DNA from: Gammaproteobacteria bacterium
GTDB lineage: Bacteria; Pseudomonadota; Gammaproteobacteria; Arenicellales; JAANXG01
Length of the DNA stretch: 64,000 nucleotides
Direction of reading: 5' to 3'
Assembly (NCBI GenBank): GCA_024639325.1
Contig: JAHEIO010000011.1
Span: forward strand, 1-64,000
A model generated the notes under the pieces. That model saw only the letters and a list, made by a program, of their open reading frames with translations, was not told the origin of the DNA and searched no databases. Below are positions 1 to 64,000 of this stretch, piece by piece. The position numbers and the translations under genes were made by a program. Numbering within the stretch: the first letter of the stretch is position 1; each line of letters starts with the position of its first letter.

Positions 1-996
1 TTCAACCACCTGAGTCGCACGCAATTCCGAATAGCGATCGGACCGCGCCGACCATATCGATTTAACCCTCTCGAACAGGCCCTCTTCCGATATGCCTTCC
101 CGCAACAGCGATCGCAGATCGTGCCCTTTGGTGGCGAATAGGCAGGTATAGAGCGATCCATCCGCTGAAAGTCGGGCCCTCGTGCATGTACCGCAGAATG
201 GTTGCGATACGGATGCAATGATCCCCAACTCACCCTCGCCGTCCGTGTAACGCCACCGCTGAGCGACTTCACCGTGATAGTCGGGCGTGACCGGTTCAAT
301 GGGAAATTCCCGGCCGATAATATCCCTGATTTCCGCTGCAGATATTACCTCGTTCTCGCGCCAGGCATTGCTGTTGCCGACATCCATGTATTCGATGAAC
401 CTGAGTATGTGGCCGGTGCCCCTGAAACGCCGTGCCGCCGAGAGCACAGCATTGTCGTTGACTCCTCGCTTTACGACCATGTTGATTTTCAACGGGGTAA
501 GTCCAACGTCGGCGGCGGTATCGATTGCCTCGAGAACGGGCTCCGGCGCAAAATCGACACCATTCATCGATTTGAACGTCTCTCCGTCTGTGGAATCCAG
601 ACTGACGGTGATCCGCCTAAGGCCGGCGCTATACAATTTCTCGGCCTTTTTACGCGTCAGCAGGGAACCGTTTGTCGTCAGACTGACGTCCTGGACACCG
701 TCAATCGATGCCAGTTTCTCGATCAGTGACTCGATATCGTTTCTGACCAGAGGCTCCCCCCCGGTCAGCCGAAGCTTGCGGACACCGAGTCGCACGAATA
801 CGCGCGCCACCTGCTCGATCTCCTCGTATGTCAGCAATTGTGATCGTTTGAGAAAGGGATAATTAGGCCCGAAAACATGTTTAGGCATACAGTAAACACA
901 GCGGAAATTGCAACGGTCCGTGACCGAAATGCGCAGATCGTGGATCGGCCTTTGCAGGGCATCCAGCATCGGATTTGACGGCAGGTTTCTCATCAT
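1..996 (-). CDS. moaA: GTP 3',8-cyclase MoaA (3' end beyond window)
   Basis: Radical SAM enzyme that converts GTP to 3',8-cyclo-GTP, the first step of molybdopterin/tungstopterin synthesis. Reading the minus strand from ATG-ATG at 996, the N-terminal cluster motif CNFRCVYC covers residues 29-36, followed by a TGGEPL motif. A second, C-terminal cluster is marked by FCGTC near residue 291 and a further Cys about 17 residues on. 332 codons are visible and the family is usually about 330-340 residues, so only the last few residues, including any terminal Gly-Gly, lie outside. It sits 77 bp downstream of the aldehyde oxidoreductase genes on the same strand, so it may be the last gene of that operon and supply its pterin cofactor. 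Confidence 0.95.
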   Translation of the reverse strand, partial: MMRNLPSNPMLDALQRPIHDLRISVTDRCNFRCVYCMPKHVFGPNYPFLKRSQLLTYEEIEQVARVFVRLGVRKLRLTGGEPLVRNDIESLIEKLASIDGVQDVSLTTNGSLLTRKKAEKLYSAGLRRITVSLDSTDGETFKSMNGVDFAPEPVLEAIDTAADVGLTPLKINMVVKRGVNDNAVLSAARRFRGTGHILRFIEYMDVGNSNAWRENEVISAAEIRDIIGREFPIEPVTPDYHGEVAQRWRYTDGEGELGIIASVSQPFCGTCTRARLSADGSLYTCLFATKGHDLRSLLREGISEEGLFERVKSIWSARSDRYSELRATQVVE

Positions 997-1073
997 ACAG
1001 GGTCAGGCAATGCCTGCGTGAATTCTACTCACGCGACCGTAAATCCACCAGCCCCCAATTCTCCCCGCCGCCC

Positions 1074-1385
1074 TCATCCACCGCCGCGCTGGTAGCTTCT
1101 GTCAAAAGCGATCAGAAAGCCCTGCCTTTCCTGAGGTGGAAAATTATGGAAGGCGAATTCCACCTCGATACGCGGTATGCGCATCATGCCGATCCGGCGC
1201 TCCGGTAACTCGCTGATTCTCAGCACGAGTTCACGGTCTTCGTCCGGGTGTCTGATAACGACCCGACCGTCATCCACCGTATGTTCGTAACCGGCGACAG
1301 CGGAGGGCAAAATCCGGAAAAATTCCGCTGCGCTGTAGCCCATGTCTCGTTTGAATTTGTCGCCGTGGTCGGCGCCCGCTACCAC
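1074..1385 (-). CDS. Conserved hypothetical protein of the aldehyde oxidoreductase operon
   Basis: A 103-residue soluble protein from a GTG at 1385; an in-frame ATG at 1343 is the alternative start. No signal peptide or membrane segment is visible. It has a conserved look: a GYSAAEFFRILP segment near the start, an acidic middle, a hydrophobic FAFHNF segment and a C-terminus ending FDRSYQRGGG. I do not recognise a named family. It lies 30 bp behind the MoaD-like gene and before moaA on the same strand. A role in maturation or cofactor insertion for the tungsten enzyme is suggested only by this position. The terminal Gly-Gly-Gly recalls sulfur-carrier proteins, but the fold does not obviously match one. 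Confidence 0.75.
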   Translation of the reverse strand: MVAGADHGDKFKRDMGYSAAEFFRILPSAVAGYEHTVDDGRVVIRHPDEDRELVLRISELPERRIGMMRIPRIEVEFAFHNFPPQERQGFLIAFDRSYQRGGG

Positions 1386-1415
1386 AAATCTGTCCTGCCA
1401 GAAGATCGCGGCAGG

Positions 1416-1667
1416 CTATCCGCCCGCAACCGGCGGCCAGATCGCGACAGCATCGCCGGGTTTCAGAACGCGGCTCGAGCGCTGATTTTTGTCTAGATAA
1501 ACCCCGTTCAATAGGACCAGGTGAACCAGGTCCCCCGGGACGTCGAGGCGATCGATTACTTCGTCAGGCGTGGTTCCCTCGGGCACGTCAAGTTCGACAA
1601 CGTTGCCCGTGGCATGGGTGGGTAAATATACACCCAACGTCGCGAAGAGCTTGAGCGTGATCTTCAA
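1416..1667 (-). CDS. MoaD/ThiS-family sulfur carrier of the aldehyde oxidoreductase operon
   Basis: A small beta-grasp protein of 83 residues that ends in Gly-Gly, the tail which MoaD and ThiS proteins activate as a thiocarboxylate to deliver sulfur to molybdopterin. The family pattern is clear: a KITLKLFATL start, an ELDVPEGTTPDEVIDRL helix region, LLNGVYL, and a LKPGDAVAIWPPVAGG end. The chosen start is a TTG at 1667, because it gives normal length and lies 11 bp after the upstream stop. The open frame continues to an ATG at 1754 inside the preceding gene, which would add 29 atypical residues. A dedicated MoaD paralogue next to a tungsten oxidoreductase fits a cofactor role. Confidence 0.88.
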   Translation of the reverse strand: MKITLKLFATLGVYLPTHATGNVVELDVPEGTTPDEVIDRLDVPGDLVHLVLLNGVYLDKNQRSSRVLKPGDAVAIWPPVAGG

Positions 1668-1678
1668 TTTCCGGCTTG

Positions 1679-2923
1679 TTAGCCCAGCACCTGGGTATTC
1701 GCCAGATAGGCCTCCATGACCCGTGTGGGATCGTCCTGCAGCTTTTCCTTCCAATCGCCCAGCCGGGTCTTGCTCTGAATCATACCGCGCAGGACGCCGA
1801 CGTGATCGGTCATACCCAGCGCTGACGCACCGACGATGCGATCATCCTCGAATTGTAGATTGACGTAACGGAATCGGTCACGGTCGATCCGCTCCACGCT
1901 ATCGCCACCATCCACACCCATCCACATCCCGAAGGAACTGGAGATCAATCCGAGCGTGTCCAGCACGTTCATGTTTACTTGGCCTCGATTTCCCTGTGAA
2001 TGGCCGTGGACCATGTTCCGCGCGGTGAGCATGCCGTGTTCGACCGCCGTTGGCTGTATGGCCTGGACACTGTAGCCCCCGGTGGAAAAGTCTTTTCCCC
2101 GGGCACAATCGCCGGCCGCGTAGACGTTGGGCACACTGGTCTCGAGGAACTCATTGACCACGATCCCCGCATCCACATCGATGCCGCTGCCTTCCAGGAA
2201 AGCGGTGTTCGGCGCCACGCCGGTAGCGGTAATGACCAAGTCCGCCGCGACTTCTTCGCCGTTATCGAATCTGACCAGGAGCGGGTGGGCAGCCTCGATG
2301 GCATTGACGCGGGTGGACGTGAGTACGTTGACACCCTTGTTCGAGCACCAGTCTTTGATCATGCCGCCCGAAACGTCGTTCATCATCCGCGGCACCATGC
2401 GATTCTCCGTTTCCACGACCGTCAGCTTCACGCCGCTTGCCGCGAGCGCTTCCAGAATGATGCATCCGATAAACCCGGCGCCCACCAGCACCACGCTGTT
2501 GCCCGGCTCCATGAGCTTGATGATGCTGCGCGCATCCTCCAGAGTCCAGCAGTTGTACACGCCGGGCAGGTCCACGCCGGAAATCGGAGGGGTAATCGGA
2601 CTGGCACCGGCGGCAATGAGCAAACGGTCATATCGCCGTGAACTGCCGGCATCGAGCATGATCTCCTGGTTGGCGGTGTCGATGGATGACACACGATCCC
2701 GCAAGACTTCTATACCCAGTGCGCCGTAGTGTCCTGGATCCTTGCGCAGATGAGTGCCGGCCTCGTCGATCCGTTTCACCAGATAGTAGGGGATGGCCAT
2801 ACGCGAGTAAGGCGGTTCCGGTTCATCGCCGATCAGAACAATGCCTCCGTTCGGGTCGTGTTTGCGAAGCTGCTCGACCGCGACCACGCCGGCCGGGCCA
2901 GCGCCAATGACAATGTGGTCCAT
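1679..2923 (-). CDS. aorC: FAD-dependent NAD(P)H oxidoreductase subunit of aldehyde oxidoreductase
   Basis: A 414-residue flavoprotein of the pyridine nucleotide-disulfide oxidoreductase (rubredoxin/ferredoxin reductase-like) class. It has an N-terminal FAD Rossmann motif GAGPAG (residues 8-13), a second nucleotide-binding motif GAGFIG near residue 149, and the C-terminal FAD motif AAGDCA near residue 270. There is no redox-active CxxC, so it is not a disulfide reductase. It starts 9 bp after the catalytic subunit gene. In the aldehyde oxidoreductase described from Aromatoleum aromaticum, a comparable subunit passes electrons between the Fe-S subunit and NAD+. The same role is inferred here from family and gene order. 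Confidence 0.88.
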   Translation of the reverse strand: MDHIVIGAGPAGVVAVEQLRKHDPNGGIVLIGDEPEPPYSRMAIPYYLVKRIDEAGTHLRKDPGHYGALGIEVLRDRVSSIDTANQEIMLDAGSSRRYDRLLIAAGASPITPPISGVDLPGVYNCWTLEDARSIIKLMEPGNSVVLVGAGFIGCIILEALAASGVKLTVVETENRMVPRMMNDVSGGMIKDWCSNKGVNVLTSTRVNAIEAAHPLLVRFDNGEEVAADLVITATGVAPNTAFLEGSGIDVDAGIVVNEFLETSVPNVYAAGDCARGKDFSTGGYSVQAIQPTAVEHGMLTARNMVHGHSQGNRGQVNMNVLDTLGLISSSFGMWMGVDGGDSVERIDRDRFRYVNLQFEDDRIVGASALGMTDHVGVLRGMIQSKTRLGDWKEKLQDDPTRVMEAYLANTQVLG

Positions 2924-2932
2924 TACAATCTC

Positions 2933-4786
2933 CTAGCTCAATCCGAGTCGCTGCCTGGTATCGGCCGTGGGGACCCCCTGTTCATCCCAGCCCCGTGCGG
3001 CGTAATACTCCGGCAGCATCTTGTCCAGTTCGTTCACCTTTCCTTCCGCCGGACCGGAGCCGGCAGCCTCGGAAATCAATCGCGGCGGCAGATTATCGTC
3101 CGCCTTCGTAAATCCGGCCTCGAGATTGAATTCCTTCTCCATGTTCCAGACCCTTTCACCCAACTCCAGGAGTTTTTCGGTCGACCAGCCTCCTTCACAC
3201 GCCGCGTCAATCTGCGGTGCAACGTCATCGAGGGACCAGGCAAACGAGGTAAAAAGACAAATTCCCGCGGAGTCGAATGCGGCGGTGGCGTCCTGAAACG
3301 CCTTGACCAGCCCGGCTTTGCCCTCGGTGACGAGCGGATCGGTTTTTTCCGGAATACCCAGAACCTCGGAGGCAACGGTGTAGCCACGCAGATGGCATGC
3401 TCCGCGATTAGAGGTGGCATAGGCCAGGCCCATCCCTTGAATTCCTCTCGGGTCGTAGGCGGGGAATTCCTGGCCCTTCACGCTCATGGACAGCTCCGGA
3501 TGGCCGTATTTCTCGCACAGACGCTTGGATCCGAGACCCAGATCCTTGCCAAATCCCTCGCCGGCGGCGACCAGTTCCACGGCCTTCGTCAGCACCTCTG
3601 CTTTGCCGAATTTGAACTTGATTCCACCGGTGTCCTGCTTGGTGATTGCGCCCTTCTCGTACAGTTCCATCGCGGCACCCACGGTGGCACCGAATGTAAT
3701 GGGATCCAGGCCATCTTCATTACAGACAAAGTTGGCGTAAGTCAGCGCATCCAGATCGTCAACGCCCGTTGCCGCCCCCAGCGCCCACGCCGCCTCGTAT
3801 TCCAGACCGCCCGAATTGCCCCAGTACTGCGGCTTGTTTTCGACACTGAAGTGCGTCTTGTCGATGGTCGATATCCGGCCGCAGGCGATGGTGCACCCAA
3901 AACAGGCCGCGTTGGTCGTGAGGTTCGGCTTGCCATCGCTCTTGCGGGGCTCGTGCATGGCCTCCCCGGAGATCTTGCTGGCGCCTTTGAACTGAACTTC
4001 CTGCATGTTCCTCGTTGGCAGCGCCCCGGTCTCGTTGATGACATTCATCAACACCTGCGTGCCGAACTGCGGCAATCCCGCTCCGGTGACCGCGTTCTCG
4101 CGCAGCACCTTCTTGCCTTCCTCGGTAGCCTTCATGAATGCCATCGGGTCTTTGATATTGCCCACGCCCTGGGTTCCCCGGCACACAACGGCCTTGACAT
4201 TCTTCGACGCCATTACGGTGCCCACACCCGAACGGCCGGCGGCGCGGTGCAGGTCATTGATGATCGCGGAGTAAAAACAGCCGGCCTCCGCGGAACGTCC
4301 CACACAGGCGATGCGGATCTGCGGATCCTGGTGTTTGGCGCGTATGATCTTGTCTGCTGCCCACACGGACTTGCCCCAAATTCCGTCCGCGGACATCAAT
4401 TCAGCCTTGTCGTTGCTGATATAAAGATACACCGGCTCCGGGGATCTACCTTCGAAAATGATCATGTCCCAGCCGGCCATCTTGAGTTCCGCCCCGAGAT
4501 AACCGCCCGAGTTGGAGCACGCGATGGCCCCGGTCAGCGGACCCTTGGTGACGACAGAGTACCTGCCGCCTGTGGAGGCCATGGTGCCGGTCAACGGCCC
4601 GGTAGTAAAAATGAGCTTGTTGTCAGGCCCCAGCGGATCACATTTCGGATCGATCTCCTCGACGAGGTACTTGCTCGCCAGCCCCCGCTGGCCCAGGTAC
4701 TGTTGCGCCCATTCCATGTTGAGCGGTTCGCTCTTGACGCTTCCCTCGCTCAGGTTTACGCGTAGAATTTTCTTAGCCCATGCCAT
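2933..4786 (-). CDS. aorB: Tungsten-containing aldehyde:ferredoxin oxidoreductase, catalytic subunit
   Basis: Catalyses oxidation of aldehydes to carboxylic acids, and possibly the reverse, at a tungsten-bis-pterin centre. It has 617 residues, the usual family length. The N-terminal pterin-binding domain carries the TTGPLTGT and TKGPLTG loops (residues 61-87). The [4Fe-4S] ligands are C295, C298 and C302, with the fourth Cys at C510 in the conserved DSAGIC motif. GGLEYE near residue 330 matches the family metal-site region. ATG at 4786 is preceded by an AGGAG-type ribosome site. No molybdenum hydroxylase features are present. It lies between the Fe-S and FAD subunit genes, as in the Aromatoleum AorABC enzyme. 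The substrate cannot be told from the sequence. Confidence 0.95.
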   Translation of the reverse strand: MAWAKKILRVNLSEGSVKSEPLNMEWAQQYLGQRGLASKYLVEEIDPKCDPLGPDNKLIFTTGPLTGTMASTGGRYSVVTKGPLTGAIACSNSGGYLGAELKMAGWDMIIFEGRSPEPVYLYISNDKAELMSADGIWGKSVWAADKIIRAKHQDPQIRIACVGRSAEAGCFYSAIINDLHRAAGRSGVGTVMASKNVKAVVCRGTQGVGNIKDPMAFMKATEEGKKVLRENAVTGAGLPQFGTQVLMNVINETGALPTRNMQEVQFKGASKISGEAMHEPRKSDGKPNLTTNAACFGCTIACGRISTIDKTHFSVENKPQYWGNSGGLEYEAAWALGAATGVDDLDALTYANFVCNEDGLDPITFGATVGAAMELYEKGAITKQDTGGIKFKFGKAEVLTKAVELVAAGEGFGKDLGLGSKRLCEKYGHPELSMSVKGQEFPAYDPRGIQGMGLAYATSNRGACHLRGYTVASEVLGIPEKTDPLVTEGKAGLVKAFQDATAAFDSAGICLFTSFAWSLDDVAPQIDAACEGGWSTEKLLELGERVWNMEKEFNLEAGFTKADDNLPPRLISEAAGSGPAEGKVNELDKMLPEYYAARGWDEQGVPTADTRQRLGLS

Positions 4787-4803
4787 TGTGCGCTCCTCCT
4801 ACT

Positions 4804-5322
4804 TTAAGGTCTCTGGTAGGTTTGAATGTCTTTTTCCACAGGGGTGATGTAGTTCGGCCCCGCCTCAGGTCTGTTTTGCGCCCAGGCACGCATACGTTCC
4901 ATTCCGGTGCTGTCCGCGTCGACATAGGTTATGGCGCCAGTCGGGCACGCTTTTGCGCAATGCGGATCGCCGCCGCATAAATCACATTTGATCACCTTGC
5001 CGGTGCTGGAGTTGTAATTGATGGTGCCGAACGGACAGGCGATCGTACAGACCTTGCAGCCCACGCAGACGCTATCGAGCACATCCTTGGAACCGGTTTC
5101 GGCATTGATTACGATCGCGTCAACGGGACACGCCTTCATACACCAGGCCTCGTCACACTGGGTACAGGTGTACGGTGCGAACCGTCCCTCTTCATGAAAT
5201 GCAAATACCTTGATGCGCGATTTTGCGGGGTTGAATACGCCGTCGTTCTCGAAGGAACAGGCCATTTCGCACTGCAGACATCCGGTACATCGTTCCGGCT
5301 CCAGGCTCAGAGCTCTCAGCAT
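4804..5322 (-). CDS. aorA: Four-cluster ferredoxin-like subunit of aldehyde oxidoreductase
   Basis: A 172-residue polyferredoxin with four complete cysteine groups: CTGCLQCEMAC (from residue 12), CTQCDEAWCMKAC, CVGCKVCTIAC and CDLCGGDPHCAKAC. It should therefore hold four [4Fe-4S] clusters. The layout matches the electron-transfer subunits of tungsten aldehyde oxidoreductases and of DMSO reductase-type enzymes. There is no twin-arginine or other signal, so it is cytoplasmic like its partner. It is the first gene of the operon, with an AGGAG ribosome site just ahead of its ATG and the catalytic gene 17 bp downstream. It is expected to carry electrons from the tungsten centre to the flavoprotein. 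Confidence 0.93.
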   Translation of the reverse strand: MLRALSLEPERCTGCLQCEMACSFENDGVFNPAKSRIKVFAFHEEGRFAPYTCTQCDEAWCMKACPVDAIVINAETGSKDVLDSVCVGCKVCTIACPFGTINYNSSTGKVIKCDLCGGDPHCAKACPTGAITYVDADSTGMERMRAWAQNRPEAGPNYITPVEKDIQTYQRP

Positions 5323-5505
5323 CTCGTCACTCCTATGGGTAGTTCGTTTAAGTTTTTTTCGACCGCATGCCGTTTTCCACGCGGACGGTGTTCCCCTTGC
5401 GATAATACTGTAACAAACCCGGCCAACGATGTCTCGCGGGTATCCTTACAATATTTATTAGTCCCAATTCGTCCATCGACGGAGACGGTCTAGCCCGCGC
5501 GGAAT

Positions 5506-5826
5506 TCAATCGGTCGCCTTCAGTTTGGACTCCTCGAAAGCGGTCAATTGGTCAGAGGTTGCCTCTTTCGAATACCTCTCCTTGTATTCCCGGTACGTCA
5601 TGCCGTAAACGATCTCCCGGGCGTCATCGTAGTCGAGATCGATTCCGCGCTCGTTCGCTGCAGATCGATACCATTTCGACAGGCAATTCCGGCAAAAATA
5701 GGCAAGATTCATCAAATCGATGTTCTGCACCTGCGGATACTTGCGCAGGTGTTCAATCATCTTCCTATAGACGGCTGCTTCGATTTCCGTTTGCGTTGCC
5801 TGGTCTATCTCTTCGTGTTGCGACAT
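5506..5826 (-). CDS. DUF1244 family protein
   Basis: A 106-residue soluble protein carrying the DUF1244 signature FCRNCLSKWYR in the middle and a YGMTYREYKERY segment after it. The function of the family is not known. The two cysteines spaced CxxNC-like could bind metal, but that is a guess. The frame is open to a GTG at 5868, but the ATG at 5826 gives the usual family N-terminus and is preceded by an AGGTG-type ribosome site. It stands alone between the aldehyde oxidoreductase operon and a divergent CULT-domain gene. Confidence 0.88.
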   Translation of the reverse strand: MSQHEEIDQATQTEIEAAVYRKMIEHLRKYPQVQNIDLMNLAYFCRNCLSKWYRSAANERGIDLDYDDAREIVYGMTYREYKERYSKEATSDQLTAFEESKLKATD

Positions 5827-5982
5827 ATCTGGCACCTGGTGTGTTGATGATCGTATTCTAATCGACACCCGGCTTCGTTACATCGGAATTGGCGGCGTTG
5901 TCGATATTGTAAGGAACTTTCGAGATAATCGCCCAAGGGTCGACCTGTCGCAATGGGTTACGGCCGTCAAGGGGAAAATCGC

Positions 5983-6351
5983 ATGTTCCGAAAATTCAGC
6001 GAGGACGAAACTGAACGGCTCGACGAGACGGTCCGAAACGAGGCGCATCGTGGTCTGTACTGCTCGGCTTGCAGTTCATTCATCACGGACCCCCGATCCT
6101 CGCTGGTAATTTACGGTTCGCAGCGTCACACCTGCACTAACCCCGCTCAGCTGACATTCACAATTGGATGCTTCAAGGAAGCTTCGGGATGCAAGGAGAC
6201 GGGCCTCCCCACCGAAGAGCACTCCTGGTTTCCGGGTTATCGATGGCGTATTGCCTTGTGCGCCAATTGCGGCAAACACCTTGGATGGAGCTTCCTCGGC
6301 GCCGTCGACCGCTTCTATGGTCTGATAGTCAACGCGCTGTTCGAAAAGTGA
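5983..6351 (+). CDS. CULT-domain (cereblon-like) single-domain protein
   Basis: A 122-residue protein made only of a CULT domain, the thalidomide-binding fold of cereblon. Two CxxC pairs (C27/C30 and C93/C96) match the zinc site. Three tryptophans, W82, W88 and W102, with F104, are spaced as in the aromatic cage that binds uridine and thalidomide-type ligands in the bacterial homologue from Magnetospirillum gryphiswaldense (MsCI4). ATG at 5983 follows an AAGGGG ribosome site with 8-bp spacing; an upstream ATG at 5953 lacks one. No signal peptide is visible. The natural role of bacterial CULT proteins is unknown. The neighbours give no functional hint. Confidence 0.85.
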   Translation: MFRKFSEDETERLDETVRNEAHRGLYCSACSSFITDPRSSLVIYGSQRHTCTNPAQLTFTIGCFKEASGCKETGLPTEEHSWFPGYRWRIALCANCGKHLGWSFLGAVDRFYGLIVNALFEK

Positions 6352-6364
6352 CGCGGCGCCAGGG

Positions 6365-6838
6365 TCACTTACCGTAAGAGGCAATGCACCTGACGATCTG
6401 CTGTTCCGGAAACTCCTCGACGGAACCGTAGCGTTTTTTCGCTCGCTGTACCGTATCGTGGATGTTGTTGACGCGGTCGTTCTCCACCACCAAATCGAGG
6501 GCGTTTTGCAGGCCGATCAACGTACCGCACTGTAACTTCGTAGCCTGCGCTCGCGGAAGCGCGTTGGGCGCGTGTGCAAGGCCAAGTGAAAAGTTCACAC
6601 TTTTTCGCATGTAGTTGAGCGTTTCAGCGCAATCCTGGTGACTCTCCGCGGAATTGCACTGCACTTTCTGTCTGGATCCCACACAGCCGCGAAGTGCAAG
6701 CCGGCATCCGCACTTGCGGCTCAAAATGGCCCCTTCGAAAGGGCAAGGCAACGACGGCGCCGGGTCGTCCTGACCACCGGTGGGTCTGCGCGATCGTTCG
6801 TTACGATCATTGTAATGTGTTCCTGTCACGATGGTCAT
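6365..6838 (-). CDS. Cysteine-rich conserved hypothetical protein
   Basis: A protein of up to 157 residues. The conserved-looking core starts at CPFEGA near residue 32 and holds CGC, GC, QC and DC groups, then LPRAQATKLQCGTLIGLQ. The spacing suggests several conserved cysteines that could bind an Fe-S cluster or zinc, but I do not recognise a characterised family. The start is uncertain: the ATG at 6838 has no ribosome site and the first 30 residues look unconserved, so the real start may be nearer the CPFEGA motif. It converges with the CULT gene, 14 bp apart, and diverges from bepA. Confidence 0.65.
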   Translation of the reverse strand: MTIVTGTHYNDRNERSRRPTGGQDDPAPSLPCPFEGAILSRKCGCRLALRGCVGSRQKVQCNSAESHQDCAETLNYMRKSVNFSLGLAHAPNALPRAQATKLQCGTLIGLQNALDLVVENDRVNNIHDTVQRAKKRYGSVEEFPEQQIVRCIASYGK

Positions 6839-6996
6839 TTTTTTCTAGAATTATCAATGTATTATAGTAGAATGATCTCCTGCCGGAGTACAGCACCCCT
6901 GCTGAGGTATGGTCGCTCGCGAACGACCCGGGGTTGGACTTGTCTCAACAGCCAATGAAACTGACCAGCCCGAAAATTGCCAACCGTGCCAATACT

Positions 6997-8439
6997 ATGC
7001 GCAAGCTCTTGAAACCACTGATTTTCCTGACAGGCCTAGCGGTCATGACCGGACCCGTGCAGTCGCAGAGCAACCTGCCTGATCTCGGTGACTACTCTGC
7101 AACCGTTCTATCGGCGTCAGAAGAGCAGAAGCTGGGAAGGGAGTTCATGCGACAGATTCGGCAGCAGTTGCGGTTCATCGACGATCAGGAACTGATCACT
7201 TATCTGAATCGTCTGGGCAGCATGCTGGTAAGTAACAGCGATCAACCCGGAAGAACATTTACATTCTATCTGGTGGAGGACAACGCCCTGAACGCCTTCG
7301 CCGTGCCCGGGGGCCACATCACGGTGCACACCGGATTGATCACCAACACCCTGCATGAAGCGGAATTGGCAAGCGTAATAGCGCACGAAATCGCACACGT
7401 AACCCAAAGCCACATTGCCCGCATGATCGCGCAGAACAAACGCACCAACATACCGGCGATGGCGGCGTTGATCGCGGCCATCCTGCTCGGCGGACAGGCT
7501 GGGACCGCAGCCATCATGGGAACGCAGGCAGCTCTCGTCGAAAGGCAGTTGCAGTACTCCCGCAGTTTCGAAGAAGAAGCCGACGCCATCGGAATTCAAA
7601 CTCTGGCCTCGGCAGGATACGACCCGCGCGCGATGCCGGATTTCTTTGGGCGCCTGCAGCAATACAGCCGAAGCCAGGAGTCGAATGCTCCGGAATTCCT
7701 GCGAACCCACCCATTGACCTACAGCCGAATTGCAGAATCCGTCGCACGCGCGGATCAGTACCCGCGCATCGAAAATCCGGACGAAACCCAGTTCCAACTG
7801 ATGAAGGCGAAAATCCGGGCCCTGTACAGTGGATCCGATCCGGCCCGGGTTGCACAGGGATTCGCCGTTGGTTTGAAGGAAAATACCTACGAGAATCTAT
7901 ATGCCGAGCGATACGGATATGCCCTGGCCCTCATGGCCGACGGTCAGTACCAGGCAGCCCGGGAATTGATGAGCGAACTTATTTCGCAGGACCCTGAACG
8001 ATTGAGCTACTCGATAGCCCTTGCCAATATCGAGACTGCCGACGGTCGACCCGGCGATGCGGCGAAAGCGTATCAAAGAATCAGAGCTAACCATCCCGAC
8101 AACCTGGTGCTCGATTTGTACTTCATCAACGCGCTGATCGAGAGCGAACAGTACGCGGAAGCCAAGAAGATCCTGAAAAGCCATCTGCTCTCCCGACGGG
8201 GAGACCCTCGTTTGCACAAATTATTGGCCCGAGCCGAGGGTGAATCGGGGAACCATCTCGCAGCACACCAGGAGCTGGCGGAGTTCTACTATTTCAATGG
8301 AAACTCGGCGGAGGCCCTGCGTCAACTTGGTCTGGCCAAAAAGTACACGGGGGACAGCTTTTACGCGCAATCAAGTGTTTCAGCAAGGATCGAGGAAATC
8401 CAGCAGGAACTGCGGATCCGGGGAGAGAAAATTCCCTGA
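6997..8439 (+). CDS. bepA: BepA-like periplasmic M48 metalloprotease with TPR domain
   Basis: Periplasmic zinc protease and chaperone that monitors outer-membrane beta-barrel assembly, as established for E. coli BepA (YfgC). From the ATG at 6997 it has 480 residues with a signal peptide (about residues 1-24). The zinc motif HEIAH lies at residues 130-134 and the third ligand region is EEEADAIG. A C-terminal half of TPR helices starts at about residue 290. Upstream in-frame starts (ATG 6955, TTG 6934) would place extra residues ahead of the signal peptide, so 6997 is preferred although no strong ribosome site precedes it. Length and domain order match the family. Confidence 0.93.
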   Translation: MRKLLKPLIFLTGLAVMTGPVQSQSNLPDLGDYSATVLSASEEQKLGREFMRQIRQQLRFIDDQELITYLNRLGSMLVSNSDQPGRTFTFYLVEDNALNAFAVPGGHITVHTGLITNTLHEAELASVIAHEIAHVTQSHIARMIAQNKRTNIPAMAALIAAILLGGQAGTAAIMGTQAALVERQLQYSRSFEEEADAIGIQTLASAGYDPRAMPDFFGRLQQYSRSQESNAPEFLRTHPLTYSRIAESVARADQYPRIENPDETQFQLMKAKIRALYSGSDPARVAQGFAVGLKENTYENLYAERYGYALALMADGQYQAARELMSELISQDPERLSYSIALANIETADGRPGDAAKAYQRIRANHPDNLVLDLYFINALIESEQYAEAKKILKSHLLSRRGDPRLHKLLARAEGESGNHLAAHQELAEFYYFNGNSAEALRQLGLAKKYTGDSFYAQSSVSARIEEIQQELRIRGEKIP

Positions 8440-8630
8440 TAACGAACAACCCGTCGGCGACGCCGCCTGTTCAAATTGTAATCATATTGCACGCCGACTC
8501 TCATAAAGCACCGGGCATCTGTATCGGGGCGGTTTCCCCCCTGGCCGACAAACAGGTAAAATAACGCGTTTGCAGTGCGTGAACAGAGCGTTCGCGCGGA
8601 AGAAGTTTCACGGTAACGGGAGCATTTGGA

Positions 8631-10028
8631 ATGACGAATTCGATCAAGGCAGAACCGATAAAAAACAACGAAGAAAACATTACCGACGGTGCCCACACGT
8701 ATACCCTGCGTGACAATGCGACGGGCAATACCTATGAGATTCCCGTACTGGACGGGACCGTGGGTCCAAGCGTTCTCGACGTCAGGAACCTGTACAAAGA
8801 TGTAGGCGTCTTCACCTACGATCCCGGATTTACCTCAACCGCCTCCTGCGCTTCCGGCATCACTTACATCGATGGTGACGCGGGCATTCTCCGGCATCGA
8901 GGTTACTCCATCTCCGATCTTGCGGAAAACAGCGACTACCTCGATGTCTGCTACCTGTTGTTTCACGGGGATCTGCCTTCGCCGGAAGAGAAAGAGGAGT
9001 TCGATCGCAGCATTACCAACCATACGCTGCTGCACGAACAACTCAAGCAGTTGTATCAGGGATTCAGGCGCGACGCCCACCCGATGGCCATCATGGTCGG
9101 GGTGGTCGGCGCCCTCTCGGCTTTCTATCACGACAGCACCGACATCTGGGACCCGCACCAGCGGATGATCGCATCGCACCGTCTGGTTGCCAAAATGCCG
9201 ACGATTGGCGCTTACGCCTACAAGTATTCATTAGGCCAGCCGTTCATCTCTCCCCGCAATAATCTGAGCTATGCCGAAAACCTGTTGAACATGATGTTCG
9301 GCTTGCCTACGCAGGAATATACCGTCAGCCCTGTTCTGGCGAAGGCAATGGACAAAATCCTAATCCTGCACGCCGACCACGAGCAGAATGCATCAACCTC
9401 CACGGTTCGACTCGCGGGATCGTCCCAAGCCAATCCATTCGCCTGCATTGCCGCCGGCATAGCGTCGTTGTGGGGCCCCGCACATGGCGGTGCGAACGAG
9501 GCCGTGTTGCAGATGCTTGGTGAGATCGCGGACAAGAAGAACGTTGCAAAATTCGTCAAGCGTGCACAGGATCCGGACGACAGCTACAGACTGATGGGAT
9601 TCGGCCATCGCGTCTACAAGAACTACGATCCAAGAGCGACGGTCATGCGCGAAACCTGTCACGAAGTCCTGAACGAATTGGGCATCGACGACCCGCTGCT
9701 AGAAATTGCCATGGCGCTCGAAAAAATAGCGCTCGAGGACGACTACTTCGTCAGTCGCAAACTTTACCCGAACGTCGACTTTTACTCCGGCATCATTCTG
9801 AAGGCCATGGGATTCCCACCGCACATGTTTACGGTAATTTTTGCGATCGCGCGGACGGTAGGTTGGATCGCCCACTGGAAGGAGATGATGTCCGAGCCCT
9901 CTGTAAAGATCGGACGACCCCGGCAGCTCTATACGGGCGAGGTCGAACGCCCCTTTACCAGCATTGACGTGCGCGAACACAAACAAAGCAAGGGCTGGTC
10001 CTGGTTGTGGGGCGGTTCGAGCAGCTAG
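8631..10028 (+). CDS. gltA: Citrate synthase (type II)
   Basis: Condenses oxaloacetate and acetyl-CoA to citrate in the TCA cycle. The 465-residue length is that of the hexameric type II enzymes. Catalytic residues are visible in [11 protein letters not shown] (His), [13 protein letters not shown] (His) and YPNVDFYSG (Asp). The N-terminal 120 residues hold the small domain of Gram-negative enzymes ([28 protein letters not shown]). ATG at 8631 follows a GGGAG ribosome site. It is a single gene, converging with bcp. Confidence 0.97.
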
Positions 10029-10062
10029 TGTGCGATATGCGGACTCACCCGCCAAGGGCAGC

Positions 10063-10081
10063 GGCTTCCTGACTAAGCCGG
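10063..10081. terminator. Stem-loop between convergent gltA and bcp
   Basis: A perfect 6-bp inverted repeat, CGGCTT and AAGCCG, with a 7-base loop, lies in the 72-bp gap where the two genes converge. It has no run of T on either side, so it is only a weak candidate for a shared terminator. Confidence 0.3.
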
Positions 10082-10100
10082 GGAGAAATTACAGGCCAGT

Positions 10101-10571
10101 TTATTCAGCCGATCGCAACAGTTCCAGTATCTTAGCAGGGTGATCGGCAGCCTTGGCTACTTTCTTCCAATGCTTTTTAACTTTACCGCTGGGATCCACC
10201 CAGACCGTGGAACGGATGACACCCACGGTCTTTTTGCCGTACATCATTTTTTCGCCATAGGCGGAATACTTGCTCATGACTTTTCTTTCCGGATCGCTCA
10301 GCAGCAAGAAGGGAAGACCAAATTTGTCGATGAACTTTCTGTGTGACGCCTCGTCGTCAGGAGATATACCAATTACAACCGTGCCGGTATTCTGAATATC
10401 CTTCCACAGGTCCCGGAATCCGCATGCCTCTTTCGTACAACCCGGCGTATCGTCTTTAGGATAGAAATAGACGATAACGTTCCTTCCCCTGAAGTCCTTT
10501 AGTGAAACCGCGTTACCACCGGGATCCTTCAACGTAAACGCCGGTGCGGATTTGCCTTCTTCAATTGCCAT
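10101..10571 (-). CDS. bcp: Peroxiredoxin Bcp (thiol peroxidase)
   Basis: Reduces hydrogen peroxide and organic hydroperoxides using thioredoxin. The catalytic segment YPKDDTPGCTKEACGFRD shows the peroxidatic Cys in PGCT and the resolving Cys five residues later, typical of the Bcp/PrxQ group. It has 156 residues from the ATG at 10571, which is preceded by a GAGGAG ribosome site; the frame is open upstream to 10655 but that part is not conserved. The protein is cytoplasmic, with no signal peptide. Confidence 0.95.
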   Translation of the reverse strand: MAIEEGKSAPAFTLKDPGGNAVSLKDFRGRNVIVYFYPKDDTPGCTKEACGFRDLWKDIQNTGTVVIGISPDDEASHRKFIDKFGLPFLLLSDPERKVMSKYSAYGEKMMYGKKTVGVIRSTVWVDPSGKVKKHWKKVAKAADHPAKILELLRSAE

Positions 10572-10694
10572 GTACACTCCTCGATATAAAGTTCTGCTGG
10601 AAAGGGTTGGGTTCAGGAATCCGGTATCTTGGCCGGCATGCAGACGAACAACCACGTGCTGGATTTTCTGAGCAATGCGAGGACCGAAGAGACG

Positions 10695-10883
10695 TCAGAA
10701 AAGACGTCCTTGTCCCATACTCTCGAAAAACTCGTTTTGCTTCGCAACCCATCCGGTTTGCAGGGATTGCCATTCTCGTTCCGTCATCTTGCCGGAAGGA
10801 AAATGCTCTTCGAGATCGCCCAGTTCGATCCCCGCCTTGAATGCATAGGCTCCCTCGTCGTACCAGTAGTTGTCGTTGCGCAT
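10695..10883 (-). CDS. Small hypothetical protein
   Basis: A 62-residue frame from an ATG at 10883, extendable to a TTG at 10928. The composition looks protein-like and amphipathic: MRNDNYWYDEGAYAFKAG, then an acidic helix and TEREWQSLQTGWVAKQNEFF. There is no membrane segment and no recognised family. No clear ribosome site precedes either start. It stands alone between bcp and the transglycosylase gene. It is kept because the frame has a natural residue profile that random frames here lack. Confidence 0.45.
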   Translation of the reverse strand: MRNDNYWYDEGAYAFKAGIELGDLEEHFPSGKMTEREWQSLQTGWVAKQNEFFESMGQGRLF

Positions 10884-11126
10884 GCGATTGGCAAACCGGG
10901 ATGTTGGACCCGTTACAGTATAGTGCAAGTATTTTTCGGGGCCAATTGGACACCGGCAAGACGAGGATAGCGCGGTTGTTCACATGTTTAACGGCGCTAT
11001 TTGAACAAGAAGTTTAACTTTCATTCACAAACTCCTGTCAATGTTGTGGTTTTGGTATTCCGTATGTTGATGACCGGGGAATCACGTAGTAAATATAAGC
11101 GCCAACCTAAATGACTTGATCGCCAA

Positions 11127-12935
11127 ATGACCAGATTCTCTCTGATGTTTATCCTGTGTACCCTGCAATCGGCCGTATTTGCCGGTGATGTGTCGATACC
11201 ACTGCGCCTGGGCACCGGGTATTTTCAGTACCTCGCAGTGAAGAAGATTTTCACCGACCCGAATCAAACTTTCGTAGCGTGGAACGACGGGACGGGATGC
11301 AATCATTTGGTCCTTTCCGATCCGGTGATTTCAAGCGATTCGTCGGGGATCCGGATGCGAATGAACGGCGAGGGTCGCGCAGGAACACCCATCGGAAATC
11401 TATGCGTACCCCTGGTGCCGTGGCAAGGCGAGATCGATGTCACCATGGCACCGTCAGTGGCAGCCGGGGGTAATGGTATCGAATTGAATGTGATCGATTC
11501 ACAAATCCGCAGTTCCCGTGGTAGGGCCGACACGGGGGGGGCAGTATGGAACTGGACCAAGCAATATGTTCATCCCCGCCTGGCGACGATGCGCATCGAT
11601 CTCTCCAGGCCTTTGATGGACCTACACTCCGCGGCTCGAATGCTTTTCCCCCACAGCGACGCGGGGCCGGTCGACGACATACTCGCCTCACTGTTGATAT
11701 CCGACGTATCCACAGACACCGAAGGTATGTCGTTGCTGCTTAAAATGGCGATCGACGCGGAAAATCAGCCGCCGCGGTACGAACAGCCGGTCCTGTCTGC
11801 GTCGGAAATGGCGAGGGTCGACGAAGTCCTGGTGAGCTGGGATGTGTTCGTTACGCTGGCGGCGAAACAAACCGCCCTGCGTACTTCCGATAAAGCGTTA
11901 CGAGATGACTTGTTGGCCGTGCTGCTGAATGCTCGCCATGAAATAGTCCGGGCCCTCGAGACGGTGATGCCGGGTTCTGAGGATCCGGTGCGAGGGCTTT
12001 TTCTGGACACCTGGTCCGAGCTGGCGCCCCTGATAAGAAAAATAAGCAGCAGCATCCCAGACGACACGGCGCTCGACTATATCGCCTTCGTTGGGGCGCT
12101 GGATGCTTTGCGGGCAATCGACGCGGCAGGCCCGGGGTTCAACGTGGACATTTCCATAAACGGGCTCAGGGGGCTCGCCCGTCTCATTGCCCCTCCGGGT
12201 CCGACGGATCCGCTTCTCTTTGATGATGAGGTCGATCCCGCGCTGCGCGATCTATTCGACTTCGGGCTGCCCGTCGAGCTTCACGGGACACGATTTCCAA
12301 CCAGTAGCGGTTGGCTAATAAGCAGCGCATGGGCACAGAATTCGTCGGACAGCGGCACGCTTATCGATCTCGACAAGTGGATACCCACTAAAGACAACAT
12401 TCATGAGTATCTGCTTCGCGTGCGCCAGTTGTTGGAAGGCGTGGGGGACAAGGTCCTTAGTGACAGGGAACTGGATAGGCCCTATAGGGATATTTTTCAC
12501 CCGATGCTGCTTGCGTCCGCCTGGCAGGAAACGTGCTGGCGCCAGTTCATAGTCGAGGACGGGAAGCAAAAACCGATCAAGTCCAATGTCGGCGCGGTCG
12601 GCATCATGCAGGTTTCACCAAGAGTCTGGCGAGGCTTCTACCATCCGAAGCCGCTGACCTGGAACATTTCTTACAACGCAACCGCCGGCGCGGAGATTTT
12701 GCATCATTATCTGGTGCACTACGCGATCAGAAAAATAGAACACAAGCGATCGAACGATGTGCAGAACCTGGCTCGCGCCACCTACTCGGCGTACCACGGC
12801 GGGCCGAGGCACCTGACGAGATACCAGAAAAAAAACACGTCACCCGAGTTGAAACGGATCGACGAGTCATTCTGGAGGAAGTACGAGACCATACGAGCAG
12901 GCAATTCCCTCGCTGTCCAGCAGTGCTATAACTGA
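11127..12935 (+). CDS. Secreted lytic transglycosylase with long N-terminal region
   Basis: A 602-residue exported protein. A signal peptide covers about residues 1-19 (ending VFAG). The C-terminal 160 residues form a lysozyme-like SLT domain: the catalytic Glu is in ASAWQETCW near residue 467, followed by NVGAVGIMQVSPRVW, a SYNATAGAEILHHYL helix and ATYSAYHGGP. Such enzymes cleave the MurNAc-GlcNAc bond of peptidoglycan. The roughly 430 residues ahead of the domain match no family I recognise. It is a single gene, with no flagellar or secretion genes nearby to suggest a dedicated role. Confidence 0.85.
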   Translation: MTRFSLMFILCTLQSAVFAGDVSIPLRLGTGYFQYLAVKKIFTDPNQTFVAWNDGTGCNHLVLSDPVISSDSSGIRMRMNGEGRAGTPIGNLCVPLVPWQGEIDVTMAPSVAAGGNGIELNVIDSQIRSSRGRADTGGAVWNWTKQYVHPRLATMRIDLSRPLMDLHSAARMLFPHSDAGPVDDILASLLISDVSTDTEGMSLLLKMAIDAENQPPRYEQPVLSASEMARVDEVLVSWDVFVTLAAKQTALRTSDKALRDDLLAVLLNARHEIVRALETVMPGSEDPVRGLFLDTWSELAPLIRKISSSIPDDTALDYIAFVGALDALRAIDAAGPGFNVDISINGLRGLARLIAPPGPTDPLLFDDEVDPALRDLFDFGLPVELHGTRFPTSSGWLISSAWAQNSSDSGTLIDLDKWIPTKDNIHEYLLRVRQLLEGVGDKVLSDRELDRPYRDIFHPMLLASAWQETCWRQFIVEDGKQKPIKSNVGAVGIMQVSPRVWRGFYHPKPLTWNISYNATAGAEILHHYLVHYAIRKIEHKRSNDVQNLARATYSAYHGGPRHLTRYQKKNTSPELKRIDESFWRKYETIRAGNSLAVQQCYN

Positions 12936-12998
12936 ACTGCGATTCCAAGGGTGCAGTCCGCGAAACCGCCGATCTATTGCGTCATTGTGATGAGCACG

Positions 12999-13025
12999 GC
13001 CAATCTGGTGCAAACTGCGGGTTAG
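12999..13025 (-). repeat. Degenerate end of palindromic MITE-like repeat
   Basis: A 27-bp stretch with the core TCTGGTGCAAACTGCGGGTTAG matches, with few differences, the terminal repeat of the element near 38.2 kb and of the copy near 45.4 kb. Only this end is convincing here; the sequence upstream of it is too diverged to call a full copy. Confidence 0.45.
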
Positions 13026-13047
13026 TCGAGAGGATTGTGAGTCGGAT

Positions 13048-13536
13048 CTACTGAGGATAGCGCCTGAATGCCTGGTACAGCGCAATCACCGCAATCACCA
13101 CGTAAGCTACCAGCGTCCAGCCTGGGATCGAAAGCCCCATAAATTGCCACGCCACCTCCGCACACTCACCCGATCCTTTGAATACCATCTCAAAAACCTG
13201 GCCGAGCGGAAAGACGCGAAGCATATAATCCAGCCCCGGGCCGCACTCAGGGACCAGCTCCGGCGGCAGGTTTTGCAGCCACACATGGCGCGCCGCCACA
13301 GCGGCGCCCGCAGCCGCAAGGATAGCGCCGGCGATTCCGTATACTTTGTTTCCCCAACCATCGGGATTGTGGAAAAAGGCAACCAGGCAGAGCGCTCCGA
13401 TCAGCACAAAAGATATTCTCTGGACGATGCAGAGCGGACACGGTTCCAACTCCATCACGTACTGAAAGTAAAGAGCCGTGGCCATGAGAATGGTGCAGCC
13501 GATAAATCCAATCAGGTAAATGATTCTGTGATTCAT
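13048..13536 (-). CDS. dsbB: Disulfide bond formation protein B
   Basis: Inner-membrane quinone reductase that reoxidises DsbA. It has 162 residues with four membrane helices. The first periplasmic redox pair is CPLC near residue 33 (EPCPLCIVQR). The second loop holds Cys residues in PECGPG and SGECAEV, as in E. coli DsbB. ATG at 13536. No dsbA is adjacent. Confidence 0.93.
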   Translation of the reverse strand: MNHRIIYLIGFIGCTILMATALYFQYVMELEPCPLCIVQRISFVLIGALCLVAFFHNPDGWGNKVYGIAGAILAAAGAAVAARHVWLQNLPPELVPECGPGLDYMLRVFPLGQVFEMVFKGSGECAEVAWQFMGLSIPGWTLVAYVVIAVIALYQAFRRYPQ

Positions 13537-13654
13537 ATTAAAAAATTCGAGCGATACGCTGTGTCCTGGAGTATATACAGATTGTAGCTCAAGACTTGGC
13601 AGGGGCTTTCACCGTTCACCCGGCCAGCGGATATCTCCCCAACCCCCGCTCGAT

Positions 13655-13675
13655 CGCGGCGGGGGCGCCGCTCCC
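13655..13675 (+). repeat. Half copy of REP-like GC-rich palindrome
   Basis: CGCGGCGGGGGCGCCGCTCCC matches the left arm of the palindromic elements at 20.1 and 30.2 kb. The right arm is missing. It lies in the 281-bp gap between dsbB and the alanyl-tRNA editing gene, which otherwise holds nothing recognised. Confidence 0.5.
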
Positions 13676-13817
13676 AAAAATACTTTTTTTGCCTCGCACA
13701 ACCGAGTCGTTACCCGTAATATTCGGAAGGTTCGCCTGCAGCCGATTTTAATCCGGTAAATCGCTGGATCCGGCGTTCCCTGATATACTTTTCGGATTGA
13801 ATACCCTGGCAAGAGCA

Positions 13818-14552
13818 ATGACCATCGAATTGTTTCGAGATGACAGCTACCTAAAGTCGTGTGACGCCATCGTAACCGCGGTCGACGAAAATGGGATAAT
13901 TCTGGACAGGACCGTGTTCTACCCGATGGGAGGGGGTCAGCCCGGAGATATTGGCTGCCTGATTTTGGAGAATGGTGAACGAGTCCAGATCATCGATACT
14001 CAAAAAGTAGAGGCTGACATTCATCATATTGCGGCGGATGCTGCGCCTTTACCCGCCGCAGGAGACAAAGTGCGTGCCGAAATCGACTGGGACCGCCGCC
14101 ACAGACTGATGCGCATGCACACCTGCATGCATCTGTTGTGCTCCATCATCCCGCTTGGAGTGACCGGGGGCTCGATCCGCGACGGCAGCGCCCGGCTCGA
14201 TTTCGACGCTCCAGACCCTCTCGACAAGATCGAGGTTACCGAAAAATTGAACGAACTGATCGAACAGAAGCATGACGTTGAAACCCGCTGGATATCGGAC
14301 CAGGAACTCGATGCGCAGCCTGACCTCGTCCGAACCATGTCTGTCGAACCGCCGCGGGAGGGCGGCCGTGTCCGGCTGGTCGATGTCAAAGGGGTCGATC
14401 TTCAGCCCTGCGGCGGCACCCATGTTAAAAACATCGGCGAAATCGGCAGAATGCGCGTGAAGAAAATAGAAAAAAAAGGCAAACACAACCGCCGCATAAA
14501 CGTTGTATTCGAAGATGAAAATACCCAGGTTCCCGTCCGGAAAGCAGACTGA
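13818..14552 (+). CDS. Alanyl-tRNA editing protein (AlaX type)
   Basis: A trans-editing hydrolase that removes Ser or Gly from mischarged tRNA-Ala, related to the editing domain of AlaRS. It has 244 residues, the medium AlaX size. Zinc ligands are visible in MHTCMHLL (the HxxxH pair) and in QPCGGTHVKN (Cys and His). The N-terminal half has the TVFYPMGGGQPGD glycine motif characteristic of AlaX-M. The ATG at 13818 is the usual family start; the frame is open 21 bp further up from a TTG. It converges with the acyl-CoA ligase gene. Confidence 0.93.
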   Translation: MTIELFRDDSYLKSCDAIVTAVDENGIILDRTVFYPMGGGQPGDIGCLILENGERVQIIDTQKVEADIHHIAADAAPLPAAGDKVRAEIDWDRRHRLMRMHTCMHLLCSIIPLGVTGGSIRDGSARLDFDAPDPLDKIEVTEKLNELIEQKHDVETRWISDQELDAQPDLVRTMSVEPPREGGRVRLVDVKGVDLQPCGGTHVKNIGEIGRMRVKKIEKKGKHNRRINVVFEDENTQVPVRKAD

Positions 14553-14628
14553 TTACTCGGACAGGCAACCGGCACGCACAAACCACCCGTACCCGCAGCG
14601 CAATGCATCATGTCGTTGGCACTCCCGG

Positions 14629-16260
14629 TCACAAATTCCCCGCCTTTTCGCGCAGTACAAATTTCTGGATCTTGCCCGTCGACGTTTTGGGCAGCTCTCC
14701 GAATATTATCGTCCGGGGAACCTTGTAATTAGCCATGTTCCGCCGGCAGTACTCGATGATTTCATCCTCGCTCAAGTGTTCGATTCCCGGTCGCAGCGTC
14801 ACGAAGGCACAAGGTGTTTCGCCCCACTTCTCGTCGGGCCGGGAAACCACCGCCGCTTCCATGACATCCGGGTGGCGATACAAAACCTCCTCGACTTCCA
14901 GGCTGGAAATGTTTTCACCCCCGGAGATGATGATGTCCTTGGAGCGGTCTTTGACCTCCGCATATCCGTCCGGGTGCATGACGCCGAGATCGCCCGTATG
15001 GAACCAGCCGCCGGCAAGCGCCGCCTGCGTTGCGTCAGAATTTTTCAGATAGCCCTTCATCACCGTATTACCGCGCATCATCAGCTCACCGATGGTCTCT
15101 CCGTCCGCTGGAACGGGCTCGAGGCTTTCAGGATGGGCCACCATCAGATCGTCGAGGGTTGGGTAGGTCACGCCCTGTCTCGACATTTTCCAGGCGCGCT
15201 GATCCGGAGGCAGGTTGTCCCAATCCGGTTGCGTAGCGCACAGCGTAGCCGGGCCATAGCTCTCGGTCAGCCCATACAGGTGCAGGACCCGGAATCCCAT
15301 TCGCTCCATGGAAGCGATAATCGCGCTGGGCGGAGCCGCCCCGCCCGTGGCCACCTCCACGAGTTGGCTGAAGCTCTTCCTGGATTCCTGCGGAGCATGG
15401 ACCAGCATGTTCAGCACGATTGGTGCGCCGCACATGTGCGTGACGCGGTGCCGATCTATTAGGTCAAAGATCATCGCCGGGTCTACAGCGCGCAGGCATA
15501 CATGGGTCCCGCCCACTGCGGTGACGCCCCAGGTAAATGTCCAGCCGTTGCAGTGAAACATGGGCAATGTCCACAGGTAAACCGATTTGTCATTGAGGCC
15601 AAATACGAGGGCATTTCCGAGGGCGTTGAGAAACGCACCGCGGTGATGATAGACGACCCCCTTCGGATTGCCGGTGGTGCCCGAGGTGTAATTCAGCGTG
15701 ATGCCCTGCCACTCGTCTTTCGGCGCCCGCCATTCGCATGCGGGATCGCCTTCCTCTAAAAATGCTTCGTAGTCCCCGTCGCCAATCAACTCTCCGCCGG
15801 CGGCAAGCGGATCATCTATATCAATGACGGTGATGCCCCTGCCCAGATTGTCGATCGCCTTGCGGACGACCGGAGAGTACTCCCGGTCGGTCAGCAGCAT
15901 CTTTGCTTCGCAGTGATTCAATATGAAACCGATAGTGTCCGCATCAAGACGGTAATTGAGTGCATTCAGCACCGCCCCCGCCATCGGCACCCCGTAGTGT
16001 GCCTCTAGCATCGCCGGCGCGTTGGGCGACATGATGGACACCGTATCACCGCTTCCGATACCATGCGCTTCGAGCGCACTGGCCAGCCGTCGGCACCGAT
16101 CGTAAAGCGCGGAGTAACTGCGAGTCATATTGCCGTGAATGATCGCGGGTTTGTCCGGATAAACCCGAGCCGATCGAGCCAGGTAGGTCAGCGGCGTAAG
16201 CGGTCTGTAGTTGGCGGGATTGGGTTCAAGACCCTGCTCGTAGATGTCGACATAACTCAC
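14629..16260 (-). CDS. Acyl-CoA synthetase (AMP-dependent ligase)
   Basis: A 543-residue member of the ANL superfamily that activates a carboxylic acid with ATP and CoA. Motifs run in order: YTSGTTGNPKGVVYHHRG (P-loop, near residue 190), GLTESYGPAT, FHTGDLGVMHPDGY, KDIIISGGENIS and the C-terminal catalytic Lys region KTSTGKIQKFVLR. It most resembles medium/long-chain acyl-CoA ligases and the DmdB-type methylmercaptopropionyl-CoA ligases. The acid substrate cannot be told. The start is a GTG at 16260 with a GGGGA ribosome site. It diverges from a Rieske oxygenase gene across a 143-bp gap. Confidence 0.9.
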   Translation of the reverse strand: MSYVDIYEQGLEPNPANYRPLTPLTYLARSARVYPDKPAIIHGNMTRSYSALYDRCRRLASALEAHGIGSGDTVSIMSPNAPAMLEAHYGVPMAGAVLNALNYRLDADTIGFILNHCEAKMLLTDREYSPVVRKAIDNLGRGITVIDIDDPLAAGGELIGDGDYEAFLEEGDPACEWRAPKDEWQGITLNYTSGTTGNPKGVVYHHRGAFLNALGNALVFGLNDKSVYLWTLPMFHCNGWTFTWGVTAVGGTHVCLRAVDPAMIFDLIDRHRVTHMCGAPIVLNMLVHAPQESRKSFSQLVEVATGGAAPPSAIIASMERMGFRVLHLYGLTESYGPATLCATQPDWDNLPPDQRAWKMSRQGVTYPTLDDLMVAHPESLEPVPADGETIGELMMRGNTVMKGYLKNSDATQAALAGGWFHTGDLGVMHPDGYAEVKDRSKDIIISGGENISSLEVEEVLYRHPDVMEAAVVSRPDEKWGETPCAFVTLRPGIEHLSEDEIIEYCRRNMANYKVPRTIIFGELPKTSTGKIQKFVLREKAGNL

Positions 16261-16403
16261 GGTCTGGTCCCCGTAGTATTGGTGTTGGTCATACTGGAAA
16301 TTCGTAGTGGGCCAGATGATAACCGAGAATTGTCACCGATGCGTGTTTCGACATAATGCGCGCCGCGTTGGGACAATAATCAGCGAACATCGAGGGTGTT
16401 GAT

Positions 16404-17519
16404 ATGGTTCTTTCGTTGCTAGACATTGCCGGTGCAGAATCACTGCGGGCTTTTTCTCGGGATGCACCGGTCGCACACGGCCTGCCGGGCTTTGCCTACA
16501 CCTGTCCGGACTACTGGCATCTCGAAGCTGAAACTCTGTTTGGAAATAACTGGGTGTTCGCCGGCTTCGCGCACGAACTGCCCAAGCCGGGCGACGTCGT
16601 GCCACTGACCATAGGTCGAAGGCCGGTATTCCTTGTACGTAACAAGGAGCGCGAAATAAAGGCTTTTCACAATGCCTGCCGTCATCGCTGCCTGAAACTC
16701 GTTGTCGAGGCCGGCAACGTAGGGCCTCGCCTGCGATGCCCCTATCACTCGTGGGTGTATGCCCTGAACGGCGAGCTTCGATCAACACCCCACCTGGGTG
16801 GTCCCGGTCATCACGGCGCACCGGGGTTTGATGCCGCGGATCACGGACTGATCCCCGTAAACTGCATCGTCTGGCACGACTGGATATTCGTCAATCTGGG
16901 CCGGGAACCCGGTGATTTCGACATAGACGCCTCGCCGCTCCAGAATCGGCTATCCGGAGTGGACCTCGGCAAGATCACCCCGGTGGCAACACTTGATTTT
17001 GGGGAGGTCCGCGCCAACTGGAAACTGCTCATGGAAAACTTCATCGAGCCGTATCATGTCCAGTTCGTCCATTCGATAACCACGGATCAACCCCTGACCG
17101 ACCACTCCACGATTATTGACGGCAAGTGCCTGGGCAGCGCTGTGGACATCTCCCGCCCGGTGCGCAAGGAAACAAACACGCTCGCCGTCAATTCCCAATA
17201 CCTGACCTTGTTTCCCAATTTCATTATTGGTCGCTACTATCCAGATCAGATCGGAGTCCACCTCAATGTGCCCATTGATGTCGATCGCACTGTGCAGAAG
17301 CGGGTGATATATATCACCGATGGTAAAGACAGAACCGATGAAGAAATCGAACGATTGAAGGAACTGTGGCACAAGGTTCACAAGGAAGATCACGCCATGT
17401 GCGAGCGAATGCAGCTGGGTAAGGCATCGCGTGTTGCCGAGACCGGCGGCGTGCTTTCACCTCACTGGGAAGACAGCGTCAGGCGCTTTCAGGAACTGGC
17501 GCTCGCGGCGGTGCGTTGA
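16404..17519 (+). CDS. Rieske non-heme iron oxygenase, alpha subunit
   Basis: A 371-residue oxygenase. The Rieske [2Fe-2S] ligands are in CRHRCL and CPYHSW about 18 residues apart. The mononuclear iron site is in MENFIEPYHVQFVH: two His plus an upstream acidic residue. Here Glu replaces the bridging Asp of classical ring dioxygenases, as in the N-demethylase/carnitine oxygenase (CntA, GbcA) branch. This suggests a small quaternary or N-methylated substrate rather than an aromatic ring, which is inference. No reductase gene is nearby. ATG at 16404 has a GAGGGTG ribosome site. Confidence 0.88.
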   Translation: MVLSLLDIAGAESLRAFSRDAPVAHGLPGFAYTCPDYWHLEAETLFGNNWVFAGFAHELPKPGDVVPLTIGRRPVFLVRNKEREIKAFHNACRHRCLKLVVEAGNVGPRLRCPYHSWVYALNGELRSTPHLGGPGHHGAPGFDAADHGLIPVNCIVWHDWIFVNLGREPGDFDIDASPLQNRLSGVDLGKITPVATLDFGEVRANWKLLMENFIEPYHVQFVHSITTDQPLTDHSTIIDGKCLGSAVDISRPVRKETNTLAVNSQYLTLFPNFIIGRYYPDQIGVHLNVPIDVDRTVQKRVIYITDGKDRTDEEIERLKELWHKVHKEDHAMCERMQLGKASRVAETGGVLSPHWEDSVRRFQELALAAVR

Positions 17520-17540
17520 TTCGGGGCATCCGGCGCCGCC

Positions 17541-18320
17541 TCAGCCCGGCTTGGTACCCCGGAAATAACCTGAACGGAGTTCTCCGCTTTGCAGCACGCG
17601 CACCATTGCGCTCCAGTCCTTCAGGAAGTGGTCGCGCGACTGAGCCCCCACCAGATCCGTGATCTGATCGTATAGCGGCTCGTTCATCCGCTCATATTCG
17701 CGTTTCGCTTCAGCGGCGTACCAGTCAGATGCATCCCGGGTGGCCACCTCTAAAAATCCGCATTCGGCGAGCGCTTTTTCATAGCTCTCCAGGGTGTCCA
17801 GATAGAATGTCAGCTCTTCGAGCCGGATCCACTCGTACATGGCGGGGCTAAGCGGGCCGGGGCCCTTGAGCCAGTCATATGCGGTAAATATACCGCGCGG
17901 TTTCAACACGCGAAGCACGTCGCTGAACAACGCCGGTTTGTCTTCTATATGGATAATTACCCCGCTGCTGTAGACGATATCGATGCCGCCGTCATCGATC
18001 ATCAGCGGCCCGGGCTTGACCAGCCTGAACTCCACACGGTCATCGAGACCGGCCTCGGACGCGTACTTTCTGGCGCGATCGACCAGCGGTGCCTCAATTT
18101 CCAAACCAATAACGCGGGCGCCGTACTGTCCCGCCAGCACCAAAGCGCCTCCTCCCGTGCCCGAGCCTATTTCGAGCACCGTACGGTCGGTGAGATCGAT
18201 CCCTTCTACGATGCGGTGAACATTGCCTTCCCCGCCGGGTGCCATAAATCCGCGCCCCCACACCAGTTCCAGCATGGCCGTTACATTTTCATTGTATTCA
18301 TTTACGTGAACATCGGTCAT
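17541..18320 (-). CDS. SAM-dependent methyltransferase, phosphoethanolamine N-methyltransferase-like
   Basis: A 259-residue class I methyltransferase. Motif I is VLEIGSGTGGGALVLA, motif II region GLEIE, and the post-motif IVYSSGVIIHIEDKPALF is close to the IHIQDKP segment of plant and nematode phosphoethanolamine methyltransferases. A YDW...Y...L...GF...D.SD.Y pattern follows and the C-terminus resembles the same group. Product and substrate are inferred; other small-molecule N-methyltransferases are possible. The ATG at 18320 has a GGGATCAGG ribosome region; the frame is open to 18425 but that stretch overlaps the divergent promoter. It converges with the Rieske gene. Confidence 0.82.
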   Translation of the reverse strand: MTDVHVNEYNENVTAMLELVWGRGFMAPGGEGNVHRIVEGIDLTDRTVLEIGSGTGGGALVLAGQYGARVIGLEIEAPLVDRARKYASEAGLDDRVEFRLVKPGPLMIDDGGIDIVYSSGVIIHIEDKPALFSDVLRVLKPRGIFTAYDWLKGPGPLSPAMYEWIRLEELTFYLDTLESYEKALAECGFLEVATRDASDWYAAEAKREYERMNEPLYDQITDLVGAQSRDHFLKDWSAMVRVLQSGELRSGYFRGTKPG

Positions 18321-18424
18321 GACCTGATCCCGTCTATTGGCCCTGTTGCCGCCCGGTACTGCCCAAATTATCCACACGCTTCTTGTACGCGACAAAACGG
18401 GTTTGAATAAGGAATAATACAACA

Positions 18425-20059
18425 ATGTCTGAAAAGCTGTTCTGGTTCCTGGTCGCCGTGCTGGCCCTGTTCAAGTTATCGCTGGTAGGCTGGTGGCCAT
18501 TTTTATCCTTGACCCATTTGCAGCACGACACCCTGGTTTTCATCAATCAGGCCATCTACCTGCTGGAAGGAGAATGGCTCGGCCCTTACTCCGAGTACAC
18601 CCTGATGAAGGGCCCTGCCACGGCGATGTGGATCGCCCTGATGAACGTTCTCGGGATTCCGCTGCTGATGTCCCATCATCTATTGTATCTGGGAGCAAGC
18701 ATACTGGTCGTGCTGGCGTTTCGCAGGTTGACCTTGAGCAACGGGTACCTTTTATTTGTATTCGCGCTAGTGCATTTCAGCCCGTCGACGTTCAACTACG
18801 GGGCAATTGCTTCCGCGTTTCGCGAGATGCTCCACCAGCCGCTTGTGCTGGGCCTGGTAGCGCTTTCGATCATCCTGTTCATGGATTTCGTCGAATTCCG
18901 GCGCGTCAATGCGCGGCTCAGCGTCCTGCTGGGTGGAATGCTGTTGCTGTTTTTTAACAACCGTGAAGAGGGTTTATGGATCGTGCCGTGGTTCGTCTGG
19001 CTGATTGCCATCATGGCTGTTCACGCTTGGCTTGAACGCGGGTCGAAAGATGGCAGCCAAAGTGGGAAAATTGCCATGCTCACTCTGATACCGCTTGCCA
19101 TCTGGGGCATGGGCACGCTGGCTATTGCATGGAAAAACCACGATGAATATGGTGTGTTTGCGGTGGTCGAACTCAAGACGCCCCAGTTCAAACGCGCTTT
19201 TGGAAATCTGATCGGCATCAAAGCGGAGCAATGGCATCCCCGCTACGCCGCCCAACCGGACGTCCTGGACAAATTGTATTCGCTGCCCAGCGGCGGTGAA
19301 CTCGATCTGGATCACGGGGAGCGGGAAAACAGGAGGCCGATTCATTCCCTCATGCTGCCCTGGAAGTTCAGGTCCGCTGTGGCCGACGCAGGATACTATG
19401 AGGCGGGCGGACAGGCTGTATTGAATTATTACGATCGTCTCGGCCAGGAGATTGAAAGCGCTTGCGAAAAAGGCAGATTCGAATGCGACGATCCCCTATT
19501 TGAACTCCTGCCGCCCTGGCACCCCGGCTACATGGAACGTTTCCCCAATGCCTTTTGGCGCGTGCTGGAGAGGGCACTCACCGTTGAGTCCTACCAGACC
19601 ATCCATGATTTTTATTCTACCGGCACGCCGCGAGACCGGTTGTTCGTATCGAAGCTGGTAAATGCGCCGTTGCGCGCGACGGAGCAGGAGGGAGACCGCA
19701 CCTCTCCCGATTTCTATTACCGAATGAAAAAGAACAAGACGAAATACAGCGTCAAGATCCACAACCTGTACGCGACGTTTACACTGCCCCTGTTCTGGAC
19801 AGCCGTCGTGGGTCTGATCCTGGCGCTTTACGCCGTGCTGAGACGGGGCAAGCTGAACAACCTGGACGCGCTATATTTGGGTATAGCCGGAACGGTCCTG
19901 CTGCAACTCGTGATGTTTGCAATTTTGAGGGTGACCGGGTATTCGTCTTCCATCAGGCTGTATTTTCTGTTTTATCCCGTCTTGTATACGTTTATCGCGC
20001 TGGGTCTGCTGTCGATTACTCGCAACATTCGCGATCTCGTGCCGACGTCGAAGGGCTGA
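18425..20059 (+). CDS. Polytopic membrane protein of unknown function
   Basis: A 544-residue inner-membrane protein. Hydrophobic helices lie at about residues 5-25, 60-115, 135-155, 165-185, 193-210 and 220-240. A soluble loop of about 190 residues follows (about 245-440, with charged and aromatic residues), then three or four helices to the C-terminus. The arrangement of N-terminal helices, one large extramembrane region and C-terminal helices resembles GT-C glycosyltransferases and O-antigen ligase-like proteins, but I see no diagnostic acidic motif and make no assignment. It is a single gene, divergent from the methyltransferase. Confidence 0.8.
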   Translation: MSEKLFWFLVAVLALFKLSLVGWWPFLSLTHLQHDTLVFINQAIYLLEGEWLGPYSEYTLMKGPATAMWIALMNVLGIPLLMSHHLLYLGASILVVLAFRRLTLSNGYLLFVFALVHFSPSTFNYGAIASAFREMLHQPLVLGLVALSIILFMDFVEFRRVNARLSVLLGGMLLLFFNNREEGLWIVPWFVWLIAIMAVHAWLERGSKDGSQSGKIAMLTLIPLAIWGMGTLAIAWKNHDEYGVFAVVELKTPQFKRAFGNLIGIKAEQWHPRYAAQPDVLDKLYSLPSGGELDLDHGERENRRPIHSLMLPWKFRSAVADAGYYEAGGQAVLNYYDRLGQEIESACEKGRFECDDPLFELLPPWHPGYMERFPNAFWRVLERALTVESYQTIHDFYSTGTPRDRLFVSKLVNAPLRATEQEGDRTSPDFYYRMKKNKTKYSVKIHNLYATFTLPLFWTAVVGLILALYAVLRRGKLNNLDALYLGIAGTVLLQLVMFAILRVTGYSSSIRLYFLFYPVLYTFIALGLLSITRNIRDLVPTSKG

Positions 20060-20077
20060 TCCGGAATCAAAAATTTT

Positions 20078-20124
20078 CGCGGCGAGGGCGCCGCTCCTAC
20101 TTGTAGGAGGCGCGCCTCGCGCCG
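20078..20124. repeat. REP-like GC-rich palindrome, complete copy
   Basis: Arms of 22-23 bp (20078-20100 and 20103-20124) are near-complementary and meet at a two-base turn: CGCGGCGAGGGCGCCGCTC... and GTAGGAGGCGCGCCTCGCGC. A matching element in inverse orientation lies at 30161-30218 and a half copy at 13655. It sits in the convergent gap between the membrane protein and the Sel1 gene, a typical place for extragenic palindromes. Confidence 0.75.
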
Positions 20125-20133
20125 ATTCATTGT

Positions 20134-20667
20134 CTATTGTTTGTTGAATTTTTGGGCCCATTCGCCTGCAAGTTCTTGCGCTGAGGAGACCTGCGGGCCG
20201 CTCATCAGCTTGCCAATCTTGTCTCGATTCCGGCGGCCTAACTCATCCCCCTGAGAAGCGGCGAGGGAAGCCCAGACGTACGCAAGAAAATTATCCTGGC
20301 GTACGTGCCGGCCGAAGTAATACATCCGAGCGAGCCGTAGCTGTGCCGGTGCGAATCCTTGTCTTGCCGCTTGCTGATACCAATCGAAAGCTTTTTCGTA
20401 GTCCTGCTCGACGCCCTTGCCTTCCTCATACATGACGCCGAGAGCCAGTCGGGCCTCGGGGCTGCCCCGTTCTGCCAGCCAGTTGAACTTGTTTCGAGCC
20501 TCTGTGAACTTGCCATCCGCATACGCGGTATCGGCATCTCGAAGAAACAGTTGAACCGACAAATCGTCGATTTTTTCCGCTATTTCTCCGGCCGCCTCGT
20601 TCGGCTCTAACGCGACAGCGGTTGGGGCCGCGCAGGTCGCCAAGATGGCAAACATCAAGGATTTCAT
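20134..20667 (-). CDS. Secreted Sel1/TPR-repeat protein
   Basis: A 177-residue exported protein. It has a signal peptide (about residues 1-20, ending AVALE), then Sel1-like repeats such as GSPEARLALGVMYEEGKGVEQDYEKAF cut into helical pairs, and ARQGFAPAQLRLARMYYFG. Sel1 proteins are adaptor scaffolds and no enzymatic motif is seen. GTG at 20670 and ATG at 20667 are adjacent; the ATG is chosen. Stand-alone gene. Confidence 0.85.
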   Translation of the reverse strand: MKSLMFAILATCAAPTAVALEPNEAAGEIAEKIDDLSVQLFLRDADTAYADGKFTEARNKFNWLAERGSPEARLALGVMYEEGKGVEQDYEKAFDWYQQAARQGFAPAQLRLARMYYFGRHVRQDNFLAYVWASLAASQGDELGRRNRDKIGKLMSGPQVSSAQELAGEWAQKFNKQ

Positions 20668-20775
20668 CACAAGAACATCAATATACTGAGATGTGGGTGT
20701 GTCGTTCCGCGCGTTGGCGCGCGACCCGTGCTTTGAGTCATACTATATCGATCTGTGAACCCGAAAACCCAAACC

Positions 20776-21186
20776 ATGTCCGATATGAACAACAAATACC
20801 GATTCGCTCATACCATGATCCGCGTTACCGATCTCCAACAATCGCTCGATTTTTATACCAGGCTGCTCGGCATGCGTATATTGCGCCAGAAAGAGTATCC
20901 CGATGGCAAGTTCACTAACACCTTTATTGGATACGGCGCCGAGGATTCCGATACCGTCATCGAGCTGACCTACAACTGGAATCAACGGGAACCGTACGAC
21001 AAAGGCAACGGCTGGGGACACATCGCCCTCGAGGTCCCCGATGTGTATGCGACGTGCAGCGCTCTGGAATCCGAAGGTGTATCCATCCCCCGGCCGGCCG
21101 GGCCGATGAAACACGGCACCCGGGTGATCGCATTCATCGAGGATCCCGACGGCTACAAGATCGAGCTGCTGGAACCATTAGCGTAA
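20776..21186 (+). CDS. gloA: Lactoylglutathione lyase (glyoxalase I)
   Basis: Converts the methylglyoxal-glutathione hemithioacetal to S-lactoylglutathione. It has 136 residues with the two-module vicinal oxygen chelate fold: AHTMIRVTDLQQSLDFYTRLLGM at the start (metal His in HTM), VIELTYNW (metal Glu), GWGHIALEV (metal His) and FIEDPDGYKIELLE (catalytic Glu). This matches the E. coli-type, nickel-dependent GloA. An upstream in-frame GTG at 20755 is possible. Confidence 0.95.
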   Translation: MSDMNNKYRFAHTMIRVTDLQQSLDFYTRLLGMRILRQKEYPDGKFTNTFIGYGAEDSDTVIELTYNWNQREPYDKGNGWGHIALEVPDVYATCSALESEGVSIPRPAGPMKHGTRVIAFIEDPDGYKIELLEPLA

Positions 21187-21237
21187 GAAAACCTTGCGCA
21201 GCTTCGTCAACGCGGTGATCCAGGTGTTCGATGCCCG

Positions 21238-22386
21238 TTATCGACGCCCCAATATCGTGTCGGTATACCAGCAGGCAAATTCAGCCACGCTCGGTTCGAG
21301 ACGGCAAAATCGCCCCTGCCGTGCCAGCGGTGAGCACAACCCCTGTTGCTGATTGACCAGGGCCGGGATGTCCTCGTCCAGTGCAATATCCATCCGCTCA
21401 TAGTACGCCCTGGCCTGCTTGTCGAAACCATCGCACGCCGCAGTGCCCGGGGGAAAGCAGACCGTCATCCCCACCCGCGTCCGGTCAGGGGCAAGCGGGA
21501 TGGCTTCGTAAACCCAGATCGATTCCCTTCCAGCGGCGAACGACATATTTGGAAATATCCATGAATAACGAGTCCCTTTGGCGGCATTATCCGGCAGCCC
21601 TGGAATCCGGGGCAGAGTGTGCCCCTGGCTGTTTACGAGCAGCGCGCCGGTACCCTCGGTGGACCCAAACTGGGTTACGTAGTTTCCAGCGACGGGATCG
21701 GGATTCCGGGGCACGTTGTACAGACCGTTCAATGTTTCGGCATGGACATAGGGCAGGTGATAGTACTCGTTGAAAATCTCCAGGAAGAGTTTCCAATTGC
21801 ACGAAACTTCCAGTTCACGTCGGCGCGTACTGGCCAGTTCCGACAACGCCCATGGGTCGTGCAAATCCCTGAAATCACCGAGCCATTTCCCGAGAGCCGG
21901 CGTATCCGCATCCAGGCAAACGAAAGCGAATCCTTCACTCGTGTCTACCCTGACGGGTACCAGAGCATGGTCGGCAAGATCGAAATCGGCGGTCCGATCC
22001 ATCTTGGGAGCCACCATCAGCCTGCCGTCGAGGCTGTACGTCCAGCGATGGAACGGGCAACGGATAACCCTGCAATTTCCCTCTCCCTCAAGGAGCTTGG
22101 CCCCTCTGTGACGGCAGCTGTTCGCAAACGCCCTGAGTTCACCGCAATCATTGCGCAGTACGACAACGGGCACGCCCGCGACCTCCAACTCCGCATAGTC
22201 TCCCGGCTGCCGCCACCGGTCGGCACGGCCGATCCCGACCCACAGCTTACGAAAGATCTCTTGCTGCTCGAATTCATACAATGCCTTGTCGGAATACGAA
22301 AGCGGCGGCAGAGTCGCGCTCGTTTCTATCGGTCTTCCAACCAGATCGAACTGGTCCCGCAAGTTTTGCGATATCGATTCCGGCAT
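21238..22386 (-). CDS. Rieske non-heme iron oxygenase, alpha subunit
   Basis: A 382-residue oxygenase. The Rieske centre is CRHRGAKL and CPFHRWTY; the catalytic iron motif is FLEIFNEYYHLPYVHAE, again with Glu in the bridging position. The N-terminal helix region (LYEFEQQEIFRKLWVGIGR) is typical. The substrate is unknown. ATG at 22386 is chosen because the protein starts there with the usual short N-terminus; the frame stays open into the divergent gene. It diverges from the large 2-oxoacid:ferredoxin oxidoreductase gene and the two share a 99-bp gap with a palindrome, so they may be co-regulated. Confidence 0.88.
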   Translation of the reverse strand: MPESISQNLRDQFDLVGRPIETSATLPPLSYSDKALYEFEQQEIFRKLWVGIGRADRWRQPGDYAELEVAGVPVVVLRNDCGELRAFANSCRHRGAKLLEGEGNCRVIRCPFHRWTYSLDGRLMVAPKMDRTADFDLADHALVPVRVDTSEGFAFVCLDADTPALGKWLGDFRDLHDPWALSELASTRRRELEVSCNWKLFLEIFNEYYHLPYVHAETLNGLYNVPRNPDPVAGNYVTQFGSTEGTGALLVNSQGHTLPRIPGLPDNAAKGTRYSWIFPNMSFAAGRESIWVYEAIPLAPDRTRVGMTVCFPPGTAACDGFDKQARAYYERMDIALDEDIPALVNQQQGLCSPLARQGRFCRLEPSVAEFACWYTDTILGRR

Positions 22387-22425
22387 GTTTGAATCGGGGG
22401 TCACGAAAGTGGCATTTTGTTCGAT

Positions 22426-22431
22426 TATAAT
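22426..22431 (+). promoter_or_regulatory. Possible -10 element (TATAAT) for the oxidoreductase gene
   Basis: A perfect TATAAT lies 55 bp ahead of the ATG at 22486. No good -35 box is found about 17 bp upstream, so an activator or an extended context would be needed. It sits 18 bp upstream of the palindrome at 22449. Confidence 0.35.
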
Positions 22432-22448
22432 TGCAACGGCCGCAATAT

Positions 22449-22465
22449 ACTGACTAACGGTCAGT
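22449..22465. promoter_or_regulatory. Palindromic operator candidate (TetR-like)
   Basis: Perfect 6-bp arms ACTGAC and GTCAGT are separated by five bases. The form TGAC-N-GTCA resembles operators of TetR-family regulators of acyl-CoA and solvent genes. It lies 21 bp before the ATG of the oxidoreductase and 62 bp from the ATG of the divergent Rieske gene, where a bound repressor would block transcription of the former. No regulator gene is adjacent. Confidence 0.5.
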
Positions 22466-22485
22466 CGAAACAGTCGGAGAATAAC

Positions 22486-25400
22486 ATGGCACTTGCGAAT
22501 CCGAACGCCACTCTGGACGACAAGTACGCTTTGGACGCCGGTCGCATCTTCCTCACCGGGGTACAGGCGCTGGTCCGATTGACGCTGTTGCAGCGTCAAT
22601 TGGATGTCGCGTACGGACTCAATACGGCCGGCTTCGTTTCAGGTTATCGCGGCTCTCCTCTGGGCGGCGTCGACCAGCAGTTCTGGAAAGCGCGCCGCTT
22701 CGTGGAAAAAAATCATATCCACTTCCAGCCGGGGGTAAACGAGGATCTGGCTGCCACCGCCGTCTGGGGCAGCCAGCAATCCACCTTGTTTCCGGGAGCG
22801 CGCTACGACGGCGTGTTTGGCATGTGGTACGGCAAAGGCCCTGGTGTCGACCGCAGCGGAGACGTTTTCAAGCACGCCAACGCGGAAGGCACCAGCAAGT
22901 ACGGCGGGGTGCTGGCGGTGGCGGGCGACGATCACGCCTGTAAATCCTCGACGTTGCCGCACCAGAGTGAGTACGCATTCATGGACGCCATGATCCCGGT
23001 GCTCAATCCTTGCAACGTCCAGGAGATCCTGGATTTCGGCATCATCGGCTGGGCGTTGTCCCGGTACTGCGGCTGCTGGGTGGGAATGAAGACCGTGTCG
23101 GAAACAGCAGACTCTTCGGCATCCGTCCATGTAGGCCCCGAACGCGTTCATATCCATACCCCCCGGGATTTCACCCTTCCGGAAGGCGGCCTCAATATTC
23201 GCCTGGGCGTCGGCCCCATGGAAAAAGAGGAAATGCTGCACCGCCATCGACTGTATGCTGCGATGGCTTTCGCGCGCGCCAACGGCCTCAACAAGGTCGT
23301 GCTGGACAGCCCCGCCCCCCGCATGGGGATAGTTACTACCGGAAAGTCCTACCTCGACGTAAAGCAGGCACTAGCGGACCTGGGGATCGACGCGGACCAG
23401 GCGGCGGGTATCGGGTTGCGCGTTCTCAAGGTGGGTATGACCTGGCCGTTGGACAATGAAATGGTTCGCACCTTCGCACGGGGGCTCGACGAGGTGCTGG
23501 TAGTCGAGGAAAAACGCGCGGTAATGGAAAATCAGTTGAAGGAACAGCTGTACAACTGGGAGGCGAGGAACCGACCAAGAGTAATTGGTAAGTTCGATGA
23601 GAGTGGAGAATGGATACTGCCGTCCACCGCCGAACTGTCGCCAGCCCGTATTGCCCGCGTCATTGCCGGCCGCATAGGCCGCTTCCATGAAAACGCGGAC
23701 ACGGCCCAGCGGCTTGCTTTCCTGGATGAGAAGGAACGCTCATTGGCCAAGCCTCGGAACATCATCCAGCGCACGCCCTATTTCTGCTCCGGCTGTCCGC
23801 ACAATACGTCGACACGTATTCCCGAGGGCAGTGAAGCCGGCGCGGGTATAGGCTGCCACTACATGGTGACCTGGATGAACCGGAACACGCATACGTTCAC
23901 CCATATGGGCGGTGAAGGCGCGAACTGGATCGGCCGCGCTCCGTTTACACAGCAGACACACCTGTTCCAGAATCTTGGCGACGGCACCTATTTTCATTCC
24001 GGACACCTGGCCATACGCGCGGCCGTCGCCGCGGGGGTCAATATTACCTACAAAATCCTCTACAACGATGCCGTTGCCATGACCGGCGGCCAGCCGGTAG
24101 ACGGTGCGCTCAGCGTAGAGGGAATCACCCATCAACTGCGCGGCGAGGGTGTCCAGCGCATCGCCCTGGTCAGCGATTATCCGGATAAGTACGACAACCG
24201 AAGCGTATTTGCCGACGGCGTCACGATACATCACCGCGATGAACTCGATCATTTACAGCGCGAACTCCGCGAGGTCGAGGGAGTATCGGCGCTCATCTAT
24301 GACCAGACCTGCGCGGCGGAAAAACGGCGTCGCAGAAAACGGGGCCTGATGGATGACCTGCCAAAACGTGTGTTCATCAACGAACTAATCTGCGAGGGTT
24401 GTGGAGACTGCAGCGTCCAATCCAACTGCTTATCCGTGGTTCCGGTAGAAACCGAATTCGGGCGCAAGCGGATGATCGATCAATCTTCATGCAACAAAGA
24501 CTACTCCTGTCTCAAGGGATTCTGTCCGAGTTTCGTGACCGTGCACGGTGGCCAACCTCGTAAACCGGCGCCGAAGGAAACGTCGTCACTGCCCGAGCTG
24601 CCAATGCCAAACATAGCGGACGGAAGCGTGCCATGGAACATCCTGATAACGGGTGTGGGGGGCACTGGAGTTGTCACCATCGGGGCGATACTGGGAATGG
24701 CCGCACACCTCGATGGCAAAGGCTGTTCGGTGCTCGACATGACGGGACTGGCCCAGAAGTACGGCGCCGTGACGAGCCATCTTCGCATCGCCAGTCAGCC
24801 GGAAGACCTCGAATCCGTCCGCATTGCCGCCGGGGGGGCGAACCTGCTGCTGGGTTGCGACCTGGTGGTTGCAGCCGGAATCGACGCACTAGGCAAACTC
24901 GATCCTGCCCGCAGCTTTGCAGTCGTCAACCAGCACCAGTCGGCGACCGCGGAGGCGGTTCTCGATCCTGACGCCGAGTTTCCGGCTCAGCAGATGCGGC
25001 AGGCGATCTCCGATGCGGTTTCGAGCGCCAATGTTCGATTTATCGATGCGACACGGCTTGCCAGGACCCTGATGGGAGACGCGATTGCCAGCAATCTGTT
25101 TATCGTGGGATATGCCTGGCAACTGGGCAAGATCCCCGTAAGCCTGGAGGCAATCGAGCGCGCCATCGAACTCAACAAGGTTGCGGTGGATTTCAACAAA
25201 ACGGCATTGGCGTGGGGTCGCATGGCGGCGCACGATCCGAAGTATACAGAGAACCAAGGGAACACGAAGGACGTCAATGATGCACCGGCCAAAGATATCG
25301 AATCGATTTTAGAACTGCGCGCAGATTTCCTGTCCGACTACCAAAGCCGCAAATACGCCGCTCGATACCGACGAATGATCGAAAAGGTAATCGCAGCGGA

Positions 25401-25950
25401 AAACGGGGCAGCTCCGGGACGCCGGGGGTTCAGCAAGGCGGTTGCCCGTTCATATTTCAAACTGCTTGCCTACAAGGACGAGTATGAGGTTGCGCGCCTG
25501 TTTACCGAGCCGCGTTTCATGGAAAGCATCGAGGCGCAGTTCGAGGGCGACTTCGAACTCGAGTTCAATCTGGCGCCCACGTGGCTTGGGAAACCCGATA
25601 AGAGTACCGGAGTCGTCACCAAAAGAAAATTTGGAACGTGGATCCTGAAGCCGCTCAGGGTGTTGAAAAAGTTTAAATGGCTGCGCGGCACTATTATCGA
25701 CCCGTTCGGATACGCGGGCGATCGCATACTCGAGCGCCGCCTGATCCGTGAATACGAGAAAATGCTGGATCAACTGCTCGCCGGGCTCGATCAGGACAAC
25801 TACCAGACCGCCACCGCGATTGCCGAACTTCCAATGCAGATTAGAGGTTATGGACACGTAAAACTGGCCAGCGCGGAGAAGGCCCGAGCGCTGCAGGACC
25901 AGCTCTGGGAATCATTCAATGATCCTGAACGACACCAGACCGCAGCGTAA
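22486..25950 (+). CDS. Indolepyruvate ferredoxin oxidoreductase family protein (fused subunits)
   Basis: A 1154-residue thiamine pyrophosphate and Fe-S enzyme that oxidatively decarboxylates 2-oxoacids to acyl-CoA with ferredoxin as acceptor. The IorA-like and IorB-like parts are fused. The N-terminal pyrimidine-binding part has the SGYRGSPLGG segment. The middle TPP-binding part has FCSGCPHNTST and GIGCHYM. An Fe-S stretch follows with CEGCGDC and later Cys groups ending in SCLKGFCPSF (about residues 640-690). The gamma-type domain starts at LITGVGGTGVVTIG (about 720). Long fused forms are common in proteobacteria and act on aromatic or branched 2-oxoacids; the exact substrate is not known. 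ATG at 22486 has a CGGAGA ribosome site. Confidence 0.93.
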   Translation: MALANPNATLDDKYALDAGRIFLTGVQALVRLTLLQRQLDVAYGLNTAGFVSGYRGSPLGGVDQQFWKARRFVEKNHIHFQPGVNEDLAATAVWGSQQSTLFPGARYDGVFGMWYGKGPGVDRSGDVFKHANAEGTSKYGGVLAVAGDDHACKSSTLPHQSEYAFMDAMIPVLNPCNVQEILDFGIIGWALSRYCGCWVGMKTVSETADSSASVHVGPERVHIHTPRDFTLPEGGLNIRLGVGPMEKEEMLHRHRLYAAMAFARANGLNKVVLDSPAPRMGIVTTGKSYLDVKQALADLGIDADQAAGIGLRVLKVGMTWPLDNEMVRTFARGLDEVLVVEEKRAVMENQLKEQLYNWEARNRPRVIGKFDESGEWILPSTAELSPARIARVIAGRIGRFHENADTAQRLAFLDEKERSLAKPRNIIQRTPYFCSGCPHNTSTRIPEGSEAGAGIGCHYMVTWMNRNTHTFTHMGGEGANWIGRAPFTQQTHLFQNLGDGTYFHSGHLAIRAAVAAGVNITYKILYNDAVAMTGGQPVDGALSVEGITHQLRGEGVQRIALVSDYPDKYDNRSVFADGVTIHHRDELDHLQRELREVEGVSALIYDQTCAAEKRRRRKRGLMDDLPKRVFINELICEGCGDCSVQSNCLSVVPVETEFGRKRMIDQSSCNKDYSCLKGFCPSFVTVHGGQPRKPAPKETSSLPELPMPNIADGSVPWNILITGVGGTGVVTIGAILGMAAHLDGKGCSVLDMTGLAQKYGAVTSHLRIASQPEDLESVRIAAGGANLLLGCDLVVAAGIDALGKLDPARSFAVVNQHQSATAEAVLDPDAEFPAQQMRQAISDAVSSANVRFIDATRLARTLMGDAIASNLFIVGYAWQLGKIPVSLEAIERAIELNKVAVDFNKTALAWGRMAAHDPKYTENQGNTKDVNDAPAKDIESILELRADFLSDYQSRKYAARYRRMIEKVIAAENGAAPGRRGFSKAVARSYFKLLAYKDEYEVARLFTEPRFMESIEAQFEGDFELEFNLAPTWLGKPDKSTGVVTKRKFGTWILKPLRVLKKFKWLRGTIIDPFGYAGDRILERRLIREYEKMLDQLLAGLDQDNYQTATAIAELPMQIRGYGHVKLASAEKARALQDQLWESFNDPERHQTAA

Positions 25951-25995
25951 GACGGCAGTGCAGGGAAAACCACGCCCCAACAGGCGAATTAACCC

Positions 25996-27276
25996 ATGAT
26001 TTCCGTCGACATACTGGAACAACTGCGGCAGAGCCGGTTACTGAAATCGGCGCCGAAATCCGTTGTCAGCAAAGTCGCGGAAATCGTTGAAACGACCTCG
26101 ATCAATGCCGGCCAGACGCTGTTCGAAAAGGGAGAACGCGGCACCGCCATGTACATCATTACCCAGGGCCGCGTGCGGGTGCACGACACCGACCTGGTAT
26201 TGTGCCATCTGGGCAGCAATGATGTATTCGGTGAAATGGCGGCTTTGGCTGAACATGAGGTGCGGAGCGCATCTATCACGGCGGTTGAAGATACCACTCT
26301 GCTGCGGCTGGAACGGGATGCCTTGTTCGACCTGATTTCGAGGGAACCCGAGGTCGCCAAAGCGTTGATTCATGTGCTTTGCGAGAGGGAAAAAAACATC
26401 ATCAACGATGTTACTCGACGCGCTTATAAAGTACGGACGCTGGAACGTGAGCTCGAGATCGGGCGAAAAATCCAGGCCGGCTTTCTTCCAGAAACCCTGC
26501 CGCAGATGCCGGGATGGGACATTGCCGCACGTCTATTGGCAGCGCGGGAGGTCGCGGGAGACTTTTATGATGCTTTCGAAATCCCGGATCATGGAGCAAT
26601 CGCCCTGCTCGTGGGCGACGTATGCGGAAAAGGCGTTGGGGCGGCGTTATTCATGACCCTGTTCCGCAGTTTGATCAGGGCAACGTTGATCTCCGCGGAT
26701 ATAGTGCGATGGGTGAAGTCAGATGATCGAAATCCGGACGATCCGCTCAAGAATTCATATTTGAAAAGTCATCAATTGTTGAGTAATGCGGTCTCGCTGA
26801 CCAACACCTATATAGCCCGTAACCACAGCAGGGACAGTATGTTTGCGTCGCTGTTCCTGGCGCTGCTGGACCCGGACACGGGTGCGCTGCTCTATATCAA
26901 TTGCGGACACGAGGCACCGGCTATTTTCAATAAATCTGGAATCGGGCAGCGGCTGGAACCAACCGGGCCTGTGGTAGGGATGTTTCCAGACGCGACGTAC
27001 GGCATCGAGACGGCGAAGCTGCGCCCCGCCGATTCACTGATAGTGTTCACCGACGGTGTAACCGAGGCAGCTAACAGCGACTCCGAGCAATTTAGCGAGC
27101 GCCGTTTGTTGACCCTGCTGACACAGGTGGACGAACCGGCGGGAGGCCTTGTTTCAGAGGTCATGGTGCGTTTGACCGATTTCACCCGGGGCGCCGCCCA
27201 GTTCGACGATATTACCCTGTTGGTGGTGAGGAATACCCATAATGGCGTACAAGACAAAGAAGGATGGGGTCTATAG
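25996..27276 (+). CDS. Cyclic-nucleotide-binding domain/SpoIIE PP2C phosphatase
   Basis: A 426-residue serine phosphatase that should dephosphorylate the STAS protein encoded next. Residues 10-125 form a cyclic nucleotide-binding domain whose binding cassette keeps FGEM (E80) and R90-S91-A92, the residues that hold the phosphate and ribose in CAP-like domains. A helical linker (about 140-168, RTLERELEIGRKIQAGFLP) leads to a SpoIIE domain with metal Asp residues in AGDFYDAF (D189), VGDVCGKGVG (D208), FTDGVTEA and FDDITLLVV. Fusion of a ligand sensor to the phosphatase suggests that a nucleotide or similar signal drives the switch. Confidence 0.9.
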   Translation: MISVDILEQLRQSRLLKSAPKSVVSKVAEIVETTSINAGQTLFEKGERGTAMYIITQGRVRVHDTDLVLCHLGSNDVFGEMAALAEHEVRSASITAVEDTTLLRLERDALFDLISREPEVAKALIHVLCEREKNIINDVTRRAYKVRTLERELEIGRKIQAGFLPETLPQMPGWDIAARLLAAREVAGDFYDAFEIPDHGAIALLVGDVCGKGVGAALFMTLFRSLIRATLISADIVRWVKSDDRNPDDPLKNSYLKSHQLLSNAVSLTNTYIARNHSRDSMFASLFLALLDPDTGALLYINCGHEAPAIFNKSGIGQRLEPTGPVVGMFPDATYGIETAKLRPADSLIVFTDGVTEAANSDSEQFSERRLLTLLTQVDEPAGGLVSEVMVRLTDFTRGAAQFDDITLLVVRNTHNGVQDKEGWGL

Positions 27277-27324
27277 AATTATCGGTCTCATTATTAATTA
27301 TCTGGAATGCTTTCTGGAGGACTC

Positions 27325-27684
27325 ATGAGTTCCACGCTAGAAATTGCGGTTGCCGAGGAAAAAGGTGTCAGCGTATTGCGTCTCAAAGGCCCGGTAGACG
27401 CCAATACCCAGAAGGACCTGGAAGAAAAAGCCGATGAATTGATCCGAGGTGGCGCTAAAAACATGGTGCTCGATTTGAAAGAAGTTTCCTATATGGGAAG
27501 CGCCGGCTTACGCGCCCTGCACATCATTGCCGGTATGTTCGGCGGTGATGACCAGTCCGCAAGGTTTGCTCACGTCAAATTACTGAACCCGTCGGACGAA
27601 GTGCGCAGAGTATTGAAGACCCTGGGTTTCGACAACTACATCGACGTGTTCGATGACCTCGACGAAGCGATCGGCGCATTCTGA
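27325..27684 (+). CDS. STAS-domain anti-sigma factor antagonist
   Basis: A 119-residue STAS protein of the SpoIIAA/RsbV type. The phosphorylation loop reads LKEVSYMGSAGLRAL, with S59 at the site phosphorylated in SpoIIAA. The unphosphorylated form is expected to bind the HATPase partner encoded 21 bp downstream. The ATG at 27325 has a strong GGAGGA site; an ATG at 27307 in frame is less likely. It lies 48 bp after the phosphatase gene in the same operon. Confidence 0.93.
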   Translation: MSSTLEIAVAEEKGVSVLRLKGPVDANTQKDLEEKADELIRGGAKNMVLDLKEVSYMGSAGLRALHIIAGMFGGDDQSARFAHVKLLNPSDEVRRVLKTLGFDNYIDVFDDLDEAIGAF

Positions 27685-27705
27685 CCCCTGAACACCGGAT
27701 ACCCC

Positions 27706-28134
27706 ATGGGCGGGAAACATACGCTCGTGACCGATGTGGCGCTTGACAAACTGGCAGAGGTGCGCCGGTTCGTGGAAAGTTCGGCCCGGTCTCTCGGGGT
27801 GAACGAAACCGCAGTTTCCGACCTGGTTCTGGCGGTGGATGAGGCGGTCACCAACATCATCGTCCACGGCTACAAACACCAGCCCGGCTCGGTGGAAGTC
27901 AGTATCGATGCCGATGGGACTGCGCTGATTGTTCGATTGCGGGACAAAGCGCCTGGGTTTGATCCTTGCTCCTATCCAAAGTTGAACCTGCGGTCGTCCC
28001 TGGAAAAAGACACGCCCGGTGGTTTTGGACTTCACCTGATCAATAAAGCGGTGGACGATATCAGCTACCGCATTCCCCATGCCGGAGGAAATGAGTTGAC
28101 ACTGGTCAAACAAAACGTGGTTCCATCACGGTAA
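27706..28134 (+). CDS. Anti-sigma regulatory factor, HATPase serine kinase (RsbW type)
   Basis: A 142-residue GHKL kinase. The N-box is in LAVDEAVTNIIVHGYK, the G1 box in LRDKAPGFDP and the G2 box in PGGFGLHLINKAVDD. In RsbW/SpoIIAB systems this protein phosphorylates the STAS antagonist and sequesters a sigma factor or another target. No sigma factor gene is close, so the output target is elsewhere. It is the third gene of the phosphatase-STAS-kinase operon. Confidence 0.92.
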   Translation: MGGKHTLVTDVALDKLAEVRRFVESSARSLGVNETAVSDLVLAVDEAVTNIIVHGYKHQPGSVEVSIDADGTALIVRLRDKAPGFDPCSYPKLNLRSSLEKDTPGGFGLHLINKAVDDISYRIPHAGGNELTLVKQNVVPSR

Positions 28135-28144
28135 AACCACGCCA

Positions 28145-28957
28145 TCAGATACGGCCCAGGGGGCCCGCGGACTCGAACGCAACCGAGGCCAGGGTTTCGT
28201 TATGGCCATCAACGGAAACCGCCTGCCCGGACACCCTGGCCGCCCTGTCCGAACACAGGAAGACCGCGGATTCGCCGATATCCTCGGCATCTATGAAGGT
28301 CCGCATTGATACCTGCCGGACGTAGCCCTTGCGGACTTCCGACTCATCCACGCCAAGTGCGGCAGCCTCTTTTACGATCACCTGATTCATGCGGGGCCCG
28401 TCTACCGATCCGGGGCAGATAGCATTGACGCGGATACCGGCCGGCCCGAGTTCCATGGCCAGCGATTTCGTAATGCCGATGATTGCCCACTTGGCGCCCG
28501 CGTAAGGCGTTCGTAGCGGGTACCCCATAAGTCCTGCGGTCGATGAAATATTCAGGATACAGCCCGTACCTGCCTGCTTCATGACGGGCACGGCGCGACG
28601 CATGCACAAAAATGCACTGTGGACATTGACCTCGAAGGTATCCATCCATTCCTCGAGGGACATCGACTCGATGGCACCGGTTGGGCCGCCCACACCCGCA
28701 TTGTTGACGAGCACGTCGAGTCGGCCGCCGAAGTGCGCCAGCGCGGCATCGAAGAACTCTTCGACCTCGCGCTCACTGCCCACGTCGGCGGTCATGGCCC
28801 GGATGCCCTTTTCTTCCCGATCCATTTCACGCACGAGATCCGGATCGATATCACAGACGAAAACCCGGGCGCCCTCGCGAGCGAAAATCTCCGCGATGGC
28901 GCGACCGATGCCCCTGCCCGCCCCCGTCACGATGACATTTTTTTCTTCACACAGCAT
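28145..28957 (-). CDS. Short-chain dehydrogenase/reductase
   Basis: A 270-residue classical SDR. The cofactor motif is TGAGRGIGRA (residues 11-20) with an acidic residue after the second strand (VCDID), which favours NAD(H). NNAGVGG, the Ser in NISSTAG and YAGAK form the active site. The C-terminus VSVDGHNETLA is a normal SDR end. It lies 138 bp downstream of the LDH2-family gene on the same strand, so both may extend the aldehyde dehydrogenase operon. The substrate is unknown. Confidence 0.9.
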   Translation of the reverse strand: MLCEEKNVIVTGAGRGIGRAIAEIFAREGARVFVCDIDPDLVREMDREEKGIRAMTADVGSEREVEEFFDAALAHFGGRLDVLVNNAGVGGPTGAIESMSLEEWMDTFEVNVHSAFLCMRRAVPVMKQAGTGCILNISSTAGLMGYPLRTPYAGAKWAIIGITKSLAMELGPAGIRVNAICPGSVDGPRMNQVIVKEAAALGVDESEVRKGYVRQVSMRTFIDAEDIGESAVFLCSDRAARVSGQAVSVDGHNETLASVAFESAGPLGRI

Positions 28958-29095
28958 GTCTGATTTCCCATTGACACTGGATGATGATTGATTTCTGGAT
29001 TCTTGATGTCCCCGGACCGGAACGCCCCCTAACGTGCGAGAATCGGCGCCGGTGTGTACGCAACACCGAACGCTCGTAATCCCCGCTCCGATGGA

Positions 29096-30100
29096 TCAAC
29101 AGTAACTGCGGATTCGATCGTGCAGCGCCGCGGCGATATAGATACCGTCCCGCGCAATCCTGTCCCGTGCGGCGAAGCGGCCGGAGCCGGGTATACGCGC
29201 TCCCTGCTGTGACAGGATAGCCTGAAGAAGTTCCTCCAGCTGTTCATAGAACAAGTCGCCTGAATATGGCGCCGGATCGATTGCGATGAAGAACTGGCCG
29301 GTACGGGGGTGGCCGCCTTTATTGTCGGCGAAGGAACTTGCGTTCTTACTCAACGTCGCCCCGGTCAGCACGGCCGCCATCAACTCTACGACCAGCGCCA
29401 GTCCCGCACCCTTGTATCCGCCGGCGGGCACCATGCTGCCCTCGAGGCCTTCCCCGGGGTCGGTAGTGCTTTGCCCTCGTGCATCCAGTGCCCAGCCTTC
29501 CGGTATGGTCTCTCTATTGGCTTTGTGAACGATGAGTTCGCTCTTGGCGACGACACTCGAAGACTGATCGACAACCACCGCCGCGTGGCCCTTGCCGTCC
29601 GGTATGGCGCAGGCAATGGGATTTGTGCCGAACAAAGGCGTCAGTCCACCGAATGGCGCGATGGATGCCGGGGCGTTGGTGAAGCCCAGGCCGACCAGAC
29701 TGGATCGTGCCAGAGCCTCAACGTGGTAGCCGAGAACGCCGCAGTTGTAAGAGTTTATAACGGCCAGGGAAGCGATGCCGTTCGAACCGGCCGCGGAGAT
29801 CAAATGTTCGAAACCAAGTTCGATGGCCGGATGGGCGAAGCCCCCGCGAGTATCGGCCTGCCATGCGCCGGCGGAAAGCTGCTTTACTGCCGCCACCGCG
29901 GCGCCGTCAAGTTTTCCACACTTGACGTGTTCGCAATAGGTCGGCAGGCGCGCGAGGCCGTGGCTGTGAATGCCGTCGAGTTCCGATGCGACGATCGATC
30001 GTGTTACGATTTCCGCGCTGCTTTGACTGGTACCGCTGCCAACCAGCGCGTCGAGGGTCAATGACCGGACGTCATCGATTGACAAATGAACTTCATTCAT
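29096..30100 (-). CDS. LDH2/malate dehydrogenase-family oxidoreductase
   Basis: A 334-residue NAD(P)-dependent dehydrogenase of the LDH2/MDH2 family, which includes YlbC, AllD and the delta-1-piperideine/pyrroline-2-carboxylate reductase DpkA. Family motifs are the catalytic GIHSHGLARLP near residue 45, NCGVLGYHVEALA, FGTNPIACAIP and GYKGAGLALVVELMA. This fold does not use a Rossmann motif, consistent with its absence. Reduction of a cyclic imino acid or oxidation of a 2-hydroxy acid are the main options. ATG at 30100 has a GAAGGAG site. Confidence 0.9.
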   Translation of the reverse strand: MNEVHLSIDDVRSLTLDALVGSGTSQSSAEIVTRSIVASELDGIHSHGLARLPTYCEHVKCGKLDGAAVAAVKQLSAGAWQADTRGGFAHPAIELGFEHLISAAGSNGIASLAVINSYNCGVLGYHVEALARSSLVGLGFTNAPASIAPFGGLTPLFGTNPIACAIPDGKGHAAVVVDQSSSVVAKSELIVHKANRETIPEGWALDARGQSTTDPGEGLEGSMVPAGGYKGAGLALVVELMAAVLTGATLSKNASSFADNKGGHPRTGQFFIAIDPAPYSGDLFYEQLEELLQAILSQQGARIPGSGRFAARDRIARDGIYIAAALHDRIRSYC

Positions 30101-30160
30101 GGCGTCTCCTTCAACACTGACCTGATCAGGGTTCGTTTCATTAGATTGTTTTATTCGAAT

Positions 30161-30218
30161 CGGCGCGGGGCGCGCCGCCTACGATGCATTATCGGCTTAG
30201 AAGCGGCGCCCCCGCCAC
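30161..30218. repeat. REP-like GC-rich palindrome, inverted copy
   Basis: The reverse complement aligns with the element at 20078-20124: arms GGCGCGGGGCGCGCCGCCTAC and GCGGCGCCCCCGCC, but with a longer 15-base middle. It lies in the 133-bp gap between the DUF3726 gene and the LDH2-family gene and could form a hairpin in the transcript between them. Confidence 0.65.
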
Positions 30219-30233
30219 GATTGTCGATAGTTT

Positions 30234-30944
30234 CTAGTCGTTGTCGTCGAGTCCGGCTCCCGCACCGAGTGCCCGGGACCTTGCCGTAGGTTCCACAAGG
30301 GTAAGATCCGCAAAAGCCTTCAACTTTTCCCAAATGACCTCGTCGACATCGAGACCGCGCAGGGACATGTTTTCATCTTTTGCCACGACGGTGAATTTGT
30401 CGTCGACCGTCACATTCCCACAGGTGTGTTGCGACACCTCGAATTGAAACCGCCCGCTCGCGTAGGCGGCACCTTTACGAGCTATCAGCCCCAGCTCTCC
30501 GGCCGTCAGGCGAAAATCTATCGTGGAGTTCCGGTCGAACCATCGGATGAGAATCCGCGCCGTAGCCGGCATATTGGCCGCGAATTGCGCCAACTGCAAT
30601 AAAGGCACATCGACGCTGCGCAAGCAGGCCGCGCCGTCCTCGTTTGGCAGGAACAGGGTGAAGAGATCGGCCGCGGCTCCGCCAATCGATGCGGCTGACA
30701 GTCCTTCCTCACCGCATCCGGGATGCCAGTCGATCGCATCATCCGATAGGGTGAACTCACCGTAAGCCGAGACCCCGCTTTCCACCGCCACTAACGCATC
30801 GTATACGCTATCAACGGCCGGGAATCCATGCAGCGCCAGCCACAGCGCCGCTTTTCGAAGGTCCTCTGCGGCGCCCTCGGCGATACCCGTGCCGCGTGCG
30901 GCCTTCTGACAGGTCAGCATCAATTCATTCAATGATATGTGCAT
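30234..30944 (-). CDS. DUF3726 family protein
   Basis: A 236-residue protein that I match to DUF3726 by its N-terminus: a SLNELMLTCQKAARG helix, then AAEDLRKAALWLALHG. The function is unknown. No signal peptide, membrane helix or metal motif is clear. The ATG at 30944 shares one base with the stop of the upstream gene (TGATG), so the two are translationally coupled. Together with the 573-residue unknown protein, the dipeptidase homologue and the aldehyde dehydrogenase it forms the end of a four-gene operon. Confidence 0.82.
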   Translation of the reverse strand: MHISLNELMLTCQKAARGTGIAEGAAEDLRKAALWLALHGFPAVDSVYDALVAVESGVSAYGEFTLSDDAIDWHPGCGEEGLSAASIGGAAADLFTLFLPNEDGAACLRSVDVPLLQLAQFAANMPATARILIRWFDRNSTIDFRLTAGELGLIARKGAAYASGRFQFEVSQHTCGNVTVDDKFTVVAKDENMSLRGLDVDEVIWEKLKAFADLTLVEPTARSRALGAGAGLDDND

Positions 30945-32665
30945 CAAACCGGATTCGAAGCGGCGGACTCCATGCCCTCGATCACCGGGAAGCACCAGTC
31001 GTCGGCATCGTCGGCGTGCAGTTCCTCCGGCAGAGGCGCGCCCTGGTACATGGTGATGCGGGTCCATCGGTCCGATTTGGGATCGAATTTGGTGGCGCCG
31101 AAGAATGAAAGCTTGCCGCGCAGCATATCGATGGGCCGCATGTGTTCATCCAGAAGGTTGTCCTGGATTTCTCCGTAGGGCCGGCAAACCATGTTCTGAA
31201 TCCGCCTGACGATATGCCGGTGTTGTGGATGGAGTGCGAGGAACACGGCCACCGTCTGATGCGGATTTCTCGTGGCCTTGAGATCCGCGTAAACGCGCTG
31301 CGCCTGCACCGCGACGCCCAGCGGCATTTCCTTGTCCGTGCCGGTCTCATCGTCGCGTACCCCTATTCGGGGTTCGAGCTTTTCCTTCGAAACATACCAG
31401 AACCAGTGGCTGGCGCCAGCCTGTTCGAAATCGATCTGCAGTGCCCACTCGTAGCTTTGTTCGATAGTATCGATAAGTTCCCGCACCGTGGCATCGGGAT
31501 GGATGGATACGCTCTCGTCCGCGCCCATGGTACATTCCAGCTCATCGACCAGCTCGGGGTACGGCTCCATCAGCAGGCTGGCCAGCATCTCCTGCGCCTC
31601 CATCGAAAGGCTGGTCTCGGCCCACTGCATCAACTCGTGCCACGGATAGTGTTCATCGATAGGCCGATTACGAATGTGTTCGAGGTCTTTGCTCAGCTGC
31701 TCGATACGGACGCACTGCAGTGCATCGTCGGTGCGCCATTGATGGACGTGCTCGGCCGCGCGCTCAAGCAGCGTCCGGAACCGCTCCACTTTTTCCGGCG
31801 TCGCAGTTGGGACGGCTCTGACCCGCCCCAGCGCCGTTTCTCTTGCCACGATCCAGTTGTTCAGCAGTGCCGGGTGTTTGTGCAGATACGGCGCCATACC
31901 CAGCCCGGTGGCGTTGCCGATTCCAAGTATAGTTTTGCGCTGCTTGTCCAGTTTTACACTGCGTCCGCCGCCGCGCATCGAAGCGACGTGATCCACCAGA
32001 TCGTGGGTGAAACAGCGGATGAGATAAACGGACAGGAGTTCGGCGCGGTATGGGCTGCACATCACCTCCTCGCGCATGACCTTTTCGCGGTCCGACAGGC
32101 CGAACTTACCGTTGCCATAGACCGCGGTTGTCCGCATCAGGTAGCCCACCTCGGCCAGACGCTGGATTTCAGGCTGCCTGCCATCTGCCAGACACTCCAC
32201 TACGTAGTCGAACAACCGCACGCTCTTGTTGGCGCGGCTCAGCACCAGTTCGGATGAAGAACAACGGCCCGCTTCCTGCAGCGGGATGCAGCGGCCCAGC
32301 CGCTCAATGTCCGCATTGTCGGGTATGCCGTCAACCAGTGCAAACGTCACGTCCCACTTATCCGCGATCACCCGGTCCGTCCTGTCCGCGTCGTCGAGTT
32401 CGTTCGAAAACGCGACCAGGCTATATGAGCGTTCCGGCGTACGGACCGTATATACGGCCACCCCGTAACCGAGCTCGTTTACGTCCCAGTGCGTTCTTTC
32501 GATTGTCCACTTTTCCCGGTTCATGCGGCGAACCAGCGAGCGCATGAAACTTATCCTGGTCTGGTGAAGGCTGCCCATACGCTCCAGCCGCATAACCACA
32601 TGGGGAGGTCGCATGTACCTCTCGATACCGGCATCGACCGCAGACAATGATTGATCAGGATTCAT
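30944..32665 (-). CDS. Conserved hypothetical protein (573 residues)
   Basis: A large soluble protein with no family that I recognise. It has no signal peptide, no membrane segment and no nucleotide-binding motif. Features seen include an N-terminal Arg-rich helix (RISFMRSLVRRMNREKW), a beta-rich part (GVAVYTVRTPERSYSLVAF), a MRGGGRSVKLDKQRKTILG stretch, ATGLGMAPYLHKHPALLN, and a C-terminal Trp-rich part (ASHWFWYVSKEKLEPRIG). The ATG at 32665 lies 11 bp inside the end of the dipeptidase gene, so translation is coupled. It is co-encoded with a DUF3726 protein, which suggests that both act on the same pathway. Confidence 0.82.
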   Translation of the reverse strand: MNPDQSLSAVDAGIERYMRPPHVVMRLERMGSLHQTRISFMRSLVRRMNREKWTIERTHWDVNELGYGVAVYTVRTPERSYSLVAFSNELDDADRTDRVIADKWDVTFALVDGIPDNADIERLGRCIPLQEAGRCSSSELVLSRANKSVRLFDYVVECLADGRQPEIQRLAEVGYLMRTTAVYGNGKFGLSDREKVMREEVMCSPYRAELLSVYLIRCFTHDLVDHVASMRGGGRSVKLDKQRKTILGIGNATGLGMAPYLHKHPALLNNWIVARETALGRVRAVPTATPEKVERFRTLLERAAEHVHQWRTDDALQCVRIEQLSKDLEHIRNRPIDEHYPWHELMQWAETSLSMEAQEMLASLLMEPYPELVDELECTMGADESVSIHPDATVRELIDTIEQSYEWALQIDFEQAGASHWFWYVSKEKLEPRIGVRDDETGTDKEMPLGVAVQAQRVYADLKATRNPHQTVAVFLALHPQHRHIVRRIQNMVCRPYGEIQDNLLDEHMRPIDMLRGKLSFFGATKFDPKSDRWTRITMYQGAPLPEELHADDADDWCFPVIEGMESAASNPV

Positions 32666-33650
32666 GAGCTGTGAACGACCTATTATAGAAGCGAAACCAG
32701 TTGCCCCCCATGATTTTGTCGACTTCATCGTTGGAGAACCCCTGGCGGGTCAAGCCTTCACTGATATTTCGAAAATCCAGATTGCTCCGGAACCAAGCCG
32801 GCTGTGCCGGCCAGTCGCTGTCGTCGGCCGATCCCTCACCAAAATCCATTTCCAGCGACCAGCGGCCGCTGCGCATCCAGGTGAGCACCGACGTCGGCTG
32901 GTTTTGGCACAGGTCCGTGCCCAGACCGAGATTGTCGATGCCCATGATGTCGGCGGTTGTTGCGACCATTTCACAAAAATCCGTGAGCTTGCAGTGCGGA
33001 CCATCCTTGAGATGGAACGGATAAACGCTGAATCCAAGCATGCCCCCGCTATCGGCGAGAGCCCGGAGCACGGCATCGGACTTGTTGCGCAGCGCCTGTC
33101 TGAAAAACGCGGGATTGGCATGTGTGATCGCGATGGGCCGCTGTGAAATGTCAATGGCATCCAGGGTGGATCGTTCACTGCTGTGAGACATGTCGACGGT
33201 CATGCCGACCCGATTCATCTCCGCGATGACCTGCTTGCCAAAGCGCGTGATTCCAGGATCCACGGTTTCGTAGCAACCGGTCGCCAGCGGGCTCTGGTTG
33301 TTGTAGGACAACTGCATGAACCGGATACCAAGCTGGTGGAAAATCTCCACCAGACCGACGTCGTTGTCTATGGGGGAACAATTCTGGAATCCGAAAACGA
33401 TGCCGGTCCGGTTTGATTCCCTTGCCCGGTTGACATCTTCGGCATATCGAACCGGCATGATGAGGTCTTGGTGGATCCTGAACAGCTTGTGCCATTCGGT
33501 GATGTTGTTGATGGTTTCGATGGTGGTTTCCCAATACACGATCGTTACGTGTACGCAGTCCACGCCGCCGGCGCGCATCTGCTCGAATATCTCCCGGCTC
33601 CAGTTGGAATACTGAAGACCATCGATAACAGGCGCTCCGTGCCGGTCCAT
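32655..33650 (-). CDS. M19 membrane dipeptidase-family protein with altered metal site
   Basis: A 331-residue TIM-barrel protein of the renal dipeptidase family, without a signal peptide. Two metal His are kept: H156 in VDMSHSS and H177 in ITHANP, and the barrel-end DLCQ region with GLGTD is present. But the N-terminal DGHxD motif reads DGLQY (L12 and Y14 replace the His and Asp ligands), and the bridging Glu of the family is a Gln (Q89 in FGFQN). Thus one zinc site is lost. The protein may have another hydrolase or isomerase role. It starts 3 bp after the aldehyde dehydrogenase stop. Relatives are found in dimethylglycine/betaine loci of Pseudomonas. Confidence 0.85.
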   Translation of the reverse strand: MDRHGAPVIDGLQYSNWSREIFEQMRAGGVDCVHVTIVYWETTIETINNITEWHKLFRIHQDLIMPVRYAEDVNRARESNRTGIVFGFQNCSPIDNDVGLVEIFHQLGIRFMQLSYNNQSPLATGCYETVDPGITRFGKQVIAEMNRVGMTVDMSHSSERSTLDAIDISQRPIAITHANPAFFRQALRNKSDAVLRALADSGGMLGFSVYPFHLKDGPHCKLTDFCEMVATTADIMGIDNLGLGTDLCQNQPTSVLTWMRSGRWSLEMDFGEGSADDSDWPAQPAWFRSNLDFRNISEGLTRQGFSNDEVDKIMGGNWFRFYNRSFTAHES

Positions 33651-33653
33651 GGG

Positions 33654-35093
33654 TCAGGTTTCCGCTCGCGTATAGCAGGTCTTGACCTGGGTATAGAATT
33701 CGCGCGCGTAGGTCCCCTGCTCCCGACTGCCGTAGCTCGAGTTCTTTCGGCCGCCGAAGGGTACGTGGTAGTCCGTGCCCGCGGTGGGCAGATTAACCAT
33801 GACGCACCCGGTCTTGGCGTTGCGCCTGAAATGCGCCGCCTTGGAAAGCGAGCGCGTGATGATGCCGGAGGTCAGACCAAATTCGGTATCGTTCACCAGG
33901 GCAAGTGCGTGGTCATAGTCGTCGGCTTCTATCACGCAGGTGATCGGCCCGAATATCTCTTCCCGGTTGATGCGCATGTCGTTGTCGCCACGGATGAACA
34001 GCGCGGGCGCCATGAAGTATCCCTCGGTCACGCGTTTGACCCGGTCGCCACCGCAGACGAGTTTGGCACCTTCCGACTTGCCGAGCTTCAGGTATTGCTC
34101 GTTCTGCTCCAACTGAGCCTGGTCCACCACCGGGCCGATCTGGGTCCTCTCCTCCAGGGCGTGGCCCACCCGCAGCGACACGGTAGCATGCATCATCCTG
34201 TCCACGAACTCGTCGTGTATCGCCTGATGGACGATCAGCCGCGATGAGGCCGTACATTTCTGCCCGGTTCCGAAGAAGGCGCCGTTGATCGCGCAGTCGA
34301 CCGCGACGTCCACACTGGCCTCGTCGTCGATATACAGCGCATTCTTAGAACCCATCTCCAACTGGATCTTGGTTAGGTTCGGTACCGCCCGGGCGGCAAT
34401 CTTGCGGCCGCTGTTCAGCGAACCGGTAAAGGTGACGGCGTCGATTTTGCCGCTGCCGACCAGCAAATCTCCGATGGTACCACCGCCCCCCATGACCAGA
34501 TTGAACACACCCGCCGGCAGTTCCTGCCGGCCGATGATCTCGGACAGCTTGACCGCGACGGCCGGTGTCAGGTTCGACGGTTTCCATATCACCGAATTGC
34601 CATAAGCCAGTGCCGGAGCGATCTTCCAGGCCGCAGTTGCGATGGGAAAATTCCACGGCGTGATGATTGCCACGACGCCCATGGGTTCACGGCGAACCTC
34701 CACATCCACACCTGACCGGACCGAATCCGCGCATTCGCCCATCTGGCGCAGTACCTCGGCCGCGTAGTAGGTGAAGAACTGGCCCGATCGATAGACCTCG
34801 CCCCTGCCTTCGGCTAGGGGTTTTCCTTCTTCCCGCGACAGCAGTTCGCCCAGTTCACCCGACCTGTCCATGAGATCACGACCGATGCTCAGCAGCGCTT
34901 CATAGCGCTTCTCCAGCCCGAATCCCGCCCATTCGTCCTGCGCGTCACGAGCCGCGTCGAGCGCCCTGTCGAGGTCGTTGGCGTCCGCCTGGGCAAAGTT
35001 CCCAATGACATCATCCAGATCAGAGGGATTGATATCGGCAATCTGGTCGCTCCCGCCGCACCACCTGCCAGCAATAAAATTCTTGTTCGTCAT
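33654..35093 (-). CDS. NAD(P)-dependent aldehyde dehydrogenase
   Basis: A 479-residue ALDH. The catalytic Cys is C280 in GTGQKCTASSR and the general base is E246 in QLEMGSKN; the ITPWNFP motif ends at residue 150 and the cofactor loop is FTGSLNSGR. The GTGQKCTASSR form is typical of 2,5-dioxovalerate (alpha-ketoglutaric semialdehyde) dehydrogenases, which serve hydroxyproline and sugar-acid breakdown; this is a likely, not certain, substrate. It is the first gene of the four-gene operon and diverges from the HyuA-like gene across 243 bp. Confidence 0.92.
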   Translation of the reverse strand: MTNKNFIAGRWCGGSDQIADINPSDLDDVIGNFAQADANDLDRALDAARDAQDEWAGFGLEKRYEALLSIGRDLMDRSGELGELLSREEGKPLAEGRGEVYRSGQFFTYYAAEVLRQMGECADSVRSGVDVEVRREPMGVVAIITPWNFPIATAAWKIAPALAYGNSVIWKPSNLTPAVAVKLSEIIGRQELPAGVFNLVMGGGGTIGDLLVGSGKIDAVTFTGSLNSGRKIAARAVPNLTKIQLEMGSKNALYIDDEASVDVAVDCAINGAFFGTGQKCTASSRLIVHQAIHDEFVDRMMHATVSLRVGHALEERTQIGPVVDQAQLEQNEQYLKLGKSEGAKLVCGGDRVKRVTEGYFMAPALFIRGDNDMRINREEIFGPITCVIEADDYDHALALVNDTEFGLTSGIITRSLSKAAHFRRNAKTGCVMVNLPTAGTDYHVPFGGRKNSSYGSREQGTYAREFYTQVKTCYTRAET

Positions 35094-35336
35094 CTTTAGA
35101 CCTTGTTGCGTCTGCCCGGGGCATGTTGATTGATTGTGATAGCCTCCCTGCGTACCGACACCCAGAAAACCGATCAGCGCAGCCGATTATATAATGTCGC
35201 GATCAGAACGATACACCACGCAAACCCGCCATCTCTCGTTCGAGGGACGACATCCAAGCCGGGTATTTTGCAGTAGAATGCAGCATTTCGCATTATCAAA
35301 CTGCGCGATCGTGCGATCGAGTCCAGGGCACGCAGA

Positions 35337-37421
35337 ATGGCTGAACAAACTCGCAGACGGAGCCTGTATCTGGGCGTCGATACCGGCGGAACGTATACCG
35401 ATGCGGTCCTCCTGAACGCGTCGAACTCGTCGATCCTGCGCAGCGGCAAGGCATTGACCACCCGCTACGATCTCGCCATCGGTCTCCGCAACGCCATGGG
35501 AAGCGTGATATCGGACCTGCCTGACGGCTACGCTCGGGCGGAAATCAGAATGGTATCGATATCCACGACACTCGCTACCAATGCCCTTGTCGAAGGTGAC
35601 GGCTCGCGGATTTGCTCAATTTTCATCGGCTACGAACAGAGCATGGTCGACAAGAGCATGATCCGCCAAAAGCTCCCGGACGCACGGGTTTTCAATATTT
35701 ACGGGGGCCACGACGGCATGGCCCGCGAGATCACCACGCTCAATGAATTCGAGCTGGAAAAGATCGTACGTGAACAGGCTGATGCGGTGGATGCATTTGC
35801 CGTCTCAGCCCAGTTCAGCGTCCGCAATCCCTCCCATGAACTGAGGGCGAAAGAGCTCATCGGCCGGATTTGCGACAAGCCGGTGACTTGCGGACATGAA
35901 TTGACATCGGCTCTGGATGCACCACGGCGCGCATTGACGACCGCACTCAATGCCAGCTTGATCCCCAAGATTCGGGGCCTGATTCTTGCCGTCAGGCAGT
36001 GTATGTCCGACCTTGGAATTGAGGCGCCACTGATGGTGGTCAAGGGGGACGGTACGGTGATCGCCGCTGATGTCGTGCAGGAGCGCCCTATCGAAACCAT
36101 CTTGTCAGGGCCTGCGGCAAGCATGATCGGCGCCCAGGCTCTTTCCGGAATAGACGATTTTATTTTGTCGGACATGGGCGGCACCACAACAGACATCGGC
36201 GTGCTGCAGGGCGGCAGGGTCAAATTGAGCGACGAAGGCGCCATCGTGGGAGATGCCCGCACCATGGTCCAGGCCATCGATTTGCGCACCTTTGCATTGG
36301 GGGGCGACAGCCTGGTCGACATCGACCGCGACGACCGCGTTCAGCTTGGTCCCAGACGGGCGGTTCCGATCAGCCAGATCGGCCATTCGCCGGGGGTGCT
36401 CAAGGAATTGCAAATCCAACTCTCGCACAAGGATATCATCCCGTTTTCCGGTTGGTTTGCCGTGATGCAGCGAGCTCATGTCGATGCGGCATCGATCGAC
36501 CCGAAAAAAGCCGAAATCCTCGAGCGCCTGAAGGATAAGCCCTGTCCACTGGATCACATCATCATCAGCCACAGCCACAGGCGCCACCTGCACGATTTGT
36601 GCCGTTCAGGTCATGTCAGTTATTCCGGTTTTACGCCCACCGATGCACTTCACATCTCCGGCGAGTTCACAGAGTGGTCAACCGAGGCGGCTGAACTGGG
36701 AGCGGCAGCGATACTGCGTTGGCGCCGCGGGATCAAGAACCCGGCCTCCGCCCAGATCGAGCGGTTTTGCAGCGAGGTCGGGGACGCCGTTCAGACCAGC
36801 GCCAGCATGTCACTACTGGACCTCGCGTTCCAAAGCCCTGATGTCGACGACCCCCTTGGGATCGTGCTTGACCGGCGTGAACACGGGGAGCCGTTCAACT
36901 CCCTGGTCAGCCGGGGGGTCAGGCAAGTCGGGCTGGCCTGCATAGACATCAAACTGAAATCGCCGATCGTAGCTGTGGGAGCGCCGGTCAAAGCTTACTA
37001 CCCGGAAATCGGCCGGCGCCTGGGCTGTGAAACGGTCATGCCCGACCATTTCGAGGTAGCCAACGCTGTCGGTGCCGTAACCGGTTTGATCATCCAGGGC
37101 TGCGAGATTCTGATCAGCCGTCCGGATAACGGGTCTTATCGCGTCCACCTGACAGACGGCCCCGTCGAACTGGAAACCTGGCACCAGGCGCTTGAATTTG
37201 CAAAGCAAGCCGCGTCCAACCTCGCACGGAACAGCGCCCAGCGGTCCGGTGCCGCTACGGCCAAAGTCGAGTACTCCATCGACAAAATTCATCTACCCGG
37301 GACCAGCGGCGATGACGGCATCATCGAAGCGGTAATCAAGGCTGAGGCCATTGGAAGGCCAGCCCCGGTATCGCCCCGGGTGGGAGCCGAAAACGCCGAT
37401 TCAGCTCACGGATTGCATTAG
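35337..37421 (+). CDS. Hydantoinase A/oxoprolinase-family protein
   Basis: A 694-residue protein of the ASKHA-fold hydantoinase A family. The N-terminal domain has the phosphate loop GVDTGGTYTDAVL (about residues 14-26) and STTLATNALVEG. The main Hydantoinase_A domain holds KGDGTVIAADVV, ETILSGPAAS and SDMGGTTTDIGVL (about 280). A GFTPTDALH segment follows. Family members couple ATP hydrolysis to ring opening of hydantoins or oxoproline, or carboxylate acetone and acetophenone. The HyuB partner is not adjacent. A TRAP transporter remnant lies directly downstream on the other strand. Confidence 0.85.
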   Translation: MAEQTRRRSLYLGVDTGGTYTDAVLLNASNSSILRSGKALTTRYDLAIGLRNAMGSVISDLPDGYARAEIRMVSISTTLATNALVEGDGSRICSIFIGYEQSMVDKSMIRQKLPDARVFNIYGGHDGMAREITTLNEFELEKIVREQADAVDAFAVSAQFSVRNPSHELRAKELIGRICDKPVTCGHELTSALDAPRRALTTALNASLIPKIRGLILAVRQCMSDLGIEAPLMVVKGDGTVIAADVVQERPIETILSGPAASMIGAQALSGIDDFILSDMGGTTTDIGVLQGGRVKLSDEGAIVGDARTMVQAIDLRTFALGGDSLVDIDRDDRVQLGPRRAVPISQIGHSPGVLKELQIQLSHKDIIPFSGWFAVMQRAHVDAASIDPKKAEILERLKDKPCPLDHIIISHSHRRHLHDLCRSGHVSYSGFTPTDALHISGEFTEWSTEAAELGAAAILRWRRGIKNPASAQIERFCSEVGDAVQTSASMSLLDLAFQSPDVDDPLGIVLDRREHGEPFNSLVSRGVRQVGLACIDIKLKSPIVAVGAPVKAYYPEIGRRLGCETVMPDHFEVANAVGAVTGLIIQGCEILISRPDNGSYRVHLTDGPVELETWHQALEFAKQAASNLARNSAQRSGAATAKVEYSIDKIHLPGTSGDDGIIEAVIKAEAIGRPAPVSPRVGAENADSAHGLH

Positions 37422-37438
37422 CCTGCCTGAAACGACAT

Positions 37439-37939
37439 CTAATGGGTTATGATTTCCGGTCCCATCAGCGATATCGGCAGCCAGGTCGATATCGCCGGCA
37501 CGTAGGTCACCAGGATCAGGAAGAAGAACATGATCCCCAGGAACGGCAGAGCGGCCTTGACCACGTTCAACACCGACATCCCCGCGACGCCAGCGGTGAC
37601 GAACAGGTTCAGTCCCACCGGCGGCGTGATCATCCCGATCTCCATGTTGACCACCATGATAATGCCGAGGTGGATCGGGTCGATACCGAGGGTAATGGCG
37701 ATGATGAACATCAGCATGATAGTCAGCTTGCCGGCCTAGAACAGGGTCTTGCGCGTGTCCTCGTGCCAGAATACGGACAATGCGCGCAGGGTCAGCAGCG
37801 CCGTGGCCAGAAGCAGGGCAAAATAGGGCCGGTAGCTGATCGAATGGCCCAACAGATCGTCCATGGCCGAGGCGTCGAATCGCCTCTTCCCAACCATAGC
37901 TGATGATCTCAAAACCTTCGCTGGTATGGTCCTGCGCAC
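37439..37939 (-). pseudogene. Remnant of a TRAP transporter (DctQ end plus DctM C-terminus)
   Basis: On the minus strand, codons from 37717 down to 37439 encode the last ~92 residues of a DctM large permease: LGIIMVVNMEIGMITPPVGLN and following helices, ending at the stop at 37439. Directly upstream in the same frame is a TAG, and before it a short membrane segment (LLLATALLTLRALSVFW) that looks like the tail of a DctQ-type subunit. More than 300 codons of DctM are missing. This is a deletion remnant and should not make a working transporter. Confidence 0.75.
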
Positions 37940-37943
37940 CTTT

Positions 37944-38203
37944 AGCCCGCATATTGCACCAGTATCCCAAGCGATGACGCAGGACAGGTTTGACTGCGCG
38001 CCGGTCTGGAGCGAGGAGCGTAGCCGTCGCTACGGTCCGAGTGAAGACCAAGCCCAGGCGAAGCTGAACAAGTCAGCACCGGCATCGGACGACCCCGATA
38101 ACAAACTGTTCTTTGAATCAATCAATCCAAATCTGTGTATTGGTGAAATAGATCAGGGGCATAGAAAACAATCAAGGCCGGTCTGGTGCAACATGCGGGT
38201 TAG
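37944..38203. repeat. MITE-like palindromic element, long copy with internal insert
   Basis: The left part (37944-38009) aligns with the reverse complement of 45345-45426, with about 58 of 66 positions the same by eye. The element then breaks at CCGGTCTGG (38001-38009) and resumes at a second CCGGTCTGG (38178-38186), ending with the terminal repeat GGTGCAACATGCGGGTTAG. The outer ends are inverted repeats of about 20 bp (AGCCCGCATATTGCACCAG on the left). The 168-bp middle has no clear coding content. It lies between the TRAP and LivK remnants. Confidence 0.6.
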
Positions 38204-38598
38204 AGCAAAGAAGTTTGAATTCCGGGATTAGTCAAACATTGATCCATGTCAATGATTCTCGAGACGCCGCTTAGTATTCTTAATCCTTAAATAAACTACC
38301 ACAAGCCTCAAGCAGGAAGCGCACCGCTAATCTCGAAGCGGGAGGAAGGTATTTGAACAACAATGGGCGGCGTCTGCTCGTAGCCATTACGCGTGATACT
38401 TCCTTGCGACGTCCCACAAAGAAAGGAGCGTTAACGCCCCCGCGTCGCGATCTCTTCGTCCCATGGCGCGCGGCTGCCAGACTATGTCGAAATCTATGAC
38501 GATACTTAGCTACGGATTCTTGCGTTTGCTCCCTGTTGTGCCGACTGTGGGTTATCGTCGTTGGGTTGCTGCATTCGGAGCAGTAACCTTTTGCGCAA
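38204..38598. other. Non-coding decayed stretch
   Basis: About 395 bp with no intact gene. A GGAGGAAGG ribosome-like site near 38340 precedes a short TTG frame starting NNNGRRLLVAI, which looks like the start of a signal peptide, perhaps the N-terminus of the broken binding protein downstream. It runs out of sense within about 50 codons. Confidence 0.45.
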
Positions 38599-38910
38599 AT
38601 GATGAAAAAGTCCTACGACATGGCATTGGAGGTGATCAACCGGAAAGGCGGCATCGAGGGCAGACGATTGAAAATCGTTTTCGCCGATGACCTCAAGCGG
38701 GCGGACACGCTGGAATCGGAAAGCATCCATGCCGCCTTCAGCCGGACGGACATCAAGACGGCCTTCGGTCCACTCGCGTTCCAGAGTTACGACAAGTTCG
38801 AGCGCCAGAACAGCCTGCCGACAATGGTGCTCAAGGTTGTGAATGGCGCGTTCGAGGTGGTCTGGCCGCAGGACATCGAGACTTCAATATCCACCGTCCC
38901 TGTGGAATAG
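38599..38910 (+). pseudogene. Remnant of a LivK-type ABC substrate-binding protein
   Basis: A 103-codon frame that joins two distant parts of a periplasmic branched-chain amino-acid-type binding protein. YDMALEVINRKGGIEGRRL is the usual stretch near residue 40-60 of such proteins. It runs into GPLAFQSYDKFERQNSLPT and then a typical C-terminus with VVWPQDIETS. About 250 residues between these parts are missing, and there is no proper signal peptide. It is therefore a deletion remnant. With the TRAP remnant upstream it marks a decayed transport locus. Confidence 0.72.
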
Positions 38911-38997
38911 AGGGACACCCGCCACGGCACAGAATGTCGTGTTTACTCAAACGCCATAATGGCAATGATGATCATAGTGAAAGAGGAGATTTCAAGC

Positions 38998-39972
38998 ATG
39001 AAAAAACCAATCAACGGTCTAATCGCGATTAGCCTCGTGTTGATCACAGGCTTGCTCACGCTGCCTTTGGACGCGAACGCCGCCAAGCGAATCGTTTTCG
39101 GTGGCGGGCCTGCCGGCGGCACGTTCCAGGTCGTCGCCAACGCCATTCAGACCTACGACCCGGTAAAAGCAATCGAAGAGTTCACCGTCAAGGCGCAGTC
39201 ATCGGCAGGTTCGGTGGAAAACCTACGCAAGGTCAACTCCGGCAAATCCCAAATGGGCGTGGTGTATTCGGGTCATGTCTACCTGGGCAGGAACGGACAG
39301 CTCAAGAACGATACCAATAAGTATGAGGACGTAATGGCCGTTTCCTACCTGTACGGCGCGCCGGCGCAGCTGGTGGTAAGAGCTGGCTCGGGCATCAACA
39401 GCACCAAGGACCTGGTCGGCAAGAAGGTCGGCGTCGGCAATGCCGGTTCCGGCGCCTTCGCCAACTGTGAGCTGTTTTTTACTCATATGGGCGTATGGGA
39501 CGAGATCGAACGCAACGCGATGGGCTACAACGACGCCGCCGCTGCCTTCGGCAACAACCAGCTGGACGCGTTCTGGCTGTTCACCGCGTTCCCGAGCGGC
39601 GCCGTCATTATGGCGGCTCAGACCAACGACATCGAGCTGGTGAATCTCGCAAAGGATGCGGCAGACAGCGGATTCTTCGACCAGTATCCCTATTTCACTA
39701 AACTTTCCGTTCCCGCCGGCACCTACAAGGGCGTGGACGCCGAGACGCCGTCGTTCCAGGACTCGGCGCTGTGGGTAGCCAACTCCAAGGTTCCCGACGA
39801 CGTGGTGTACAAGCTTTTGTCCACCATCTACACGGACGAAGGGCTTGCTCACATGGTCCAGCAGAAGAAGACCTTCAAAGATATGGCCATCAAGACCGGG
39901 GCCGACGGCATCGTCACCCCGTTTCACCCGGGTGCAGCCAAGTTCTGGAAGGAAAAGGGGATTCTGCAGTAA
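38998..39972 (+). CDS. TRAP transporter substrate-binding protein, TAXI family
   Basis: A 324-residue periplasmic binding protein with a signal peptide (about residues 1-27, ending LDANA). TAXI features: FGGGPAGGTFQVVANAIQ at the mature N-terminus, NSGKSQMGVVYSGHVY, and KDLVGKKVGVGNAGSGAFANC near residue 140. TAXI proteins bind dicarboxylates, glutamate and similar acids for the fused permease encoded next. The ATG at 38998 has a strong GAGGAG site; in-frame ATGs up to 38959 precede the site. First gene of an operon with the permease and a UspA protein. Confidence 0.93.
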   Translation: MKKPINGLIAISLVLITGLLTLPLDANAAKRIVFGGGPAGGTFQVVANAIQTYDPVKAIEEFTVKAQSSAGSVENLRKVNSGKSQMGVVYSGHVYLGRNGQLKNDTNKYEDVMAVSYLYGAPAQLVVRAGSGINSTKDLVGKKVGVGNAGSGAFANCELFFTHMGVWDEIERNAMGYNDAAAAFGNNQLDAFWLFTAFPSGAVIMAAQTNDIELVNLAKDAADSGFFDQYPYFTKLSVPAGTYKGVDAETPSFQDSALWVANSKVPDDVVYKLLSTIYTDEGLAHMVQQKKTFKDMAIKTGADGIVTPFHPGAAKFWKEKGILQ

Positions 39973-40055
39973 ACCGTTGAAGCCTAGAGGGCGGGAAACG
40001 GAATTACCGCCCTCCTCATTCGCAAGCGTGCCGCTGAAACCGGGGAGGTAATAAC

Positions 40056-41768
40056 ATGTACGAGCAACTGAACAAAATCGAAAAAATAGTATTCGACGCC
40101 TGCTCCGTGTTTCTCGTCCTGTTCTACTCCTACTCGGCGGTGCTGCAACCGACGGCCACGCAGTATCACCGCGGGATCTATATCGTCATCACCTACGTGC
40201 TGGTGTTTCTGCTGTACAAGTCCAAAAACCCCCTCATGCGGGTGATCGATTACATCCTCATCACGCTGTCCATTGCGACCATTGGCTACTGGATCATCAA
40301 TTTCGAGGCGATCAATTACCGCACCGGAGCCGAGACCGATCTCGATATGGCCATCGCGGTAGTCGGCGTGTTGATCGGCGTGGAGTTGGCCAGACGGGTG
40401 GTGGGCACGGTCTTCGTCATCCTCGGCGGGGTGATGCTGCTCTACGGCGCCTATGGCGAGTACGCACCGGAACTGATCTCCCACGCGGGCGATACGTTTC
40501 CGGCGCTGTGTACCTCCATCTTCTACAAAAGCGACGGCGTATTCGGCATCATGGCCAACGTGCTGGCGACCTATGTCCTGCTGTTCGTCATTTTTGGGGG
40601 ATTCTTGGAAAAATGTGGGGCGCAGAAATTTTTCATCGACTTTCCCCTCGCCGCCGTCGGACACAGAATAGGTGGACCAGGAAAGGTGTCGGTAATCGCC
40701 AGCGGCCTGTTCGGCTCCATATCGGGCAGCGCCATCGCCAATACCGTCTCCACCGGTGCATTTACCATCCCGATGATGAAGAGGGCGGGATTCAAGCCGC
40801 ACGTGGCGGGGGGAATCGAGCCCGCCGCCTCCATCGGCGGCATGTTCATGCCCCCCATCATGGGCGCCGGGGGCTTCATCATGGCGGAGCTGACTGGCGT
40901 TCCCTACTCTCAAATCATGCTGGTCGCCATCTTTCCCGCCTTCATGTATTTCTTCAGCGTCTACATCATGGTGCATTACGAAGCGAAGAAGTACAACGTG
41001 GTCGGGGATAAGTCTGCCACCAGCGCCATGGAGATCCTGAAGAAGGAGTGGTTCTACATACTGCCGCTCGCGGTGATCACGTTTTTTATGCTGTCCGGAT
41101 ACTCGCCGGCCTATTCGGCAATTCTGGGGACAGTGACGTGCATCGTCATCAGCTGGTTCAGAAAAGAGACGCGCATTGACTTGAAAGGGTTCGTAGAGGC
41201 TTCCCGGGCGGGCACCGAAGCGAGTCTGAAAATCGGCGCCACTGTCGGCGTTATCGGCATCATCATCGGCGTGTTGACCTACAGCGGGCTGTTGCTGACG
41301 TTTGCCGATATCGTAATCGAACTCGCGGACGGGAGGCTGTTTTTGACCATCCTGCTGATCGCGCTGGTGTCGCTGATCCTCGGCATGGGTGTCCCGGTGA
41401 CGGCGGCATACCTCATCACCGCGGTGGTCGCCGTGCCGGCGCTCACTCACCTCGGCGTCAACGAAATTGCCGCGCACATGATCGTGTACTGGTTGTCGCA
41501 GGACTCCAACATCACACCGCCGGTGTGCATTGCGGCTTTTGCGGGCGCCACTATTGCCAAGGCGGACATGTGGTTGACCGCATTCACCGCCTTCAAGTTC
41601 GCCAAGTTTTTATATCTGGCGCCGTTTCTGTTCGGTTATGTGCCGGGCTTCTCCCTGAACGGAAGCGCAACCGACATCACCATAACCTTCGTGCTGGTCA
41701 TGTTCGGCACCTTCGCATATTCGTGGCTGCTGAGCGGGATCTGGCTGCCGAAGAAAAAGACGGCGTAA
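40056..41768 (+). CDS. TRAP transporter fused permease (4TM/12TM)
   Basis: A 570-residue membrane protein that joins the small (DctQ-like) and large (DctM-like) permease parts, the arrangement found with TAXI binding proteins. Four N-terminal helices lie within about residues 10-150. The DctM part has the conserved GLFGSISGSAIANTVSTG, KPHVAGGIEPAASIGGMFMPP and LILGMGVPVTAAYLI segments. It imports organic acids with sodium. ATG at 40056 has a GGGGAGG site 83 bp after the binding protein. Confidence 0.95.
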   Translation: MYEQLNKIEKIVFDACSVFLVLFYSYSAVLQPTATQYHRGIYIVITYVLVFLLYKSKNPLMRVIDYILITLSIATIGYWIINFEAINYRTGAETDLDMAIAVVGVLIGVELARRVVGTVFVILGGVMLLYGAYGEYAPELISHAGDTFPALCTSIFYKSDGVFGIMANVLATYVLLFVIFGGFLEKCGAQKFFIDFPLAAVGHRIGGPGKVSVIASGLFGSISGSAIANTVSTGAFTIPMMKRAGFKPHVAGGIEPAASIGGMFMPPIMGAGGFIMAELTGVPYSQIMLVAIFPAFMYFFSVYIMVHYEAKKYNVVGDKSATSAMEILKKEWFYILPLAVITFFMLSGYSPAYSAILGTVTCIVISWFRKETRIDLKGFVEASRAGTEASLKIGATVGVIGIIIGVLTYSGLLLTFADIVIELADGRLFLTILLIALVSLILGMGVPVTAAYLITAVVAVPALTHLGVNEIAAHMIVYWLSQDSNITPPVCIAAFAGATIAKADMWLTAFTAFKFAKFLYLAPFLFGYVPGFSLNGSATDITITFVLVMFGTFAYSWLLSGIWLPKKKTA

Positions 41769-41777
41769 CGTCCAACA

Positions 41778-42338
41778 ATGTATAAGCCCAGAAAGATGAA
41801 TAATCCTCGACAACTTCCAAGCATAGAATACAAGAAAATACTCTACGCAACAGATCTGTCGGAAGCGGGGCGGTCCGCGTTCCCGCATGCGGCAAGTATC
41901 GCCAACCACTACGACGCGGGACTCACCGTCTTCCATGTCGTCGAAACCGAGGAGTTCGAAAAGTACGTCGTCGGGTACATCAGTGAAGATTTCTGGGACG
42001 ATCTCAAAAAAAAGAGTCTGCAAGAAGCCAGAGATATCTTGATCAGCAGGAAAAGAGACAACGCGGAGATCAAAGACGCGGTCGATGCGTTCTGTCAGGA
42101 TGCGCTGGCCGAAGGCCAAGAGAAGCCGTTCGTATCCTATGACATCGTCGTGGAGTCGGGTGACCCGGTAGAGCGGATCACTGAGAAGGCCAGCACCGGC
42201 AACTACGACCTCATTGTCATGGGCAATCACGGACGAAGAGGGCTCAAGGAAACGCTGATGGGGAGCACGGCGTGGCGCGTACTGCATCACTCCAGCGTAC
42301 CGGTCCTGGTGGTGTGGCTGCCCGACGCGGGAGACTGA
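41778..42338 (+). CDS. Universal stress protein UspA family
   Basis: A 186-residue single-domain Usp. It starts with KKILYATDLSEAG, and the ATP-binding signature GNHGRRGLKETLMGSTA (G-2x-G-9x-GS) is complete near residue 155, so nucleotide binding is likely. It lies 9 bp after the TRAP permease. Usp proteins at the ends of TRAP operons, such as TeaD of Halomonas, are known to modulate the transporter, and the same is inferred here. An in-frame ATG at 41796 is an alternative start. Confidence 0.9.
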   Translation: MYKPRKMNNPRQLPSIEYKKILYATDLSEAGRSAFPHAASIANHYDAGLTVFHVVETEEFEKYVVGYISEDFWDDLKKKSLQEARDILISRKRDNAEIKDAVDAFCQDALAEGQEKPFVSYDIVVESGDPVERITEKASTGNYDLIVMGNHGRRGLKETLMGSTAWRVLHHSSVPVLVVWLPDAGD

Positions 42339-42471
42339 ACATACCGGTGAGCTAAGAGACGTAGCCGCTGACGCCGTAATTCCAGGTAACAATCCGTCGA
42401 AATCGGCGAGAGTGCAGGCTAGTCCGCATGGCGTGCTGACCGCACAAGGCCTGTCGGGCCGAACGCCGTAA

Positions 42472-43680
42472 TCACGGCGCCGCCTGATGCAGCAGCAGCC
42501 ACTTCATTGCATCCGCCTGCGCTACAAGTCCCAGGACCTCACCGTTTTCGACGACCGCCATCGGCGTATGGCGGGTGCTCAGCGCCTGTACGGCCTTATC
42601 CGCCCTCAGTTCAGGATTGATGGTCAGTTCGTCCAGATTCGTCAGCATGACATCCCCGACACGCAGTCCTTCCCGCTTGTGGGGCGGGACGTTCTTGACC
42701 TCCTCCAGAGTGACCAGGCCAACCAGTCTGCCCCCTTCGAGCACCGGCCAAAGTGTTTGTGAGCTTTGCAGCAGGTGGTTGTCGATGAATTCATTTACGG
42801 GCAGCTCGGCGTGGGTCGACTCGAAGTGCGTTCGCATCAGATTGCGAACCGTGCGCCCCATGAGCGCGCGACGCGTTTTCATTTGGCTGTAACTGGTCGC
42901 TGCGGCACCGGCCAGAAACCACCCGATCATCAACAGCCAAAGGCCTTGTAAAAATGCACCCGAAAATGCCTGTAGAACACCCACGATCATGAAGAACCAG
43001 CCGAACAGGCGCCCGGCATCGGACGCGAGATGCGTCGCTCTGTATAGATCCCCGGTTATCCACCACAGTGCGGCGCGAAGAACACGGCCGCCGTCAAGGG
43101 GAAAACCCGGTATCAGGTTGAACAGGCCGAGAAGTATATTGATCGGACCCAGCCAGAACAGCAGTGTTGATGAGGGTGACAGACCGGCGAGCGCGGCTTC
43201 CTGGTCTACGGCAAGCAGGTCGGCGAAATCCGGGCTGGCCATCGCGCTCCCCAGGATGGAAAAAAACAGGCCGAGAATCAGGCTGGTCGCGGGTCCGACG
43301 ATCGCAATCAGGAATTCGATCTTCGGGGTTTGCGGCTCGTCCTCGATCTCCGCCATGCCGCCGAACAGGAACAGGGTGATGCGCGGCACTGGAATGTCGT
43401 AATGCCGGGCGACCAGGGAATGCGCGAGTTCGTGCAGCAGCAGGGAAGCGAAGAACAGTATCCCGGCCGCAAGTGCGGTGACCCATGTCTGAACCGGGCT
43501 CCAATCTGGATGCCAGCCCGGAAACAGACTGCCGCCCAGCATCGACACCACCAGAACGAAGATGATGATCAAGCTGAAATCGAGGTGGATGTGTATCCCG
43601 GCAATAGAACCAACGCGTACGCTCCGCTCGACCGTTTTCGATACGTGTGTGTCGTTTTGCCTGGAATCGCTCTGGCTCAT
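42472..43680 (-). CDS. Site-2 protease-family membrane metalloprotease with CBS domains
   Basis: A 402-residue intramembrane zinc protease of the M50B type. The N-terminal part holds about six helices. The zinc motif HELAH is at residues 83-87 (LLHELAHSLVARHYD), and the third ligand Asp is in GFPLDGGRVLRA near residue 197. The last ~120 residues form a pair of CBS domains, which bind adenosyl ligands and could gate activity. It resembles the Rip3/stage IV sporulation FB-like family. Stand-alone gene; the substrate is unknown. Confidence 0.92.
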   Translation of the reverse strand: MSQSDSRQNDTHVSKTVERSVRVGSIAGIHIHLDFSLIIIFVLVVSMLGGSLFPGWHPDWSPVQTWVTALAAGILFFASLLLHELAHSLVARHYDIPVPRITLFLFGGMAEIEDEPQTPKIEFLIAIVGPATSLILGLFFSILGSAMASPDFADLLAVDQEAALAGLSPSSTLLFWLGPINILLGLFNLIPGFPLDGGRVLRAALWWITGDLYRATHLASDAGRLFGWFFMIVGVLQAFSGAFLQGLWLLMIGWFLAGAAATSYSQMKTRRALMGRTVRNLMRTHFESTHAELPVNEFIDNHLLQSSQTLWPVLEGGRLVGLVTLEEVKNVPPHKREGLRVGDVMLTNLDELTINPELRADKAVQALSTRHTPMAVVENGEVLGLVAQADAMKWLLLHQAAP

Positions 43681-43932
43681 ATCATGCTGAAAAAAGAGGC
43701 GGTTTAATTAAATCCGGGAGCGGCATCGTATGATCGGATATATTTCGGGTCATGTTTCCGGCTTTTCACCATGATCCCGAGCGATGGCGGGGGACAGGTG
43801 GCGATTTTCGTTGAAACCATATTCCGCAACGTTTGCCATGTTGAAACAAACATTCATAGCCGCCTGGTGAGAAATGCGAGCTGATCCAGTCCATTTTCAG
43901 AATATAACCCCAAACCGATTCGACGGACAGCC

Positions 43933-44844
43933 GTGAAATCCACGCCAATAGCAAAAGGATACGTGTTTGGCGTGGTCTGTGTCCTCATGGGGGGATTGTG
44001 CCTCAGCTCCGCAGGAATTCTCGTTCGGCATATCGAACAAGCCGACGGATGGCAGATCCTTTTCTTTCGGTCTGCAACCTTCTTCATCATGCTGTCGGCA
44101 ATCCTTACCGTGCGCTACCGATCCGGAACCCTGTCGGCATTCAGGGCGGTGGGCTGGCGCGGTATGGTGGTTGCGATCTCGCTTGGGCTGGGTTCTGTCT
44201 GCTATATTTTTGCTCTGTTGAACACCACCGTCGCCAACGTGATGTTCATCATCGGAGCTTCACCCCTGGTCGCCGCCGCGGCCGGTTGGTTATTCCTCAG
44301 TGAGCGGGTTTCCCTGCTGAGCGTCGCTGCGATGTTCGTCGCGCTGGCCGGCATCGGTCTGATGTTCGTCGACGGATTTCTAACCGGGCACTGGCTGGGC
44401 ATGATCATCGCGTTGGGAGTGGTAATCGGATTCGTGATCATGCTGGTAATCCTGCGCGGCGCAAAGGACACCGACATGCTGCCGGCGACCTGCATGGCGG
44501 GCCTGGTCGCCGCCTCGATTTCCGCCGTCATGGCGACCGATCTGAACATCACGCGACACGATTTCGTCATCGCCCTGCTGCTCGGCAGCGTTCAGTACGG
44601 CGCGGGCTTTATTCTCTACACCATTGCGACGCGCCACATTCAGGCAGCCGAGGTGGCGCTCTTTGCATTGAGTGAATCCATTCTTGCGCCGATGTGGGTA
44701 TGGATAGGCGTCGGCGAAAAGCCAAGCAGGCTGACCCTGATCGGATGCGCGGTGGTGCTGCTGTCAGTCGTGTTTCATTGCATGATAGCCATTCGAAAAA
44801 GCAGGAAAAACACCGGCCGCGCCACAACGGCACCCGCGGGCTAA
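43933..44844 (+). CDS. EamA-family DMT transporter
   Basis: A 303-residue inner-membrane protein with ten predicted helices in two EamA repeats, of the drug/metabolite transporter superfamily. SSAGILVRHIEQADGWQILFFR is the usual first segment and ALSESILAPMWVWIGVGEKPS is the classical end of the second repeat. These act as exporters of amino acids or metabolites. The start is a GTG at 43933. The region around 43.7-43.9 kb holds nothing else recognised. Confidence 0.9.
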   Translation: MKSTPIAKGYVFGVVCVLMGGLCLSSAGILVRHIEQADGWQILFFRSATFFIMLSAILTVRYRSGTLSAFRAVGWRGMVVAISLGLGSVCYIFALLNTTVANVMFIIGASPLVAAAAGWLFLSERVSLLSVAAMFVALAGIGLMFVDGFLTGHWLGMIIALGVVIGFVIMLVILRGAKDTDMLPATCMAGLVAASISAVMATDLNITRHDFVIALLLGSVQYGAGFILYTIATRHIQAAEVALFALSESILAPMWVWIGVGEKPSRLTLIGCAVVLLSVVFHCMIAIRKSRKNTGRATTAPAG

Positions 44845-45039
44845 GATCCTGTCCAGGCGTCGATGCTCGTCGGAACAGAAGTGGATAGTGATAAGCTCGA
44901 ACTGGCGGATATCGGTGATCGCTGTTGAGAGACTGGCCTGTCCATAGCGTATAAGTATCCGCCGCACGCGAGGGCTGCGATCCCCCCCACCAGGGCCAGG
45001 ACCAACATCAGTTCCCCCAGGGTAATCCCGAAAAAGCGG

Positions 45040-45107
45040 GTGTTTAAGGGAAATACCCTCAGATAGATACCGTGTTTAGCGCAGGGAAATACCCTCAGGT
45101 AGATAGC
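45040..45107. repeat. Two-copy tandem repeat with AGGG/CCCT dyads
   Basis: Two units of 32-36 bp (45040-45071 and 45072-45107) share GTGTTTA, then GGGAAATACCCTCAG, then TAGATA. Each unit contains a short dyad, AGGGnnnnnCCCT, that could be a protein-binding site. No gene start is near on the plus strand. Confidence 0.6.
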
Positions 45108-45344
45108 GCGATTAGTTTTGATCGTTTTACTCAAAAATAGACCCCGGGAATCATTTCGATGGGGTCATGGCGCGGCTCAGTGCGACCATACCTGTCGCGT
45201 ATATCGACTACGTGCGCGTCGACTAAACAGCGCTGAATCGGCCCCCACCGTACAGATAATTGTAGTCCAATCCTGGAACATATCCACCGGTTGGTTCGTT
45301 CGATCATCCGATCCGGACTCGCGGTTTTGGCCTGAATCGAAGCG

Positions 45345-45426
45345 TTAGCCCACATATTGCACCAGACCGGCGCTCAGCCAAACCTGTCCTGTGCAATCGC
45401 TCGGGATACTGGTCAATATGTGGGCC
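45345..45426. repeat. MITE-like palindromic element, compact copy
   Basis: An 82-bp element with inverted ends (TTAGCCCACATATTGCACCAG on the left, CTGGTCAATATGTGGGCC on the right). Its reverse complement matches 37944-38009. This copy is continuous through the CCGGTCTGGTGCAATATG junction, which shows where the copy near 38 kb is interrupted. Confidence 0.65.
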
Positions 45427-45505
45427 AGGCATATCAACACCCTGGAATTCAAACGTTTAAACTTCGCAATACCAATCCCTCCGCCGGCCAGAAAGAGAAA
45501 ACAGA

Positions 45506-46465
45506 ATGAGCAACCTCGACAGCAAAAGCGAGCCGCCGCGTGCATACATACTCCACGAGAACAAGGAGTGGTTCGCGCCCCTCGGCAAACAATTGCAACA
45601 GCAGGGAGTACACTTCGAAGAGTGGTACATTGACGAGACCAGCTTCGACCCCGGTTCGGTGCCGCCGGAAGGAATTTACTACAGTCGGATGAGCGCTTCT
45701 TCCCACACCCGCGGGCATCGCTATGCACCGGAGTATGCGTCTGCGGTCCTGGGCTGGCTGGAACGACACGAAAGACGGGTGCTCAACGGCAGCAAGGCGC
45801 TACAGCTCGAACTGAGCAAGGCCGCTCAGTACTCGGCGCTAAATGCCGCTGGTATCAGGACGCCACGCACCTACGCCGCACTGGGCCTTGACAGGATCGT
45901 CGAGGCGGCGGACAACTTCGGCGGAGACGCGTTTATCGTCAAGCACAACCGGGCCGGGAAGGGTTTGGGTGTGCACCTGTTTTTGGCAAAAAAAGGGCTC
46001 GAGGACTATGTCCACGGCCCTGATTTCGAGCCGTCTGTAGACGGCATCACGCTGGTACAGGAATACATCGAATCGGCGGATCCCTTCATAACGCGATGCG
46101 AATTCGTCGGTCAACGCTTCTTGTACGCCGTACGCGTGGACAACACCCGGGGATTCCTGCTGTGCCCCGCGGACGAGTGCGAGATCGACGGCTTCTGCCC
46201 CACCAACGACGATCCCGGCTCCAGATTTCGCATAGACCCGGATTTCGATGACCCGATAATTGGCCGGTACCGGGCATTTTTCGAAAACAACGAAATCCAC
46301 GTCGCCGGTATCGAGTTCATCGTCGATAGCAAAGGCGACCGGTACACTTACGACATCAATATCAACACCAACTACAACAGCAACGCGGAAAAAACCGCCG
46401 GCAAATCCGGGATGAAAGCTATCGCCGATGTCCTGCGAGCCGAACTCGAGGCGCATTATGGATGA
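45506..46465 (+). CDS. ATP-grasp protein, RimK-like ligase
   Basis: A 319-residue cytoplasmic protein with an ATP-grasp fold. The linker NGSKALQLELSKAAQYSALNAAGI is the common entry to the ATP-grasp domain in RimK and glutathione synthase-like ligases. FIVKHNRAGKGLGVHLF is the nucleotide-binding Lys/Gly loop. The metal site is AGIEFIVDSKG and YDININTNYN. It should ligate a carboxylate to an amine using ATP; the substrates are unknown. A secreted cyclase-family gene follows 118 bp later with its own ribosome site. Confidence 0.85.
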   Translation: MSNLDSKSEPPRAYILHENKEWFAPLGKQLQQQGVHFEEWYIDETSFDPGSVPPEGIYYSRMSASSHTRGHRYAPEYASAVLGWLERHERRVLNGSKALQLELSKAAQYSALNAAGIRTPRTYAALGLDRIVEAADNFGGDAFIVKHNRAGKGLGVHLFLAKKGLEDYVHGPDFEPSVDGITLVQEYIESADPFITRCEFVGQRFLYAVRVDNTRGFLLCPADECEIDGFCPTNDDPGSRFRIDPDFDDPIIGRYRAFFENNEIHVAGIEFIVDSKGDRYTYDININTNYNSNAEKTAGKSGMKAIADVLRAELEAHYG

Positions 46466-46583
46466 GCCGGTGCGGGGCGGATGTTTTCGACGGCTCGCAA
46501 ATTTGGTGACACCCATCGGCGCGGATTGACCTCACCATTCCACCGGTTAATATAGCCGTTCCACTTAAACAGGAGGTAGGAAC

Positions 46584-47552
46584 GTGATCCACGACAAGCA
46601 GTTGCTTCGCAAGCCGCCGGCCATCGCAGCGGCAGTATTCGCCTCGTGTTTGCTGCTGACGGCCGTCTGCTACGGGGATGCCTTCATGATCGATTTGACC
46701 CACCCGTTGGGCACGTTCAACCCGACCGATGGCGATCTGACCCAACCCGACCTCTCCAGCCCCCATGGCGACAGCATCGCGGTGCCGACATTTGGCAACC
46801 AGGCTGTGTACGAGATCCTGCCAAATTTTCCGACAAACCAGGGGCACTTCGTGCTTGGACGGATGCTCCTGTACGAGCACCACGGCACACACATGGACAG
46901 CTCGTACCATTACCTCAACAACGCAGAGACCACCGCCGGCGAGCAGCGCCGCAAGTTAATGCACGAAATGACCGCAGATGACCTGATCGGTCCGGCCGTG
47001 ACGATAGACATCGGCTCGCGTGTCCAGACCGAGCTCGACAAGAACGGCGGCAATCCCAGTCCCGACACTGGCGTGACGGATTTCAGTGATGATTCGCCCA
47101 ACGTGATCATGCCGGAAGATGTCGACGCCGTGGCCGACCAGCTCGATGACGGTGTGTGGATCGTGGCCAATCTCGGATGGTCGCGTTTCTACAGAGACGC
47201 GAACTGGGAGACCACCCCTTACTTTAACGGCTGGAACTTCCCTGGTTTCAACAATGAGGCGATCGATCGCCTCATCGAGATCGAAGACGAGAAAGGAATC
47301 CGTATCAACGGCATCGTAATAGACAATATCGGCGTCGACAGCGGTGAAAGCAGCAAGGGAACCGACGACAAGTGGTCGAACTCCTTCCGCAGCCACGTTC
47401 GCGGTCTGCAGCGCGGGTGGAAATTCGTCGAGAACGCGACCAACCTGGATCAGGTTGCCATGGCCAAGGACTGTACGATCGTGGTGGGCGCACCCAAACA
47501 CGTTGGGGGCTACGGCGGGCCGTCGCGGGTGCTGGCGATGTGCCAGAAATAA
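46584..47552 (+). CDS. Secreted cyclase/kynurenine formamidase-family hydrolase
   Basis: A 322-residue protein of the cyclase (PF04199) family with an N-terminal signal peptide (about residues 1-31). The metal-binding signature HxGTHxDxxxH is present as HHGTHMDSSYHY (H99, H103, D105, H109), with Ser at the usual Pro. Family members hydrolyse formylkynurenine, isatin or cyclic amides. Export to the periplasm is unusual for kynurenine formamidase itself and suggests another substrate. The GTG at 46584 has a very strong AGGAGGTAGGA ribosome site. Confidence 0.88.
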   Translation: MIHDKQLLRKPPAIAAAVFASCLLLTAVCYGDAFMIDLTHPLGTFNPTDGDLTQPDLSSPHGDSIAVPTFGNQAVYEILPNFPTNQGHFVLGRMLLYEHHGTHMDSSYHYLNNAETTAGEQRRKLMHEMTADDLIGPAVTIDIGSRVQTELDKNGGNPSPDTGVTDFSDDSPNVIMPEDVDAVADQLDDGVWIVANLGWSRFYRDANWETTPYFNGWNFPGFNNEAIDRLIEIEDEKGIRINGIVIDNIGVDSGESSKGTDDKWSNSFRSHVRGLQRGWKFVENATNLDQVAMAKDCTIVVGAPKHVGGYGGPSRVLAMCQK

Positions 47553-47580
47553 CCAGGCGACCGTCGAATCAACGTCCCTT

Positions 47581-47608
47581 ACACCTTCTCCCAGAGGGGA
47601 GAAGGTGT
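47581..47608. terminator. Perfect 12-bp stem-loop between convergent genes
   Basis: ACACCTTCTCCC and GGGAGAAGGTGT pair perfectly around AGAG. It lies 28 bp after the cyclase stop and 25 bp beyond the end of the convergent HEAT-repeat gene. No T-run follows on either strand, so it may be a repeated extragenic palindrome or a rho-aided bidirectional end. Confidence 0.5.
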
Positions 47609-47632
47609 AGTTGAACCGCGGCGGCTTTTTCG

Positions 47633-49228
47633 CTAATTACTAGTAAGCAGTTCGATGGCCTGCCTGGCCGCGTTTCTCACGCGTTGCGACGGGTCCGCAA
47701 CCGCGGCGCGTTCGATCTCCGACAGGGCCTGCCCGGCGTCGAGATAGGCCAGGCTCAACAGAGCCTGAAGCCGCACCTCGGAGTGGGGATCGTGCAGCAC
47801 GGAGCGCAGCGGGTCGATGGCGTCGGAATTTTTTAATCGCCCCAGCGCGGATGCGGCCGTCCAGCGCACTTCCGGATCCCCGTCCGCCAGTCGTTCAGCG
47901 ATTGTGCGTAAGGCACCCTCGTGCCCGGCAACAGCGGCCGCACGGGTTGCAACCGACCGGATACGGGGGTCCGGATCGTTCCAGATCGGCGCTGAGACGA
48001 GCGTCGTAAACGCTTTTTGCGAGCCCTCGTAGCCAAGTCCGGAAATCGCCAACCGGCGTGTCTCGTAGACCAGCGCGTTGAGACGCAACCGAGCCGCCGA
48101 GCCGCCGGGATAGCTATGGGGTTTTGCCGCACTTAAAAAGGCATCCAGACCGGAAGCGGGATCGAGTTCTAGGAGTACTCGAATCGCGGCCCTTTGCAGA
48201 CGCATTCCAACGAGCAGGGGATCGACAAGCTCGAGCGTCGTATCCCGGCTGAGAGCATCGAGTTGAGCACTGACATCATCGTAAAAGCGGGCGACAACCG
48301 GCGCGGCCCTTGCGTCACCCAGCTCAGTCAGGGCGCTCAGCACGAGATATCGCTGCTCCGGTGTGCCCCGATCCAGCAAATCCACCAGCGCGGGAATGCT
48401 GCTGCCGTCCCGGATGGCCCCAAGAGCCAGAACGACGCGCGCCCGAACGGAATCGTTATCGGATTGCTCCAGCAGTTGCTCCAGCGGCACCCGCGAGCGC
48501 GGATCGCCGATCATTGCCAGCGCATCGACTATGGCGCCCTGGAACATTGGATCATCCTCCACGGACAGTGCCGACAGAAGCGGAACGACCATTTCCCTCG
48601 ACCGTGTACGGCCCATGGCGCGGATGGTCTGTCGCCTGAGATCAGGCTCCGCGTCGTCAAAAGTTTTCAAAAGCGCTCCGATGGCGCGCGGACCCGTGAA
48701 TGCGCCGAGGGCACTTACCAATGCGGCCTTGACGCCGCTGTCGCTTTCCCGTGCCAGCACCTCGACCAGCGTATCCACGGTGCTGTCGATGGCAAATTCA
48801 CCCAGCGCCAGAGCGGCCTGCGCCCTGGCGGCCGCGTCTTCATCCTGCACCAGCGCCGACTCCAGCAGATCATTTGCAGCCGGATCCGCAATACGGCCCA
48901 GCGCAAGATAAACCGCGGCTCTTACCTCGGAGTCGGGCTCCCCCGACTCGATCAACCCAACCAGGCGCTCGACTGCGCGGTCATCCTGCTTGATACCGAG
49001 GGACATCGCGGCGCGGGCGCGATAGGCCGGGTCCCGGCTATGAAGAGCCTTTAACAATACGTGCGTGGGAACGGCTCGATGTTCCCAGCCGTTTGGCAAC
49101 GCAGGTGCCGTGACGAGGAGTCCGCACGACAAAACCAGGGATGCGAAGTAGCGATGGTTAACGCGGCCGCGCCCTCCCCCTGGCTGATCCAGCGCGCCCG
49201 GAGTGGGTTTTGATTTGATCCGGTTCAA
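47633..49228 (-). CDS. HEAT-repeat protein
   Basis: About 531 residues from a TTG at 49228. After a Pro/Gly-rich start and one hydrophobic segment (about residues 32-50, FASLVLSCGLLVTAPAL), which looks like a signal peptide, the rest is a chain of about 13 HEAT/PBS-lyase-like repeats such as VRAAVYLALGRIADPAA and VRARVVLALGAIRD. These form an alpha-solenoid for protein binding; no enzyme motif is seen. The TTG lies 2 bp after the LysR stop, so translation may be coupled. The frame is open further up to 49450 but overlaps lysR. Confidence 0.82.
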   Translation of the reverse strand: MNRIKSKPTPGALDQPGGGRGRVNHRYFASLVLSCGLLVTAPALPNGWEHRAVPTHVLLKALHSRDPAYRARAAMSLGIKQDDRAVERLVGLIESGEPDSEVRAAVYLALGRIADPAANDLLESALVQDEDAAARAQAALALGEFAIDSTVDTLVEVLARESDSGVKAALVSALGAFTGPRAIGALLKTFDDAEPDLRRQTIRAMGRTRSREMVVPLLSALSVEDDPMFQGAIVDALAMIGDPRSRVPLEQLLEQSDNDSVRARVVLALGAIRDGSSIPALVDLLDRGTPEQRYLVLSALTELGDARAAPVVARFYDDVSAQLDALSRDTTLELVDPLLVGMRLQRAAIRVLLELDPASGLDAFLSAAKPHSYPGGSAARLRLNALVYETRRLAISGLGYEGSQKAFTTLVSAPIWNDPDPRIRSVATRAAAVAGHEGALRTIAERLADGDPEVRWTAASALGRLKNSDAIDPLRSVLHDPHSEVRLQALLSLAYLDAGQALSEIERAAVADPSQRVRNAARQAIELLTSN

Positions 49229-49230
49229 TG

Positions 49231-50085
49231 TCAGGCCGCCTCGGCGGCCACCTTTCGCAGTTCGTCCAGTGCAAGCGTCAGAATTTCCTCGCTTTTCGGT
49301 GATCGCGTGTACACGACATACGCCGGCCGTTGCACCGTGGGTGCGCCCGCAACCCGGAACAGCTTTCCCGACTCGATCATCGGTTCGACAGTGCGTGCGG
49401 GAAAATATCCCGAACCGCCGTTGTCCAGAATGTATTGCAGTCCCAGCCAACCATGGCCGACAGAAACCGAGGCGGTTTCCAGTTCCGGAAACGACTCGCC
49501 ATGCTGCGCCCGGAATACGTCGCCCCAGTCAACGAAGACATAGTCCTCTACCCACCCCTCTGCAACCTGACGCGCGCTGGTAGATACCAGCATGAGGGTC
49601 TCCTCGAACAGGTCCTCGACTATCAGTCCCGGGGTCTGTCTTGGAGTGTACATGACGCCGATCTCCAGTAGCCCGTCAATCAATTGCCGCATCAGACTGC
49701 TCGAATAGTCCGCTTCGACACGCAACGCGACTTCGGGCGCCTTACATCGCATGCGCGGCATCCATTTCAGTATCAGCCGGTCCCACAGGCTGACCTGGGC
49801 GCCCAGCGCCAGTACCATGCTGAAGCCTTTGGGCAGCGCCACTTCCTGCTGTGCCTGCTGCCAGAGACGCTGTATCCCAATGGCGTAGCGCCGAAATTGC
49901 TGCCCCGCCGAGGTCAGTTCGACACCCGTGTGGCTGCGCTTGAACAGCATCCGTCCGAATTGCTCCTCCATGGTCTTGACCCGAGCGCTGACCGTGGACT
50001 GCGTGACGTTCAGGTTCTCCGCCGCACGGTTGAAGTTGCCGCAAGATGCAATCTCCAGAAATGTCAGAACATGTTCGAATTTCAT
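49231..50085 (-). CDS. LysR-family transcriptional regulator
   Basis: A 284-residue regulator. The N-terminal winged helix reads FLEIASCGNFNRAAENLNVTQ and STVSARVKTMEEQFG, a typical LysR HTH. The rest is the periplasmic-binding-like effector domain (about residues 90-280). The ATG at 50085 gives the classical MKFEHVLTFLEIA start; the frame is open to 50172. It diverges from an EamA permease across 95 bp, which is its likeliest target, and is followed directly by the HEAT-repeat gene. Confidence 0.92.
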   Translation of the reverse strand: MKFEHVLTFLEIASCGNFNRAAENLNVTQSTVSARVKTMEEQFGRMLFKRSHTGVELTSAGQQFRRYAIGIQRLWQQAQQEVALPKGFSMVLALGAQVSLWDRLILKWMPRMRCKAPEVALRVEADYSSSLMRQLIDGLLEIGVMYTPRQTPGLIVEDLFEETLMLVSTSARQVAEGWVEDYVFVDWGDVFRAQHGESFPELETASVSVGHGWLGLQYILDNGGSGYFPARTVEPMIESGKLFRVAGAPTVQRPAYVVYTRSPKSEEILTLALDELRKVAAEAA

Positions 50086-50180
50086 GACCGGGATTCCAGG
50101 ATGGGCGATCGAATATTTCGATAGTTTCCTCCATAAAAAGTCGCTTTTCAAATAGTCCCGACATTTGCACACTGTGCCCC

Positions 50181-51182
50181 ATGCCGCCGATCAGAAACCA
50201 CTCCAACCACCCCGCTTCGGGAATCCTGGCTATCGTGGCGGGATTGTTCCTGTTTTCGCTGCAGGACGTCGTCATCAAACATCTCAGCGGCGACTATTCG
50301 GTACTGCAGATCGTGGTAGTCAGGGGTCTGGTCGCCATCCTGATTGTTGCCACCGTGGTTGCCTGTTTGCTGGGCAAGGAGGGCTTTTTCGTGCGGAATC
50401 CGAGACTCGTGCTCAGCAAGGGCCTGCTCGCATTTTGTTCCTATCTCAGCTATTACCTGGCGGTTGCCTCAATGCCCCTTGCCGACGTGGTCGCCATTAC
50501 GTTTACCGCACCTATCTTCGTCACCGTGCTGTCGGCCCTGCTGCTCGGTGAAGCCGTCGGGATGCGCCGTTGGCTGGCGGTTTTGATCGGATTCGCCGGG
50601 GTCCTGCTGGTGATAGGACCCGGGGGGCAGATCGCCAACATCGCGGTGGCGTTTGCCGCCCTCGCCGCACTGACCTACGCGTTGAACAGCATCATGGCCC
50701 GTTACATCGGACCCGAGGACAAACCCTGGACCGTGACGTTCTACTTTACCCTCGCCCACTTGCTCGGCGGCGTCGCGGTCAGCCTGGCGGTTGCCTTGTT
50801 CGGATCGCAGATCGAAGCGGATCATCCGTCGCTTGCGTTCCTGCTCCGGCCTTGGACGATCGACGACCCTGCGGGTCTGATGCTCATGGTTGCGCTCGGA
50901 ATCAACGCGGCCCTGGGTTTTTACTTCCTCAACAAGGCCTATCTCAGCGCCCCCGCAAGCACCGTGGCACCCTTCGAGTACACCTACATCATTTGGGCGG
51001 TGCTGTTCGGATATCTGTTCTGGTCCGAGGTGCCGTCCGCGAATACCGTACTCGGGATCACAGTATTGATCTGTGGCAATCTGTACATACTACACAGGCA
51101 GCTGCTAAACGCCAGGCGTCGCAGGCAGCCGGAGTCGACCGCTACCGATCCATATCCCGACAAGGCGTTGGCGGATTCCTGA
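50181..51182 (+). CDS. EamA-family DMT transporter
   Basis: A 333-residue inner-membrane protein with ten helices in two EamA domains. SLQDVVIKHLSGDYSVLQIVVVR and a PLADVVAITFTAPIFVTVLSALLLGE segment mark the first repeat; APASTVAPFEYTYIIWAVLFGYLFW marks the second. It belongs to the RhaT/YojE-like exporters. It is divergent from lysR, which probably controls it. The substrate is unknown. Confidence 0.92.
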   Translation: MPPIRNHSNHPASGILAIVAGLFLFSLQDVVIKHLSGDYSVLQIVVVRGLVAILIVATVVACLLGKEGFFVRNPRLVLSKGLLAFCSYLSYYLAVASMPLADVVAITFTAPIFVTVLSALLLGEAVGMRRWLAVLIGFAGVLLVIGPGGQIANIAVAFAALAALTYALNSIMARYIGPEDKPWTVTFYFTLAHLLGGVAVSLAVALFGSQIEADHPSLAFLLRPWTIDDPAGLMLMVALGINAALGFYFLNKAYLSAPASTVAPFEYTYIIWAVLFGYLFWSEVPSANTVLGITVLICGNLYILHRQLLNARRRRQPESTATDPYPDKALADS

Positions 51183-51268
51183 CGGCGACCTTTCAGCCGG
51201 GGCCAGCGGCGCTTTTTGGGTTTGGTACACCTAGTGCACCCCGTCGTGTGCCCGTATCTATTTTCTGA

Positions 51269-52321
51269 TCACCCGATCGCGTAAAAAAGATTGACCTGGC
51301 TCTTGATGTCGAGCTGAGTGAATTCCGAAAATCCCGCCTCGCGCATCAGCGACTCGGTCCGGGCCGGCCCCATGCACGTTCCAAGGCCCGGTCCACCGTT
51401 TGCCAGGGACTGCGTCATGCAGTGAAATACGCTGTAACCATAGAACATGGCACCGACGGCATGTTTATTGTCCTCGAGCTTGTCCGCCGCCCTGGGTTCG
51501 ATCACGAAGAACGTCCCGCCCGGCTTCAGGCGCTTGCGGATCTCGATCAGGGTATCGACCGGGTTGGAAAAATCGTGGACACAGTCGAAAGCCATGATCA
51601 GGTCGTAGCTCGGGCTGCTTTCCAACTCCTCGACGGCCGCCACCTGAAATGTCGATCTGCCGGCAATACCCTTTTCGGACGCCATTACTTTTGCCCGATC
51701 GATGGATTCCCTGTTTAGATCGATGCCGTTAAAGCTGGATTCGGGAAAGGCCGCCGCCATGATCATCGCCGCGCGCCCCGTTCCGCAGCCTACGTCGAGA
51801 ACCCGGCCGCCGGACTCCAGATTTGCAACGACGTCCGGCATGGTCGGCAACCAGTAGTTGACCAGCCTGTTCTCGTAGTTGCCTCGATTGATCAGATCGA
51901 GGGCTTCGATTCCTTCATCACCATAGTCGTCGAAATGGACCCCCCCGCCTTTTCGAAAAGACTCTGCGACCTGCGGTGCCACTCTAAGCAGCGCCGGAGC
52001 CATGCCGAACATGGCGCCGGCGAAATGATCGGTTCCGTCCGAGGCCAGAAGAAACGCGTGCTCGTCGGGCAGTTCGAAGGTCTGACGATCCGGCTCGTAC
52101 TCCAGGTATCCCGCGCACACCATGCCCTTCAGCCACTCTTCTACGTAGCGTGGTTGAAGCCCTGAAGCGTCGACGATCCGGTCGAGGGTCATCATCCCCT
52201 GTCCCTGCATAACGCTAAACAGACCGGTCTGTACGCCGACGTAACCCAGACCCGCCGTCATGGCGCCCGCCATATCGGAAAATATGTGCTCGACGAATGA
52301 TTTGATCCTGGCTTTATCCAT
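51269..52321 (-). CDS. SAM-dependent methyltransferase with N-terminal winged helix (Rv2258c-like)
   Basis: A 350-residue protein. Residues 1-90 form an O-methyltransferase/Rv2258c-like winged-helix dimerisation domain (LGYVGVQTGLFSVMQGQG, IVDASGLQPRYVEEWLKGM). A class I methyltransferase core follows with motif I VLDVGCGTGRAAMIMA, GIDLN and DLIMAFDCVHDF. The C-terminal FYGYSVFHCMTQSL helix is typical of the group. The acceptor is unknown. ATG at 52321 has a GGAGAG site. It converges with the EamA gene. Confidence 0.88.
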   Translation of the reverse strand: MDKARIKSFVEHIFSDMAGAMTAGLGYVGVQTGLFSVMQGQGMMTLDRIVDASGLQPRYVEEWLKGMVCAGYLEYEPDRQTFELPDEHAFLLASDGTDHFAGAMFGMAPALLRVAPQVAESFRKGGGVHFDDYGDEGIEALDLINRGNYENRLVNYWLPTMPDVVANLESGGRVLDVGCGTGRAAMIMAAAFPESSFNGIDLNRESIDRAKVMASEKGIAGRSTFQVAAVEELESSPSYDLIMAFDCVHDFSNPVDTLIEIRKRLKPGGTFFVIEPRAADKLEDNKHAVGAMFYGYSVFHCMTQSLANGGPGLGTCMGPARTESLMREAGFSEFTQLDIKSQVNLFYAIG

Positions 52322-52474
52322 TGCGCGCTCTCCGATGTTCAAGTGACGCATGGAAAATACTACGGGTCGGTTACCGCGCGCAACGGCGAAGGCCGCCGCC
52401 GTCGTAAATCATGAAATTGAATTCATAGTAACTCGAGCCAGATAGACACCGACACGTAGGCTTGGATACCGAAT

Positions 52475-53302
52475 TTACGCAGTCTGCCGGCCCCACCCGG
52501 AAAATAGTCTGTGCCCTACTTTCGATAGCATCGGCTGCGAAGGGTAGTCGGTAATCGTGAGCCCACCATCGACAACCAGTGTCTGCCCGGTGATGAAAGA
52601 TGCCTCGTCCGAGGCCAGAAACAGCACCGCGTTGGCGATCTCCCGCGGCGTCCCCATACGCCGCAGAAGTGACGGTTCCATGGCCCATGAACCATCGACC
52701 GTACCCGCCGACGGCAGCGTCTCGTCCTGTTCCGTCTCGATCCAACCGGGGCTGACTCCGTTGACCCGCACCCCGTGAGGAGCCCCTTCCACTGCAAACG
52801 ACCGGGTCAGCGCCTCAACAGCGGCCTTGGCTACACCGTACAACCCCCAGTTTCCGTGCAGGGTCGCGGTCGACGATATGTTTACCATCGATCCACCGCC
52901 GCCTTCAGCCAACACGGGAAGACTATAGGCACTTACAAAATAGGTCCCGTCCAGGTTCGGACCACGCAGCTTTTCCCATCGAATCCCCGGCGGATCGGAT
53001 TCCTCGACGTCGCAGCGCCGGCTACCCACACCCGCGTTATTCACGACGATATCGATACGTCCGAATCGATCGCGTACATCACGGACGAATTCCGCCACAT
53101 CGTGCTCGCTTGCCAGGTCGACAGCGTAAAATGTACCGCTCCGGCCCAGCGCCCGCAGTTCCGCCGCCACGGCCTCGCCTTTGCTCTCGTCCCGCCCAAC
53201 AAACGCCACATAAGCCTGCTCCTCGGCGAAACGATGGACTATGCCCCGTCCGATCCCGGAGTTACCCCCGGTTACGATTACCACCTTTTCATGCATGGTC
53301 AT
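52475..53302 (-). CDS. Short-chain dehydrogenase/reductase
   Basis: A 275-residue classical SDR. TGGNSGIGRG is the cofactor loop, NNAGVGSRR follows, and NISSTATLHGNWGLYGVAKAA holds the active-site Ser, Tyr and Lys. FVGRDESKG after the second strand, with Arg, could favour NADP(H). The start is taken at the ATG at 53302 after a GAGGG site; ATG at 53296 is possible. It diverges from a Rieske oxygenase gene and may use its product. Confidence 0.88.
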   Translation of the reverse strand: MTMHEKVVIVTGGNSGIGRGIVHRFAEEQAYVAFVGRDESKGEAVAAELRALGRSGTFYAVDLASEHDVAEFVRDVRDRFGRIDIVVNNAGVGSRRCDVEESDPPGIRWEKLRGPNLDGTYFVSAYSLPVLAEGGGGSMVNISSTATLHGNWGLYGVAKAAVEALTRSFAVEGAPHGVRVNGVSPGWIETEQDETLPSAGTVDGSWAMEPSLLRRMGTPREIANAVLFLASDEASFITGQTLVVDGGLTITDYPSQPMLSKVGHRLFSGWGRQTA

Positions 53303-53420
53303 TAGTTCCCTCATTCCCCTGGTAAAAGAAAAAAGTATAATCCCGACTCGCAGCCAGCGCATAGGACCCGGGCGGCTGTACCGCTTTCTTGTAAGCTCTG
53401 AATCGGGAGACACTTTTCAA

Positions 53421-54533
53421 GTGATATCAAAATTACCCAATTTCGTCAGCGACCCGGCAAAGTCATGCACACTCCCCGGGAACTACTACTATGACCCGGA
53501 AATTTATGCACGCGAGTTCCCGGCGATCTTCTACCGCACCTGGCAATACATGGGCCACGTTTCCATGCTGCCTGAGCGCGGGGATTTCATGGTACGCGAC
53601 CTGGGAGACCAGAGCATCCTGGCGGTGAAAGGAGAAGATGGAAGGTTGAGGGCGTTCTACAACGTCTGCCAGCACCGTGCGCACCGGCTTGCGGAAGGGG
53701 GCGGCACGATGAAAAACCGGATCGTGTGTCCTTACCACACATGGTCCTACAAGCTAGACGGCCGACTGCATCGTGCGCACGGGAGCGAGCACCTGCCGGA
53801 TTTCGATCCGACGAATTTCGGCCTTAAACCCGTTCGCCTGGAATTGATGTGTGGATTTATCTTCATCAACATGGACCCCGATGCCACGCCACTGTCACGG
53901 AGCTATGCCGGCCTCGAGGATGAGATCCATTCGTTTTCGCCGAATGCCGAAAAACTGAAATGCGTCTACCGCAAGGAGTATCCGCTTGCCGCGAACTGGA
54001 AGAATTCGGTGGAGAATTTCTCTGAATGCTATCACTGCCCCAACCAGCACAAATCTCTCAGCGCACAAGCGCTGGACATGACGAGTTACCGGATCGAGGT
54101 CCGCGACAATTTTCACAGCCACCGCAGCCGCGACAAGGGTGACAAGCAGGGATATTCGGTGGATGGTGGAAAAAGCGGCAAGCCCAACGAGTTTGGCGGC
54201 TGGATGATCTGGCCGAACGTCTGCCTCGAAGTGTTTCCGGGCGGCAACCTGAACATTTTCTATCATCTTCCAGTCAACGCCGAACACACGGTTCAGGTTG
54301 TGGAGTGGTTCTTTCCGAATGACCCTCCCACTGCGGAAGAGCAGGCCGTGATCGATTTCATGAAAGTAGTACGTGAGGAAGATATTCCACTGTGTGAGAG
54401 CGTGCAGAAGGGACTCCACAGCAAGGGCTACTCGCAGGGCCGCTTCATAGTCAACCAGGACAGACCCCATCTGAACGAGCACGCCGTGCACCACTTCCAG
54501 TCAAAAGTGCTCGACGCCTTGTCGCAACCGTGA
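53421..54533 (+). CDS. Rieske oxygenase of the quaternary-amine N-demethylase branch
   Basis: A 370-residue oxygenase. The Rieske centre is CQHRAHRL and CPYHTWSY. The catalytic iron site is VENFSECYHCPNQH, whose Glu and CYHC pattern is the hallmark of carnitine oxygenase (CntA), glycine betaine and stachydrine demethylases. A trimethyl- or dimethyl-ammonium substrate is therefore likely; this is inferred from the motif. The chosen start is a GTG at 53421 with a GGGAG site; the open frame further up overlaps the divergent SDR. No reductase subunit is adjacent. Confidence 0.88.
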   Translation: MISKLPNFVSDPAKSCTLPGNYYYDPEIYAREFPAIFYRTWQYMGHVSMLPERGDFMVRDLGDQSILAVKGEDGRLRAFYNVCQHRAHRLAEGGGTMKNRIVCPYHTWSYKLDGRLHRAHGSEHLPDFDPTNFGLKPVRLELMCGFIFINMDPDATPLSRSYAGLEDEIHSFSPNAEKLKCVYRKEYPLAANWKNSVENFSECYHCPNQHKSLSAQALDMTSYRIEVRDNFHSHRSRDKGDKQGYSVDGGKSGKPNEFGGWMIWPNVCLEVFPGGNLNIFYHLPVNAEHTVQVVEWFFPNDPPTAEEQAVIDFMKVVREEDIPLCESVQKGLHSKGYSQGRFIVNQDRPHLNEHAVHHFQSKVLDALSQP

Positions 54534-54576
54534 CGCCACGGCGTTCCGGGACTTGAGTCTCCGAGCCGGAGAATGA

Positions 54577-54753
54577 CTACTGCACTTGTCTGAAGCGCGC
54601 CAGCATTCGCGCCAATAGTTCCAGACCTTCCCCGAACGCGAATTTCTCCCCACCTCCCGACTCCATGTGAGTGCTCGAGAGACACGTCTGCCGCTCGTAC
54701 TCGAATTCGATGAAATAGCCGTGTGCCTCGCTCCAGTAACCCCGTGGGATCAT
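54577..54753 (-). CDS. Small hypothetical protein
   Basis: A 58-residue frame from an ATG at 54753 with a CAGGG ribosome site, open further to a GTG at 54807. It reads IPRGYWSEAHGYFIEFEYERQ and ends GEGLELLARMLARFRQVQ, a plausible beta-strand and helix. No family is recognised. It fills most of a 330-bp gap between the Rieske gene and the CbiX-like gene, and could equally be a remnant of a longer gene. Confidence 0.35.
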   Translation of the reverse strand: MIPRGYWSEAHGYFIEFEYERQTCLSSTHMESGGGEKFAFGEGLELLARMLARFRQVQ

Positions 54754-54865
54754 CGCCCTGAAATCCGGTTGCGCGCTCCGCGCGCCCGTCGGACCGCAGC
54801 CGACCACGGAATTTCGTACAGACCTCCTGTTGAACTCAGGGCTTGAGGTGGGGGCTCGATCGGGA

Positions 54866-55231
54866 TCAGCTGTTTTTCAACTGGTCTACGATCATATCGA
54901 GGACGCCGTCGGACCCGCCAAAATGTCGCATGACCAAGATTTCCCGCTCCGGGCAGCGTTCCCTAAAACCGTCGACGATGACCGGGATGTCCTTGTCGAC
55001 GTGCCTGCCTGAATTCAGGAAGAACGGGTAAATCACTATCGATTGCGCGTCCCGGTCCAGCATTTTTTCCATCATCTCCGGCAGAAACGGCGGGACGAGT
55101 TCGAGAAATGCGGCATCCACGACATCGAACGCGGGGACGAGCAGGGGTCTGATCTTATCGACCAGGTCGAAGACTTCCCGGTTCGATTTTTCCCTGCGGC
55201 TGCCGTGGGCGAGGAAGATCAACGCCCTCAT
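54866..55231 (-). CDS. CbiX/SirB-type small chelatase
   Basis: A 121-residue single-domain protein like CbiX-S and SirB, which insert cobalt or iron into sirohydrochlorin. The two metal His are in FLAHGSRREKSN and in NSGRHVDKDIP. Length matches the short, homodimeric form. Its ATG overlaps the stop of the Rid-family gene (ATGA), so they are co-translated. No other cobalamin or siroheme gene is in the window. Confidence 0.88.
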   Translation of the reverse strand: MRALIFLAHGSRREKSNREVFDLVDKIRPLLVPAFDVVDAAFLELVPPFLPEMMEKMLDRDAQSIVIYPFFLNSGRHVDKDIPVIVDGFRERCPEREILVMRHFGGSDGVLDMIVDQLKNS

Positions 55232-55617
55232 GGCTTACCGGGCAGGTAGGCGTCGACCTCCACCTCGACCAGCATATCGGGGTGGACCAGCGCCGACACC
55301 TCGACCATGGTATTGACCGGTTCTATGCCTTTGAATCTTCTTCCATGCTCCCGGGCATACTCGTCGAACAGGTTGATGCGAGTCAGGTACACCCGGCTGC
55401 GCACAACGTGTTGAAGGCCGGCGCCAAAGTGATTCAACGCCTTTTCTATTCGGTCCAGGCACTGATTGAACTGGGCCGCCATATCCCCCACGCCGACAAT
55501 GTTTCCGTCATCGTCGACGCTGGTCGTGCCGGCGACATAGATGTGCGGGCCGACCTGCCGGGCGCGGCAGTAACTTGCCAGCTCTTCCCATCGGGTTCCT
55601 GTGGAGTATTTTTTCAT
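55228..55617 (-). CDS. Rid (YjgF/YER057c/UK114) family protein
   Basis: A 129-residue Rid-fold protein: VAGTTSVDDDGNIVG, MAAQFNQCLDRIEKAL and VEVEVDAYLP are typical. The Arg that RidA proper uses to hold the imine carboxylate (R105 in E. coli, in PARSCVEV) is replaced here: the matching stretch is PVNTMVEV. It is thus a member of one of the non-archetypal Rid subgroups, with unproven activity. ATG at 55617 has an AGGAG site. It diverges from the dimethylglycine dehydrogenase-like gene. Confidence 0.9.
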   Translation of the reverse strand: MKKYSTGTRWEELASYCRARQVGPHIYVAGTTSVDDDGNIVGVGDMAAQFNQCLDRIEKALNHFGAGLQHVVRSRVYLTRINLFDEYAREHGRRFKGIEPVNTMVEVSALVHPDMLVEVEVDAYLPGKP

Positions 55618-55695
55618 GGAGTCTCCTGGTAAATAGGTTCTAGTGTATCCTTCAGTGAGCGCAACGATGCTGTTCAGATTTTTGGAGAGAATAAC

Positions 55696-58119
55696 ATGGG
55701 TACCAGCCCGGATCGTCATGCACGGATCTTGATCATCGGCGGCGGCGTCATCGGTACGTCCGTCGCTTATCACCTCGCACGCTCGGGCGAGAAAGATGTC
55801 CTTCTTCTCGAAAAATCCCAGCTCACCCATGGCTGCACCTGGCATGCGGCCGGGCTGGTCGGGCAGCTCCGCGGCAAACGTAACCTCACTCGCCTGATGC
55901 AGAACTCGGTGGCCGTGTTCGATCGGCTGGAAGCCGAATCCGGGATGGCCATAGACTGGAAAAGGGTTGGTTCGCTTCGCCTCGCATCGAGTCCGGCGCG
56001 CTGGAGTGAAATCCGCCGCTCGATGACCCAGGCCAAGAGCTTTGGCGTGGAATGCGAAGACCTGAGCGCCGGTGAAGCAAAGCGGCTTTTTCCGTTCATC
56101 ACGACCGACTCGATCGAGGGCGCCGCTTTTATTGCCGGCGACGGCTATATCGACCCTTACGCTCTGACCCAGGCCTATGCCCGGGTTGCACGCAACGGCG
56201 GTGTGAAGATCGAGGAAGGGGTCACGGTTACGGGCATAAACATCGACGGTCGGCGGGTCTCGAGTGTCGATACCGATGCCGGCACCGTCGGCTGCGATGT
56301 CGTGGTCAATTGTGCCGGTGTCTGGGCCAAGCGGGTGGGGGAAATGGCCGGCGTCGGGCTGGCAGCCGGAGTCGTCGAGCATCAATATTTCGTTACCGAA
56401 AAAAAACTCGAGTTCGATGATTCACTGACGACGCTTCGTGATCCGGACAAGAACTTCTATCTCAAACCGGATATCGGCTCATTTGCCATTGGCGGTTGGG
56501 AAGACGGCGCACCCGGGTGCTGGCGTGGCAAACCGCCGGTCGACTTCGGCAACGAGTTGTTTGCACCGAACATGGAGCGCCTGGAGCTGTTCGCCGTACC
56601 GGCCAGCGAGCGACTGCCCGTCCTCAACGAGATCGGCATCCAGACCGTCATCAACGGACCCATCCCGGTGTCGGCGGACGGCGAACCCGTAATGGGGCTG
56701 GCGCCGGAGCTCGATAACTTCTTCGTGGCCTGCGGCTTTACCGCCGGCATCGCAGCGTCCGGTGGGGCCGGCGAAGCCATGGCAAACTGGATTCTGCATG
56801 GCGACCCCGGGATGGACCTGTGGGCGTTCGACGTGCGCCGCTTTGGCGCGGTTCACGCCCAGCCCGTGTTTCTGGAAAAACGCGCGGTCGAGGCTTATGG
56901 TGCTTACTACAAGATCCACTGGCCCGGCGAAGAAGCTTCGGCGGGACGGGGACTCCGGCGATCACCCCTTTATCAGCCATTGAAGCACGCGGGCGCCTCG
57001 TACGGCTCCAAGTTCGGCTGGGAGCGGCCGAACTGGTTTGCACCGCGCGGTACCCAAGCGGTCGACCAGCCGAGCTTCGAAGGCAAACCCAACTGGTTCG
57101 ATGCGGTCGGCGATGAGTGCCGGGCGATTCGTGACCGGGTCGCCGTGATCGATCAGTCATCGTTCTCCAAGTTAGCGGTGACCGGACCGGGCGCTTACCA
57201 CGCGCTCGACCGGATTGCATCCAATCGAATCCCCGCCGAACCGGGCCGGGCCGTTTACACCCAGCTGTGCAATCCAAACGGCGGCATCGAAGCGGACCTG
57301 ACCGTTGTTCACACGGGTCCGCAACAATTTCTCGTGGTAACCGGTGCCGGGTTTGCGGTCCGTGACCGCAGCTGGATAGAACGCCATCTTCCGTCCGACG
57401 GTTCGGCGGTGCTGCGTGACGTAACCGGTGCCTGGGCCACGATAAATTTGTGCGGCCCGCATTCAATGGAAGTGCTACGTAAGCTGACGGACTCCGGCGT
57501 CGACAACGCCTGCCTGCCCTTTCTCGGGGCGTCGTGGCTCGACATCGGGCTGGCGCGCGCACTCGCCGTGCGCATTGGCTACGTTGGGGAGCTGGGATTC
57601 GAACTCTACGTCCCGCAGGAATATGCCGCCCATGTATACGAACAGATTTGGGCCGGCGGTGAAGAGTTCGGCATAGTCAATGCCGGCTACCGGGCTATCG
57701 AGAGTTGCCGCCTGGAAAAAGGATACCTGTACTGGTCGAGCGATATCGGTCCCGACGTCACGCCGTTCGAGGCGGGACTCGGTTTCTGCGTTGCGCTCGA
57801 CAAAGGTGAATTCATCGGCGGCGAAGCGCTCCGGCGAATCAGCAAAAAAGGGGTCGAACGCCGAATGGCGACGCTGTCGATGGACGGCTTCGTACCACTT
57901 CATGGCGGTGAACCCATATCGCGGGATAGCGGCGTCCTCGGTTACGTCACCAGCGCGGGATACGGTCACCGTCTGGAGCGCACGATTGCCCTGGGATACC
58001 TGCCCCGGGAGCTGGATGACATATCTGCATTCGAGATCGAGGCATTCGGACGCTCCTATAGCGCGATTCGGGGGGCTCGCAGTCCGTATGACCCGCGCAT
58101 GCAGCGACTGAAAGCGTAG
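55696..58119 (+). CDS. FAD-dependent dimethylglycine/sarcosine dehydrogenase-like protein with GcvT domain
   Basis: An 807-residue two-part enzyme. The N-terminal DAO domain has the FAD motif GGGVIG (15-20) and THGCTWHAAG, whose His at 45 aligns with the covalent flavin His of dimethylglycine dehydrogenase. The FAO_M linker and a GcvT folate-binding domain follow (from about residue 430), with a GCV_T_C barrel at the end. Such enzymes oxidise N-methyl amino acids and pass the one-carbon unit to tetrahydrofolate. The exact amine is unknown. ATG at 55696 has a GGAGAG site. A kinase-like gene follows 18 bp later. Confidence 0.92.
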   Translation: MGTSPDRHARILIIGGGVIGTSVAYHLARSGEKDVLLLEKSQLTHGCTWHAAGLVGQLRGKRNLTRLMQNSVAVFDRLEAESGMAIDWKRVGSLRLASSPARWSEIRRSMTQAKSFGVECEDLSAGEAKRLFPFITTDSIEGAAFIAGDGYIDPYALTQAYARVARNGGVKIEEGVTVTGINIDGRRVSSVDTDAGTVGCDVVVNCAGVWAKRVGEMAGVGLAAGVVEHQYFVTEKKLEFDDSLTTLRDPDKNFYLKPDIGSFAIGGWEDGAPGCWRGKPPVDFGNELFAPNMERLELFAVPASERLPVLNEIGIQTVINGPIPVSADGEPVMGLAPELDNFFVACGFTAGIAASGGAGEAMANWILHGDPGMDLWAFDVRRFGAVHAQPVFLEKRAVEAYGAYYKIHWPGEEASAGRGLRRSPLYQPLKHAGASYGSKFGWERPNWFAPRGTQAVDQPSFEGKPNWFDAVGDECRAIRDRVAVIDQSSFSKLAVTGPGAYHALDRIASNRIPAEPGRAVYTQLCNPNGGIEADLTVVHTGPQQFLVVTGAGFAVRDRSWIERHLPSDGSAVLRDVTGAWATINLCGPHSMEVLRKLTDSGVDNACLPFLGASWLDIGLARALAVRIGYVGELGFELYVPQEYAAHVYEQIWAGGEEFGIVNAGYRAIESCRLEKGYLYWSSDIGPDVTPFEAGLGFCVALDKGEFIGGEALRRISKKGVERRMATLSMDGFVPLHGGEPISRDSGVLGYVTSAGYGHRLERTIALGYLPRELDDISAFEIEAFGRSYSAIRGARSPYDPRMQRLKA

Positions 58120-58137
58120 CAATGGAGAAAACTCGTG

Positions 58138-59076
58138 ATGAACCATGAAACGATAAGCAAGGCACGCGATACGCTGAAACACATACCCGTGTTCGGCGGC
58201 ATCGATGCCGGATCGGTGGACATCGAGCGGCTCGGCGGTCTGACCAATCTTGTATTCCGTATCGGCTTCGGCGACGACGCTTGGTGTTTGCGGCTGCCCG
58301 GCGCGGGTACTGAGGAATACATCGACCGTGCCAACGAGGCCCAGGCCGCGCGCGAGGCCGCGCGCGCCGGCGTAAGCCCGGAAGTACTGTACGCCGATCC
58401 CGACAGTGGGATCATGGTGACCCGGTTTATCGAAGGCACCGAGACCATGACACCGGATACGTTCAAGACCCGGACGGGTGCACCGGGCCGTGCCGGGAAG
58501 GCATTCCGGAAACTCCACGCATCCGATGCGACGTTCATTTTCCGGTTCGAGCTGTTTGCCATGATCGACGACTATCTTGGCATATTGTCAGGCAAGACCG
58601 TTGATCTGCCCGACGGTTACCACGACGTTCTCGAGGAGTCAGAAATCGTCAGGCGAGCGTTGAATGCACACCCTCTGCCCGGATCCGCCTGTCATTGCGA
58701 CCCCTTGTGCGAAAACTTTCTCGACACCGGAGATCGCATGTGGATCGTGGATTGGGAGTACTCCGGTATGAACGATCCGATGTGGGACCTGGGCGACCTG
58801 TCGGTCGAGGCCGGGATGGATTCAGTTCAGGATGAAGAAATGATCCGGGCCTACTTCGGCGGCGACCCCCGGCCCGACGAGCGCGGCCGCATCGTCATCT
58901 ACAAGGCCATGTGCGACCTGCTGTGGACCCTGTGGGGTTTGATCCAGCACGCCAACAGCAATCCAGCCGAGGACTTCTGGGCCTATTCCACCGGCCGCTT
59001 CGCACGCTGCAAGGCACTCATGGCCACAGCCGATTTCCCCCGCCACGTGGCCGCCGTGGCGCACGGTCCGTCTTGA
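58138..59076 (+). CDS. Choline/ethanolamine kinase-like phosphotransferase
   Basis: A 312-residue APH/choline kinase-fold protein. It starts with a GGLTNLVFRIGF nucleotide loop. The catalytic Brenner-type motif is CHCDPLCENFL (H-x-D-x4-N), and the metal motif is IVDWEYSG. This set is typical of LicA and eukaryotic-like choline kinases. It probably phosphorylates a small amino alcohol; its position after a dimethylglycine dehydrogenase-like gene supports an amine link. GTG at 58135 and ATG at 58138 are adjacent; ATG is taken. Confidence 0.86.
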   Translation: MNHETISKARDTLKHIPVFGGIDAGSVDIERLGGLTNLVFRIGFGDDAWCLRLPGAGTEEYIDRANEAQAAREAARAGVSPEVLYADPDSGIMVTRFIEGTETMTPDTFKTRTGAPGRAGKAFRKLHASDATFIFRFELFAMIDDYLGILSGKTVDLPDGYHDVLEESEIVRRALNAHPLPGSACHCDPLCENFLDTGDRMWIVDWEYSGMNDPMWDLGDLSVEAGMDSVQDEEMIRAYFGGDPRPDERGRIVIYKAMCDLLWTLWGLIQHANSNPAEDFWAYSTGRFARCKALMATADFPRHVAAVAHGPS

Positions 59077-59127
59077 TCAGGAAAGTGCCCGCCGCACGAA
59101 TGCGTGTCGGCGGACATCGAATTCGGG

Positions 59128-60507
59128 TCAGCCGATATTCGTCATCGCATTGTCAATCGCGTTAACGATCTCATCGATATCGTCTTTGGTGCAGATCAGG
59201 GCCGGGCTCAGACAGATGGTGTTGTTTAGTTTGTGAAAACTGCGATTGGTGCGTCCGATGATCACGCCCTGCTTCAAACATTCCGCCGCGATTTTCATCA
59301 CCACGCCCTCTTCCACCGGCTCCTTGGTCTGACGGTCCTTTACCAGCTCCGCACCCACGAACAGTCCCTTGCCCCGGACGTCGCCGATTAGCGCATGCCT
59401 GTCCTGAAGCTCCCGCAGCCGGTCAACGAGGTAATCGCCCATAGTGTTGACGTTGTCGAGCAGATTCTCCTCTTCGATGATGCGCATGTTTTCCAGCGCC
59501 GCGGCCGGACCGGCGGCACAACCGCCGAACGTGCTGATGTCCCGGAAGTAGCTCATCGGATCGGACGGATCGGACTTGAAACCATCGAACAGCTCTTCGG
59601 TGGTGACGGTCACCGAAATGGCGGCATAACCGCTGGCGACGCCCTTTGCCATGGTGACGATATCCGGCTTGACGCCGTAGTGCTGGTATCCGAACCATTT
59701 ACCGGTCCGGCCCATGCCGCATACGACTTCATCCATGTGCAGCAGCAAACCATACTTCTTGCAGATCTCTTGGATGGTTTCGAAATAGCCTTCCGGCGCG
59801 GGAATGACGCCCCCGCCCGCCGTGATGGGCTCGAGTATCAGGCTGCCCACGGTGTCCGGGTCTTCTTGCAGAATGACTTTCTCCAGTTCCCGTGCGGCCT
59901 GCTCGCCGAAATTGGTGTTGTCGTCATAGGGCGAGCGGTAGATCGAGCAGTGCGGCATTTCGACGAAGCCCGGGGTAAACGGGCCGTACTGTTCCTTTCT
60001 CTCTTCCTGGCCGCACGAGCTGAGCGCCGTGATGGTGGTGCCGTGATAATCGCGGTCCCGATAGATGATCTTGTATTTTTGGCCGTTGTGTTTCGTGTGG
60101 GCGAGCTGCCTGACCATCTTGTAGCCCTTTTCGTTGGCCTCGGATCCGGAATTGGAATAGTAGACGCGGCTCATTCCAGGCATTTTCTCGATCAGCTTCT
60201 CGGCAAACCGCGCACCGGGGATGCTGCCGTGCGATCCGGCGAAGTAGCACATCTTCAGTAGCTGGTCGTGCACCGCCCGCGCGATGGTTTCTCTTCCGTA
60301 ACCCACATTAACCGTCCATACGCCGCCGGACACGGCATCCAGGTATTCCCTGCCGTTGATGTCCGTTACGCGCAGACCCTTCCCCTCCACCATGACCATG
60401 GGATCGGAACTTTCGTAGGGTTTGTGCTGACTCAGGTGGTGCCAAACGTGGGCCTTGTCGCTGGTTACGATATCACTGCTGTACACCTTATCGAGACGGT
60501 AGTTCAT
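59128..60507 (-). CDS. Class III aminotransferase, taurine:pyruvate aminotransferase-like
   Basis: A 459-residue PLP enzyme of the omega-aminotransferase group. YSNSGSEANEKGYKM, YHGTTITALSSCGQEERKEQYG, the Asp of HMDEVVCGMGRTG and the Lys in TMAKGVASGYAA form the PLP site. The YGPFTPGFVEMPHCSIYRS stretch resembles taurine:pyruvate aminotransferase (Tpa) more than other members, so transfer from taurine or a similar omega-amine is likely, though no sulfoacetaldehyde gene is seen. ATG at 60507. Confidence 0.88.
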   Translation of the reverse strand: MNYRLDKVYSSDIVTSDKAHVWHHLSQHKPYESSDPMVMVEGKGLRVTDINGREYLDAVSGGVWTVNVGYGRETIARAVHDQLLKMCYFAGSHGSIPGARFAEKLIEKMPGMSRVYYSNSGSEANEKGYKMVRQLAHTKHNGQKYKIIYRDRDYHGTTITALSSCGQEERKEQYGPFTPGFVEMPHCSIYRSPYDDNTNFGEQAARELEKVILQEDPDTVGSLILEPITAGGGVIPAPEGYFETIQEICKKYGLLLHMDEVVCGMGRTGKWFGYQHYGVKPDIVTMAKGVASGYAAISVTVTTEELFDGFKSDPSDPMSYFRDISTFGGCAAGPAAALENMRIIEEENLLDNVNTMGDYLVDRLRELQDRHALIGDVRGKGLFVGAELVKDRQTKEPVEEGVVMKIAAECLKQGVIIGRTNRSFHKLNNTICLSPALICTKDDIDEIVNAIDNAMTNIG

Positions 60508-60689
60508 GGCGTTGTCCTCGGTTCACGGCCCGAAAACGCGGATCCGGGCCGATAGATTCGCTGGTTTGCGGTGAATACTAGCGAATCGTTCCTTATTTCC
60601 CAAATAGTTTCGGGCCGTGGTCCCAAAAATTGATCCAAGCCGGCTCCATTCAGGTCATAACCCGGGTTTAGAAAGCCCGCAGTGGGCGC

Positions 60690-61541
60690 TCATACTGCCG
60701 TATCTCTGGCATGGTCTATATAAACCTGTTGAAGTTTGCGCACGACCGGCCCGACCATGCCGTCTCCTATCGGCCGATCGTCGATCGCAACCACCGGACA
60801 GACATACGTCGATGCGGCGGTGATAAACGCCTCATCCGCTGCGTACGCCTCTTCCAGGGTAAACGTCCGCTCGTCAAGAGATATCTCATTGGCTTTCACC
60901 AGTTTCAGCAGGCTGGCTCTTGTGATCCCCGGCAGGATGTCGTTGGTCAAAGGGTGTGTGATAACGACACCGTCCTTGATGATGTAAGCACTCGAAGACC
61001 CGCCCTCGGTAACGTGGCCGTCCTTGATCATCAGAGCCTCGTAGGCGCCGGCGTCTCTCGCAGTCTGTTTGGCAAGCACCTGGGCCAGCAGGCCGACCGA
61101 TTTAATATCCCGTCTGGCCCAGCGCAGGTCTTCCACGCTCTTCAGTCTTACGCCTTCCCGGGTGGCCTGGTTTTCGACCAGTGATTTGACCTGGCTGAAC
61201 ATGACCACCGATGGCTCGAGGTCGCGGGCGTATACGAAATCACGATCCGCCACGCCGCGCGTGATTTCCATGTAAACAAGCCCCTCATCGAGCTTGTTTA
61301 CGCCTACGAGTTGGCGAATTACTGCGAGAAGTTCATCCTCGGTCATGGACTCTGGAATGCCTATCGCACGCAGTGAGCGGCGAAGCCGGCTCATATGGCC
61401 GTCGAAGTCGATCAATTTGCCGTCCATAACCGCCACCACCTCGTAAATACCGTCGGCAAACAGGAAACCACGATCGAATATGGAAACCCTGGCTTCGCTC
61501 TCGTCAACGAAGACGCCGTTAACATAAACCGTTCTTGTCAT
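60690..61541 (-). CDS. D-amino-acid aminotransferase
   Basis: A 283-residue class IV PLP aminotransferase. The PLP Lys is K147 in RRDIKSVGLLAQ, as in the DIKS motif of D-amino-acid aminotransferases. YVNGVFVDESEARVSIFDRGFLFADGIYE is the usual N-terminus in shortened form, and EGGSSSAYII and LPGITRASLL mark the cofactor phosphate site. It interconverts D-alanine, D-glutamate and oxoacids. ATG at 61541 has a GGAGAG site. It lies 182 bp upstream of the class III aminotransferase on the same strand. Confidence 0.92.
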   Translation of the reverse strand: MTRTVYVNGVFVDESEARVSIFDRGFLFADGIYEVVAVMDGKLIDFDGHMSRLRRSLRAIGIPESMTEDELLAVIRQLVGVNKLDEGLVYMEITRGVADRDFVYARDLEPSVVMFSQVKSLVENQATREGVRLKSVEDLRWARRDIKSVGLLAQVLAKQTARDAGAYEALMIKDGHVTEGGSSSAYIIKDGVVITHPLTNDILPGITRASLLKLVKANEISLDERTFTLEEAYAADEAFITAASTYVCPVVAIDDRPIGDGMVGPVVRKLQQVYIDHARDTAV

Positions 61542-61985
61542 CTTCTCTCCAAATGGTAGAAAAAAACCAACGGGGATAATGATCTCGCCCACTACCTGCG
61601 GTCGAGAAAACTACCGGACCTGTTGCCCGTCGGTTCACTAAGTAACTCATTACGATCTTGGCAACCTTAGCATGAAAAGATTTTCCTGCGTTTAGTGCAG
61701 CAAATCACCGACAATTGATCTTCCACCACAAGACACGAAACCCACCTTTCCTGTCGCCTGCCTCAAACTTCTGAATCGGTTCTGAAATCCGCACCGCATC
61801 GACGATTATCCGTTGAGTGGCGCTACACCGCCATAGGTGTTGCCAGGCAGAGCCAGGTATCAGTGCGGCACGATCGATAGAAACCGACCAGGATCGGAAA
61901 CCGGTGCTATCATCTGATCAGCATGTCTGGTCTCTCATGTTCAATTTACGCCCCTTATCAGCGGTGCGTCGCGCAAATGCTGTGG
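61542..61985. other. Intergenic region upstream of cassette-like gene
   Basis: About 440 bp with no gene seen on either strand. Nothing repeated or palindromic stands out before the core-site region at 61985-62011. Confidence 0.5.
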
Positions 61986-62011
61986 AGCGCGGCTGAGCCC
62001 AAACGTTAGGT
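61985..62011 (+). repeat. attC-like 3' end with GTTAGGT core site
   Basis: GAGCGCGGCTGAGCCC-AAAC-GTTAGGT resembles the right end of integron attC sites (L' box, then R' box GTTRRRY). The gene's ATG follows 11 bp after the core, the usual spacing in cassettes. I cannot find a matching left half (RYYYAAC) within 140 bp upstream, so only this half is supported. Confidence 0.45.
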
Positions 62012-62022
62012 ACCATACAATC

Positions 62023-62724
62023 ATGAAGTGGGCAATTGTGACTGCGATTCTCGCGCTCGCGCTTCTTGCTAGCTGTAAAGGAGAATTCCCGACCAGCCCC
62101 ATCCAATTTCGAGCAGCCGAAGATGCCTATGATTCGGAGCGACTGAAACGCAGTCTAGACGATATTAATGCGTGGCATAGTGAGCATAAGACTGGACTCA
62201 CAGACTCACTTCTCAAAGGTATCTCGGTGCCGTCGATCGAGGCAGCGTTCTCAGAAAACGAGTGTAAGCCCACCGATGAATTAAAAGCTTTGTGGTCGTG
62301 GCGCAACGGTGAAAAAAGTTCTGTTCCGTTCGTGTGGTACCATGACTTTTTGTCGATGGAAGCGTCACAATCCGAATACAAGTGGTTGCTTTTAAATCCT
62401 CTAGTGCGCTGGGACCCAAATTATATTCCAGTGTTCACCTTTGAAGGAGAATGGTACGCAGCCTATTGCGGTCCCATGAGCAGAACGTCTGGACCGGTTG
62501 CCCATTTCTTTCTGGAGGACGAAGCTAAAATCACATACACAAATATCACTACCTTTCTCTCCACCATGGCAGAAGCACTGCAATCCGGTGCAGTATCTTG
62601 GGAGAACGAAGCTATGGTTGACGACATTAGTAAGATTTATCGTATCCACCAGAAGCATAATCATGGATTGGAATTCCCCTACTATGTGCCAAAAGGCACA
62701 CACAAGCTCATGCAGTCGGACTAA
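62023..62724 (+). CDS. SMI1/KNR4-like lipoprotein in a cassette-like setting
   Basis: A 233-residue protein with a lipoprotein signal peptide (LLASC, Cys at 18). The rest resembles SMI1/KNR4 (SUKH) proteins: IEAAFSENECKPTDELKALWSWRNG, YHDFLSMEASQSEY and WDPNYIPVFTFEGEWYA. SUKH proteins often act as immunity proteins against polymorphic toxins. The codon use and base composition are visibly more AT-rich than the neighbours. A GTTAGGT core site lies just upstream and an attC-like hairpin overlaps the stop, so it may be a mobile gene cassette. Confidence 0.82.
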   Translation: MKWAIVTAILALALLASCKGEFPTSPIQFRAAEDAYDSERLKRSLDDINAWHSEHKTGLTDSLLKGISVPSIEAAFSENECKPTDELKALWSWRNGEKSSVPFVWYHDFLSMEASQSEYKWLLLNPLVRWDPNYIPVFTFEGEWYAAYCGPMSRTSGPVAHFFLEDEAKITYTNITTFLSTMAEALQSGAVSWENEAMVDDISKIYRIHQKHNHGLEFPYYVPKGTHKLMQSD

Positions 62725-62770
62725 CCACATGCTTCCGCTCGCGGTTTGCCGCTGATGCGAAGCGTTAAAA
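62719..62770 (+). repeat. attC-like hairpin at the end of the SMI1-like gene
   Basis: The site starts inside the stop (GACTAAC) and ends GCGTTAAAA. Arms pair in three blocks: TAAC with GTTA, GCTTC with GAAGC, and GCGG with CCGC around TTTG. The unpaired spacers on the two sides differ in length, as in attC sites. The core GTTAAAA departs from GTTRRRY at the last base and GACTAAC from RYYYAAC at the second. Confidence 0.55.
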
Positions 62771-62807
62771 GGTGGGCGGTGAAGATTCTGAAACGAAGCC
62801 ACTGTAG

Positions 62808-64000
62808 TCAGAATTCTCCCGGAGGGCATTTCGTTCTTCTCGACAGACGGACAAATGGTCGTTCGACGACGCGCACCCGTTTCATGAGTTTGTGATATTG
62901 CAATTCGCGGAAAGCGTAGATTTCGACCCATAGATTATCCTTATGCTCAATACCATAGGGTCGTTCCAGGCTGGCAATGGCGATATTGCGCTTCGCGGTG
63001 GGGGACCAGATAGCCGCGCTGACGAGGCCAACCTCGCGTGTTTTGGCGTGGTAGACGATCGCGTGTTCGGCCGGTTCGTTACCTTCGATGTCCAGACCGA
63101 CAAGCACAAATCGATCCTCGTTATTCCGCCTGGCCTTGACGATCGCTCTCTTACCGTTGAAGTGATCCTTGTTGAGATCGACCATCCAGTCCAGCCCGAT
63201 TTCGTCGGGCCGGCGAGCACGATCCGGGCGCAACGCTGCGTCGCTGGTGACGAAATCGCCGTTGGCGACGATGAAGCCGGCTTCGATGCGGGTACGGTCC
63301 AAGGCGCTGTACCCGACCGCCTGGACGCCCCGCATCCGGCCCGCAGACCAGAGCCTGTCCCAGAGTGAGACGGCAAGGTCGTTCTCAACCCACAGCTCGT
63401 AACCAAGGTCGCCGGTAAAGCCGGTGCGTGACAGGGTCACGGTTCCGTACTGGTGGTCGAATTCAGCGATATCGAACGGCTTCAGGCCTGCAGCGCCGGC
63501 AAACCCGGCATCGATCAGGATTGCCGCCGACGTCGGTCCCTGCAGGGCCAGGCCCGCCACGGTGTCCGTCTCTTCTTCGATAGTAATATCGTAACCGATG
63601 CTGCTGTCTATCAGCCAGGGAAGGTGTCGTTCCTGGCAGCACAGGCGGAAGCGTGTCTCGCTGAATCTGAACAGGGTCCCATCGTCCAGCACATACCCCT
63701 CATCATCGCACCAGGCCGTGTAACGCACCTTCCCCGGTTTCTGTCGGGACACGTCTCTCAGTGTCAGGCGGTTGAGGTAGCTTTCCGCATCCGGGCCCTC
63801 GATGCGATATTTGATCATGGGCGTGATGTCAAACAGCGCTGCCGTGGAACGGATGGCAAAGTACTCCAGTTCCTCGTCGGCGATGAACGATGGCGCGTCA
63901 TAGCCTGCCCAGTCATACCAGTGGCCGCCGCTCATTAACGCTGCAATCCGCTCGTGAAACGGTGTCCGCCGCTGTGGGATAAGGAAATGTTGCTGCAGAG
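62808..64000 (-). CDS. GcvT-family aminomethyltransferase (5' end beyond window)
   Basis: A folate-binding GcvT-fold protein. The frame stays open through the ATG at 63935 to the window edge, and the residues above it (RRTPFHERIAAL) match the family N-terminus, so 63935 is not the start. 396 residues are visible. YDWAGYDAPSF, AALFDITPMIKYRIEGPDA, LQGPTSAAIL, SRTGFTGDLGYELWV and the GCV_T_C barrel near the end are all seen. Members demethylate glycine, DMSP (DmdA) or other methyl donors onto tetrahydrofolate; which applies here is not clear. It lies near the dimethylglycine dehydrogenase-like gene. Confidence 0.9.
   Translation of the reverse strand, partial: LQQHFLIPQRRTPFHERIAALMSGGHWYDWAGYDAPSFIADEELEYFAIRSTAALFDITPMIKYRIEGPDAESYLNRLTLRDVSRQKPGKVRYTAWCDDEGYVLDDGTLFRFSETRFRLCCQERHLPWLIDSSIGYDITIEEETDTVAGLALQGPTSAAILIDAGFAGAAGLKPFDIAEFDHQYGTVTLSRTGFTGDLGYELWVENDLAVSLWDRLWSAGRMRGVQAVGYSALDRTRIEAGFIVANGDFVTSDAALRPDRARRPDEIGLDWMVDLNKDHFNGKRAIVKARRNNEDRFVLVGLDIEGNEPAEHAIVYHAKTREVGLVSAAIWSPTAKRNIAIASLERPYGIEHKDNLWVEIYAFRELQYHKLMKRVRVVERPFVRLSRRTKCPPGEF

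Follow-up and report, generated by a model that had tools for sequence, protein, structure and literature searches.

The operon analyzed here has a conserved three-gene core, coding for a homolog of M19 peptidases, a protein of 573 residues from an unannotated family (working name P573) and a DUF3726 protein. P573 and DUF3726 are obligate partners, and the M19 subfamily is, within the order, confined to genomes that carry P573, which is why these three genes are considered the core of the module. Their products probably form a multi-subunit enzyme. Because betaine-type transporters and associated context genes adjoin the operon in other species, we tentatively assign the substrate to the class of betaine-like osmolytes; quite possibly, the operon serves to break down a quaternary-ammonium (or related sulfonium) osmolyte by a route that has not been described before.

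Operon structure and the P573-DUF3726 pair

The window, which is the whole stretch of DNA that was analyzed (64,000 nucleotides), contains the genes listed in Table 1. ORF positions and Pfam assignments confirm the coordinates and the tight spacing that were pointed out in an earlier note on this DNA. The genes for ALDH and the M19 homolog are separated by a 3-bp gap, those for the M19 homolog and P573 overlap by 11 bp, and those for P573 and DUF3726 overlap by 1 bp (TGATG). An alternative upstream ATG would extend P573 to 594 residues. The LDH2-family and SDR genes downstream and the HyuA homolog upstream are also present as the note had described them, with matches to Ldh_2, SDR and Hydantoinase_A. 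HyuA and ALDH are divergently encoded and have a common intergenic region of 243 bp, an arrangement that is kept within the genus. A TAXI/TRAP transporter is also encoded near the operon in the window. The window comes from a genome assembly that is fragmented. A P573 with 98% identity is encoded on a contig of uncultured Gammaproteobacteria.

Table 1. Genes of the operon and its flanks in the window. P573 is the working name of the 573-residue protein encoded between the M19 homolog and the DUF3726 gene.
Product	Length (aa)	Position	Strand	Assignment
HyuA-like protein	694	35337..37421	+	Pfam Hydant_A_N and Hydantoinase_A; divergent from ALDH
ALDH	479	33654..35093	-	Pfam Aldedh (E 2.9e-151); betaine-aldehyde / alpha-ketoglutaric-semialdehyde dehydrogenase-like
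M19 homolog	331	32655..33650	-	Pfam Peptidase_M19; core gene
P573	573	30944..32665	-	Unannotated family; core gene
DUF3726 protein	236	30234..30944	-	PF12525; truncated LDH2 relative; core gene
LDH2-family oxidoreductase	334	29096..30100	-	Pfam Ldh_2; frequent operon member
SDR	270	28145..28957	-	Pfam adh_short_C2

The arrangement is beyond chance, because the genes keep their order and close spacing in members of the Alpha-, Beta- and Gammaproteobacteria. The layout seen repeatedly is LysR, followed by ALDH, M19, in some cases a BCCT transporter, P573, DUF3726, LDH2 or RidA, and a transporter. The core is thus often complemented by ALDH, LysR, a transporter and an LDH2-family reductase or RidA.

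The co-occurrence of DUF3726 and the 573-residue family, a comparison proposed in the earlier note, was analyzed in three genome samples (60 relatives, 321 genomes of the class and 398 genomes of the phylum). The two families are not independent: every DUF3726 gene above the family cut-off adjoins a P573 gene in all three samples. Among the relatives, P573 occurs in 32 (two of these being short fragments) and DUF3726 in 25, with all 25 adjacent to P573. The class sample contains 13 of each, all adjacent, and a 14th DUF3726 match is below the family cut-off; in the phylum sample, P573 was found in 29 genomes and DUF3726 in 27, again always adjacent. Several P573 genes that lack a Pfam match to DUF3726 have a DUF3726-like ORF detected by a custom profile (loci L010, L012 and L094). 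The commonest overlap between the two genes is 4 bp (ATGA). On a plasmid of Mesorhizobium sp. 131-2-1 (L105), both are fused into a single frame of 814 residues, in which a short linker joins two intact halves; this fusion is represented by one record only. Distances of P573 and DUF3726 correlate at 0.80 in a mirror-tree comparison, which was set aside because shared host ancestry would produce this value as well. Obligate co-occurrence, the conserved overlap and the one natural fusion suggest that P573 and DUF3726 probably form a complex, and thereby support the coupled pair that had been suspected in the earlier note. Some P573-DUF3726 pairs occur without the other operon genes.

The M19 subfamily is present in 30 of the 60 relatives, always together with P573, and shows 51-76% sequence identity outside the nearest relative. 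In several genomes, its gene is found on a contig other than that of P573.

Sequence features of the core proteins

P573 has no match in Pfam and NCBIfam, and no significant match to the PDB in sequence and profile searches. When the family profile and individual members were compared with the PDB and Pfam, merely weak matches of coiled-coil type or scattered matches were obtained. As judged from these comparisons, the P573 family has no relatives in known families. Relatives across the phylum are ~50% identical, and dozens of residues are strictly conserved at this level of identity. The alignment contains ten invariant arginines and one invariant histidine, and no cysteine is conserved at 90%. 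This pattern would argue against Rieske or iron-sulfur chemistry within P573. We considered that P573 might be one half of a split LDH2 protein, but it showed no similarity to LDH2 upon comparison, and this option was rejected. No P573 homologs were detected when viral contigs were scanned. AlphaFold2 with single-sequence input gave pLDDT values of 36 for P573 and 40 for DUF3726.

DUF3726 is related to the LDH2 family (Ldh_2, PF02615), but truncated; this family includes DpkA, AllD and sulfolactate dehydrogenase. A profile comparison relates DUF3726 to the N-terminal region of LDH2 (E 1.2e-4, probability 56%). Some DUF3726 members of other species match PF02615 directly, one with 39.4 bits against a gathering threshold of 38.8 (residues 3-135), while the copy in the window has no direct match. 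The first ~135 residues of such members align to LDH2 positions 1-138, and the match stops near position 138 of 333. In contrast to a complete dehydrogenase, DUF3726 lacks the remainder of the enzyme and its catalytic SHG histidine, with no conserved histidine in the DUF3726 alignment, and it has a conserved C-terminal tail of its own (SRxxGAGAGLxDND). A full-length LDH2 gene often comes next in the operon, following DUF3726 in many other species. The closest PDB entry to the LDH2 protein of the operon is delta1-piperideine-2-carboxylate reductase.

The dinuclear zinc site of renal dipeptidase and other M19 enzymes is built from an HxD motif, a bridging Glu, two His and an Asp. In the M19 homolog, which matches the family over the whole domain, this site is incomplete. 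The HxD motif is replaced by L-Q-x and the bridging Glu by Gln throughout the subfamily (55 aligned relatives, compared with 3id7 and 2i5g), while H156, H177, R188-N189 and D246 are kept, so that two His ligands and the Asp ligand remain. The closest structure is PDB 2i5g (E 3.6e-69), which we take to be the Pseudomonas aeruginosa protein PA5396 of the pepD-dgcAB locus; true renal dipeptidases match at best with E 2.4e-20. With the HxD and bridging-Glu ligands lost from the subfamily as a whole, the M19 homolog is not a canonical dipeptidase. The earlier note had called it a dipeptidase homolog, but a reading as a dipeptidase is not supported.

M19 proteins with the same motifs (DGL/GxQN type) are encoded next to DUF5943-V4R in Paracoccus and downstream of soxBDAG in Azospirillum. 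Proteins of the 2i5g type are thus also present in sarcosine and dimethylglycine loci. According to a published survey, dgcAB is preceded in Vibrio natriegens and P. aeruginosa by two genes, one for a predicted dipeptidase and one for a hypothetical protein (PMC12093977). This dimethylglycine locus (pepD, a hypothetical gene, dgcAB and fixAB; PMC12093977) resembles the operon in that the gene of a predicted dipeptidase is paired with that of an uncharacterized protein in a betaine-catabolic setting. It differs in that the partner is not P573-DUF3726 and that demethylation is catalyzed by the flavoprotein DgcAB. No dgcA or dgcB gene was found among the identified operon genes and their neighbors in the window.

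Gene context in other species

The module is found in many Proteobacteria from the sea and from soil, including Roseobacter relatives, rhizobia, Vibrio and numerous uncultured gammaproteobacteria, with Phaeobacter inhibens, Ruegeria sp. TM1040 and Sinorhizobium meliloti among the carriers. A total of 72 loci, not all of which are independent, was inspected. Within 6 kb, as called by the gene caller, M19 is found at 57 (plus two that are annotated), ALDH at 34, BCCT at 19 and LDH2 at 18 of them. In 21 of 47 genomes, from ~14 genera, a BCCT gene is located ~4 kb or less from P573. Random placement would lead to such proximity in ~0.4 genomes (138 BCCT matches in 182 Mb), which corresponds to a more than fifty-fold enrichment. 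Glycine-betaine ABC transporter genes are present at loci L106, L112 and L158. Linkage to a betaine-type transporter is thus seen in other species and not within the window, where no BCCT or ProU gene adjoins the operon. Transporter types vary (two BCCT types, ProU-type ABC, polyamine-type ABC and TAXI), and therefore the substrate may differ among lineages. Regulators encoded at the loci are of the LysR and IclR families.

Besides the transporters, other neighboring genes at some loci point to a quaternary-ammonium or sulfonium osmolyte. The operon is adjoined by soxBDAG in Ruegeria, Phaeobacter and Shinella, in the latter additionally by purU; for P573 loci in general, no tight linkage to soxD was found, and the genes are mostly distant. 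The locus of Phaeobacter porticola has Rieske and DMGDH-like genes, and an MttB gene is found at some P573 loci. Several gammaproteobacterial loci adjoin a gene for a DddP-like M24 protein; at one of these (L058), the closest PDB entries are DddP, and the score is 401 bits, below the cut-off of 600 of the DddP NCBIfam equivalog. One of the copies in P. inhibens adjoins a DMSP demethylation cluster.

The ALDH has its best PDB matches among betaine aldehyde dehydrogenases. The best NCBIfam model is that for alpha-ketoglutaric semialdehyde, with a score (477 bits) far below the cut-off (770). 2-Oxoglutarate semialdehyde, which the earlier note gave as an example of an end product, may be formed. 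The ALDH subfamily occurs in 8 of the 13 tested genomes that have P573, but in none of the 7 that lack it. In the other families examined, no SDR was seen in the position that it has in this operon, so that the SDR is probably a local addition outside the conserved module.

Proposed function and alternatives

In the proposed pathway, P573 and DUF3726 would assemble into a heteromeric enzyme. P573 would be its large subunit, supported by DUF3726 as a small subunit that is derived from LDH2 and bears the conserved C-terminal tail. Together with the M19 homolog, this enzyme would split or demethylate the osmolyte, yielding an aldehyde and an amine or imino acid. The aldehyde would be oxidized by ALDH, and the LDH2-family reductase or RidA might process the amine or imino acid. 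Certain hosts may pass the N-methyl product and its one-carbon unit on to sarcosine oxidase and PurU. We speculate, with some more reserve than for the osmolyte module itself, that P573-DUF3726 might represent a new class of heteromeric enzymes, with no sequence relationship to known oxygenases, flavoproteins and corrinoid methyltransferases, which carries out the initial cleavage of a widespread osmolyte, helped by an M19 protein with a partial metal site.

Operons for the catabolism of proline betaine or trigonelline follow a similar logic, combining a transporter with an aldehyde dehydrogenase. To our knowledge, none of them contains P573, DUF3726 or the M19 homolog. A literature search by gene set retrieved no published description of the operon, no expression or fitness data for it and no paper naming DUF3726, in line with the earlier note, whose author knew of no described pathway with this gene set; a search by way of gabT3/gabD3 of S. 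meliloti yielded nothing on the P573 locus. If this module degrades an abundant methylated osmolyte, it would close a gap in our picture of how carbon and nitrogen are cycled in the sea and the rhizosphere. Two uncharacterized protein families would obtain a role, and the occurrence of M19 proteins with an incomplete metal site in N-methyl amine loci would become easier to explain.

The earlier note had considered a cyclic amide, an imino acid or a betaine as the substrate. The betaine is supported by the transporter context in other species, while the hydantoin, oxoproline and cyclic amide options are not supported. In such a route, HyuA would open the ring and the operon would finish the chain, and the divergent arrangement across the 243-bp region, conserved in the genus, would fit. 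However, HyuA is found beside ALDH only in the genus of the window (L042 and L043) and was not seen adjoining the operon in the other families examined, no HyuB subunit was seen next to it, and metal ligands of dipeptidases are missing from the M19 protein. HyuA thus looks like a local addition, and we consider this route very unlikely.

It is improbable, though less so than ring opening by HyuA, that P573 and DUF3726 are a non-catalytic pair, regulatory or chaperone-like (a sensor or scaffold), which serves an osmolyte pathway or a stress response. Little of the LDH2 coenzyme domain is left in DUF3726, and the M19 protein has lost some of its metal ligands; P573 has many invariant arginines and no conserved cysteine, and some pairs stand alone, all of which would be consistent with such a role. 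The dozens of strictly conserved P573 residues and the pair's strict linkage to a single M19 subfamily, however, resemble an enzyme core, and LysR and IclR regulators are already present at the loci.

A catabolic alternative is a route for omega-amino acids or polyamine derivatives. The trio would release an amino acid or amino aldehyde (such as GABA, beta-alanine, a guanidino or an amide derivative), which an aminotransferase, SSADH/ALDH and RidA would process further, with betaine transporters having been recruited later. We regard this as a rather unlikely explanation of the module as a whole. The ALDH also resembles aminoaldehyde dehydrogenases, and Pot-type transporters are encoded at some gammaproteobacterial loci. 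In Sinorhizobium, Ensifer, Neorhizobium, Bosea and Aminobacter, the trio is found with a polyamine-type ABC transporter, in several cases also with a GabT-like aminotransferase, SSADH and RidA, and for this rhizobial clade the omega-amino acid route therefore fits equally well. The clade is, however, divergent (29-34% P573 identity), and BCCT and glycine-betaine transporters dominate the main clade.

M19 homologues outside the operon

M19-family proteins that lack the HxD and bridging-Glu metal ligands also occur beside genes other than that of P573, the 573-residue unannotated protein. One from Paracoccus adjoins a DUF5943-V4R gene, and one from Azospirillum is encoded downstream of soxBDAG. 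Because of these two neighborhoods, this M19 group seems to have a wider membership in N-methyl amine catabolism.

Transport genes near the operon

Comparison with the sister genome (L042) revealed an intact branched-chain-type periplasmic binding protein (404 aa), the counterpart of a window gene that is reduced to a 103-aa remnant in a region about 500 bp shorter. Genes for a TAXI-type TRAP transporter are also found near the operon in the window.

Features outside the operon and their positions
Feature	Locus	Position
M19 homologue and DUF5943-V4R	L156 (Paracoccus)	6363-7954
M19 homologue and soxBDAG	L157 (Azospirillum)	1810-8438
Intact binding protein	L042	7975-9186
Region with the binding-protein remnant	window	37421-38959
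TRAP binding protein, DctM-type permease, then universal stress protein	window	38959-42338

Variant arrangements in other genomes

A DddP-like M24 protein adjoins or is encoded near M19-P573-DUF3726 at five loci (L045, L058 and L059, also L049 and L055). It scores 401 bits versus the DddP cut-off of 600, and matches PDB 4rzy with an E-value of 2e-96. This protein could be a DMSP lyase, or else a new relative.

P573 and its partner DUF3726 form a pair without adjoining M19, ALDH or BCCT (betaine-type transporter) genes at L046, L048, L050, L052 and L155. These stand-alone pairs, from one family of the order, are located a few genes away from uvrC, and three of the genomes concerned carry their M19 gene on a separate contig.
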